Assembly (NCBI RefSeq): GCF_964204645.1
Contig: NC_134027.1
Span: 8,234,485-8,298,484 of the forward strand
From: Tubulanus polymorphus
Lineage: Eukaryota > Nemertea > Palaeonemertea > Tubulaniformes > Tubulanidae
DNA length: 64,000 nt
Direction of reading: 5' to 3'
Shown: piece by piece, positions 1 through 64,000 of the stretch
Layout: the number at the start of each line of letters is the position of its first letter
How positions within the stretch are numbered: the stretch's first letter is position 1
Program-made: the position numbers and the translations under genes
Notes under the pieces: model-generated
The model's database searches: none
The model's input: only the letters and a program-made list of their open reading frames with translations
What the model was told of the DNA's origin: nothing

Positions 1-320
1 AAATCATCTAATACAATTTAAAAGCATACGAGTACCTGGTACATCAAATCAGTTAGCAAGAATTATAGAAAAAATATCAGAAAATCAATGATCAAGCGTT
101 CAAATTGAAGACAGATTGTAAGATGGATATCTATAAAATAATGTCTCAATACCATCCCAGTAATTGGAAAAGCTGCCTTCAACTGGTTATAATATCAAGA
201 TACAAATTTGGTAATTTTGTAAATAAAAAAATCATCACAACGTTAGTTGAATAATTAATTCAATTCATCGTAAAATTAAGTCTAGTGCATAGCACAAACA
301 ATTCCTGCTCATTTTCTTAC

Positions 321-353
321 CATCTCCTTAGACTCTTTACAATAAATTTTAAT
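321..353 (-). other. Possible 33-nt micro-exon of the coiled-coil gene
   Basis: On the minus strand a consensus donor (GTAAGA) lies 33 nt after a plausible acceptor (TTCGTCAG). The stretch reads as 11 open codons (IKIYCKESKEM), phase 0 at both ends, matching the phase of the preceding exon 488-793. It may equally be chance in an AT-rich intron. Otherwise positions 1-487 look like intron. Confidence 0.25.
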
Positions 354-487
354 CTGACGAATAATAAGACATAAACAGGTCAATACAAATTTGCTTCAGC
401 TAATTCACGTTGCCCGAGAGGATTTTTCATAAAAAGCATTGAGAAGATGAAAAAATGAAAATAAAATCCAAATGAAAATCAACGTAC

Positions 488-3400
488 CTCACTTTCTGTT
501 CGATTCAGATCGGATTTTAACGCGTGTACTTCGTCTTGCAGTTGACCGATCACGTCTTTTTGTTCATTATTCGTGCGATCGTGGTCTTCCAGTTCGTGTC
601 TCACACCTTCCAGTTCCTCGGCGAGCATTTCGATATCTTGATGATAACGTGCCACCTCCTCGGCGTGTGATGTCCGCGACAGTTGCAACTCGGATTTCAA
701 CTGATCGATAGTTTTCAGATGGTTTTTAATCTCTTGCAGCGAGATTTGATGATCGTGTTGCAGTTGTTGGATCTTTCGTTCATGACCAGCCACCTGTAAC
801 AAAACAGAAAATTGTAATTTCGACGAAATATTTTCCTTGATATCTTTTTTCGATGACTGCATGTTATAGGCGTCCTCAGTCCTTCTACAAGACCCACAAG
901 GTCATACGTACAAGGAAGGCAGGTTTATCTGCACCATGTCACCTGGAGGCGACACTTTGCGAGCAAGGATTGTAATCATCATTGGACGTATGCACACAAA
1001 ACACAATAACTATTCAAATTGGTGGATGAATATTCATTAAGTAGATATCTCCACAACATCATCAGATGTCGACAGAAGATCTATTCAAGAGCGTTTACCT
1101 GTTCGTCTTTGAGTTCCATCTGAGTGTGGAAAGACCGAAGATCACCTTGTAATTGTTTCACACGTCCATTGAGTCTTTCAACTTCATCTTCTTTGATATT
1201 CACCTTAAATCAAAAGATGATAGATCAACTGACAATGGAGGATTACATAGCATACACAGATTCTACCAATTCAAAATTATCGAAATGTTTTAATGGTATT
1301 CCACTGTACTGCATTTAATGGAATTACCTCTTCTACGCTGCCATTATATTTATATTGCATAGTGTCTAAGTCTGTTCTGAGCTTGATAATATTTTCATCC
1401 CTGTTTGCAACCTAAATCAAAATAATACATCCTAGTTCAATGCAAAAAATGCATGTAATAGACGATGAATTCTGAAAAAGATGACAGCAAATTTCTACCT
1501 CATTTTGACAGGTCCTATGTTTTTCTTTTGATATGGTAAGCTCCATTTCGAGGTCATGACTGGTTTCTTTAAGAATACCCAATTCCTGAGTAACTTTACT
1601 TAATGTAGAATTCATTTGCGAGTTCTCTATCTTCAATCGTTCGATGGTAGATTCATTTTTCAACACCTAATGATAAGAAAATACAGCCCTTAGAGGAACT
1701 GATTCTTGAAGATTTCTGAGACACAACACAGAATGAACATTAGATTCATATGGCTCTTCAGTTCTGCAGTCATTCCTACCTCCCTGAGTCAAATCTAACC
1801 GACCACATGTCAGTAGAGAGAAGACTAACAGGAAGGCTAACAGCCCACATATCTAGCTGTATTCTGGACCCCTGCGTTTTCATCATTTCAACCTATGATA
1901 ACTAATGATTTTCTTCTATCATTTTTAAAGCCAAAGCAAGTGATTCGAACAAGCCAAATGCGCATGACCTTTGCATTATTTTATGCGTTATTACAATTTT
2001 ATGATTGTGGGATGATTAAAAAGCCTCGGAAAATGTGAACAATGTTGACAATGTCTGAGAAGGCGAACCTCTTCGTAACAGGCGGCATATTGAGTCTGTG
2101 ATTCGGTTAAATCTTCCTGCAGATTACGAATAGTATCTTCTCGTTTCGAGATCTGCAAACGAAACAGTGTTAGTTACGTTAAGTTAGCCACTCAACAACA
2201 TGAATACATATCTGAATACAATGGTGCGCAAGGAGTTAGAGTTGGAACTAAGCATAGATCTCTGGGGCAAGTAAAACACAGCTGCAGGGACTTCAAAGCT
2301 CTGGGAACAGTTGCCCAAATGTTTAATCGCAACCAAAATTTGAATAACTCAGAATCAATTTAAGCCATATCATTAGAACGATATTTGAAGAACCTTTGAA
2401 CAACTTTCTCATGAGGTGCTTATTATTCTGCTCCTTTATAATACTTAACTATCTATTTGGCAGATATACAGTGATCAGGTGCTATCATATACGAATTGCC
2501 TGTATCATATTTTGCCAGCATATATGTGTGAAATGTACATGTGTAAAGGATAACAATAAAAAATGGTTCGTTACTTGAAATATTTTGAATATGAACACGA
2601 AACAAACATCCATAACAACTAGTGAGAACATTTAGTACTGAATATTATTTGAATTTCGAACGAGTAACACTGTGTAAGGAAACTTACTGCCATCCTTATC
2701 TTACTCTAAAAGAAAATGGCTTATATTTGAACATATAATTTCATATACCGGTAGGTATTCGATAGTGCAAATGAAGGCTTCTTTCGAATTCAAGTGGCAC
2801 ACGGATAAATTTATGAAAAACAACATGAATTTTTGTTCGAATGAGCAAGACACTGAGAATTTTGAAAAGCATGTTGCGATGACAGTATATTGTATCGTAC
2901 CGCACGACAATACTACAATCACGTACATTACCAGAAACAATTTGAATGCAAATTCGTGAAAAAAAATTGAAAATTTTTCTTGTGAAATTCTTCCTACGAG
3001 TATCATAGTCTATATATTTTCATTTTGACATATCTCTAGTTAAGTGCATTGAATCATGATTAGAAATAAATGTAAATTAATACATGACGCCAATGATTGA
3101 TTATAAAACATCAGTTTGATGCGATGAGGTGATTATGGTTGTAGAATTATTAGTTCATTCAGCTGATTAAAGAGGGCAGCATAATTACTCACGTCGTCAT
3201 CTGCCTGTGTTCGTAATTCATCAATGTCATTTTGACCTTGAGCGAGGGCATCTTGTAACCGACGCACGGTCTCCGACTGCCTCTGAATCTGAAATTCATC
3301 GAAACCAAAATTCAGGGCCAGTTCAATAGATAGACTTCAACCCAACGACTTAATTCAAATATCATTTGATATGTTCCTGGTTTTAAGACAAAATTTCTCA

Positions 3401-6400
3401 TTTTCGGCGAGAATTTCGGTGAACAACAGGATTTTAATATAAGCACTTCAAACTCATATCAAGGCAACAATAAAATGCCAAAATACGATAACCTATTGTG
3501 CATGTTGACATCGATGAAGATGAAAATCTTCGAATTCAAAAATGTTTTCTACCTCTTGCGATTTTTCTTGACTGCGTTGTCGAACTTTCGTCAATTCTTC
3601 GGTCAGCTTACGCAGCATATCGTCTCGTTGAACGATCTTAGTCGCGACTTCGCGTTGCTGTTTCTTCATGAGATCGATATCGCTTCGGAGTTGTGACACC
3701 ACTTCATCTTTAATATCGCTCTGTGAGGAAAGTGTGAAAATCCAAAATGAACTAGCGTGCCGATTTTCTTGGAAAGATACCTCGCTTTCGTTGCGCAACT
3801 TACGTTATGTTGAAGACTATCGTTCTGAGCCTGAGCTTCGTTCAGTTCCATATTCATATCCCTGATTTGTCCCTCCAACTGAGCGACGGTCTCGATTTGT
3901 GCAGCAGTTCGATCTCGAGACTCGGCTATTTGTCCCTCGAGATTTTTCAGGGCTTCCGTTTTCGCTTCGATTTCAGCAGTCTTCGATCGGATGGTAAGAT
4001 TTTGTTGGTCGATCGTTCGCTCTTGTTGCGAAACCTAGAATGAAATCGATAACTAAATAACAACAGTCAGCAAAACGAAAGCAAAGCGAAACGAAAGGAA
4101 CAAATGTGTTAACCTTGTTACGTACCTTCTCTTCAGCTTTACTCAAATGTTCTTGTACATTGATCTGATCCATTTTCAATTTATGTATCATGTCTTCTCG
4201 CCTTTGCACCTTAAATGAAAATGTATATTCAAAACTAGGCTAATGTTTTAGCATTATCACCATTAGTGATGATTTCCCACAGAACACACCAAATAAACCT
4301 GGGTTGCATTTTGAGCTATGCTGCGAGGGGAACCGGGCTTATCCATGAATAAGACGAGTTGCTCAAAAAATTGTATCCATTCATAAAGCATTCCAGATTG
4401 AAATTAAAGCTCCCAATGCATTTCACCTCCCTCTAAGGAATCTTGATGCAGCCTAAATGGAAGTGTGACTGAGCATTCGTGATGATGTGCTCAAAGAATT
4501 AACAATAGATAATTAATCATTCAACCTTAATTGTATAATTATCAATGCAATTAGCAGTACTGTTTGACCTGATCATTAGCTCAATTAAAGCCTAGAATTT
4601 AGTTCTATTGGAGGTGTCTTACAAACCTCGCCTGTGAGCACGTCTTGCTCGCTTTGCGCATTGATAGCAAATGCTTGGATACGCGATTCGAGTCGGCCAT
4701 TTTCCTCGAGAGATTCTTTGTAGTGCGCTTTACATAGGTCCAGATCGTTCTCCGCCTGGTGCAAAGTGATTTCCCTGCGCGATAACTACAACAAAATATG
4801 AAGAGAGTTGTTAAGCTCATGGCACGTATAAAATTTGGCTTCAAATGTTCCTCGTTTTAAGACGAAACATTTCATTGGAAGAGAAATTTTCGGTGAACAA
4901 CAAGGAATTTAATATTCGCACTTTAAACTCATATCAAAGCAACTACACACTGCCATGATACGATAACCTATTGTGCATAATACGGTTAACTATCTATTAT
5001 CAATTGAATATGATTAAGAATGTTCCTCGTTTCAAGACGAAATGTCCCAGATGAAATGAGAATTTCGGTGAACAACAGGAATTGAATATTTGCACTTTTA
5101 TTTCATATCAAAGCAACTCGAAAATGCTATGATACAATTACAAATTGTGCAAATCATTACGCATTATACGATAATAAGACCCTCACTTCGTCTTTGAGAT
5201 GCCTATTCTCGTCCTGTAGAGCTTGGATTTCTCCATCGAGCTGTGAAATATTCGCCTCTCGGCGGGCTAGGTTTTGCTGGTCATCTCGTTGTTGATTACG
5301 CAGACGTTCAATCAGTTCTTCCTTGGCAGCAATCTGCGAATAAAATGTAAGATTTAAAGATAGTTCTATCGTGCAGATTGCCATTGAAGTATGGAACGAA
5401 TTAACTGAAGAAAATTAATTGACTTCAAATCACTTCAGGGTCCTGGCATTCTGATAAACAACACATGTATGAAGGACAATTGTGTTTACCTTTATCGTAA
5501 AATATCTCCACCAATACCCATCCTTAGAAATATCCCGAGAGACAAGAGGCCAAGGAAATGTACCTTCCATCTAATATTAATCCTTTAAATCTATGTGTCA
5601 TATATGTAACCAGCCATTAAACTATTAACCACGAGGCCTTATGTACAAGTAACTCAGTAGTACTGCTTCAACATGACCAGATTAAACCCTCAGTTGAATA
5701 TTCTTATTGTCTAGGAATATAGACAATTACAGTGTAAGACAGCAAACTGTGACACTACATGCGTTAACTGCCCAAATTGCCTCATAAACCCTACAATCAA
5801 ATAGCTTGCTATAGACGCATGCGTTATATATATGACTATAAAAGCCAATAGTGAACATAGTCGTTAACAGACACTAGCCAGCACACATCAGGACATGGCT
5901 GACCAATTAATTAAACACTATATAAATACACCCACATGCTCTTTGCATTCATTCATAAACAACTATCTATGCTCAAGAATGATAATTGTCATAACGCAAT
6001 ATCTTGACATTGTCGTAAGTTCATTGAGTTATGAAAGTAAACCTATTTCACTGAGCAATAAAATAATAAGCATGCCTTTAATGCAAGTGCCAACTGGGAC
6101 TTTCAGATTTTCAGATTTTCAGTAATATTTCAGAAAAATTTCAAACAGTGAAAAGCTTATGTTGTAATTAGATGATGAGGTTGTTGGCTTATGTGAAAGA
6201 TGTTTTGGTATAATCTAATTCATAAAACTGAAAATATCTGACCTGCACTTGAACATTTTCGAGTTTTTCCTGAAGAATTGTTAAATCAGTGCTCAGTTTG
6301 TTGACGGTTTCTTGAAGTTCGGCTATTTCTGTTTTGTATATAGTTTCCTGTTGACTCATTGTTATCTCTTTCTCTTGGAGCGAAGTTTGCAGATGATCAA

Positions 6401-9400
6401 TCTAAAGCATATGCAAACAAAAAATGGCTTATACTTTCATAAAAGGCAGCATTCATCGAAGAATGAATATGACAATTTTCTAACAAGCAGGAAAATTAAG
6501 GGAAAACCTCAAGCAAAACAAAACCTTTTGCTAACAAAAGAACATACACTAAAAACGGAAAGAAATTTATAAGTCTAAAGTAACATGGACCCTGTTCATC
6601 AATTGGGGTCAAATCTGACTGGTGGAACTAAAATTTCCACCCAAAACTATTGAACTGGGGTCATATGCTGAATGCTACTCACAGAATAATCTTCCTGTTC
6701 GTAATTGCAAACAAATAAACATATCTATGACATGCTTTATCTAAGCCGAGCAAATCCTAATAGAATGGATCTAAGAAAATCTAGGTGCTTATATTTACCT
6801 CTCGTACTTGATTCTGGAATTTTCCGCTCACCCCGATCAAATCTCGTTCGTTCTGAGCCAGTTTTTCATAGTATTCGTGTAACTAAGGGGAAGGAAACAC
6901 AGATGGAGATGATACAAGGGAAGGAGGAACATATGGATTGTGCAAGGCAGGGGGACCCATTCTTAAAATCAAGATTGCGGTTTTATGAAAACATTTCCAT
7001 GGGGCAAGATTTGCCAATGGAATAACATCTTCAAGCGCAAGTTTGGCAAAATAAATCTGCTTCTAGCTCTAATCCTGAGACTACAGAACTGGTGGTAATC
7101 ATCATAGATTGATTTTATAGAAAATTGATTGAAAGATGGCAGCACGAACAAACTGACTTCAAAACACAGATATGGAGCGAGTTCATAAAAGAAAATCATT
7201 GATTGGTTCTAGCGAATAGCAGAATCGCGACGCAAGTGACTACAATAATTTATACGATTGATTTCGCGGTCTGATTTTTCAGGCTAAGATTTCACTCCAA
7301 TCCGATGATTTACTGCTAATAATCATAACCATGTCTAAACATTACAATCAATTATTCACAGCCCACAATCGTTCAAACACTGAATTAAACTATGCATCAA
7401 TTTAAAGCTGGATTCATTTCCATGAATTCAAGGGCGGAAGGAACGAGTAAGGATGTACAGTTCGTTTTTAGCGCACATGAATACCTTATTATTTGATTGT
7501 TTTAATTCTTCGCGCAGTTGTTTGATGACCTCTCCACGATGCTGAGCTGTCGTTAGTGCTTCATTGTGTTTCTCCTCCAGCGATTTACAATCAGATTTCA
7601 ATTTTACCATTTGATCGTGGCGTTCAGCAACCTGTTCGTCAGAAAAAATTCTAATTATTCAGAGTGAAAAATGTCATTTGAAAGTGTAATACATGCCACA
7701 ACACTATTGTCATTATAACCACCCTTAGAAATTTAAGTCAATTGAAATAAACGAGACCATGCCATATTATTAGCCATATTATTAGTTTACGAGACTCACT
7801 TCATTAGTTAACGCATCGCGGGTATCTTTAGAGGATGACTGCAATTTCTGTAAACTGTCTGTTAGTTTCTGAACCTAATTGTTAAACAGTTAAAAACAAT
7901 CGTAAAGCTTTAAAATTCAAGCCATAATTTAAGTTCTACGAAGCATTATCAATTTATACAAATTGCTGTATTAATCAGTTGTTTTCATTCATATATTCTT
8001 GATGGGTAGAAAAATTTTCCACTGAGGGTTAAATTCAAACCATTATTTAACCAGTAGGCTATATCATGAATTTTTGTATATGCTTATTACTAATACGCAG
8101 ATCAATAGTTCAAATTGAGTATGTACTAGAACAGCAAAGTGGCTTTTGACTTGTGTGTCACCATATTTCGTAATGATTATAAATAAATGACTGTTCCATC
8201 TATTCTATAACACATTTAAAACTAGTATACGTTGTCTGAAGGAGTATAATAACAGTCCAGCAATTATATCTATTATTCAAGCAAGTATCACGAAATCTAA
8301 ATAAAGATGCATAATACTGTATTCATCTATATTATGTACTGTAAACAATATAGCCGATTCAGAATGTACCTCATACCTGAGTGACAGCAGCAATTTGGGC
8401 GGCTTTTATAGAATCGTAATCCTCCTTTAACCGTGCGAAATCTTGCTGATGAGATTTAGCCTAGTATTATAGAATATTATTATAACTACAGTAGTACGAA
8501 ATGGTTACTTGTATCCCCAACAGTTTTCCAATACAAACTAAACCACCCAATGAAAGATGACTATTAGAAAGAGTTTTGACTAGCCAGCTAAAATCTAATT
8601 GTTTTAGTTTAGGTATCTATTTAGTGCAAATATTGTTGTTAATTTTGAAGCAAGGATTTATCAGTGCATCGATAAACTATGCTATATACCTCGGCACGCG
8701 TTTCTTCGAGTTGCCGCTTATTGGTTTCAAATTCTGCCTCGAGGTGGCGTGCTTTGATTTCAGAAGTACCGAGCTGAAATAAGAATACGTACGGTGTTAC
8801 AACGCTTGATAATAACAATACGAAATGTCTTTCGAAGTTTTCATTAAAACCGAATCATTAAAAAAGCTTTCCAAGATAAAGTTTGAAAGATGCAAGCATG
8901 AAAACACTTCATTTCATAAAAACTGAAAGTGAATAAGATAAGACAAGATATAAAATACATCTAAGGCTCATAGATAAAGCATTCTAGACAAAGTATAAGA
9001 ATTTATAGCATAATCTAATATGAATATAATGAACTACTCAACTACTTATATATTTGAATAGGTAAAGGCGTAGGTGTATTAGCTAATGGTTGTCAATAGG
9101 AGTCATCAAACAATAGGCAATGATTAGAAAATATATACAGTGTATCATGTATCATGGTTTATGTATGTATAGCTATACGTATTTTTCATAACGATATTCA
9201 ACCTGAAATTCATAAGTGCATTTCAACGCATGGTACAACTTCGATAAAAATTCCTTAATTCGATGCAACTAAAGCTCGTTTAAAATGAGTCTGAACTGAT
9301 TTAGCGGGAAACGTCATCAGAGCTGTACCATATTGACTGTTATCTTCGATAATGTAAGGTTAAAGGCCATCTCAATTTTTCGAAAATATGCAGAATCATC

Positions 9401-12400
9401 CCAAAAGTGTTGAAATCTATTTGTAGTTACGGATTTTAATAAACTTGAGATGGCCTTCAATGCAGGTATTATTGTATTGTTACGGCGGTGCAACTTGCTA
9501 TATTTTCTGCCACCAGGTGGTGCTCACCTCCTCTGCCACGCGTTTTCGTTCAGTTTCGAGAACATGCATTCGATTAGCTCGTTTGTCCAACTGAATCGAG
9601 TTGAAAATTCCCAAAGTAAGTAAGATGTGTTAGCGAAAGACACCGGGGAAAGTTAAAACGCACAACAAAACAAACACATGAGTGTAGTCCCACCCATGTA
9701 TGAAACCATATTCCCATGTACTATCGTATGGTACCATATGTAAGGTTATTCAGATACACATACATTTTAGAAATTCACCCATATTCTGTATAATGAATTA
9801 AAACATCAAACTGACATAGCTAGCCCATGGAAGAGCAAACAGGATGTATATACACCAAGGGCTTACCCCGTACTCCAACTGGTTATGAACAGGTACGGTT
9901 AGATACTAAGAAAGAGAATGCAGCCGCATCAGTTTCGTAGATTATATTCATTCAAAACAAGAATAGATTATGAGAAACACGAAGAATTCACCGAACCATG
10001 AAAATCTGTTGACCAGATTTGAAAGTTATTTAGTCAGTAGTTTGAGAAAAAAAAACATGAAATTGCCACCAATTTGATGAACCACAGTAAATGTTATCAG
10101 TGCCTGTTCTTTAGAACATCATGCCAGGTGATAGGACAAGAGGACATTATATTTAGTATGCATTAAATATAAAACAAAACCCTGACACTTGTATATATAG
10201 ATTGATACACATCAGTGACCAGGTCTATTCACTGAACTACAAATCCAGATATAGGAACGAAGTGCATTGGATTAACGCAAATACGCATGCAAATCATTGA
10301 CCCTGAATTTGTAAGGAAATCATAAATTCATACTATGAGTATATACGTTTTATTTACCTCTTTTGTGTAAGCATCACGTTTTTCCTGTAATTTCAGAATA
10401 TCTCGTCGTAGACCGGCTATCGTTTCATCGCGTCGTACCAGTTCCGACTTGAGTATCTCGCGGTGGTCTTGCGTCGATACTTGACTTTCACGAAGTTTCG
10501 ACTGGACATTCGATAACTGCATAAAAAGAGACATAGTCTAATTACATGTATTTCATAACCCAATGAAATATAGCTTTGTTCAAGCCCAGCCACAACCGAA
10601 TCAGGTTGACTGAAACTCGTTCTATTCCTTACCTCATCATTTGTTCGTTTCTTTGAATCCGCAGTTTCCTGAAGTTCTCCTTCCAGCATACGAATCTTAC
10701 GCTCATATTGAGTCACCTGAAATAAGAAATAAATTCGAAACAAAAATTACCAATCATATCAAGATTCAATGTTTCATAAGTTCCCTGAAATGAATATTGC
10801 TCAGCAACTGATAAAAAGACCACAGGGTTTTTACAGATCAGCTTATCCATTTCCCTGACCCCAGACCAAAATTCCCAGAATAATAAGATATGTTTCTGGT
10901 TCATAAGGTTCCTTGTGCCACTTGTCACCAGCAAGAACAACAAAGATACTGAATTCCCTGACTTTTCCATGATATATGCAGGGAAAAATAAATCTGAAAT
11001 CCCCTGATTTTCACCGATTTATATGAGACCAGCAAGACACCCTGAGACCAGCAAGAATAACTGCTTAACTTTGTGTTTATCCATTATTCTAAAATTCAAT
11101 CTACCTACAAAATGCTTAACAATATTGAAATGACGTTTCACAAATTCTTGATCCTTTCGGGACCCCCATCATTTAGAACAGTCTGTAGACTTGGGAGTGT
11201 TCTCTCAATAAATTACATTTTGTTCTATATTGTATGTACACCACGAATATTCATTCATTCACTCACGAAATACTTACTGTTTTCATAAGAATCAGAAAAT
11301 GACAGGCATTTCCGAAAACATAAGCCCAATCCCCCAAACCTAATCCATTCGACATATCTACATTGTGGGTTCGATGATTTCATACATTTCCCAAAATTTC
11401 CGCCGACACAACAAATCGACGTACAAACATGGTACAACAGATAAATCCATGTTTACGATCACATCATCGCATTATTCGTATTCCTTATTTGACTTTTTTT
11501 TTAACATCGCACAATATGATGATTATCTTGATAAGCCTAACACACTAACGATGACTTAAATGTTAATCCTTGCCATTGAAAATTTTGTAAAACTATCGAA
11601 TGTTGAATACTCCTTGGTGTAACGTGTCCAGAATATCAGCTGATTAAACGCATTGTTATATTATATGTAGCCAGAACTTTGGCAAATGCGTATAGCAGAC
11701 AATATAGATGTCTATAAACGATCCGGGCTGTTGTTCACACATTGGCTGATCGAAAATTCAAGTCGTTATTCGTACAACCATACCATCCATCAACTCAAGC
11801 ATTGATATCACGACACACAGTCACAGCCCGTTATCCCAACTGCAAACCGATAAATTATTCAGCCACAACTCACATTCACATTGAAATTTCGCCCAGGAAT
11901 TTTCAAATTAAGACTTCGATCATTTTCTCGACCCGACACTGTAGCGTCTGCCTCGTCGCTACCTAGTTTCAACGCTAATAACACACAATGTCTCTAATCA
12001 ATACATATATTCATACGTACATGTACATATATCGGTAATATCCTATATCTATTATCAGTTATTGGTCACGATATTTTTATCACAGTCATCAAAACATTCA
12101 CTATAACACTATATATAACACTATATATCCACTGATAATGTCATCGCTCTTATAATTTCACAGTCAGTCAGTTCCTATCCATAAGCACATCTGCAATTCC
12201 AGGGCGTTATTTTTCGCACCGAAGACACATGTCGGCTGGCACGTTTTGTCGGAATGATTTTTTGTATTATTCGCCGATCTATTATCATATCCACTACTCG
12301 TTTAATTTCCATAGCTGAAACATTGTACTAGCGGTGTCAGTGTCTAAAGCCATAGGAGCCAGTCACTATGACAACTATGGCACAGATGTTCTTCATGTAT

Positions 12401-15400
12401 TACAACAGTATTATAGAAAATATCTGAGAATTCACCCTGATTGACTGTCTACACGTGACTATATTGAACTATAAGAGAGCATTTCGCTATATTCACGTAA
12501 TAACAACAACAGCAATACATATTCAATCCTAAGTCGCCTGAAGACACTTCCGAAGTTCGACGTTTCTCAAATAAAAATTAACTCTAATCCTGCCGGTACA
12601 ACAAGCTTTCTGCTCGAGTGAAGGGCACCACCGGGCTACTTAATACACATAACCGCCACCAGCGGATTTGATATCTACATTGACAGAAAATTTCTCATGC
12701 TGAAATGCACCAATGGATATCCGTGTTCAAAAGAGAACAACATTTTCTAAAAGAGTACTCGAAAAATAAAAATAACCTCTTCAATTTACTCGCGATTTGG
12801 AGGGCTTTTTCGATAGCTACACCGAAATCAAAATCAATTAGTCTCTAATTAAAAAGTCAACATGGGGTGGCTTTTAGGCGCATTTTGTAAACATTAACAA
12901 CTTTCGCGATGTTCAAAACTGGCCATACTCAAAAACTTTGTCAGCTCAAGTTTAATTAAAAAGCTGATAGGGGGTCCATTTTTACTAGTTTATAAACTTA
13001 ATTATATTTTGAGAGAACACTCTTGACGCATCCGCTCACATAGCACTGTGCAAAGTTCAAATGCAATTAGCGCAGAAAATAGGCCACCCGCCCAAAAATA
13101 TAAAGGAATTTCTCTTTTCCTATTTCATCTATACAAGATTGAGGGTCTTGCAAGGGGTCAGGGGAAAATTATGATTTTATTAATTCAAGTAACCCCATAT
13201 CATACAGAAAGTGATAATCGAGTAAGAAACCAACTTTCTCTAGCAACTATCATCAGTTGATGATGAATGCTGCGCAAAGTACGCCGAGTTCCCCGCACAT
13301 GAGAACGTACTTTCCTTTGCGTCGAAAAATATCTAACTGGTTAGAATGGCACTTGGCAAAGTGCATTGGAAAAATCACCCGCACACGAGCCAGCAACTGC
13401 ATTGCGCACTTTGCGTCGACATTATTCAGCTCATGTGTGGAGGCCTTTAGACAATGAACAATATTTGTTCCACCCAGGGATGATTCAATGAGACAGATCC
13501 CCTCAATTCGCAAAGCAGTTTGCAGTTTTTCAGACATAACATTTTCCAGCTGCAATGGAACCCAACGTTTTACTACAGCTGTGACATGATTTATCGCTAT
13601 AGTAACAAGACCAGGCCACGGCATGTCGCTCCAATGCCCACCCAGAGACAGGCACCATGTTTGGTATCATATTACAATGTCAACGGCCAGGTTCAATCCA
13701 ACACTCAGCATATTTAATCGTGAAAAGAAAGCAGGTTTCTATTCTATCCCTTACTATTCAAATAATATACCCAATGCCCACCGTCTATCAGAAAAGTACA
13801 ATTGAGTGTTTAGATTTCGACTATACCTGCCACTATCATTACCCGCAGCTCTGAATAGATAATCGAACGCTACTACAATACGGGAAAGAGTTTTCGTGAT
13901 TGAATAGCCCATCAAATTGAGCCTACTCGTTAAACATTAATTTCAGTATTACCGATACAGTTGATTAGGCAAACACATAAAAGCATAAAGTATTAATGAA
14001 CATTCACTGGAAAATCACGAAACGGCTCACTTAACGGAAAATATTTGCTACTTGTTTCAAAATGTTATATATATTTATATACGTCCAGGACTGTTTCACG
14101 CGTCTGCCAAAAATATGACAAGTCCATCGAAATTTCAACTTGACTAATCATTTTTTCTCGAGACATGTAAACAAACTGGTCTACAAAGAATTTTATCAAC
14201 GTGAAACATGACAGTAATTTCTTGTCATGTCGAATGTCTATCTTAAAAAAGATCTTCGCAAAAATTTGAACAGCCGTGTCAAGTTTCACGTACACTGCAG
14301 CCAAGTCGTCGTTATTGTCGTAATTTCGCTATGCAAGTCTAGTTAGGATTAATCGCAATATTATCGATCTGAGATATAAGTGGTTTAACCAGTTATTATA
14401 TAATGGACTGACTCGTAAAGATAGCAACGATTCTAAATCAAATGCGTCGACATTAATTCGAGATCATTTTTTAGTTGAACTCATCCCTGGTATGGATATA
14501 TGTATGTTCCTTCTTTTCTTTGAATCGCAAGGCTCTTTTTTTGTCAAACACGACCAAATGACTAGCTTAGGCTATTCTTTACTTGTTATACCAGGGTCTT
14601 ACGGGTTTCCCAATTTCATTTTACATACCTTTTCCATACCCAGATTATAGATTTTGTGTTTTCATAAAGTTTGTTATTAAATGTGTAGTATGACATTTAG
14701 ACATATAGCCTAAAATTCAAAATAGGAGAAATTCTATTTCAAAACCACTTTCAAATTTTTCTATAGCCATAGTGAAAAAAAACCTATATTTCCATAGCTT
14801 TTCCAGGGCCTGTAAAAACGATTCCTATATTCCAAAACTTTACAAGACTTTCCAAAACCCATAAGAACCCTGTTGTACTTATTATTATTTGATTGCCTTT
14901 GTCACGTAGGAAACTACTAGTTTATAACCATATCATAATCACAAATTATCTAGTGCAGACAGGTCAAAGTTGTGTTCATACTCATTGAAAGTAAAACCCA
15001 AGAGCAGGCTTATCATTAATGATAAATCAAAAACTCACATTTTGACCAACGCGAAGATTCTCGTCTTTCGAATCTGACAGTTCTTGTTTCAAGCGGCGGA
15101 TAGCGTCTTCGCAGCGTGAAATCTTAAAAATTCCATCATAACATTTATATTGAAATCACACCGACTATTGGACCTCGGAGTTTACAAGACAATCATCTAT
15201 ATCGAGTAAATGCTAAAATGTCAACACTCATGAACAAGACGGCTTAGGGCTTTGACAATAACTATCATCATAATAGAGGTGGCCAAAGTTTTTGGTAAGC
15301 CAGGTAAGGGCTAAGGGGCAGCGATTTAAACCATTTTACTCTGCTGCTAAGTTGCACAATTATCTACTTTTCATGATTTATTTGCAAGATTTACTTTTGA

Positions 15401-18400
15401 AAACGCCTTCAAATTTTTAACATTATCAATTGTCAAAATCTAGCACCAGACAGTGCTGCCTTCTACACTTACAACGCGCATGTAATGCACTTAAATCATT
15501 TTGAAAAAAATTTCCCTTAGGATTTGATCATTATTTAGAACCAAACAACGATTGCTGATTTGAAAGAATTTTCATAATGAACATGTCCAGTACTTCAGGG
15601 CTAGTGATAAACGTTGCGCTTAAGCGGCTGAAAAGATGTAATTTTTGTGAATTTGGACATTTTGATAAACTAGTTTTTTCCTCCAATGAGCATTTAGCAT
15701 AAAAATTCACGCATACACTTTACAGCAACTGGTTGAATATTCTTATTAGATTTTGAGACGTCAGTCACATGTTTTATAACTGGATCAAAATTTTTGTTAG
15801 GTATGCAAGATTTACTAGTATAATGAATACATTTTATCATAAGATTAGAAACATATAGTAACTATCATGAACGATAGCCAAAACCTCACAGTATCAAAAG
15901 GTATCATTTGTGTATCGATCATAAACATTAATCAAATGCTTTGACAGATTATTTATATAATGGACTGTGATCGTGCACACACACATTAACACAGCGTGGT
16001 GGTAATGGGCTTGATAGAAACGCTATTAATAAGGCAATGGTCATTCAAATCATACGCCATCTATCAGCGACACTGAAATACTATTCTTAAATCTGATCGG
16101 TTTGTACATTCTGACTAAGATGAATTAACTTAATTTGATTTTCTGAAAAATGTAGTGACAATATTTTCATGTGGAGACTATGACAATAAGCTGATTAATC
16201 CCGATTTAACTCACCTCCATAGCTTGATGTCGCAGTTTATCTTGTAGGAGTTTAATGCCTTGAACCTGGTTATTATTCTCGGCATCTTTCATCGACAATT
16301 CGCTGTGGAGATCGGTAATCTGTATCTGCATGGCAGAAATCTTGCGATCGCGATTTTGCAACTGTTAAAACGAAACAAGTACACAACATCGAGATACGCC
16401 CCTCGAATAGAGATCATTTTAGCCCAAAATTAATGACACACATTACGTACTTCCAGCGCGAACTCCTCACAGCGTTGTCGTGCCATTTCCAAATCCGACC
16501 GCAGTTTGAACAGATTTATTTCTTTGTCAGTGATTTCTGCCGAGCCGAGCTGCTCCCGATGATGAGCGGTAGCCAGGTCATGGCGGACGGTACCCAGAGC
16601 CGTGTCTTTCACATTTAACTGAAATTCACAAAGCCTCTAAGATCAGCATTCATCTACAGGCTTTTGATGCAGCCAGCAACAAATAGCTTTTCGTAAATAG
16701 TCTTTATATAGGGCCTATGTTATAATGTCTTACCTGATCCATTGAGCTTACGTGTTCATTCGTAAGTTGACGTACATCACCCTGTAATTTCTCGATAAAT
16801 TCATCTCGTTTTTGTAGCTGACTCTTCAAGTCGTGGATGTGCTGTTCAAATATCTGCTCTGTTGGTTTACTGAAACATAAAACAAGATTGTTTCTATTGA
16901 AGACTTACTGAACTTACGGAATACTTCAGTTCAATACATCAAGTACGAAATTTAATTGCTTATTACTATGGTAAGATAAACACTACACAGAAAAGTGTGA
17001 CCTATCAGACTTACGTTTTAGCGAGTTCCTCTAATGGACCGAAAACTTGCTCAAAAGATATAGATCTAAATTGTACATTGTCAATCTGTAAATAGTTAAC
17101 GTTGAAAATCATGATAGAAGAATTATGCACAAAACATGATGGAGCATAATTCAATGCCATTCTTCGAATTGCTTTAAGACACACGATAATGGCCTTTAAT
17201 AATAGGTAACATGTGTCAACTCACCTCCCAACTACCAGAGGTACGAGCACAACTAACAACTGTAATCAACGTATTGACGTCATGCTTAAGGCGAGAGTTG
17301 TGTTCGCGCAGTTCAGAGTTCTCTTCATCGAGTAAATTACATTTGTCTTCCAGGTCCTAGAGTTGAAATAAATCAACAAACATTTAGTATATGGCTATAT
17401 TTGTCAAAAACTGGGCTCCAAAGACACACGCCTACTCAGTGAAATAGGCCTACATGTTGACCCTCTAATGAACAAATCTGAGTGCATCATGAGCTACAAT
17501 TTTGCAATCAATTGAAATTACAAAATTGGAATCAATATGGAAATACCACATGTAATTGTGCTATCAAACATTACCAAACCTCCCCCCACAATATCCCCCT
17601 GGTGAACATATACAGAAAGTATGATCGAGCATGTCAGAATTCAAGCCAAAATAACATTTTTGGGCAGAAAAAGGTCACATGATGACCATCTTGTATTCTG
17701 ATCGACCAAATCTTTCAGCCATCTAGATTTTGATTGGGCCAGTTAGGGTTATGCCTGAGGAGTGGGCTAAAATAATGTTGTTACAATGGTGATTAAGGTT
17801 ATCAGCTCTGGGGAATTAAAGATGTTCAGGACATGTAAATGAAAGTAAAAGAAAGCAATGTAACTAGTTTTTTTGGAACTCCCCAATTAACGACCCTTTC
17901 TCATGGTAATCATGGTAGTAACTTGTATTTAATGCTACGAGTAAAAACTTAATAAATAACCGCCTAAATAACCGCCATCTATATAACTACCCCTGATGGG
18001 CAAATACATTTACGACATATTCAACGCAGGCCTGTTTTAAGACTACGCATTCTTCACCCTGTGTTGTTATTCCCATTATGAACCCAATGGTGGCACATTG
18101 TCTCGTAGTGAATTAAAGAATTATATATTACGCTATGAGACTTCGCTATACACAGGCACGCAACAGGAAAGAAGAGCATGTTAAAGAAAGATTTTACGTT
18201 CTAAACTTTGCGTGGTTGTGTAACCCAGTTTCTTTTTTCAACGTTATTTTCCGTGGCTAATGTATCAAATTCTAGCACCGGTTATTCCGATCTAACCTGT
18301 ATGACGCTGGTGGCGTTAGCGTTCTCATGCGCGAGCGTTCGCATTTCGTGTTCGTAATCTTTCGTCTTCGACATGTAATCCTGTAATGCAAAACAGTCGC

Positions 18401-21400
18401 TGGTTAGAAACCCTACATTGTTACAAATGAAACAGTCAACCAAACAAGAATAGGAACAGACAGGAACGGATAAGAGAGAGTACTAATTGCTTTTCATAAA
18501 GGGTGGGGCGTTGATTTCGAAATAGCTACAACCAACTAGACAAACCGACGCGACTCATGCAAGATATCAATTTCAAGAATCATTTCAAATTTCTGAAGCC
18601 CTCTTTACATGAAATCAATAATTTTCAGTTTCAGATCACATTTGTATTTCAAGACTAGGTGAAGTATTTATACTAATACAATCATCTTCTGTTTCATCAG
18701 AAAGCTAACTAGCAGAAGGCATATGAAAGGCGAATTTTTTAAACTCTCAACCGCATTAGAATAATACATTTCAATAGCATTAGGCTATATACACCCATTT
18801 ATTTTAGCTATTGAGAAATAAATAGCCCAGGATTATATAATAAGGAATTTTCAGCTCCTTTAAAGGCCTAGATAGAATATCATAAGCCTAACATAATAAA
18901 GAAGAGATCTAAACCATGAAAATAGGTGAACCAAAATCTAAAACATACATTAACAAACAATCCTTCTAACACTGATATCCACTAGACCATACTTAATCCT
19001 GAGGACATTTCTTTCATCATTAACTATAAACCATACGATGCATAACTAAGGGTCTTGATATATGCAAGAAAATACCAGGAGTCGTTAAAGAAATTGCAAA
19101 CAGAAGTTGATTAAGTGCCATCCATTTGAGAATTAAAAACGCAAACAAATTCAGTAAACACAATAATGCTAAACGACAATTTCGTTGCCGTTCTACAGTA
19201 AAACCAGTGGCAATAGAATATACACATGTTTATCAAGTCAAGAGATATCTACACCTCCATTAAAGTGTTTCATCAAATATTAATCACCTTTTGATTGCCT
19301 GCCTAAATATATACACGAGCTTTTAAAAGTCAAAATGAGTGTAAACGAATGAGCGGACTGCATAGAACAGCAGAATGAAATAGCACTGGACAGATATGGC
19401 TGCTTCTGGAAGAAGTGGTGATTCACGCTTTAAGAATATGTATATTTATTTTCACCTTGACAGAAGTTCCTGTTTTTTGTAGCTTGTTTTCGAGCAACGT
19501 CACTCGTTCATTCGCCTCCCGTTCCAACTCTTCGACCGTTTGCACCAATACTTCATTTTGTTCGCTCAAATCGTTCACGTACGACTGAAGAATCTTGGAA
19601 CGCAGCTGAAATGATATAAAAGATTTGAAATGAAAGTTTTCGAATGATTTAAGTCAGTGTACATATAAACTATGACTGGGTCCATCCCTGAAGTAAAACT
19701 GTCATTACAGTTGAGCAAGATAGGAACGGAGTACTGACAATAATACTGTGGCAAGCAAGGATTCTGAGTGGCACTGGGTTCTTACCATGCCTTGAATTCT
19801 TACGTATTTCAATTTTTCTCATTTGTAAACAATTTTTTATAAAACATTACCACATGAGCTATACTATTAGTGAGGTGTGAAGGTGAATATTTCCCTATTC
19901 AATGACTTAAGGCCAATAAGATAATTTTTGTTTTTGTGAGGCTAAAAATCAATTTCAAATTTCATCAAAAATGAACGGATTTTCACTTGAACGACCCAGC
20001 ATGGCGCCACCTGGTAAGTACAGGTACCCATTAACGAAATCGCTGAATTCCATATTGGAAGCATTTTAAGAAATCTACATACTTAATACATTCGCAGTCA
20101 AACAAACAGCGTCACCGTATTATGATTTCTATAACGGCCTCGAATAAAAAAAGACAATTTCACTTTCGTGTTATGATAGTCTATTGAGAACTGGTTGGCC
20201 TATCTATTGTACAAAACGAACCGATATCAACCGAATTCAACAGGTCTTTATTTTTTAATCCAAACATGTTTAAGTAATTCACACACAGTCGACTCCCCTA
20301 AATATGATATCGAAAGCAATCGAGGGACTTTCAGTCATATTCAGCCGAGATGCTTTTTTAAAATAAAGTCAAAATGGATTGACAGCTCCCGATGTAAGGA
20401 CCACATTTTCAAACTTCAAACAAAGCAATACATAATAGATGAAAAGCTTTTAAATACTATGCAAGTCACTGAAATGTACACAGCCGCAATAATTCACACA
20501 CTTCGAAATGAGATGAATTCGAAACTACTCATTAGTGAACAAAGGCACTCAAAAAACGTACAGTTGACCCGCATAATGCATGGTCTTATCTCTGAATGCC
20601 ACGAGTAGGGAATGAGAAGGATTAGAGAAAAAATGATTAATCGAGAATAAATCCATACCAACTCAGAAAGAGAGTAACGCGGTATACTAATTTACCTTGA
20701 CTCCGGATGAAAACCCGGCTTGGATCTTTACTTTCAATTATAAATCAATATGATTGGAAATAAATGCTTCGCTATTAGTAGTTAAATGCACTTGCTGCAT
20801 GTAGGTAAATCATATTGGACATGAAGGTGTTCTAAATATAACGGCCGATCTTATTCATGCCTAAATTAAATCCGTGTTACATCAGTCTCATCAACAAGTT
20901 TATTAGGAAATCATTTCAAATGGTGCTTTATTCATACAATAATGAAGTTTTAATCAAACTTTTCCAATTTCCTCTCGAGTTGATCGGTGGCATTGAGCTG
21001 AGGCATATGACATTGACAAAATTCATAAAGATTTCTACTATAGGGCCTTAAAATTACCATGTAACATATACTATGTTTCATCTTTTTGATGATAAAATTA
21101 CGTCTACTGAACCAAAGCCCAGTTAGACTTAGCCCAACCATATGTGCCGATTAGAGTTTTTTTTATACAATGCATGCAGCGTGTACAAACGGAGACCATT
21201 TATTATCTATTGACATAAGGTTGTAAGTTAGTTTTTTTTTTTACAGACTGCGACATGCATGAGCGCATCTATAATGACAAATCTATTAGGCCTAATACAG
21301 TCATATCGAGCAATACAATTCTCTCTCTTCAGAGCAATGAGTGTATTATTAAAGGCAGAAGGCTTAGTGGTAATAAAAGATTAATGTCCTCAGCATTTAT

Positions 21401-22390
21401 TAGATTGTAAACCACCAGAAATAATAATTGCAATGTTTTTTCCCAATAGCGAAAAAGGTCTTGTTAACAAACACCGAGTGTTTTCAGAATTCATTAAGCT
21501 AGCCAAGTACAAAAAATATTAGGGGCCTACGTATCTGGGCCAATCAAATGAGACACCTAACAATATTTTCATACCTACATTTTCTTTTACATTGATTATG
21601 GTTAGTTCTACTAAAATGGTTTATCACTTAATTAGTTCCAATATCAAAACAATAAAGATTATCATTGAAAAATTTTCAGTTGGAATGCGCTCATAGAAAC
21701 AAGTAAATATGGATTTGAATGTTCATACTAATCTAAATGAAGGCCCATTGTATAAGGTATTCAATGTAAATATAGCGAGCTTCTCTTTATATGACCAGCC
21801 CATTTAGGATTTAATGCTAATGCAAACATTTTGACCACACTACTGGTATTTGTCTTTACGGACGCATGACAATATGACAAGACATGCCAATAGAACATCC
21901 AGGACCAATTAACAAATTACTGGCCTATCAGGTTCTCAAGAAGATTCAAACTAAAAGTTTGTTGACATAAATTTCTATACATGAAAGGAATGAATGATGC
22001 ATAGTATCATGCGAGAACACGTCCCTTGTGTGAAGAGGTCAGTTTTTGAATTAATAACAATAATAAGACAAAACTAATAAGCAAAGCAAGCACACAACCA
22101 CTTGGTTCACCCCGCTCAAAAAGTACCCAGCTTGACAAGGAATAGCCCAGTCACATCAATGAAAACATACAATAATATCAATGTCTAATGTAACCTACCC
22201 TGAGAGTTTCTTCGGTACTTTTCTCAGACTCATCCAGTTTCTTCAATCTTGCTTCGTATAAGTTCCTAAACTCGTCTAACAAACCGTGCATGCCGTGAGT
22301 ACGAGAGGCAATAGTACCGCCGCCGGGCGCCGTAGTTTCTCCACATCTACGAGGCGATGGAGACCTCATAGCAGCGTGTCTGCCAGCCAT
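488..22390 (-). CDS. Long coiled-coil protein, 29 visible exons, 3' end off the left edge
   Basis: Minus-strand gene starting at the ATG 22388-22390. Exons: 22199-22390, 19456-19605, 18297-18380, 17225-17356, 17015-17085, 16734-16869, 16451-16618, 16215-16361, 15039-15122, 10633-10716, 10358-10516, 9528-9590, 8690-8773, 8377-8460, 7800-7874, 7485-7631, 6799-6882, 6243-6401, 5187-5333, 4627-4785, 4126-4209, 3804-4034, 3553-3720, 3193-3288, 2069-2152, 1499-1666, 1328-1411, 1099-1203, 488-793. All have GT/AG borders and join into one open frame of about 1,245 residues. The first ~60 residues are Ser/Pro/Arg/Gly-rich; nearly all the rest is charged heptad-repeat coiled coil, with a short non-helical stretch (about residues 170-215) containing VSCARTSGSWE. 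No signal peptide, membrane segment or enzyme motif is seen. Every intron is phase 0 except the one between 17015-17085 and 16734-16869. I do not recognise the orthologue. Long coils of this kind are typical of centrosomal, ciliary or sperm-tail proteins, but that is inference. Confidence 0.85.
1753..1886 (+). repeat. Dispersed repeat family R1, copy 1
   Basis: This copy shares a ~130-bp core (starting near CAGTTCTGCAGTCATTCC and ending near CTGGACCCCTGCG) with copies at 44188-44317, 46635-46820 and 47336-47520. All are in the same orientation. It sits in an intron of the coiled-coil gene. Confidence 0.75.
3371..3504 (+). repeat. Intronic ~135-bp repeat family R2, copy 1
   Basis: It begins ATGTTCCTGGTTTTAAGAC, contains GAATTTCGGTGAACAACAGG and ends near CCTATTGTGCAT. 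It is closely similar to 4845-4979 and 5019-5150, all within introns of the coiled-coil gene. Confidence 0.7.
4845..4979 (+). repeat. Repeat family R2, copy 2
   Basis: Same order of blocks as the copy at 3371: ATGTTCCTCGTTTTAAGACG, then TTTCGGTGAACAACAAGG, then CATATCAAAGCAACTA, then ACCTATTGTGCATAA. It lies in the intron between exons 4627-4785 and 5187-5333. Confidence 0.7.
5019..5150 (+). repeat. Repeat family R2, copy 3
   Basis: A more diverged copy placed about 40 bp after copy 2 in the same intron, so copies 2 and 3 form a direct tandem pair. It shares ATGTTCCTCGTTTCAAGACG and GAATTTCGGTGAACAACAGG with the others. Confidence 0.65.
10717..15038. other. 4.3-kb intron of the coiled-coil gene
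   Basis: This is the largest intron of the gene. It is AT-rich with no exon that fits frame and splice signals. It holds one unusual patch, a 123-codon open frame on the minus strand at 13253-13624 with higher GC than its surroundings, which I cannot assign. Confidence 0.6.
19606..22198. other. First intron of the coiled-coil gene
   Basis: AT-rich intron between the first coding exon and exon 2. A 137-codon plus-strand open frame at 20195-20608 looks like chance, with no family resemblance. No repeat or RNA gene was seen. Confidence 0.6.
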
Positions 22391-22539
22391 TCTTACTTTT
22401 ATTCCAATCTACGCCACGTATATTTTATGGGCGCCTTCACTTTTATCGCGTACGGCGGTTATAGACTGAGAAATAGGGCCGAAACGAAGAGAGCCCGGTC
22501 ACAAAACATTCACGTTAGCGTCCGCCATTCGGTTCCAAC

Positions 22540-22610
22540 GACGCTTTAAACGAGCATCTGTGATTGGTTCAAACTGGCCACGTGGTGTCTCATGAAGCGC
22601 ACGTGCGTCT
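22540..22610 (-). promoter_or_regulatory. Likely promoter region of the coiled-coil gene
   Basis: Upstream of the minus-strand start at 22390 the sequence becomes GC-richer. It carries an inverted CCAAT box (ATTGG at 22563-22567) and two palindromic E-boxes, CCACGTGG at 22578-22585 and GCACGTGC at 22599-22606. The transcription start was not determined. Confidence 0.4.
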
Positions 22611-23551
22611 TATTTACAAACAAGAAGGTACCGGATTAATCCTAACCAGTAGCGATATGACCTTACGCACACGGATTAGGCTAACGGACTCGGGACTAAT
22701 GTACGGCCTTATCCTCCCTAAGTCTTTTCTTTCCTTCGACTATTTTCTTTTCATCTTACCTGAAGGCGTGATCGAAAATATATAATCTTCTCTTTAGAAA
22801 ATCTATCATACATCAATACATGTAGTTCAGTTTCAGACTAAAAGACTAAGTCAAACTACTAGAGGGAAAGAGTCCTCCGATGTTCCAACTAAAAGAAAAG
22901 AAACAAGTACCTGGTAGTTTTTTACAAACCATTTTCTTTATTTTCACGCTTACAAAAAAGTTTTCTCACACTCACACAAACATAATCAAATAAATTAATG
23001 CCACACTAGCAAAATATTTAAAAAATCTTGAAGTAAATCATTTCTAATCTTGATTATTGAGTTTAAATTGACCTGCATCTGGTATATCCTAAATAATTAG
23101 GTGCACAGTTTTATAAGAGGTTCAACACGAATATGTCGTTTCATTAGAGTAAAAACAGGGACTTTTCATCTTAGAAATTCTGGATTAAATGAAAATGCTT
23201 TAAAAATCACAGGTGCGGTGTACAACAGGTTTCATGGCTATCAGATAAGATGACATTGATTTAAACTTAATTACATAAAATATATAGAATTGAACTTGCA
23301 GTGAATGATCAGAATTTTAAAACAAATTTACAATAGTGTAGAAGTTTGTTATCACCATTGGATAACTTCATCGCAATAGACTTAGAAAATACAACATTCA
23401 CCAAAAATCACAAAGAATTAAATCAGTTCTTAAGAAAACTATCAATTTCTAAGTATGAAAAAGAATTCTTCAAATACATTCACTAATTCTCATTGTTTCA
23501 CACAATATTCGCTCTTGTTTAACAAAAGATCTAATTCGTACACGTAAAATT
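22611..23551. other. Intergenic region between the coiled-coil gene and NOMO
   Basis: AT-rich sequence holding the upstream flank of the coiled-coil gene and the 3' flank of NOMO. I see no further gene, RNA or mobile element in it. Confidence 0.5.
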
Positions 23552-23557
23552 TTTATT
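23552..23557 (-). terminator. Poly(A) signal AATAAA of NOMO
   Basis: AATAAA on the minus strand, about 20 nt past the NOMO stop codon. It would give a very short 3' UTR, so a more distal signal may be used instead. Confidence 0.4.
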
Positions 23558-23577
23558 CATCTAGCATTTGACCGAAT

Positions 23578-26500
23578 TCAAGTCTTCCGAACGCGGATCT
23601 TTTTCTTCGGGCCGAATTCAGCTTCGATGAATTCGTCGTCGAGGACAGGAATGGGAGCCGGAGCCATCGCTGACGCTCCAGCTCGTGATACTATTCCACT
23701 GATGCCTACTCCAGCTTGATGAAGGAATGGTAAAAGCTGTAAATGTAAAACACCATCATAATTTATTAGCCAATTTTGAAAACGTTATGATTGTGGTGGA
23801 CAGTTAATCTTGGATTTTACAAGTGTTAGTAATTTTACTGTCAAGCCTTAAGTGTTAAATTGTATCAACAACCAGGACCCTTTTCTACAATTCTGAATTA
23901 CCCTGATGATAAACAAAAATACTTGTTATCATGGGCATCTGTGGATACACACTATGACTGAGATGAATTTGTTTATATTTACCTTTTGATAATGGTAGGA
24001 TAGGAGAATGACTAGACCCGCAACTGGCAATATCATGAACGAGCCTTGATTTAGTTCTTGTTCAGTACTCTTGGGCTAATAAAACGAAGAAGTGCCTTTC
24101 AATATACATATCTCATCAAGTATTCATCAAGTCTGATTAATCAATTCAGATTCATTCTTTTTATTTACCTTAGGAGTGAAATGTAATACGAAATGTTTGA
24201 ATGAGGTATTCGCCGTAAAGCTGACTTCTGGTAATGAATAGTCATATCCTTGTTTCGACATGCCACTCTCCAGTCTAACGAAATAGCGCTGTAATGAATT
24301 AAATTATATGTGAGATTCATTTTATCACTGAAAAGTGAGGAAAAAAAGAAGACGTGAAAGCCGTCATTCACCTTGCCATCTTGAGGAATCGTCGGTAAAT
24401 AAAACATCGGTGAAACGCCCATCGTTAGTGTGTGTATCGGAGAATCAGGGTTATCCTCTCTGAACAAAACCACCTTAAGTATATATTACAATCGCATGAA
24501 ATAAATGAATAGAAATACAAACCGATGATCGCAAACTACACATTTACCTTCAAACCCGGCAGATTCTTCTGATCACCGACGATTCGTCCACTGAGATCCA
24601 ACTGATTCAATCGTCGGAACGCGATGATATTCACATTCATCTTGTCCGATTTCTCAACCTGTTTAAGGAGAAGGAACTCAGTCAATCAAAATGAATCAGT
24701 AGTTATGAGCCATGAGGTTTGGATTTGACTGTATTCTGTGTCTGCTCTTGAATTTTGGAATGTACAACCAATTCAGTAAATACTTCACCTGTATATGAAT
24801 TGACTTCGGAGCTGCTCTTTCTATGTGTTCATTGCTTTCACCTGCTTTCAATCTGATCTCGTATTTGCAGTTTGGCTAAATATAAACATAAAATACATCA
24901 AATGTTTCACCCCAATCGTAGTTGGTTAGCAGAATTTAGTTGAAACACCAACCTGTAATCCTCTTATTCTGTAAGAGCCATCCTTCTCTGTTTTACTTTC
25001 TTCCTGATAAACTGAACATGTCTCGCCCTGACCGACTGCCTCAACCATCACCCCGGGTTCGGGTTCACCGTTCAATGAACTTACTAATCCAAAACAACTA
25101 AAAAACACCGAAAACATCAGCCATTTCATAATATATAGAAAGTCTAAGACCAGTTTTTGGTTTAATAAATCTGCAGATCAGATGTACCTGTATGCAACTC
25201 GTTTTCCGGTGACTTCAAGTGACACGGTTGAACCTTCTTTCACCTCAATCATCTTTGATGATGGTTCGAAATTATACTCTTTCATCATTGGTCGAAGGAA
25301 AAATTGACCAGGACTCTACAATTATAAAAACAACATGCAACATTTAACACTTTTGTTGCCTGCATATTTTTGCCTGCGAAATGTAATTTTCTGTCTGGAC
25401 TTATCCTTTTTAAGCTGAAACAAGATTCTAAGAATCTTACCAGATTTACAAAGACCATCGAACCATTTTCATGCGTGAGATTGTTGCTCCTGTACTGAGA
25501 TCCTCCACTAAGAGACAATAAAACTCCACCTAATGCTTTCTTATCCTCATCAACAACCTTCACATCAATCTGTCCCAATTTGAAAGCTTTGAAATGTCCC
25601 AATTTTCCATCGATCTCAGTCATTATGTAGCCATCCTTTTTAGCAGTAACAAAGTACTTTGTGTCATCATGAAGCGGACCAACGCTGAACGAAGCAAAAT
25701 CTAATTTTCAACTGATCCCTTCAATATGAAGTCGAGTAAATACACAATTCAATGTCAAGTTACCTGTATTTTCCTTTCGCATCAGAAACAGTGGTCATCA
25801 CTTCTGATCGTAATTCAGACACAATCTTTATGTCAACACCAGCTAGAGGTGGCTGTATTTTTCCGTTGATGAACAATCCCCGTCTGCCGTCTAATTTCAC
25901 CAGCTCGCCGGGGCAGGCTTCTTAAATGAAGGGAAAAGCATTTAATTAAGTTATCTAAGTATCTCAATACTGAACTGATGGGTCAATTATCATATCACAC
26001 ACATTCATACCTCCTTTGACCGTCATTTCAGCCTGTGGTGGATAGAAAAGAAGCTCTTTTGATGAAGGCGTGAACGTCAATTTCTCACCAGTTCTGCAAT
26101 GGTAATTTGATATCTTCAATCGGATGCCATTATGAACAGACTTAGTTCAATTGAAAATAATTGAGATAAAAACAATATCAATGAGGATTCTGTTGACATG
26201 TTCAAACTATTACGGCTCAGAATACCCAATACGCTATTCATCATACGATTCAATCAAAACCGTCAAATCTGCTGCAGTAACAGCAGAGAGATTTGTCATG
26301 CATTCAGCGTATTTTAAGATTAATCATCAGAGCAAAATACCTTGAATTGACAACAATTCACATATCGGTAATATACTGAAGACATAATCACTTACTTGGC
26401 AATAGTGACGAATCTGTAGACGTACGGTCCATCTGGGTAAGGTTTATTGTCTTTTCCAAGCTTGGAAGGTGGCTCTTCAAATATTTCCAGTGGTCCGATT

Positions 26501-29500
26501 TCTTTTTCTGCATTCAACGTTGACCTAAAATTGGAAAATAAGACATTCAAATATCAGTTTATCAGTACTGTACTGTTCGAGATTCTAATGATAGGTTAAG
26601 AGTATTTTCAACGATGTATTAATGCATTGTAGGTTAGTTTTTATGTTTCATTTGTGATGACATCGAGACCGCAACATTGTGTGAGAACGATATGAAAGCC
26701 GATTTGTGAGTGGCAGGCGCCGCCGAAGAGCCTGAAATATACATATATAATCATACTGTGCTTCACTAAGTGAGCTGAACCTACAATTCTTCTATCCATC
26801 AGTGGTCACAGTTTACCGGTACATGTGTATCACTTAAATGAAAATAGCATTATATCACATCTAGAAAAATGTTGATTTTGCATTGCATTTTGCTGCAAGT
26901 GAATAGACATGTAGCTACAATATTCATTTTTTTACGAGTCTTTTTTGCTGAAACTGGAATATACATTAACGAAGGATGAGAAATGACGATTGACATGCAT
27001 GTGTGGCGTTACATCACATTATACCATTTTACCTTGCCATATCTTCCCCTACCATTACATTATAGTAACGATCAACACCTGTACCCAAAGACCTGGAATT
27101 TTTATCTATTCATTACGACCAGTTAGAATATGAAGAATCAAAGCGAATATTCAGATCAAGGTAAATGTCATAGGATCAAGCTAATTCCTAGTCCAAAGTG
27201 ACTGTTTGTATCAATCTATTGCGGCTAAGGATTAAAGCAATTAACATTAGGTAAAGCTTACATTATTTTGATTTTGATGTCTCTGAAAATCCCTGGTGTC
27301 ACAACCCTTCCATCAACTTGATGCCGCGAAGCAACCAACGACAACATTTGAGGATTCGATCTACAATAAAGGCAATGTATGATTATTGTAAGAAATGTTT
27401 CCAAATGAAATGTTTCCAAGTGAAATGTTTCTGCGCACTTACGTGTCGAATGTGTACGAATCTTCATCAAATATATGACATGACTCAGGAGTGACCTTGT
27501 AAATGCCAGGTTTCTCAAGACAATAACTATTCGAACCTTTTGTAGCTGCAAACGACACTGACTTGGAATCTTTACCTTGTCGGTCGAAATGCTGAAAATC
27601 AGTCATCGAATTAGTATTGAAACCTTTTACGAATAGACTTGAACAAAAATTTTTGTTTGTATTTTCCAAAACATGCTTACAAGAATGACTTTATCGTGTG
27701 AAATAGAATAAGGTACAACGTAACCGGAGTGCACTAATTCAACACCAGAAACATCCCTGTTTCTGACGTCAACCTCCTGCGTTTTCTGTTTCCAGCACCA
27801 CGTATCCTCAAGTACAGTTACTGAAAGGGAAAATTCACATGTAACCATCAACAATCCCATAAAATCCAGGGTGAATTATAACACTATCATGTATTACCTT
27901 GATATCTTCCGGGCATTACATCATCAAAAGTGAAATGCAACGATTTTCCTGATCCAGATATCTATCACAAAATTATGAAAATAGATTTAGTGCAGTACAG
28001 TAGTTTCTAATCAAAATGCTATGCTCGTTTTTTGAGTCAGTTGAGCGAATATTGATACTGGTAATAAATCCGTATAGATTTCAGAGTGAATGAATTACTC
28101 AACGATGATATAAGAAGTTATCTTCAAGATACCTTGGCAATCTTTTTGTCACCAGAACGTCCGGACAACGCAACCTGAATCTTAGTTCCACAGTTATCTG
28201 CATGAAAAATACATGCACAACTAAACATAATCTAGACACATGCTTTTGATTCGTTGATTTTTTTCAATTTCAATAACTCACCGATGCATTTCAAATTTCC
28301 AGATATCTTTGCTTTGAATTGTTTGAAGTTGACATTCGTTACGTATTTCGATGAAATAGTAACCGGCTGTTCGGTCGGATTCAGTAAAAGTCCGGCTCTC
28401 AGTTCAGTGTCTGACAATACCGGCTACAATTAATAAACATGAAAGAATGTTATGATCGAAACATCTAATGGCTTAGCAATAGTAGTTTATATGTATCTTA
28501 AATACCTTGATAGTGTAAACTCCAGGTCGTACAGTGGTGCAGTAATCACCCTTCACATCAGTAGTCACTTTACCCAATGTGATTACGTCACCTTTAGAGT
28601 TTTTATATTGTAAACTGAGAACGCGCTCTCTGATGGCTGATACACCAGTTGGGAAACGATCAATGTGTACATTACCGCATAAACTAAAACTGTCAACAAC
28701 AGATATTGATAAGTACCGGTAATATTGCAATTACAATTCTTGAAAGTGACATTATCATCTTTTTAGCCTAATTAGTAACCTGTTTTTACAGTGTAACTAT
28801 ACTGAAATAAATCTTGAATAAATCAACCTACCTTGAAGCTATGATGTCCGGCAGTTGAGGAGTATTTGGTGATATTTTCACATTCAGGTCATCAAATGCG
28901 ATCTTATCCGCGGCTATTTCGATAGAATACGTTCCTGTTTTCATATTCTCAAGCGTATACGAGCCATCCGCACCGGTGGTTGTGTGGTCTTTGCCGTTTA
29001 CGCGAACTCGGGCACCGGATATTCCAGAACCCTGCAATAATAACATTCATACATACAGCATCACTGCTGATTTACAGGTTAGCAGACTGCATTAAGGCCA
29101 GGATAAATATACTGGCCAGTTTATTGTTTATTTACATATTTCATTCAGATCTTTTTTTAACATTCATGAGTTGATAATCATTGAGTGATATTCAGAATCA
29201 CTAAACTTCACAGTAACGTAAATGTAAAAGGGACTTACTGATTTGGAATCAAGTACTCGTCCAGCTACTGAAAACCCAGCTACTTGGAAAGGCTTGTCAA
29301 AATTGATCGACTCATGGGCGATCTTAAAGTCCAATTTTGCCGGAATGACATCAAATGTGATCTTTTCGCCTTTGAACATAGGAACCTGCAGAAATTTCGA
29401 TATCAATAAGAACATTTTCTGGAGACAATGAAAATGAACCAAGTAAAAATTACTGTTGATCTTTGGCTATTTTTTTCGCAGAACTTACAATGCTGTATGA

Positions 29501-31322
29501 GCCGCATGGTAAACTCTTGAAGTTGAATTTCCCATCCTCGGAAGAAGCAGCATGGCAGAGTAATTTCATGTTAGATGGGACATTGTATCCCTTTACCGGA
29601 GTTGTCACACACCCCTTTACATCCTTCATATGGAAACAAAATCATCAATATTGTGGAAACATTCTTGTCATATAGAAAGCATGAAACAATAAGATGAACA
29701 GTTTCATTACCTTTGCATTAACACTGTCAGAAAGTAGCAAGAAATTGACGCCAGTGATAGGTTCACCTTCACTAAGGACTTGACCCTAGGATATTGTAAA
29801 GATTATAGAAAACATTAAATTCATTGCCCAGAGTTGCCCAACTACCGGCAGGGGTCTCAAATTAGCTACACTTACGCTGACTTCGTAACCATGAACAACT
29901 AGACCGCTCTTAATATTGACGTTATTCTTTTCAACTTTCAGGTCGACTTTCGACTGAAATTTAACAAAAATATCAAGACATAGGCCCGAAATTGAAATAA
30001 TAATGGCACTGAGACAATACATTAAAATTAAGGCAATACATTGAAATCAAGAAAGATGATCATAATACAACCTAACATTGCATTATGAGCGTGATTATGG
30101 CAGAACTATCTATTATATCTCATTACTAGGTTCCTTATCTTGAAATCTTGGCAAAAAATATGCAATTTGGAATTTAGATGGCCAATATCACCAGAAATCA
30201 ATCCTCAACAAACATTACATGAGACCAAAAATAAGTATCAGAGAGCTACAGAATTTGAATTATTTATCCCATCTCTAAAAATCTACCTTCTCAAGAATCC
30301 AAGAAGGATGGGAGGCTTCAATTCTATACTGGCCAGGCAACACTTTCTCAAATACAAATCTGTAATGAATCATAATGCAAAATATCATTTATGAGGAAAA
30401 TATTTCATTTTTCTGAAGCAAGTTACAACTTTTCTTAGCTGAACAGGATATACTTACAGTCCACCGGTTTCAGTCTTGGTAGCCTGGACGATTTCATTGT
30501 CATCTGTTCTGTACAGTTTGACAGTAACACCAGCCGGTCCATCACTCACACCTTTACTGTTAACCTACATCGAATAATCAATGAATCAATCATTTTGATA
30601 TAGGAAAATATGTTAATTCATCCAAAATATGGTAAAAACACAAAATATCATTTTAGTACTTTAAATATACAAATGTCTATTCCAAAGGGCTTATGAATGA
30701 GTCAATATGCATAGCATAATGCCTGACATATCATAGCTGTTAAACTTACAACACCATCAACAGTAAAACCGATGAAATGGAAATTGAGATCTTCCCCTTT
30801 GCTGCATCTGTCTGATTTACCGTCGATATGTAGCTCAACACTCTCTGGTTCTGAGTAAAATAAAGTAACAGGTTTAAAACTTTTGATTTAGTAAAATTAC
30901 ATATATAGCTACAATCGTTATCGTAGGTCATGGTAGAAACTCACCAAACTTCCAGCCTTTCGGAGGTTCAACTTTAAGGACGTATTCTCCTTTATCATAC
31001 ACAGGAATCATGTAGTATCCATTATTCGGCGCACATTCCATTTGATATTTCAAACTACCTTGTTTCGTGTATAACTTCATCTTTAAAGGCAAACGACGAA
31101 TGACTTTAACTTGTAAGTAAAAAGTTAGGTTAGGAATATGATGCCAACAGCAAAGTAAATTGAATTGAATTGAAGAAGAAACCTTACCTCGATCGCGGAA
31201 AAATCGATTTCAACGTCGGACTTCACAAAGCCTCCGCATCCTAAAATATCTTGGGATGAACATGAACAAAATATGTTCAATAAAATCAAAAAACAGAAAT
31301 CTACTAAGCCTAATGGAAGCAT
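23578..31322 (-). CDS. NOMO1: Nodal modulator NOMO, complete, 30 exons
   Basis: NOMO is a type I ER-membrane protein of the translocon-associated BOS complex (with NCLN and TMEM147) and is built from many Ig/carboxypeptidase-like beta-sandwich repeats. Exons: 31188-31322, 30945-31080, 30750-30850, 30458-30564, 30287-30359, 29876-29953, 29711-29785, 29489-29623, 29239-29385, 28832-29031, 28506-28689, 28282-28423, 28133-28197, 27898-27961, 27681-27820, 27443-27591, 27262-27360, 27033-27092, 26396-26524, 26011-26093, 25764-25920, 25441-25684, 25188-25315, 24953-25097, 24789-24875, 24548-24658, 24372-24473, 24169-24288, 23983-24075, 23578-23736. All phases agree; 3,648 nt encode 1,215 aa, against about 1,222 in human. 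A signal peptide (MLPLGLVDFCFLILL...) precedes the family signature GCGGFVKSDVEI. Repeated PGxY turns end each beta domain, and one transmembrane helix (ILPVAGLVILL) precedes a basic cytosolic tail ending KKKIRVRKT. An in-frame upstream ATG at 31433 would bury the signal peptide, so I chose 31322. Confidence 0.96.
26645..26735. other. GC-rich island in a NOMO intron: cryptic exon or snoRNA-like element
   Basis: Inside the AT-rich intron between exons 27033-27092 and 26396-26524 is a sharp GC-rich patch. On the minus strand it follows a good acceptor (ATATTTCAG at about 26733) and reads open in the phase left by the upstream exon (R-LFGGACHSQIGFHIVL...) for about 29 codons to a stop, so it could be an alternative terminal or poison exon. 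On the plus strand GTGATGA and CTGA boxes lie about 82 nt apart, like a box C/D snoRNA, but that would be antisense to the host gene. Neither reading is proven. Confidence 0.3.
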
Positions 31323-31466
31323 TTTGAACAATTCTGATGCGGCATTAAACGAATATCCGGTGGGGACTGCTCCGACAACTTCCGGGTTGTCACTAATTCC
31401 CGGACACCACCGCGGACTCAGGCCAGCCTTCAATCAGCTGTGAATGCGGATGAGTGCACATTCAAT
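31323..31466. promoter_or_regulatory. Bidirectional promoter shared by NOMO and CIAO2B
   Basis: The start codons of NOMO (minus) and CIAO2B (plus) are 144 bp apart and point away from each other. The interval is richer in GC than its flanks and has an ETS/GABP-type ACTTCCGG at 31378-31385. No TATA box is obvious, as is common for divergent housekeeping promoters. Confidence 0.75.
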
Positions 31467-32359
31467 ATGGCACCTGTCGAGTTAGAAAACGCAAATCCCG
31501 AGGTCTTTCAGCGGTCTGGAGAACGAAATATAACGGCAGATGAAGAAAACGACGACGTCATCGATAGAATCGATAACAGGGAAGTGTTTGGTATCCTTTA
31601 ATTATACAATCACGGCTTATCTCTTGTTGTTGTATGACTTGATTTATGTCAATTAATTTCACTTCCTGATTCATGTTTAAATTCATAAGATTCAATGAAT
31701 TTTATTGGTATCAGTCTTTAACCAAGACTTCCAGATCTCATCCGAGGGATAAACGATCCTGAACACCCCCTCACTTTAGAAGAACTCAACGTCCTTGAAT
31801 TGGAGCATGTCCAGGTCAGATATTTTTGTGGTTTTGATTATGATTGATAAGAAATGTCTGTTGTATGTTGTCTTAAAAACTTTCTGAATTTTTGCATTTT
31901 TTTAAGATCAATGATGAAGATAATACAGTGACAGTAGAATTCACGCCGACAATACCTCACTGTAGTATGGCGACGCTTATAGGATTATCAATAAGAGTGA
32001 AATTATTACGATCGTTGCCCACAAGATTCAAGGTAGATTGAACAACGTTTGCATGGATGAAATTGATAACGAGACAAGCTCAAGAAAATGTAATTTTTGA
32101 TTCACAGGTCGATGTGCGAATAACACCGGGTAGTCATGCCTCGGAACATGCTGGTAAGTCTTGAATTAACTTTAAAAACGTCTTGAATTTACTTTGATCA
32201 CATTTTGGATTTTTGCTAGAAAATATAAGGTCGGTTTTTGTATTCGGTTCTCTTTCAGTCAATAAACAATTAGCTGACAAAGAACGAGTGGCTGCTGCAT
32301 TAGAAAATGGACATTTGATTAATGTGGTCAATCAGTGTTTGGCCACCAGAAAGAGATAG
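31467..32359 (+). CDS. CIAO2B: Cytosolic iron-sulfur assembly component CIAO2B (MIP18/FAM96B), complete
   Basis: Subunit of the CIA targeting complex (with CIAO1 and MMS19), which inserts 4Fe-4S clusters into cytosolic and nuclear apo-proteins such as DNA polymerases and helicases. Exons 31467-31590, 31735-31814, 31907-32032, 32108-32153 and 32259-32359 all have GT/AG borders and matching phases; 477 nt encode 158 aa, close to the vertebrate ~163. The DUF59 fold is plain: [18 protein letters not shown], then [19 protein letters not shown] with the conserved reactive Cys, then [15 protein letters not shown], and a C-terminal [12 protein letters not shown]-like helix ending in basic residues. 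The acidic N-terminus is typically variable. It is divergently paired with NOMO. Identification is firm; CIAO2A is less likely because of the motif details and N-terminal length. Confidence 0.95.
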
Positions 32360-32451
32360 AATTTGTGCTTCATTCTTTCTTAACTGGGATTTGCATTCTT
32401 CGATTGACAAGTCGTGGCAATTGAAGAAACATATTTTTTGCCTTCTGTTAA

Positions 32452-32457
32452 AATAAA
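32452..32457 (+). terminator. Poly(A) signal AATAAA of CIAO2B
   Basis: AATAAA 92 nt after the CIAO2B stop codon, the first canonical signal downstream. Confidence 0.55.
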
Positions 32458-32562
32458 CTAGTAGTAAAGTTTTCAACAAGATGAAATGTAAAATTTATTT
32501 CACAGTTCTAAACAAAGAATAGTTATAGATGAAGTAGTTGGCTATAAAGCACTTGGCTATTA

Positions 32563-32782
32563 GGCCAAAAAAAATTGATACCTTGTTTCTCCGCTCTGCT
32601 GAGCTTAAATGTTGACCCGGCCAGCCGCCTATCTACCCTATACATTACTCTTTTTAAAATCGTGATCAATTTCACCATAACAGACCCGGCCGCTATAGAA
32701 ATGAACTGTTTATAAATTTTATCATATTTTACAAAAATGACCCGGCCGCTGCGGAGAAACAAGGTATCATTTTTGTTTAGCC
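32563..32782. mobile_element. 220-bp MITE with ~32-bp inverted ends, PIF/Harbinger-like
   Basis: The left end GGCC...TTGATACCTTGTTTCTCCGC is mirrored by the right end GCGGAGAAACAAGGTATCA...GCC, about 32 bp with a few mismatches. The element is flanked on both sides by TTA (32560-32562 and 32783-32785), the 3-bp target duplication expected for PIF/Harbinger. The inside holds three GACCCGGCC motifs and no coding capacity. It sits just past the 3' end of CIAO2B. Confidence 0.7.
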
Positions 32783-32785
32783 TTA

Positions 32786-33217
32786 ATACACATGGACCTA
32801 TAAACAAGATCATTAAGTCTTATTGTAAATTGTGTGTACATAGCATGTATAGAGTGAAATACAATAAAATTGTGATACTTAAAGTACCTATGTATTTTTT
32901 TCAAGTATTTTTCAAGACCTATGGCAGATATCACAGCAAGCATAAAAATAGCGGTGGCAAGGATATAATGACATCAGAATCAATTCAGAATGTTACACAG
33001 AAATCTTGTTTATAGTTGTGGGAACTCCACTATTGTTACATACACTCCTAATTAATCCCAAGTTTATGTATCCATTCGTTTTCATTCAAAATCACGTAGT
33101 TCACGTATCCAATTTCTCGTCAGATTCCTCAAACATAGTCATCCTCGGAGGCAATTAGGGGGAAGAATATCGTATTCGAAATTGACTCCAATCAGAGGTT
33201 AGCAAAATAATACTTAT
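32786..33217. other. Intergenic gap between CIAO2B and ANKAR
   Basis: About 430 bp that is mainly the 3' flank of ANKAR (minus). No gene or repeat was recognised. Confidence 0.5.
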
Positions 33218-36200
33218 TTACAGTTCTTGCGATATGGAGGTAGGTCTCGATCTGTGGCTCCTCTGAAGGGTCGTACTCTGGCTATGAGATGTCATCGGTG
33301 AAGTTTGCGACATACGACTAGGAATCCCCGCCTGCTGTTGCTGCTGATGTCGTTGCTCATCCTGACCGCCTGAATGCATTAGGTCCGTTGGCGATCGACG
33401 TAGCGTACCCTCGGCCAAACTCATTATAGTCAGTGGACGACCTGTCTCTTTCACATATTGAATACTTTTACGAGCAGTCAATGTAGGACGACCTTCCCTG
33501 AAAAACGAAGTAATTTCATACGTAGAACTCGTGTCACCTATAAATACAAATTTGTTGGGTAAAATGCGAAAAGGTCTTACAGAGGAAAAGTCCTTTTTAA
33601 TGCCACGTTTGGACCAATGAAAAAATGGCATTATACCGAAATTGGCGTTATAAATAATGGTATTTTCATTGAATTTGAGTTAGATTGGCCAAATTTGTTC
33701 TCGAAAAAATGTTGGCGTTAAGTAAACCGGTAAGCAGTGTCATTAAACGATGGCGTTATAACGGCTTTTTGATTGTACGAGCGAAAATTACAAAACTAGA
33801 CGACGAAAGTTTGGAAAAAAATAATTTCAAGATACCCGATAGGTGGTAGCCCAACTTTCTTGTAATGCTTCCATCCTTCTACGAACGCTGTTGCGAGTTT
33901 TCTTTTACTGGCGAAAATCTTCAAGACTTTCATAAGATACGGATCCAATCTACATCTGCAATTATAATGACTTTAATAATTTTATTTTCGTAAACCATGA
34001 TGCTACAGATCGTGAACAGTGGAGAAATAAAGTACACAACATCTTGGCGCAGCACTTGCTGATGTAACTGATGATGATGAAACCATGATGCTATAACAAA
34101 TATATACCTGCAGGTACGATACAACTGACCCGAGAAAAAAAAGAATATGTACCTCGAAAGAAGTTGCCTTTCCGCAATGTGTTCGTAAGACAAATACCCA
34201 AGAGCTATGGCACAATTTCCTCGGACTTGGTCGGATTCTGTTTCAGAACATAAACTACATAGTATTCGCACAGTGTCTATAGAAACGATCGCCGAAGGCA
34301 CACCTTTGAAATAAAATTCATACGCAATTGAACACCTCCATGAAGTACATATAACGAAGATCGATTTTTAACCAATTTCATAATCCAGGTATAAGGCAAA
34401 TAATGCATCATTTCTCCCAACACTTAAATACAGACATTACAGATGTTTGTAAATTCGAATTCATACCTGCTCTAGTGTGTGCTAGTCTGGCTATACAATC
34501 GGCCGCAAGAGCTAGTATTTCATTATTTTGAGAATTGGTGAGAATATCGACGAGCGTTTTAATGCCTTGAGCAGATGAGATTGCCTGTTCTTCGTCCGGT
34601 ATGATTCGAGCTAATATGACCACCTGTCAAATTTGTTGAGAACGAAAATTATGTTAGCATTTTGTGATAGGCATTTTCTAATTTAGAAAATATAAAGCCG
34701 CGATTATGTTCAGTGGATGCATCAGGCAGTTTTTTTTCTAAGGCTTTTATAATTACTAAGAGTATGGATGCGCCAGCCAGAATTCTGAAAAAAATCATCC
34801 AATAAAATAAGATTTCTTTTTATGTCCTCCTTCGTGTTTTCATCACAATTTTTCAATTAAGAAAAAGGAAATTCCGTACTCCAAGTAATTAAAAAGGCCT
34901 AATGTTTATATATGTAAATATTTGTTATTTTTTTACTTTTTCTACCTTTTCTATGGTTTTTTTGAATCGGAATCTGTAAATGTATTTTTTCTATGCTTCG
35001 AAATCTCTCTTAATCAGTTAGAAAATTGGATAATGCCGAAATGCATGCATCTCAGTAAAGTGACCGATTGAGTGAATGTGGCGCGCATTCAAAAGGTTAT
35101 TTATTACCTGGAATGCGCCATAACATTGGAAGAATTCATCAGAAGATTCAAGAAATGGAATGAAGCAATTGTATCTGACTCCTCCTTGCTCGGTTATTTC
35201 TTTCTGTTGTCCAATATTGTTGTACGCGAACGCCGCTAATGCTCCTCCCGCCAACAGTCGTACCGTCGCATCGCGGCAGTACATCATCTTCAAAATTCGT
35301 ACATAACTGAAGTCCAAAGTTTTCTGAATTTCCTCTAAATTATCGGGATTTCCTATAGAATTAATCAAAGGTGCTGGACATTATTAACGTATTCAATAGC
35401 ATGAACACCATATTTCAAAATCCATATTCAATATGTATAAATTAAGAATCATGATTTTCAGAAGATTTTGAGAATAACCGTTCACTCTATATATAGAAAG
35501 ATAAATATTTCATCACCATGAAAATATCATATTACTGATGACAATTTTACGGTCACATGCCTACTGAATGCTGCATGAAACCATGGTGACAAGTCACTTA
35601 ACCGTATTACAACAACTGCCATTAGTCAGTTTTGACAACGTGGCCAACAACTGGACTGTTTTAATGATGTGAGCTATAATATCACTCACCTAATGCTACA
35701 TATCCCAGAGTTAAAGCTGCCTCCACTTGTATCAGTTCATTTCGCGAATGGACCATCAACGCCACTAAGAATTTAATTCCCCTCGAATGACTGACGGTCG
35801 TTTGGTTTTTAAAGTTCGGTACGTATCCGACCCCGACGCACAGATGACGCAAAGTTCTGATGACGCTCAGGACAATGTGTTCTTTATCCGAACGCAACAG
35901 AAGGACGAGAGGATGGACACCATTTGCGTTGGCGATAGCTGTCTGTCTGCTATCCGGTCCGTTTGCTAACACGCCTAAACCTTCCGAACCAATCATATGA
36001 AGTTCCTCTGACATCGAGCCTAAAAATTCTATAAGTAATTGTACACCCATCATATCGGCCATGTTTCGTTGCTCTTCAGGGTCACAGCCGGCCAACGCCC
36101 AGACAGCCGATGCGGTCTTTTCTCGGAGATTCGCCTGGCGACTTTTCTTGAGCAACTGCATCAGAGGCATAACGGCACCACTTTCAAGAAACAACCTCTG

Positions 36201-37338
36201 CGTGTCCGTATTACCCATGACAATCACGTGAATAGCTTCGACAGATCTCAGTTGTAAATCCCGATTTTTCACTCGGGTGAGCATTATCACATGAGGAGCC
36301 AGTCCCTCTTCTACGAACGCCAGCTGATTTCTGGAATGATTCTCAGCTAGTTTTCGAATTGTCACCGTGACCGAATTCAACAAGTCCCTATTAACGTTAT
36401 CTTCAAATAATCCGACAAGTCCGGTAATACAGCCACTTGTGTTACCGGCCGTGCCCTGATGAACCTCTTTGCCATCAACGATATTACCAAGAGCATCTAT
36501 CGCCTCGATCAAAACCTCGGGCTCTTTGAAAGTGTGGATCACTTTTACCAGGGCAGGTATTGCCCCGTTCTGTGCTGCGAGATTTGCATGTGATTCCACC
36601 AAACCGAGGAGTCTCATGGCTTTAGCAGTCAATTCCACCAAATGCGCATTCGGTTCTTTTATTTGTTTGACCAAAGCTTGCATACCACCCGACGAACAAA
36701 ACTGTTTTTGTACTTCCTCTTTGCTTAGTAGGTTATCCAAAACAAGCATTGCTTGCACTTTGGTATCATTACCGATGGAGCTTTTGAGGATCCTGGTAAT
36801 GGCCGGTAGAATACCATTATTGTAAGCGGCTTCCCAGTATGGATTTATCGTCCCGCTACTGTCCACCTGCGTCAGAGCATTAACGCACCTGCCCGCACAT
36901 TCAGACTCTTCGTCGGAGTCTGATGTGAAGAAAGCAATCAATTTCTTCCAAACGGATAACTTTTCGTGATTCAATCGAATGAAATACTCCAGCACTGGTA
37001 GACATTCTTTCAACGCGCTGAGTTCGACGATGCCGTGATTTTGGGAGTTGACGGTGTTTACCTTGGCGCCGAGACCGACAAGACACTTGATGGTGTCGAT
37101 GTTTCCGGACATGATGGCCAGTAGAATCGGCGTCGATTTAAGATCATCTCCGGTCTCCAATTCCAGTTGTTCCTCGGACGCCACCGCGAACCTTTCGATA
37201 GATTTGATGAACCCACGAAATGCGGCGTGATGAATATGCGCCCAGCCGTTTTCGTCCAATTCGTTCATGGTCAAAAGTTCAGGGTCATCGGTCTGGAATG
37301 TCTTCTGAACCCTTTGGACAATGATTGATTTTGCAACC
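33218..37338 (-). CDS. ANKAR: Ankyrin and armadillo repeat-containing protein ANKAR, N-terminus unresolved
   Basis: Exons 35690-37338, 35108-35352, 34467-34623, 34153-34303, 33836-33949 and 33218-33497 join with matching phases and give about 864 residues to the stop at 33218-33220. The 1.65-kb exon begins with ankyrin repeats (DENGWAHIHHAAFRG, then STPILLAIMSGNIDTIKCL, then LGAKVNTVNSQNHG) followed by at least nine armadillo repeats (for example GALPLV-like helices, ALGNIVDGKEVH, KTASAVWALAGCDPEEQ, ARLAHTRA). The tail is low-complexity Ser/Gln/Arg. Human ANKAR is about 1,434 aa, so several hundred N-terminal residues are missing or not recognised. The big exon starts with an acceptor in phase 2, so at least one upstream exon exists (a candidate is 39394-39425). 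The first internal Met is at 37266-37268. The cellular role is poorly known; ARM folds bind protein partners. Confidence 0.88.
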
Positions 37339-39393
37339 CTGAAAACGAACGTCAAATACTAATTTAGTTTGCGGATACAATACCAGAACTCGCGTAACCA
37401 GAACTTGCCGTAATCAACTCAATCACTTCATACGATTACGGCAATCTTAGGCAATATTTTTTTCTCTTACTTATTTCTTATCACATGTATCAGAATGCAT
37501 AAGGATTGCAAAAGAAGATTTTTTGAGACAAATAGTGATATTGTAAAACCGTTCGTGAGGTGTCAATGTTAAAATTTGTGAATCGAAAAGAAAAAAAGGT
37601 GTATTCTGCAATAGATTACGTTAATTTTCAGTGCGCATATTCGTTTAGACTTCACTTGGAAAACGTACCGATCAACCGAAAAAAAACTATGTCAACACAA
37701 GGTGCAATTTTATTAGATAACAAACCTGCAGTAAAAACATCGCATACAACCGTGTCTGCGATAAGTCGAAACATGAAACAAGATGAAAACTGTCACGTTT
37801 GATTTATCAACAGGCTCATAAAACAAACAATGTCGTATGATGCTATAGACTATTATACCCATGGGAAATTTTGCAGTCGCGACATAATCAAAAAAGATTC
37901 ATCACAATCATATAAATAAGACGTACGTCATTGCATGTTTTAGAGCAGTGAGGTGAAACCATTTAAGGTTTTTAGTGACAAATTATCTTAAATCAAAGAA
38001 AAAATTGCTGTTGCGGTTACGTTTATGGGTGAACAAGACTATTTTACCCGAGCAATGCAGCCATCTTCGGATTCGGATTATTTCCTTAATATCCTATATA
38101 TCGGGAAAGATAACTGAAACAAATTACGTACATCATAACTGACAGAATCTACGTACCCGCTCATACTTGCGAGAAAAATCCAATCCCTGCTTTAAAGACC
38201 TGTTTATTATTGAAACTAAAGTAGTGGGTTTTATGACCGCAGACCGAAACCGTAGCTACTTTATCGAATAATAAACATAGCTTTTATATCGCAGATTGTA
38301 TTTCAGAGAAAAGTCGCGTTGCATTAGCGCAGGCGGATGCCGTGTAATGGAAGAAAATATATCATGCGCGCGGATACTTTATGAATAAATCTCGTCGTCT
38401 ATCAATAACAGCTATTGACAGAAAGTTGATTTATTGCTTCGTTTATGGATCTATTAAATCGAAAAATCGAATTCTAAGCGATGCATCGATTAGGGATTGC
38501 TTGATTCCAACCAATCCCGCGCCATGTTAAAGTAATTGCGTTTGTAAAGCTGATTTCAGATCATGTTATCTTTTTTTCTGTTTTCCAAATGTATTCTGGA
38601 GATAAAGGGACCAATTCTTATTAGGAGAAATTTCATTTGTGCGAGGAAGAATAATCATTCGTTCTTTTTTTCAGTGAATGATTGTTGATTTTAATTTTCA
38701 GTGAAAATCTTCATAATATAACAAATTTACATTGCAAAAAAAAACGCATTGGTGACAGCAACCCGGGATATAAATATATTTTCTTTTTCTGAAAAATCAC
38801 GAGAGAAATATGAATGTGCTATAGCCGTATTCTGAATACGATCGGGATGTACAATAATTACTCAAGCAATACGTCCGTTAATCGTTGGAAAATATTCCAA
38901 TCCATACACTTAGAATTTTGATTGAACAAAAAGCCTTAAGAGATCAAGCAATCCATGGACTGCCACGTCAATTCATTTAAACCATTGCTAATTTCACGGA
39001 CCAGCTCTTGTTGATATTTAAATAAGCAACCAATTAACAAATACAAAGTACAGGGGAATTCATTGTACTTTTCCGAAAGATCGCACCAACTATCGAGAAA
39101 TTGGTTATAAAAAATCATGCATTTTTTACTAGATGTTTATATGATAGAACCTACACTTTTTTGAACATTTTGAAATAGGTAAGTCGTTAATCCAGATATC
39201 AATATATAGCTTCCGTGAAAATTATTCCTTTCGACACGATATTTTGATGAAATAGTTGTCTACACCACAACTTCAATATTTCCACTAAACTGGAGGTAAT
39301 CACGAACATGTAATACACACGCGACGCATGGAATATTGTCGCTTCTCATCACAGTGAGCTATACTCCATAAAATCCACCAATTACATATTTAC

Positions 39394-39425
39394 CTTGTTA
39401 ATATTTTAGCATCACCGCTGTCGGA
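39394..39425 (-). other. Candidate 32-nt upstream exon of ANKAR
   Basis: Minus strand: acceptor TTTACTCAG, then SDSGDAKILT plus AG, then donor GTAAAT. Its 2-nt overhang completes an Arg codon with the leading G of the large ANKAR exon, so the phase fits. The frame stays open upstream (ATVRIFTQ) to a TAA, so it could also be the 3' end of a longer exon. Confidence 0.35.
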
Positions 39426-42302
39426 CTGAGTAAATATTCGCACGGTAGCGTCGATTTATGAATTTGATTAAAATGTCTACATACACCCACCGTGACCCCT
39501 GCAATAACATTCAAACATAAACTTCACATTATGCGACTTAAGTTTACCTTTTTTCTGAAAATGATAAACGAACAAATTTCCAAATTGTTTTCGGCGTGAT
39601 ATGGATATTTTACGCGTATTTATTGATATACCATTGATATATCAAAAAAGTGTATTCCGTAAGAAATTCTTACCTAGTTTCTCAGTGTTTTGAAGAAGTT
39701 ACTAACGCCACACACAGTCTGTCAAGTATACGTAGTCAGTACAGCATGACATAAGAACCAGTACTGGCATAGTCGCATTTATTGCCCAGCTTATAAGCAT
39801 TAACTAGTTGTCTCTAAGTCGATTTCCTTGACACCCATTTATTCTGACTCGTTTTATAGGAAAAAGTCAATTGTTTCCCTTATATTCAGGGCAAGGTTTA
39901 GTTTCAAAATAAATATCGGAATATCTTATTCCACTTGTCGGGCCAATTTGACAAACTGACGCTTCAAATATACATATTGAAGGAAAGCTTTGGATTTTTT
40001 TCAATGGGACCTTTACTGAGACATTTCATTCAACACGTATATTTATATCCGGAAAACAAGTGAAATGGGGCATAGTATAGAATAAGTTTTTAGTTGCTCC
40101 TCCAAAATAAGAAAGTTAACCTTAATCGTGAAATTAAAACTGGCTCCAAATTCAATTCTCTCCTTGAAAATATGTACACTCATTGTCAACGAGTCTTGAA
40201 AATTCGAATTTAGTTCAGACAGCCATACTATGAGAATAGGAAAACATGGAAAAGCATGAATATATACAATGGAACCTCTGGACGTCATTGTGTGGGGAAA
40301 AATATGTTAGCAGTAATCATCGTTCTCGGCTTCGTTGTATCAGGGACCGTTTATACGTCCATGGCTGTACGTATGAGCAGCAGTATCGGTTCCAAGATTC
40401 GCTTTCACACTGCTGACCATACGACACCACGCGTATTGATTAGTTACCTATACATGCTCAGTATCGGCCGTCAGATAAAGCGGTCTACCAGCTGTTTACA
40501 TCAATTTTTTAGATAGCCGCTTGTGCTTGACGACTAACATGACGTAGAATATCATTTCCTGTATCATATCCATTTTGGTGAAATTACCAACTGGCCACAG
40601 TTCTAAATCATAAAGATGCCTCGTAAAGTGGAGCTCTTCTGACGAAATGGTCAAGTAGAAAGCAACGAAGTTCTTTTGATGGCAATCCTTCCCGTTATAT
40701 CACCAAAAACAAATAGGCTTTTTACGTACATTTAATTTATTGTAACAAATCTAAATATACAAACATCGACACGTCACCAAGGTAAAAACACTGTAATAAT
40801 AGAATGATTGATATATTTCATTAATTATACCAATTTTGTCGGTCAATAAAATTATAGAATTTATACAACGCAGCTAAACAATATGATATCATAATCCATT
40901 TTACAATAAACATTTATTGAAAAAAAAATGAACATCTACTCGTAATAACTACTCAAAACCTTAGCTTATGTCCAGCTGTAGGTCTATGATAGTCACTAAT
41001 CTGCTGCTAGTCCTAATTACTCTATTATTGATATCAATATAGTTTTAAATACGCGAAACCCTTATTTTCTTATAAAATCCATCATCAATGTCGAGAATAA
41101 ATTCAATCTAATACGAAAAACAATACGATCCGCGATCTAGCGAACGATCAATGTAAGTTAACCTTGATAGTCGATTCGTGTGCGATATAAAAACTACTTA
41201 AAAACGTAAACGATTAAAATCTTTTCAGTGACGAAACAACGAGTTGATCGCTATGAGGTGGTTTTGGAATGAATGATCGTCACTCATTGACGGAATGAAC
41301 ATCAATGATTTTATCAACCATTCCTTAAAAAACAAATTACGAACAAAATTAGTTCTCTAAGTCGGACGAATTTTGTCCAACACGTACAAGCCGCGATCAC
41401 GCGGGAACGATTTGGCCCGAATCAGACCCAGGGCCTGTGGCTTATTTTGAGCGCGAGTTCACATGCAAACCACTCACTCGAAGCAATGCCATGACAAAGC
41501 GAAGTGAGTCTACACAACACATGCAATCATTTGACCCACGCTAAAATTTGGATCAGGCCCGGTCCGACGTTTTTGGTCAGGCTAAAACGCCCCTCCAATC
41601 GCTATTTTAGTGAGAAGAAATTTCGTTTGATTAAAACAACTAAACAATTTCACCGTTCATGTACAAACTAATTATGCTATCAGAAGTGTTAGGGAAGGGG
41701 TTTTTATTAATTTATCGTCAGCATGAATATAAATCATAACAGGGGTCATAGTTCCAGTAATTCACTACCATTGTCATTCGAAACAGATTTAGACAGAGAA
41801 ATAAAATCCATTTTTCATATTCTTCTCATTAAACCCACTCGAGTCAGTCATTCATTGTTAGTATTCCTACTTGCTTTCGAGGTAAAAAAAAAAACGGCGT
41901 TAAAAACACGATTAAATAATAATAAATAAAAAAACTGTTTTTTTTCTTCAAGTCATCAATAGTTCAGCATTCGTAAGCATCGAATAGGTGGACCCACACA
42001 TGAAACAGAAACACAAATGACTCAAAGTACATCGTATCACATGTATCGAAAATTGAAACATCGTCAATTTCAAGTTGAGAGATGAACTGTCGATATTTCC
42101 ATTTTCCCAGCTGTTTAAGCACCTTATTGTGTAAAATCGAAGACCGCCGGTCGCATTCACGTTAAAACTTCTTACTGGCGCGAACTAAACCGATAAACGG
42201 CACATTATTCTAAGTTTCATATTCGTTGGATATGTTGACGACGCCCGTCATCAAACAACTGTAGTCAAATCCTTGAGAATGTTTCGAATGAATGTAAATG
42301 AT
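39426..42302. other. Intergenic stretch between ANKAR and TRPC4AP
   Basis: 2.9 kb of AT-rich DNA that must hold any missing 5' exons of ANKAR and the TRPC4AP 3' UTR. A 5'-exon-like donor (CTAG|GTAAGAATTT, minus strand) lies at about 39668-39674. Open frames at 40043-40288 (minus) and 40256-40516 (plus) have no family resemblance. No repeats or RNA genes were seen. Confidence 0.45.
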
Positions 42303-45300
42303 CTATGTAACCATCCTAATCATTGATTCGGGTAAGTAATGTAAGATTGCACTTCCGTTGTGACGATCCTCGCTAAGTAATGACGCCACCGTTTGTTTCC
42401 AATAATCGAAACTGATCCGTGAGCTCTATAATAAAAGAACAAAATCACAAGTTTATTATAGCGAAACAAAACAGTTTAGTAAGCTCTACCTCACTTCATA
42501 AAGAAATATTACTAGGTAAACTATGCGGGTTTAGCGGGAAATTTCTTAACGTTACCAAAACTTACCCGTTCTAAAGCGCTACAGTCTTTGTCTTTATGTA
42601 AGTAATGGTCTTGCCAGAACAACAACAGATCTCTAGAAAATAAATGTATAGATAACATGATTAAACGCCACATAGGCCTAACTTTTTATCAAACAGAGTA
42701 CAACACTAACCTGAAATTCTTCATCACAGTGAAACTTCCTTTCTTGTCTTTTGGATTACTGATAAGTTCGTCTCGCAGACCGGTGAGGTAAGCGGGTAAA
42801 TCGTCTCTTTGATTCGCAAACATCAGAAACACTAACGTCGTATTCAAACAGCTTACGTTCTCCTATAAATAAAATCATTCATTAATCCGGCAATTGATTA
42901 TTTTTCTACCATCAATGCCGAAATTCTAAGTTAACCCTAAGTTCTTTTGTCAGCTGCATCTATACCTGCGTGATTGCCTCGACATTAACAATGTTGATTA
43001 GTTTATGAAGATAATCCAACTGCCGAGTGAAGTTTCCTATGTACTGTAGAAGTCGATTTTCTTCATGCACTTTGCTGTATTCTATGAATAGAACATTCTT
43101 ACCATGATTAACATTTCAAAAAAACTGTGATGAATTATGAACCAGGTCCAAATTAAAATTAAATTCTCAAACTAAACTACACTTGCGAGTACTGGTACTG
43201 ATAGATATTGATAGCCATTCTCAAAACAGCTGTAATCCATTTTGCTTGAACTTCCACATGGAAGCATATGAGAAAACATCATAATTGACGAGACTATAAT
43301 TGTGGTCTTACCAACAGCTAATTGTGAATTTTTGTTCGTAAAGTGTTCATATGACAACATCAGACTCCTGATGAACATGTTCGAGTCGACCAGATTAGCG
43401 TTGATGGTATTCACAAATTTGTTGAACTGCAAATAATATATACTGGTTCGTTGATTCAATTTTATTACTCGAAGACACATAGAGCTAATTTCCATGTTAA
43501 GCGTGTCCTTTCTTGCAATGCATCACGCTGCACACTTACCTTCGCATCAGTGTCCAGTAATCGGTCGAACTTCTTAAATGCTTCTATGTTGAACTTGATT
43601 AGTTCACCTAACAGATCAAAACTGCTCTGAAGTATTTCTTTCGGTCTGATATCATTTTCAACAATGTTGCCCGCAACATGCTGCAATGACCAAGTTTACA
43701 TCAGTAACTTAACGATATGGTAAAACTCGACCATTCATATATGCTGTGAAAAGATCCATTTTTGTTCAAATCACCAAAGAAACAAACCTGTAAAAGACCT
43801 CGTCGTAGTAAGAATACTTGATCACAGTAAGATGTAGTTCCCCGTAGATAACTCTCTACAGCTCGCGCTAACCAGAATCGAAACGTCGAAGCCGTCGGCT
43901 CCTTTTTCATCACATCCACTATTTTACTCAGCAATCCTTTCTTTCCTTTGCACATCATTTCTTTACTGTAAATCAGATATATTAATCTAGCAATGTGAAC
44001 GCGTATGTGAAGGCGTTACAAGTATAATATCATTGTTTATTCACATACCTTGGGATGTTGTCCAAATTATCTACTTTGAGAGGACCAGCCTTCTCTGAAA
44101 GATATACGCGATAAATGATTTAACCAAGTACCGGTAGTTAAGAGCTTGAGACTCCGTCTAAATTGAATTGATCCCACTTTCGATGTGCTCAGTTCTGCAG
44201 TCATTCCTACCTTCCCAAGTCTTATCTAACCGACCACATGTCAGTAGAGAGAAAACTAACAGGAAGGCTAACAGCCCACATATCTAGCTGTATTCTGGAC
44301 CCCTGCGATTTCATCCTTGCTGATAATAACTTCTGTTCTGAAATTCTAAATTTCTTATGGCCCTTACCATTTATTTTCTTGATTTCTGTCAATTCCCTCT
44401 GTGTCAGCAGTAAATGTTTGTATCTAAAAGAAAATCGAATATCTACCTTTATTGAACATTGAACAATATCACATGAATGTGTATGCTCGAAAAATTAAAG
44501 TCACTTACTCCGAATGGTCACAGAATGCATGGACTAGTCTCAAAAATTGAATCTTCAAAGCTACTTCCTATAAATCAACGCAAAATAATATCATTCATTT
44601 ATCAAACACGAACACATCTATCAAACAAAGCTGATTTACCCGGTAACTGATTTCTATATGAGTATAACAACAAAAACTTCAAATTTGAGGTCGACTTTTG
44701 TGGCAAAAAATTCATGATTAACTTACAGGGCTACATTCACAGCTGGTGTTGTGTCCTCTTAATCGTAATCTGCTGCTAGTTCTGTGACTAATAACACAAA
44801 TAAAACTAACATAGCTAACAATCTATCGGCATTTCAGGGGATAAATGCTCAAATGTAATCAATGATTAATATCCTGTCCAAAAAATCATAAATCTTTACC
44901 TTTGGCACTTCCAGATAAAATGGTCAAATAAATCATTCAAACCAGGAATAAGTTTCAAATCGGCGACCTTGCGTTGAATCTGGAATAAACAAAACAGATC
45001 TAAATTAATGACTTAACTATTTATTTTATCATAAGATACTAGTCAAAAAAATTCAGATACACATGTAGACTGATTCAATTGAACGTTAATAAATCTAGAG
45101 GCATGAAAGGAAAAATCTCAATACGGCTGTTACCTTTTTCCTATGTTTTCCTACTAAAAACAAGCCTATAACATATATAACTTCGACGCGCTGAACTAAC
45201 TGCATGCTGATTTTGATACCAGGCTGTTGTATAAATGGACTATCGACAGCAGATGGTTCTGATATACCTACAATAAAACGCAACGCCTTGTTATATCAAC

Positions 45301-48300
45301 CGTGTATGAACTATTCCCAGCTGATTTCAGGTTCAAGTTCCAAAATGCGAAAGTGCAAATCATGAAGTTTTTTCTGTTGATCCTCAACAAATGTTGAGTT
45401 TCTTTGAAAGTGATCAGGATGCAGCAATATCAAAGAAAATAATTTCGAAATTTGCCAGACCAACAATACAAAAACATGGATGTCTTTAGTAACAATTTAC
45501 CAGAAGATGCACCTCCCTCCAACACAGAAAAGTCACCAAGAGATGATTTTAAGATTTGTCATACTTTTCTGTTTTTTTGCGGATAAAAAGCAGCTTGCAT
45601 TTAAAGATAATGAGAGATTTGGATTCATTCATATCATATCCGCATATAAATGAAAAATGTAAAAACCCTTACCACCAACAAAATCCTCGAAATCATCAGT
45701 TTCTGGCCGTTCAGCATCTGGATCGCTAAGAGACCGATCAATCCATTCCATCCAACTATCTAGTTCATTACCAACTCCATGATGTCTCGGAGTATCAAAA
45801 AACACTACAAGTAAAACATATTGATATACAATATATAAATATGGATGTACAATATGTTACAACAGGCAACATCTCCAAACTATAGCATCATAATTATACC
45901 ATTCACTGATCATTTTTAACAAGCATTTCAGCATTTCATCTAATCGACATAATTGCCTTGTAATAACTAGTAATATAGACTTACGTGGTTTTGCAACAGC
46001 AATATTGACTAGTCTCGTAACGAGGTCAGGAATACCTAACAGCAGATCTACAACGATAAAAAATTACACATGAAATCGAAGCGAGGAAATACACTATTAT
46101 TCTTATGACTTTTACACAAAGTTCTATTATTACCTTGGTTAACGTCTCGTACATTAACAAAACCTTTACTTCGTTTCTGTTTGTTCTGAGCAAATACTGA
46201 AATATAAATCAATAGATTCATGATCAATGTTAATCAAGTCTCCCCAACTCATAATTGACTATGTTGGGTTCTATACACATGATAATTTTCTCGATCATTC
46301 AACCCCAAGCCTTTTAGGAATACAGTTCTGTGTAAAAGAATGTATGGCGTATATACTACTTAACTGTCTCATCTTGTAGACATCAAGTCCTGGACCACCA
46401 CAAGTTTTATTTAGCATGTGTTTTATACTGAATACTAGTGCATTCAGAATTCAGTATATGAAACAATCAGGATCACTAGACAAGATCAACTGAATGTACA
46501 GCATGCATAATAGATGTTTAGTTAGAGATGATTGACACCCTTATTTCATGTATCCAACATATGTTTTAAGCTATGCCAAATGATTCAAGAAAAGTCGATT
46601 TTGTGAATTGCTCGGTTATGGTTATGAAAGAGCACTCAGTTCTGCAGTCATTCCTACCTCCCTGAGCCTTGTCTAACCGACCACATGTCAGCAGAGACAA
46701 GACTAACAGGAAAGCTAACAGCCCACATATCTAGCTGTATTCTGGACCCCTACGTTTTCATCACAGCTCTTATTGCACAATTCATAACATTCTGGGTACC
46801 TACAGATCAGTCATTCCTGGAGTCTTCAAGGAGTTTTAAAGGAGAAAATTTCAAATTTCAAGGAAGTGTCTGCTGGCATTGTTTATCTCGGTAAAACATT
46901 AGTTCCCCGACTCATACCGGTAATTCGCTATTTTGGGTTCTATACACATAATAATTTTCTCGTTAAATTAACTCCAAGCTTTTTAGGAAAATGTCCTGAG
47001 TGAAATGTATGGCGTACATACTACTTAACCGTCTCATCTTGTAAACATCAAGTCCTGGACCGCCACAAGTTTTATTTAGCATGTGTTTTATACTGAATAC
47101 TATCGCATAATGTTGCCCGATTCTAGGCATCAGAATTCAGTATATGAAACAATCAGGATCACTCGACAAGATCAACTGAATGCACACACATGCATTAAAA
47201 TAGATGTTTAGTTAGAGATGATTGACCCTTGTTCGTTGTTATCTCATGTATCCAAACATATGTTTTAAGCTATGCCAAATGATTCAAGAAAAGTCGATTT
47301 TTGTGAATTGCTCAGTTATGGTTATGAAAGAGCACTCTGTTCTGCAGTCATTCCTACCTCCCCGAGTCTTATCCAACAGACCACATGTCCGAAGAGATAA
47401 GACTAAAGGAAGGCTAACAGCCCACATATCTAACTGTATTCTGGACCCCTGCGTTTTCCTCACAGCTCTTATTACACAATTCATAACATTCATGGTCCCT
47501 ACAGATCAGTCATTCCTGGATAGTTTTAGACAGTTTTAAAGGAGAAAATTTCAAAATTTTGAGGAAGCATCTCTTTCATATCCCAATTATCGTAGACTAC
47601 TAAATCGGTACGGTTTATCTCGGTAAACTATTAATTCAGTGGTTTTGTAAGTGAATTTTGATCCTTAAGACTACCTAAACTCGGTAGGTAAATCAAAAGG
47701 GTTTCAAGCCCCCATTTAAGCATTTTCCATTTAGTAGTAATTTTTAAGGAATCAAAGAGTCATAGGGACTGCGACACTTACGTGATGACTTGTTTTCGTA
47801 TAAATCAAGATCCGATATACAGATTGCCAGAATTCGACAAAAATTTGCCAGTTTTTCATCGTCGAAAAATGGTACAAGAGCCCGCATATTTTCTGTAGGA
47901 AAAGAAATATCATTGAATATCAGTACTGCTTACATACCTAGATGAAATGACAGAAAACCCATTAACCGGTCATCACTTACTGATTCCAGACAGATTGAAT
48001 ACTTGTCGCCTGGATTGAAGCAAGTCTTCGATAAGATCACAAGCCGTTATATATGTCTTTTTATAAGCGAGTAACGAAAACATGTAACTGAGTAGATCGT
48101 CTTGCCATGCCAATTCTTTGGCTACTTTTGTACCAATTTCCTGAATTAACGGAAGAACCGAGGTAATATTTCATTCAATGAATAAGGAAATATGTAATAC
48201 ATGGTAGACATTTCCTCACTGCATCAATTTCAAATAGCCCTACATACCCTAGTTATTATCTTGGACATTATCTGTAGAATCAGACTTTTCACTCTCAGAT

Positions 48301-50804
48301 AACACTGCAATTCTACAAAGAAAATTAAAAAAACATTTGAAAACATATATGATAAAGTTGTAAAAATATCTTGAATTTGTTTTGATCTGCATAGCTAGTG
48401 CTAGTTTTTTTTTACCTCGACTGCTTTTAGATTCATTAGGAAATATAGACGTCGACATTAAAAGACGTATTAATACCTGAAAGAAAAGAAGTTATGCAAT
48501 ACATAAGCCTCTGTCATAATCTAGTTAATTAGCAATTCTTTCACCAGATAAAAGGATGCTTATTGAATATCATATAATGTATGGCGTATATACTACTCAA
48601 CAGTCTAAATCTTGTAGACATCAAGTCCTGGACCGCCACACGATTTATATAGGCATGTGATTTCTACTGAATACTACATAGTTAGGTACCAGTAAATCGT
48701 TAGTGACACAATCCAGGATCACTTAATAAGATCGACTGAATGAACATTCACACATGCCCACAAGATTTTAGTGAATGAATGCTAATTCAAGCAATTATTT
48801 TGACACAATAGATGTGAAAAAATCCAAAAATGAATCCAACAAATTTGACCTGTAAGACACCAGCGCTCGCTTGCACTAATGATTAAACACAATTTATTTT
48901 CTAAGAAACAAGAATATATGGCTTCACGTGGCATGAAAAACTGGCTTTTGCGAGACAATTAAAAACCCTGAAGGATGGGAATATTTTTTACCTCTACGCC
49001 GCCGTATTCGTAAAATATTTTGGCGTATTTGTTCATGTCTTCCACGTTATCAGATTGTCTCGATTCAAAAGTCGTCACATGAGTATTCACCTCCTATAAG
49101 ATAAACCATTCAATTATGGGATAAAAAAAAACAACTCAAAATTAACTTCAAAACTTGGGTCTATGTTTGGTGAAATATTGATTCTACCAGTGTCATCTCA
49201 TTGTGACATAAAGATTGATTCTTCATTTCCCGTTTTTAGCCAAATCGTTTTTTTTACTGAAATCTACTCCCATTATCCGCATCATTTAAAAGAGGTTTGC
49301 TGGAATTATAATTTCAATTGAAGTACTCAGTTTTCAGGTAATTTTCTCGAATGAGCAATGCAAAAACAAGAATCCATTGAAAAATTTATCATTCACTTTT
49401 AAGGGCTAATAAATACATTATATCAAAGTTAGTTTACATTAAATGTCATATCTCTGTTTACTGTTAGAGCACGATCATCAGTAGGTTGGAACTGGGCTGG
49501 AAGGACATATCTAAGTAGCCCAGTTAAGATTCAAGTAACCTGAAAGAGGTCACTGATCCTTGTCCTAAAATTTGAGATCCTATATATTAGCCAGAAAATC
49601 ACAAGCCATGCTGTCAGTTAAGACTAGTTCGAGGAAGCATTATATTGATTTCTTACAAATGAATGCCAAGCACAACAGATACGCACATGCGCTTCCAAAG
49701 TACAAAAAATCATAGATTTAAGATTTAAGTTTGAATATTCTGGGAACCAACTGAACCGATCAATGTCCAGAATTATCATATCACTTTACGTAATCATAAC
49801 AGCATAATAATGCTCTGTTAGATTTAAACAATCTCCTTTGTGATTTTAATATTTTTAAGTCTGCGCATGTCACATCTAGAATGCCTGTCAGCACGTACTA
49901 CCTAAACTGATTGGGAAATATTGACTGAACTACTTGAGAACTTCGTTATTTCATCAAGATAAATTACCCTGTTCAGTCGATGAGGCCACATAAATTGCAA
50001 TAATCAGCGGGCTACTTAGATAAATTTCATCGGCCTTATTTCAGTAATAGTTTCCGGATATGACTTTTACCCTCACCTTCAATGTTTCAAAACACTCATC
50101 CGTATCATAAAATGCCTTTGCGCTGTATTCATCTAGCACCTGAATTGTATTCGGTACGCCCATCAAATCGAGCGATTCATCCAAGTCGTCCAATATGTGA
50201 ATCGGTAGCTGGAAAACATTTCAAAAAGGTTCAAAATTAATATAAAATTGAAACACGAAACAATGATGAATAAGAATTTTTAGATAAACATTAGCAAAGA
50301 TTGAGTCAGACTGGACAGGTTTGGGCAAGACGAACTGAAATATTTGTAACTGTAAGCTAATTTTAAGAGGGTACAAAACAATAATCAAAAAACAAATGTA
50401 TGACCACGAGATAAAGTTAAACTTCTACTACGCATACATTGAAGGTAGGCAAGCTTGGAGAAGCCGCTTTCGGTTTGAGTTGTAAGACTACTCTGGGGTC
50501 TCTGCGGCACCTACCAACCATAAACTTCTTCATGTCTTATTTGAATATTTCTACTTTCTAGAGGTGCCTTACTTTGCTGAGCTTGAACCTAAATATTTCT
50601 GCTCTGATTATTCAAAAGAAATTGAGTCAAAAACTAGTTGTTTTGTTTTCATTCCCAACTCAGTAAATTTTGCCATTTTTACTTTTTTACCTGGTGAAGT
50701 CTCTTGAAACCTCGGCCGTCTAGTTGAGCGCTCATGAACTTCGAAAATGCTACGTTATGGGTTCTTTTTCGGCTTTTACCATAATAAACTAAGTTGTTAG
50801 CCAT
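42303..50804 (-). CDS. TRPC4AP: TRPC4-associated protein (TRUSS), complete, 23 exons
   Basis: TRPC4AP binds TRPC channels and the TNF receptor, and serves as a DDB1-CUL4 substrate receptor for MYC and C-terminal degrons. Exons: 50691-50804, 50077-50208, 48992-49093, 48416-48476, 48248-48312, 47981-48140, 47782-47892, 46134-46196, 45985-46047, 45673-45804, 45134-45267, 44900-44979, 44727-44781, 44509-44567, 44368-44423, 44049-44094, 43788-43965, 43540-43680, 43312-43426, 42966-43081, 42711-42862, 42566-42632, 42303-42425. All phases agree; 2,325 nt encode 774 aa, against 797 in human. Hallmarks: YKHLLLTQRELTEI, GLLSKIVDVMKKEPTASTFR, ESYLRGTTSYCDQVFLLRRG, FDLLGELIKFNIEAFKKF, ENVSCLNTTLVFLMFA, WQDHYLHKDKD and ISFDYWKQTVASLL. 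It is helical-repeat throughout with no membrane segment. Start taken at 50804 (MANNLVYYGK); an in-frame ATG at 50894 would add 30 residues. The N-terminus is the least conserved part. Confidence 0.93.
44188..44317 (+). repeat. Repeat family R1, copy 2
   Basis: Core of the R1 repeat (CAGTTCTGCAGTCATTCC ... CTGGACCCCTGCG) in the intron between TRPC4AP exons 44049-44094 and 44368-44423, ending about 50 bp from the latter. Confidence 0.75.
46264..46905 (+). repeat. Tandem duplication unit 1 (~669-bp period) carrying R1
   Basis: From TTGGGTTCTATACACAT to TTATCTCGGTAAA. It is repeated nearly in full from 46933, in the intron between TRPC4AP exons 46134-46196 and 47782-47892. It contains R1 core copy 3 (46635-46820). 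Confidence 0.8.
46933..47637 (+). repeat. Tandem duplication unit 2 (~669-bp period) carrying R1
   Basis: Second unit, starting TTGGGTTCTATACACATA. It matches unit 1 over nearly its whole length with small indels. It contains R1 core copy 4 (47336-47520) and ends again at TTATCTCGGTAAA. Confidence 0.8.
48576..48765 (+). repeat. Partial third copy of the duplicated unit
   Basis: It starts AATGTATGGCGTATATACTA and shares GTAGACATCAAGTCCTGGAC and AGGATCACTTAATAAGATC-type blocks with both units at 46264 and 46933, but lacks the R1 core. It lies in another TRPC4AP intron (48477-48991). Confidence 0.7.
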
Positions 50805-51686
50805 AGCTAACTGTCGTTTTCGTGTACCGAACTGGACGAATTTAGCGCAGAAATGTAGTTTTTTAAACAAGACAGAGCACTGATATCTTATCAACTAAAA
50901 TGCACTGATTACAGCTGAGCTTCCCTAGAGGTGGAGCCTAAAGCGCGAATTCTTACGTGGAACGACAGGAATGTAAAAGCTGTCCAATAGCAATCTGATT
51001 TCGAATATGATTAGATATCATATCACCATAATTGATTTTAATTATCTAGATATGTTTCATAGATATTTTACAAGTTTTTATTTGATTTTTTAAAGGAATT
51101 ACTGTACGACAATCCGCATTTTAAGTTAGTTAAGGTCTTCCCTGTTATAAAAACGAAAATTCTAACGTGGAAACGACCAAATGAAGAGCTACCATAAATT
51201 ATCAGTTAAGGTTCACTTTATGTCTCCAAAGTGGCTAAACAATCAACGAATGTTATAAAACATTCCGAAATATATGAGCATTTTATTTCTGATGAAGTAG
51301 GCATAATCATCACGATTTAGATCTCTCATATAGGTGGCAGCACAGTACGGAAGGATATGGGTGGGAAGTCTGACAACCGTGGCGTCAGTCGGTCACACAC
51401 GGCTGCACTTTACCTGTTTAAGTTAGACAATCAGAGAACGCACGGTCTCGGCCATGTGTCCAGGTTTTTTACTGGTAATAATCTGAGATGATATATAGAT
51501 GTGATATGTAAGGTGATTGAATACGCGGAGAGTGATGTGAGTATGTCTATGAATTTAAATTTCTGTTCGGCGAACTGTGGCAGTAGAGTAGTGACCAGAA
51601 GAGTCTGAGAGTGAGAGTCCAGCGAAATGACAACACAAGTCAACACTGTCACTAAACAGTACGGTTGTAATAGGCCTACTTAGTAG
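50805..51686. other. Upstream region of TRPC4AP
   Basis: It contains the TRPC4AP 5' end and promoter (a CCAAT motif at about 50984-50988) and about 0.7 kb of sequence with no gene I recognise. The last 8 bases (51679-51686) are the left target-site duplication of the adjoining transposon. Confidence 0.5.
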
Positions 51687-52475
51687 CACAGGGGTTTGGC
51701 GATGGGCTTGGATTTTATTTCCGGGTTGTTGATAATCTCGCGAGAATGGCGCTAAATATGAACTGCGAATAAATTCAAAATATCACGGAAATACCTTGTG
51801 TTTATATTGTTTATTTATCCGCTATAAAGTTTCGATAAACAATTGGTCGTTTAAGAATCATTATCAGACGGTCGCCACGCTACTATATAAAAGAACAAGG
51901 GATGAAACGCCAGGCCTCCGCTGTACTTAAATTTTCAGCCAGAAAGTTGGGACAGTCACGTGACATTCTGATGACGTCATCGCATTTAAAACTTCAACAT
52001 GAAAAGTTAACATATTCACAGACCGATATCAATTGTCAGATTATGATTCATATGAAATAAATAACTTATACAGAATAAATTATGATGAAATATACAATTC
52101 ATAGTCAAAAAATGCATCTGAATGTAAGTTATTCTCAAATATTTTTCGTATCATAGTTTCCGTCTTAGATGCTTCGGGTTTGCATTCAGTCAAATAAGAA
52201 GCGTTAAGTCACGTGACTGTCCCAACTTTCTGGCTGGCACGACTTGAACTGCGTTTCATCCCTTGTGATTTTATATAGTAAAGCGTGACGACCGTCTGAT
52301 AATGATTCTTAACCACCAATTGTTTATCGAAACTTTATAGCAGATAAATAAACAATATAAACACAAGGTATTTCCGTGATATTTTGAATTTATTCGCAGT
52401 TCATATTTAGCGCCATTCTCGCGAGATTATCAACAACCCGGAAATAAAATCCAAGCCCATCGCCAAACCCCTGTG
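51687..52475. mobile_element. 789-bp long-inverted-repeat (foldback) element, hAT-like
   Basis: Two near-identical arms in inverted orientation, 51687-51964 (278 bp) and 52208-52475 (268 bp), surround a 243-bp centre. Ends are CACAGGGGTTTGGCGATGGG and its complement. A perfect 8-bp direct repeat CTTAGTAG flanks it (51679-51686 and 52476-52483), the duplication size of hAT transposases. Each arm ends inward at the palindrome GTCACGTGAC. No transposase frame exists, so it is non-autonomous. The arms differ at only scattered positions plus one short replaced block, which suggests recent activity or gene conversion. Confidence 0.88.
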
Positions 52476-52535
52476 CTTAGTAGTACTATACTAGAGTAAT
52501 AAAAATGCAGTAAAAGTAGTCAAGAGAAAGTCACG

Positions 52536-52778
52536 CAGGGGCGGATCTAGGGGGGATATCGGGGTGTCCAGACCCCCCCTCAACTTTGAAGTGCCCTCAA
52601 AAATGTCACCCCAAAATTATTTTGACCAAGGTTTTCCACCTATAATATTTTTTCAACACATGAAATGACCGAAAGCACCCCCTAAAATGGTGTAGAAGTA
52701 TTCGAATATGTGGTATTTTGTAAAAAGTGCCCTTTTTCTCATTGGACACCCCCATGGAAAATCCTAGATCCGCCCCTG
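52536..52778. mobile_element. 243-bp hAT-type MITE
   Basis: The ends CAGGGGCGGATCTAGG and CCTAGATCCGCCCCTG are perfect inverted repeats of the widespread hAT-type MITE form. The interior is non-coding, and the C-rich and G-rich runs next to the ends extend the pairing. I found no matching 8-bp target duplication (AAGTCACG on the left, TCATATCA on the right), so the flanks have diverged or were rearranged. It lies 52 bp past the right target duplication of the foldback element. Confidence 0.75.
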
Positions 52779-53080
52779 TCATATCATTGTCAGTACGCCC
52801 TGTCCTCTTCTTGTTTATCGGCGCCATTGCACTTTCATACCCCCTCCGAAAAATTTTTATTTCAGCATATTTATTATCAGGGAGGTCTCTGTTATTATCT
52901 ACCCTACATGTGTATCTACAGTGGCATCATCTGTAGACAATCTGCCGTATTTGGACATTAGTGTGCCATCCATAGACTAAACAAAGATTTAGTGAAATAT
53001 CTGAAATATCCTACACCTATCACTGTCAGCACAATGTCAATGATAATCGTGTTCTAAATTTTTCAGCAACTTCTACAATA
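52779..53080. other. Sequence upstream of the orphan gene
   Basis: It ends with an acceptor (AAATTTTTCAG at 53056-53066) 14 bp before the ATG, so a non-coding 5' exon probably exists further left, perhaps beyond the transposons. That exon was not located. Confidence 0.45.
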
Positions 53081-54529
53081 ATGGCTGAAGACGAAGAGGG
53101 AGAATACTTATACAGTTTATTAGCAGACGATCGTCATATTATAGAATCACTACTCGACGTAAGTGATCGGTGTTTTCCGCTACCGGAGGATACCATCGAT
53201 AATGACGCCATTTTGTTCTCGACCAAAATTATCACAGGATGGATACCAACGACTCGGACGAAACGGAAAAAATTTGACTTCGTTTCACAACAACAGTCTT
53301 CCGATAATAACAATAACGGAAACAAAAAGCACGTATTATCGCCAAGTTCCGTAGGATTTTTCGATTGGAAGTCGGTCGTCGAACCGGATACTTATCGGTA
53401 CGTGCACAACAACAGCTATCATCGCATGAAAGTGAACCATCGCATGAGCGCGAAAAACGATTCGTCGAACTATCAACGCTTGCGGAACATTCGGCGACAA
53501 TTGACTGCCGATCAGCACGCGTTACAGAGAGAAATTCGTCGCGATTTGAAAAAGGAGGCCGGTGCAAAGCAATCGGGAACAAATTTCGGTTTGAATCATA
53601 GTCAATCGGATGTGAATATCAGCAATAACAAACGTTCGAAATCGTCGTCGCCGGCGCCGAAAGAGATCGTTCTGACTGCAGACGATATTACGTCGTCGTT
53701 GCAAGCTCTCGATTTACCGAACTTGTTGACAAAAAGTTTCTCAGAGAAAATGGTCGAGAATTTCTCTGAGAAAATGGTCGCGTTGGAGGAGGAAATGAAG
53801 AAAGACCTGCGGTATAAATTGCGAATGCGTCGGCAGACCGAACCAGCCGATAAGTTGCAGAAGATCGCGGCCGATTTAGAAACGTTGAATTCGAACGCGT
53901 CGAAGAAATCTCATCCGTCGAAAAACAGCCTTCGCAATAATAGTAAACACGTGCCAAAATTAGACGCGTTAGCTCAAGAGACATTTCATGTTCGATCAGT
54001 GCTCAAATCTAATCAATCGACAATGCTCCGTCCATTGACAAAAGTTACGCCTCACCAAAGAATGTGCGACGACAATCATAAAATGCTGCTCACGCAATTG
54101 AAATTTTCGAAGTCGCTTTCGGAAGCGGATACTTTAGTGCCTCCTTGTACGTATGCCTGGGATAATGACTGCTACAGTGCGCCATCCGCTGTACCCGTAT
54201 CGACGAATGATGGAAATAAACGCAATAAATTCGCCAACTTGGAAGAAGCGATTCTGTCTCGTGCAATAAAAAAGATAATACCTCAGCGAAGAGTGTCGCA
54301 AACTCCTCAAAAAGAGCATAAGTCGAAATTTCGAAAGGCGGTCAATGTAACGCCGTCACATCCGGCGTCAAATGCACCGATAAGTACGGTCGTAAACGAC
54401 GAACAAAATATGAATTGTTACGTCAGAAAAGCTTCGATTCCTGGCCAACATTCGGTGGCTGCGATGTTTTTACCAGAATTATCAGGGAAGCGTATGGAAA
54501 TATCAACCACCAATCATCGAATTACTTAA
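53081..54529 (+). CDS. Uncharacterised 482-aa basic, Ser-rich protein, single coding exon
   Basis: An uninterrupted frame from ATGGCTGAAGACG to TAA, clearly coding by its length and even codon use in an AT-rich area. The acidic N-terminus (MAEDEEGEYLYSLLADD) is followed by a hydrophobic-acidic helix, a basic KRKK patch (about residue 63), an Asn-rich loop, a YRY-HRM basic stretch, and charged helices at about 130-155 and 215-265. Ser/Lys/Asn-rich, probably disordered, linkers separate short conserved-looking islands such as SAVPVSTND and ANLEEAILSRAIKKIIPQRR. No signal peptide, membrane segment or enzyme motif. An 8-residue motif is duplicated in tandem (SFSEKMVE then NFSEKMVA). An upstream acceptor suggests a 5'-UTR intron. 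I do not recognise the family. Composition suits a nuclear or cytoskeletal scaffold, but this is only a guess. Confidence 0.85.
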   Translation: MAEDEEGEYLYSLLADDRHIIESLLDVSDRCFPLPEDTIDNDAILFSTKIITGWIPTTRTKRKKFDFVSQQQSSDNNNNGNKKHVLSPSSVGFFDWKSVVEPDTYRYVHNNSYHRMKVNHRMSAKNDSSNYQRLRNIRRQLTADQHALQREIRRDLKKEAGAKQSGTNFGLNHSQSDVNISNNKRSKSSSPAPKEIVLTADDITSSLQALDLPNLLTKSFSEKMVENFSEKMVALEEEMKKDLRYKLRMRRQTEPADKLQKIAADLETLNSNASKKSHPSKNSLRNNSKHVPKLDALAQETFHVRSVLKSNQSTMLRPLTKVTPHQRMCDDNHKMLLTQLKFSKSLSEADTLVPPCTYAWDNDCYSAPSAVPVSTNDGNKRNKFANLEEAILSRAIKKIIPQRRVSQTPQKEHKSKFRKAVNVTPSHPASNAPISTVVNDEQNMNCYVRKASIPGQHSVAAMFLPELSGKRMEISTTNHRIT

Positions 54530-57184
54530 TCGTTGAACTTTTTGTATTATTCATGATTCGTGATTATGTTTATTTTTTTTTTCATGATGATGTATTATTT
54601 CTTGCTGGCTTAACTGTACTATAAGTTGTTTCTGTCAGTATTACTGACCGAGCTCGCAGCGTTCAAAGTATTTGTGTTATATTATTAACAAAAGTTGCCA
54701 CATAAACAGAACAGAATAACTGCCTTCATAACTCTGTGATTAATCAGTTTATGGCATTCTGCACTTGATAGATTAAGATATCATTTGCATAATTCATTGG
54801 TATAGTGTTTCCTCAGCCATGGTATGCAACGCTTTTATATCCCTTTCTCTGAAATATTGATTGTTTAATTAGTCCTACTTGCGATAATTTCCGAGCCATG
54901 ATTCATCAATCTAATGTACTCGAAGTGACCTGGGGCTATTGTCCTGCCTGTCAAGCCATATTTCAATTTGAGATTTGTATCGAACGTCGAAAATTTTTTT
55001 TGTTCGGAAGTTCTTTATTTTTTATTCCCTATTATAATTTATCCATGCGTTGTTGTGTGTAAAGAAAGTAAATCCCGAACCAAAGTTTCATGTCATTTCT
55101 CGAGCACTCTTGAATGGGCGAAACACGATGGTTTTTCACGCACTCCTTACTTTATCTGATTGTATAAGGCTATAACAATTTTAGCGATTAAATATGAAAA
55201 CTTCGAATTTACAATTAAACTCATTAAATTGTTTGCAAGGTATTGGTCTAAAAACTAGCGGTAATTCCTTTTATGAAAACCAATCTAAACTCTTCAGGCA
55301 ACATACTCATAGGTATTAAAGGTATTAAATACATAGGTATTAAATCTAAATTCTTAAACCGGCCCAAAAAGACTGTTTATTCTTGTTGACTGATTTGAGT
55401 CAGTGGGGAACCGATTACAAGCTTTAAAGCGTTGCTGCTTCGTTGAAACGATATGTTTTCCATTATTTTCAGCTCATTATGTTGTGAAATCTTTGTGCAA
55501 TTCTCTCCTTGTGTGAAAGAGTTCTAATTCTTTCTCCCGGCCAAAATCCTACTTGTATTTACCTTTTCAGGTCTACAATAGTGTTAATGCTTGTGATTGC
55601 GTCAATTAGAATTGCCATATATAGATTTTTATTGTCAGAAAACTATTTTCATTTCATATAACGTGCAACGCATTAATCCACTTTAATGTACATTTTAAGA
55701 TATCTATATTTTAATCCATTCTGGCCTTATTAATAGTTTTCCTATGAAAGCAAATGTCATTGTACAACCTGTTAATGTGGGTTAATGTTTTAATTTTGAT
55801 GTTGAATCTAAATATCTTTGAAAGTTTTAAGTTGTCTTATTTTGATTTAGATGACATATGATTGGTAATGCATAGCCCCTTTAACAATATGAAATGATCG
55901 TTCTGTAGACAATATTTTTTGATTGAGTAATTTGGTTCAAGGTTGGATAGAATTCACCTGCATAACCTCAGTTTTTTCTCAGCATATGTATCCGGTTATC
56001 AAGTGTCTTGAAGTTCTGATAAACAGAAGGTGGCCACATAAACTGAACTGAAATATATTATTCAAAGAAAGCAGGACAGCAGTGACCCGTTTTCAGAACT
56101 GACTTTATATAGGTAAAGGAAGATCCAGGTCAGATGAAGTTCATTTATATTTCTCGCTATTCTCAAAATAACTTGTCGGGTTGGTTAAAGTTATTGGAAA
56201 AAAGATATTTATATTTTCTGTCTTATAACTTCCGTCTTTGGTACAATGAAATATTAAAAAATATGAATCAGTATTTAATTTGTCATTTATGTTGTACTGA
56301 ATCCATCCATATGTTATTATATATTTTTGTTAATGGAAATAAATTATTTTTGATACTGAAAAAGTTTTGACATAGATTTGTAGATTTGTTCTCGTGGCTG
56401 TGGTTTTGTGGATTGCCTCAAACCACACACAAGTCAGTGGCCTGAGGGAAGTGACTTGACTCCAGTTTCCTAGATATCTAGATAAATGAAAAAGTCCTGA
56501 AATATTTTACTTGATAAAAAATGTTTATTCTAGTACTTCATTTATGAGTAGTTCACGGATTAAGATATCGAAGAGGCAAAATAGCAATATTTTGGGATTC
56601 GAGTCCACTGGAGATTTTATGTGCTTCCATCTATCGGCAATTATCCATTGTTTACATCATGGCGGCTGTCGTCAATATTTGTAGTTAATGAAGGTTAATT
56701 TGCTAAGAACTTTCCAAATTAAAATTGTTTGCACCGATTATTTTCAATCTCCCTCTATCCGTCGGTAAAACTTATTCAATGGGCTCATGTAACCCAATAA
56801 TTCAGCCCGATTACCTGATGAAATTGGTAATAACACTCAGTTTTTTAAACGCGAATTCTAGAATCAAATCAATTTAAATTTAATCTATATTTCACCAAGT
56901 ACCTTAGTAACATATCGTTGGTTGTAAGCTTTAATAATCGGATGCGCTTGAAAATATTCGATCGTGAAACTATACCACAGACAGTTTACTGACTACAAGA
57001 ACCTTATTAGACTAATTTGTATCAGATGTTACAGAATAAAAAGTTAAGGCACGAACATTCGATTGTTCAGTAAGAACATTGATGTTGTGAAAATATTGGT
57101 TATACCGGACACTATTCCTTAAATAATAGAAATGTTTTTTATTTTTTTCTAAATCGACACATTTAAGTAGCAGGACAATGAAAA
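54530..57184. other. 3' UTR of the orphan gene and TBC1D32 upstream region
   Basis: 2.65 kb, very AT-rich. It holds several possible poly(A) signals, including a tight cluster of three ATTAAA within GGTATTAAA repeats at about 55315-55350 and AATAAA at 56338-56343. No coding region was recognised. Confidence 0.5.
56655..56666 (+). promoter_or_regulatory. Possible YY1-type initiator of TBC1D32
   Basis: CATCATGGCGGC resembles the YY1 element (ATGGCGGC) common at start sites of animal housekeeping genes. It lies in an otherwise AT-rich region 520 bp before the TBC1D32 start codon. Confidence 0.3.
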
Positions 57185-60100
57185 ATGATGGTGACTGTGA
57201 AATCTGTGATGGAGAAATTAGACGGGGAACCGTTGCTCGGTAGTTTACGTCAGTTGATTAACAGCTTTGAGCATCACGTCCGAGATGTGACAACAGTTGA
57301 ACAGGCGGAAGATTCTATTCTTCGCATGGAAGAAAACGATCGCAATTTCCACAAGTGAGATTTCCAGTTCAATTAGCTGTCAAAATATTTCTTAAAAAAC
57401 CAATACGACTTTTTCATCATCATCTAGAAATAAATATATCACGTATTATGAGCAAAAGGTGGCCAGGAAATCAGGAAAAAGTTAGGGAATTTTGATGGAA
57501 TATTCAGGAAATTTTGTAAAAAAAAAAGCTTGCGGGAAACTCAGGGAAATTTGTTGAGAAATTTGCTAGATAGATGTCTTGCGTATTTGACTCTGTTAAT
57601 TGATTGGATTCATAGGAGATCAAGTTATGGGAATCAATGTGAGTGTCTGGTCAGGGAAAAAGGTCAAATAAAAGTGACCTCCCTGAAAAATATACATGTG
57701 CCTTGCTAAGGCTAGTGGGACAATCATATTAGTTGGTGCCGTAGATTTCAGACTGATTAGTTCTTCCTTCATATTTTCAGATATGAATTCATCAAGAATA
57801 TTCGTAGTTTAATGGAAGAGCGAGTCGGTAAACTGATTGAAGACCAAATTGAACTCTGCAGTGTCGAATCAGGACAAGATGTGGTTGTCCGTCAAATTAC
57901 TGAAAATATTGTCAAATCCAGAGAGTAAGTTGAAATAGATAAGAGAGATCAGTTGAGAAGATATATCAAAACTAATAGCTAGGGTATGTATTTCGTGGAA
58001 TTTCAGGTTTCATGACATGATACAGAATCTGAAGGGTAAAGTCGTTGCTGCTTTGAATCAACTGGTGCAAAATTTTGAAGAAGAATTTGGTTCATTTCGT
58101 GATAGCGCTCAAACAAGTACGACTGAAAATGTGAAAAAGCTTTGTTATTCGTTTAGCGATGGAGAATCTTCTTTCGGCAGTTCTTTCAATCAGGTAGTTG
58201 ATAAGTTTATAAGACCACTTTACCTCAAATCAATTATAAATCCATTTGATATAGTGATTCTTGCCTGTATATGTTTTACAGAGTAGTTTTCTTATCATGA
58301 GTCAAGCCCAAAAACAGTTACAAGAAATAGCACACAACCTTGACAAGAAGAATCCCAATGTAAGTTTACATGATGATGAATATGGTAATTAGGTTATTCA
58401 TCATTTCTTATTAGGGTTTTCCGCTACTTGGCGAAAAACCCTATTGTTTTCTTTTCTTTTGATTATTATCATTACACATGAACAAATCAATTCAATTAAG
58501 ATGTATTTACTTCCAAGTAACAGAATGCAGAAAACCGGTTATCACTGCTTTGGAGCTATACTTGATTAAAACATTCATTCATAAAGCATATTCTACTCTA
58601 GGCACGTTTAGAAGCTTTGACAAACTTGTGCCACATTCCTCCTCAAGACATTGTAGGCAGTGAACACTGGCCACTTCTTAAGAAAGGATTGGTAGAATGC
58701 CTTAGCGATTCTGATGAAAAATTAGCGGTAAGTTAGAAAATAGATTTCTTCCCTATTCATTTGTATTGTAGATTTTAACTCTGTCCTCAATGTACTGTTG
58801 GAATGATATAACATTTTTCTTGCATATAATTTTAGAATATGGGTTTGAAATATTGCGCTAAAGGCTTTTCAGCTACTACTCCAAACACTCGGGAAATGTA
58901 TTCTACACTAGGTTCGTAATAAATGAACTACCGGTACCATACACTCAATCATTTTTTCTATTTGTTCAATTTTAGTGTATTATAGTGTCCTTTTTCAGTT
59001 GAATATTTGGTTATGCAGTTTAATTCGCGAAAGAGTAATATTCCTCGTTTAAAGAATAATCTCGACACAAAGAAGCCTGAAGTGCAAAGACTCTTAAAAG
59101 CTGTGAGTAGAAGATATAGAGTTAAGAAGCTGTATATCATACCGGGCATATCATATTATTATCTACCATCAAAGAAGGCCATCGGTCCATATACCGGCAG
59201 CCTCTTTGTTAAGATGTTTAGTGTCCTTTGTGATTGAAGTTATAGTTACTCAAATTATCTCCTAAATTGTTCTTTATGAGGGTACCGCTATGAAATAAGT
59301 CCTACTTCATGTCTCATGGTTTTGTCTAAAATTTTTCTATGAAATAAGTTTTTCTCTTTTTGCTGTAGAGAAATGTTAATGTATCCATTTTTGCGCACTT
59401 ATAAGTTGCACTGATTGCATTATGTTGTGGCACCAGGGCTGTAGATTCGGACTCCTCGGCTGTGGAGCCGCTTGATGTTTCACTTGTGTTGATACCAATC
59501 CATTCATCATTTTATGTGACATCTGGTTGATACCTGATAATATTTCTCAAAATATTCTCTATGTGTGGCTTTTCACAACCAATACTCAGTGCATTGATTC
59601 TACCTTCCTCACCTCCTCAGTTGATAACTATGTTAGTCGAGGAGTGAGAAAGTGAGAAATGATGAAATGGTTTTCGTATTCATTCCTATGTATTTATATT
59701 TTTAGATACGACTGTTGAACGAATTTCAGGTTTATATTCCGACCTATTGGGTTCGTCTCTCCACAAAGTGAGTAAAGTAGCAAGCAGTCCTCTCATGATT
59801 AAATTGTTTTAAGTACTGGCATGTAATTTTCGCTACAAAATTTTTATTTTCAGATTCCTTGATGAATTATTAGAAAGTACGCTTACATTGTTCTCTATCC
59901 ACCAATCACAATTAAGCAGTTCCACTCAGATGACTCCGCTTCATTTCGTTGCTTTGCTCGATCCAAAAGCCTATTGGTTTGTCAGATGGATGGTAAGTAT
60001 GCCATGAAACTATAAGGTTAATTAGAAAAACTTTCGTTTTCTTAAAGACACTCGGAAATTAATTCCAAACGTAATTATTGTATTATTAAGCTGTTTTGTA

Positions 60101-63100
60101 TATTCTAAAAACTGATTTATTGAACTGTGCCTTCAATAAAAAGTAGTGGAAGTTGTTGAAAATATTCATCAATTGTTCATGTTTGTCGTATTCATGAAAT
60201 ATTTTCAGCAAGGAAGTTACAGCAGAATGCCGCTTTTTCAACTCTTGAAGAAATACAGAGGAATGGTACGTCACATACCTAAAAATTAGATATTTAAAGA
60301 TGAGAATGTGGCACGTTATGAGTGAAGTTGATTTTATATATCTAGGTTGATGGTGCTGTAAGACATTGCATATCATATGCCTCATCGCGATATCGTCCTG
60401 CTGGCATTAAACAGCTCTCGGAAGCATTAGCTCTGCAAACACTTGGTAAGAATATTCATATATTCATCGATCGTTACGTTGAGAAGTCAGACAATCCAGA
60501 TTTTAGATTTGCACGTTTTATTCCAACGATCCATGCACTTAACCACTTATAATTTCTTTCTAGATGATAAAAGGAGACATAGTTTTATAGAGGCCGAATT
60601 AGATTATATCTATTTCATACATTCAACGTGCATGCTTACTGAGTTGCTATGTTACAAAGACGGACAGAAATTCTTTCCAATCAAAGTCAAGGACCGAGAC
60701 GGTAAGATGAGTAATTCATAAAGAGCAAAAATTTTACCGGGCTTTTCCCCCTTTTCACAGAAAATCGTATTGCTTTTCTCCAGATTATTATTGTAATTAT
60801 TATAAGTGTTTTCTGCTGTTTCAATGAAAACCTTTTTGCTCCCCTCAACAGTGGTCCCTAGATCTGCCCGTGGCAGCAATAATGGCTTTTCTACCTAGCA
60901 TATATACTGTGTTATATTACTGCTGTATATATTTATTTCAATCATTAGATTAATAATCGTAATTGATATCTGTGAGATTCTATATACATGTATTTTAATC
61001 ATTAGCTTGATAATTATAATCGATACCCGTGATATGCTTAGGTTGTTGCCAACTCGGTGTGCATCATTATTTCGTAAGGTTACAAATGCAGTAATGATCT
61101 GTTAGATTAATTGTTCATTAGTCTACCACACGGGGAATGAGTTAGTCGTAACTTTTATGCGAACTCGGCATGAGGCTGTGTGTCACCTCGGAAGCTGTGT
61201 ATCCCTGCAATGAAACCTTGTGGTGATTAATTAAATCTTCGATTATATTCTGCGCAGCGCTTCGAAAATGATGAATACGAACACTTCAAACAACGTTTCA
61301 ACAGCCAGTACCACCACGCTGAATTGGTGCCAAGTTGAAATGCAACTTCCAATTCGGTTCCAATATCAGTTCACCCTTTATCTATATTTGGTCGGTTTTA
61401 CTTTGCTTTGTACGTGTGGAATACTTTTCAACAGTCTCACCGTAACTGTATTGAGACAAATGCAAAAAAGCGCTTCTTATTATCTCGTTAAGGTTTTGGC
61501 TATCTTCGATTTATTGTTCCTTCTCGCGGTGACCGTTCTATTTCCCATGAGAACTACGTACATATTCATTGTATTGGGTGATCTTCTTTATCGAAGCGAT
61601 GATTATTACTATGGTAAATGGTTTATTACCATCGCCGAACCCTTTTACTACACCTTCCAGATGAGCAGAAATTGGGTCGTCGTTTTGCTGAGCTTTGAAC
61701 GTATGATCGTTGTTTTATTTCCGTTAAAATCGCGTACTTTTTGGACAAGAACTACGGTCAATATTCATATAGCTCTCATCGTTGTGGCTTCTTTTTCGGC
61801 GTTCTCGTTATATTTCTTGCCACGTTATCTACCGGGAACGCTACGTTGCGACAGAACATGGCCCGAAGTAGCCTGGAAATACACAACGGTATTCGCTAAA
61901 TATTGGAACAAAACGTTCGAAATAAAATATCTACAAAACATAGCCACCATGTTTTTAACATTTATTACTCCAGTAAGTTTGCTTCTGTTTATCAATTCTA
62001 TACTTTCAATAGCATTTATCATTAAAAAGATAAATCGTAGGCATTTATTTTCGGGACCGGCTACGGCCAGCTATGCAGCATCAGCAGAACAGACTAAACT
62101 GATTCGTATGTCAGTAGCCGTTGTGATAGCGTATACGATATGCGAATTGCCGGGAATAATTGATCGAGTCATCATGATGAACTGGATTGAAAATGATTTA
62201 TCAGAAGCTACCGCCATGTATTTCCGAAAAATGTCCATATTATTAACAACCGTAGATTCATGCTTGAATTTTCTCCTCTACTGTTTCGCTAATGATAAGT
62301 TCAAACAAAATGCTATTCAGATAATTCAACGTAAAAAGACGTTCGTCAACTTTCGTTAAGTGCGTGTTTAACGTTTTTTTTGCAATGTGTGCTCGTAGTA
62401 GCTAGACACTGTAAAGCAACGAGTTTCGCGATTGGTTTACCAGCTTGCGTCGATTGATAATTAAACGAACCAAAGGTAAAACATGGAGTACAAACTTATA
62501 ACAATATTCGCTACACGAGCTTCGTACGTGGTTGGAGGAGACGTTGTTGCTGTAGAGTTTGTTAAAGGTTTCGGTGGGATGACTGCTGAGGTGCATGCTC
62601 GTAATTCAATGTGTATATAATTTTGTACAAACATGAACACGAAAATAATTTCAAACGTAAGAAAACTCATTTTCTTTATTCTCTCGAAAAAGTGACAAAT
62701 AACAATTCATGAACGCATTTTAACACAAATCGGACAAAAATATAAATTCAATGACAAAAGTTGTAAGAATCAGGACAAATAAATTCTAGAATGAATATCT
62801 ACGCAGAGGCGCACAATTTTGCAACATCGAAAAATTATATCATTCATATTCACATGTAATATTCTTGTTCTGAACGAATAGGGGAATAAAAAGTACATAT
62901 ACGGCCGTTTTCAGTCAATTTTGTGGACACATTTCGTCATTATATAGGTTAAATTTCTTCCCAAAATTCAGTTGATGTATATTGATTGCTGACACCTTTT
63001 CACCCTTCAGCCCAACAGTCCAAGAGAATATGGGTTCTGTCATACTAGGTGTAGTTTTTCAACATTTACATGAAAGGTCTATGCTTTGAAGGTTACATTC

Positions 63101-64000
63101 CCTATCAATATTGATTTCTAACACTGTTATGTTCTTTGTGGACTGTTTTTTCACCCTAAAGTGTACGGTTTTGACTGTTCTTCTTGTAACTTGATATTCA
63201 GGTTAGGGGTGGAAGGAGCATGAGCCCCATAGTTTTTGACTTATATTGTTCATCCTGGTTCTAAGTTCACCCAGGTTTGCATATTAATGATGCCGCAAGC
63301 CAGAAAACCTGTTATCATGCTTTGCAGCTATATTTGATGCTGTTATTTTCTGATGATTTTTTGCATCTTTATAGAACCTGTTGATATTCCTCAGTTTCTT
63401 GTGTGTATGATCAATTTGATCGGGGATAAATTGATTCCTGTCAACTCAACCACACCAGGTATGTAGATTCTTTTTACCAGAATTAGATATACACAGGACT
63501 CTCAAGATGTTCTGCTCATTTCTTTTCTTGTTAATTATTTTGCTAGGTTTAGGTATCTACGATCCTAGGACATTAGTAACCAACATGTTAAAGAAGTTAT
63601 GCGCTTCAGAGCTGAATCTCGGAGTTTGTATCTGTAATGATGAAGTAATGGATGCGCTCCTCGTGCCTATCATACAGTGGTTAGACGATGATACTGTATC
63701 TCATGGTAACGTGGCCTGTGATACGGCGTTATTGCAAATCGCTGATGTCATATCAACAATTGCTGAAAGCAATCAAGGCCGGCAGTTCCTCATGTACGGA
63801 GAAAAACTAGATCATTCGTCAAAGCAAGTATTCAAGTCTCTGATGAGGACAAATTGTTTTAACCTGATGTTTTGTTTTATAAAAATCACTCCCTAAATAT
63901 TCTAGAAATGGTGGAGCTCATGTGATCGCTAGGTTTGCACGGCGTGCGCTTATGAACGATCTGGGAGATGAGGAAACCTGCGGCCCGTCTCAAGCAGTTA
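57185..64000 (+). CDS. TBC1D32: TBC1D32 (protein Broad-minded), 5' part, runs off the right edge
   Basis: Broad-minded is a ciliary protein needed for Sonic hedgehog signalling and ciliogenesis through CCRK/CDK20. Exons: 57185-57354, 57781-57924, 58007-58193, 58282-58359, 58602-58727, 58836-58911, 58999-59102, 59706-59767, 59854-59992, 60209-60265, 60346-60445, 63375-63458, 63547-63835, 63906-beyond. Phases agree throughout. Family-like blocks include YEFIKNIRSLMEERVGKLIE, LTNLCHIPPQDIVGSEHWPL, LLNEFQVYIPTYWVRL and DPKAYWFVRWM in an all-helical, armadillo-like N-terminal region. The C-terminal TBC-like domain is off the edge. Two adjacent ATGs (57185, 57188) could start it. The donor of exon 63547-63835 is taken at GTCTCTG, because it gives the phase needed for the last exon (NGGAHVIARFARR). 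Identification rests on remembered family sequence. Confidence 0.78.
58412..58443. repeat. Short hairpin in a TBC1D32 intron
   Basis: TAGGGTTTTCCGC pairs with GCGAAAAACCCTA (12 of 13 positions) around a 6-base loop TACTTG. It looks like the end of a dispersed repeat rather than a random palindrome. The intron is 58360-58601. Confidence 0.5.
58528..58566 (+). repeat. 38-nt repeat R3, copy 1, just upstream of a splice acceptor
   Basis: CAGAAAACCGGTTATCACTG through TTGGAGCTATACTTGAT. It matches 63301-63338 at about 36 positions with one indel, and ends 35 nt before TBC1D32 exon 58602-58727. Confidence 0.65.
61268..62359 (+). CDS. Rhodopsin-class GPCR (peptide-receptor type), single exon, nested in a TBC1D32 intron
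   Basis: An intact 363-residue frame with seven hydrophobic helices: TM1 about 35-60 (GILFNSLTVTVL, with the TM1 Asn), TM2 about 72-97, TM3 about 125-150, TM4 about 162-185, TM5 about 219-250, TM6 about 273-300, TM7 about 312-340. The N-terminus is Asn/Ser/Thr-rich with likely N-glycosylation sites (NTSNNVS). The TM3 end reads FERM rather than DRY, TM6 reads CELPG rather than CWxP, and TM7 has LNFLLYCF in place of NPxxY. This pattern recalls the FMRFamide-receptor-like and other protostome neuropeptide GPCR groups. No introns, breaks or frameshifts. It lies wholly between TBC1D32 exons 60346-60445 and 63375-63458 on the same strand, so it needs its own promoter. Ligand unknown. Confidence 0.9.
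   Translation: MMNTNTSNNVSTASTTTLNWCQVEMQLPIRFQYQFTLYLYLVGFTLLCTCGILFNSLTVTVLRQMQKSASYYLVKVLAIFDLLFLLAVTVLFPMRTTYIFIVLGDLLYRSDDYYYGKWFITIAEPFYYTFQMSRNWVVVLLSFERMIVVLFPLKSRTFWTRTTVNIHIALIVVASFSAFSLYFLPRYLPGTLRCDRTWPEVAWKYTTVFAKYWNKTFEIKYLQNIATMFLTFITPVSLLLFINSILSIAFIIKKINRRHLFSGPATASYAASAEQTKLIRMSVAVVIAYTICELPGIIDRVIMMNWIENDLSEATAMYFRKMSILLTTVDSCLNFLLYCFANDKFKQNAIQIIQRKKTFVNFR
62778..62783 (+). terminator. Possible poly(A) signal of the nested GPCR
   Basis: AATAAA about 420 bp past the GPCR stop; a second AATAAA is at 62885-62890. Use of either has to be avoided by TBC1D32 transcripts that cross this intron. Confidence 0.35.
63301..63338 (+). repeat. 38-nt repeat R3, copy 2, just upstream of a splice acceptor
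   Basis: CAGAAAACCTGTTATCATGC through TTTGCAGCTATATTTGAT. It ends 36 nt before TBC1D32 exon 63375-63458, the same placement as copy 1. Confidence 0.65.

Follow-up and report, generated by a model that had tools for sequence, protein, structure and literature searches.

Why should the exons of a gene for a long coiled coil be cut to the length of the structural repeat that they encode? The question is raised by a gene on the minus strand of a 64,000-nucleotide stretch of Tubulanus polymorphus contig NC_134027.1 (the window), whose start codon lies at 22388-22390. An earlier note on this DNA had listed 29 coding exons, many of them exact multiples of one heptad (21 nt), and had suggested that the protein grew by duplication of exons in heptad register.

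We predicted exons with a semi-Markov splice model that combines coil-like codon log-odds with donor and acceptor matrices, is blind to coil register, and has no length term. The exon finder was run from the start codon at 22390 through the window and a further 20 kb of contig to its left, with a minimum exon length of 40 nt in the final run; under this minimum the small exons of a first-pass model disappeared or were corrected. The complete gene is predicted to have 49 exons, including one doubtful 171-nt call (13379-13549) that we excluded from all counts for its non-coiled-coil composition (0.18 bits/codon, against a core mean of 0.58). The predicted stop lies at window position about -10412 (contig near 8224072), 10.4 kb beyond the window's left edge. 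To the left of the window lie another 19 exons, 11 of which belong to the quantised block described below; the window had shown about 60% of the exons. After the doubtful exon is dropped, the predicted protein has 2,320 residues, and the locus most likely encodes a mostly alpha-helical coiled-coil rod protein of about that length; this reading of the gene model belongs to an overall explanation that we consider probable. Coordinates are given in Table 1.

Table 1. Predicted exons and intronic repeats of the coiled-coil gene (window positions; negative positions lie left of the window)
Feature	Position	Strand	Length and remarks
Exon 1	22199..22390	-	192 nt; N-terminal nonquantised part
Exon 2	19456..19605	-	150 nt
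Exon 3	18297..18380	-	84 nt; outside quantised block
Exon 4	17225..17356	-	132 nt
Exon 5	17015..17085	-	71 nt; followed by the window's only non-phase-0 junction
Exon 6	16734..16869	-	136 nt
Exon 7	16451..16618	-	168 nt = 2 units; quantised block starts here
Exon 8	16215..16361	-	147 nt = 28+21 residues
Exon 9	15039..15122	-	84 nt = 1 unit
Doubtful 171-nt call	13379..13549	-	inside 4.3-kb intron
Exon 11	10633..10716	-	84 nt
Exon 12	10358..10516	-	159 nt = 25+28 residues (7n+4, stutter)
Exon 13	9528..9590	-	63 nt = 21 residues (unit minus one heptad)
Exon 14	8690..8773	-	84 nt
Exon 15	8377..8460	-	84 nt
Exon 16	7800..7874	-	75 nt = 25 residues (stutter)
Exon 17	7485..7631	-	147 nt
Exon 18	6799..6882	-	84 nt
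Exon 19	6243..6401	-	159 nt = 25+28 residues (stutter)
Exon 20	5187..5333	-	147 nt = 21+28 residues
Exon 21	4627..4785	-	159 nt = 28+25 residues (stutter)
Exon 22	4126..4209	-	84 nt
Exon 23	3804..4034	-	231 nt
Exon 24	3553..3720	-	168 nt
Exon 25	3193..3288	-	96 nt = 32 residues (stutter)
Exon 26	2069..2152	-	84 nt
Exon 27	1499..1666	-	168 nt
Exon 28	1328..1411	-	84 nt
Exon 29	1099..1203	-	105 nt = 35 residues
Exon 30	488..793	-	306 nt = 102 residues (7n+4); 120-bp direct repeat on both sides
Intron 30	1..487	-	crosses window's left edge
19 exons left of window	-349..-10412 (contig 8224072-8234135)	-	exon finder
First 11 of these			quantised; 231, 231, 84, 168, 243, 168, 336, 420, 168, 84, 168 nt
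Last 8 of these			nonquantised, end of gene; 173, 42, 94, 71, 280, 51, 93, 123 nt
120-bp direct repeat	872..991 and -140..-21		94% identical; brackets exon 30
145-bp intronic repeat	3358-3502, 4833-4977, 5007-5151		three copies, 75-82% identical

Elsewhere in the window, a multi-exon gene on the minus strand (23500-32000) contains an exon for a carboxypeptidase-regulatory-like beta-sandwich (28828-29046) and is probably a NOMO-like ER protein; a second minus-strand gene (33200-37355), with ankyrin and armadillo repeats, is probably ANKAR-like. A single-exon rhodopsin-family GPCR of 363 residues (7tm_1) lies at 61268-62359, and an open frame of 482 residues without a Pfam match at 53081-54529.

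The 29 window exons of the earlier note were reproduced by the independent splice model once the 171-nt call was set aside. Eighteen of them are multiples of 21 nt, with the lengths listed previously (nine of 84 nt, three each of 147 and 168, and one each of 63, 105, and 231), and every border but the junction after exon 5 is phase 0. The chance of finding at least 18 such multiples among 29 exons at a rate of 1/7 is P = 4e-9. In the complete gene, the regular lengths form a block of 34 consecutive predicted exons (nos. 7-41 without the doubtful call), all of them phase 0. Lengths modulo 21 leave a remainder of 0 in 27 of the 34 (P about 3e-17 at 1/7) and of 12 in the other seven, a class that we defined post hoc, after viewing the lengths; no other remainder occurs. 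The six block exons in the window that are not multiples of 21 (159, 75, 159, 159, 96, and 306 nt) all fall into this class, so the exons that appeared not to fit are quantised too.

A remainder of 12 nt corresponds to four residues; at 7n+4 residues, these exons differ from whole heptads by a classic coiled-coil stutter. As in all core exons, their a and d positions are hydrophobic whether the heptad is anchored at the start or at the end of the exon, which is as expected if a single frame shift lies inside each such exon. The exons before and after the block are coil-rich, yet they are nonquantised and carry all four non-phase-0 junctions of the gene; these ends therefore serve as an internal control for the block.

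The earlier note had taken the heptad as the quantum. Lengths are indeed quantised, but the true quantum is a unit of 28 residues (84 nt, four heptads), with occasional loss of a heptad or a stutter, rather than the single heptad. Multiples of 84 nt account for 19 of the 34 core exons, and 84n-21 or 84n-9 describes most of the rest. When the 27 heptad-multiple exons are sorted modulo 84, the classes 0, 21, 42, and 63 hold 19, 1, 0, and 7 exons, respectively, an excess of 84-multiples with P about 9e-7. The rod sequence has autocorrelation peaks at lags 28 (0.142), 56 (0.137), and 84 (0.136), compared with 0.105 at lag 7 and a baseline of 0.078. A leave-one-out 28-column profile anchored at exon starts scores a mean of 8.8 at in-phase internal positions of multi-unit exons, and -5.4, -10.3, and -7.6 at offsets of 7, 14, and 21. 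In the 53-residue exons, either the second unit starts at residue 25 or the last unit is 25 residues long. Every junction falls at one phase of the 28-residue repeat, and the repeat runs on inside the long exons.

In the unit consensus, positions 1, 8, 11, and 15 are large and hydrophobic, positions 5, 14, and 28 acidic, and those around 7-12 basic. Exons start at position 1 and finish at position 28; junctions fall between heptad positions g and a (g/a). The first residue is a large hydrophobic one in 30 of 34 core exons, compared with 27 of the 56 phase-0 exons in the control genes (P 1e-4). Core exons end in the codon GAG in 21/34 cases and in NAG in 27/34. At internal unit ends without an intron, GAA is commoner and the residues are mostly Glu, Gln, or Lys. 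GAG as the last codon of an exon also suits a splice donor.

Could such regularity be an ordinary trait of long coiled-coil genes, or be produced by the exon caller? GAG and AAG before hydrophobic codons are favoured in coiled coils, which would make splice-like sites periodic with the heptad. We applied the same exon finder to seven other coiled-coil genes of the genome: a muscle-type and a nonmuscle-type myosin, a third myosin-like gene, rootletin, CCDC158, and two unnamed genes. These have 87 coil exons, of which 39 are symmetric, and only three of the 39 are multiples of 21 (Fisher 2.6e-10 for the core block against the controls). This is the comparison with other coiled-coil genes that the earlier note had proposed, and the fraction divisible by 21 does exceed theirs. 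The calls are also stable over most settings: All 34 core exons are unchanged at intron penalties of 8-20 with trained matrices, and 30-33 of the 34 are identical with generic matrices. A competing same-frame splice site lies within 2 bits in nine of the 34; for exon 21, the first-pass model chose an alternative acceptor 30 nt further in. Together with the absence of a length term, the independent arrival at the same window exons in the first reading of the sequence, and the nonquantised coil-rich ends of the gene itself, these results make either form of this explanation hardly credible. The evidence supports quantisation as specific to this gene among the genes sampled in the same genome.

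In the two myosins, the 28-residue repeat is equally strong (lag-28 autocorrelation of 0.154 each), whereas exon lengths are not quantised and junction phases are mixed. A 28-residue repeat is therefore not enough by itself to account for the exon structure.

These observations are best fitted by a scenario that we think probable from the pattern in the sequence: A 28-residue unit bounded by introns was duplicated repeatedly, with intron loss and register-preserving indels to follow. An ancestral 84-nt exon would have been duplicated many times together with its intron, each element of the array, or small group of elements, making up its own phase-0 exon with g/a junctions. Later loss of some introns would have given exons of 168, 336, and 420 nt, and indels would have been tolerated only where the coil continued through them (one heptad, or a stutter of -3/+4 residues). 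The resulting rod could gain or lose whole exons with frame and coil intact.

The order of events may instead have been the reverse, with the 28-residue repeat arising first, in intronless DNA or under selection on a filament-forming rod, and introns inserted later. The favoured site of insertion would be a Glu, Gln, or Lys codon at position g (GAG/CAG/AAG) followed by Val, Ile, or Leu at position a, which resembles a proto-splice site. The exon ends described above suit such a site, as do the intron-free unit junctions with their Glu, Gln, and Lys residues, and g/a is the commonest heptad location of phase-0 NAG sites when the junctions themselves are counted. However, candidate sites are many. 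There are 189 MAG/R sites in the rod coding sequence, of which five are junctions, and 196 phase-0 NAG sites, of which 26 are junctions and about one third are at g/a. Inside exons, the phase-0 NAG sites at e/f (46) outnumber those at g/a (40), yet no intron is of the e/f type. Independent insertion would have required 34 hits on one position among many, and in this genome's myosin rods, where the repeat is as strong, junction phases and exon lengths are mixed. The restriction of introns to g/a and to one 28-residue phase, despite many candidate sites, favours duplication over independent insertion, and we regard late insertion as unlikely.

Similarity between exons does not exceed that of column-shuffled units for any pair, adjacent exons are no closer than distant ones, and a self-BLASTP of the protein did not find internal homology. 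Since the exon pairs share nothing beyond the pattern, duplication, if real, is too old for identity to persist, or the units may have come to one repeat consensus by convergence. Among the introns, no decayed unit clearly stands out (the best score is 5.7, where one shuffle gave 2.6 and real units have a median of 22.6). The single 28-residue phase and single junction position argue for growth by exon duplication; the similarity of the exons to one another does not.

Intragenic copying does happen in the introns of this gene, although the two repeats involved are not exon copies. The 120-bp direct repeat around exon 30 has no further copies in the genome beyond the two; recombination between them would delete or duplicate this exon. 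A genome search found the 145-bp repeat confined to introns of the coiled-coil gene. Its copies are too similar for the neighbouring, unrelated exons to have been copied along with them, and we therefore do not count this repeat as evidence of duplication.

The central rod comprises 1,757 residues without a single proline, about 260 nm if fully helical. AlphaFold models the 140 residues of exon 38 as one unbroken helix of 138 residues (pLDDT 96.2), and the 102 residues of stutter exon 30 as one unbroken helix of 100 residues (pLDDT 96.7, best model). The product we infer is a long coiled coil, a spacer or filament protein, which accepts length changes in register-preserving steps alone and whose rod would dimerise. 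From the consensus, Glu at both g28 and e5 would leave no obvious favourable g-e' pair for a parallel homodimer. The charge periodicity of the rod has no clear power at 28/3 residues, the period behind the staggered filaments of myosin II-type rods, and net charge peaks near 14 residues (stutters left in).

The earlier note had also observed that such exons could be skipped or duplicated without loss of frame or register, and had proposed that splicing might tune coil length; the first point would hold for most core exons, and all junctions are in coil register. Selection for alternative splicing might have kept the exons symmetric, the core exons being cassettes that set rod length per cell. 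Skipping would leave an intact coil, since every one of the 34 core exons is phase 0 and nearly every one is register-neutral, and a precedent exists in titin, where spring length is set through PEVK exon inclusion (PMC6300359). Against this, most splice sites of the predicted gene score as ordinary strong ones, and an origin by duplication yields exon symmetry too, without any alternative splicing. We consider selection for splicing improbable as the source of the pattern. We suggest, tentatively and as a possibility only, that the gene is a coiled-coil counterpart of a collagen gene, which evolves, and perhaps varies its isoform length, in intron-bounded 28-residue quanta (about 4.2 nm). If true, the gene would provide a molecular ruler that can be adjusted genetically, one whose only further allowed steps are whole heptads and stutters.

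Searches with the N- and C-terminal segments of the gene returned nothing above cut-off in Pfam or PDB, and no paralogue was found in its own genome. The locus is absent from the matches of a genome search with Myosin_tail_1 (PF01576), a search run at E up to 1 that weak matches may escape. The rootletin profile (PF15035) matches other contigs and the CCDC158 profile (PF15921) one other contig only, neither at this locus. Rootletin, CCDC158, and other ciliary or centrosomal coiled coils are likewise long rods with representatives elsewhere in this genome, but the exons of rootletin and CCDC158 are nonquantised here. In the open literature, as far as our partial coverage extends, we found no prior report of heptad-quantised exons, or of a rod split in this way with stutters as the sole other remainder.

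Correspondence between exons and repeats is classic for collagen and for some globular repeats; in coiled coils the repeat spans just seven residues and a register error is costly. Fibrillar collagen genes have 54-nt exons encoding Gly-X-Y triplets, thought to derive from a duplicated ancestral exon. The coiled-coil gene resembles them in exon lengths quantised by a structural repeat, in symmetric phase-0 exons, and in multiples that look like fused units; a single intron phase (34/34 phase 0) and a single repeat position are found here as well. As regards exon homology, the exons share a 28-column profile, with pair identity no higher than the column-shuffled null. Unlike collagen, with its triple helix, the product here is a coiled coil, the quantum of 84 nt has -21 and stutter (-9/+12) variants, and unit identity has been lost.

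The rods of myosin II and paramyosin have a 28-residue, four-heptad repeat with skip residues (PMC11335295). They share with this gene the supra-heptad repeat, the long helix, and occasional register discontinuities, which are 7n+4 and whole-heptad changes here and single skip residues in myosin; the myosin rod exons of the same genome are neither quantised nor uniformly phased. The titin PEVK exon array, from which 47 exons encoding 1,586 residues have been deleted (PMC6300359), is likewise made up of numerous short in-frame exons that each encode one length module of a long protein, and is a possible model for length tuning by exon inclusion, although it is an entropic spring and not a coil, and its alternative splicing is documented. 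The architecture works like the exon-repeat design of collagen, transferred to a coiled coil whose 28-residue repeat resembles that of myosin. Its exon lengths are a natural record of the length changes that a coiled coil tolerates, namely whole 28-residue units, a heptad, or +4/-3 residues, and the setting of rod length by exon number becomes a directly testable idea.
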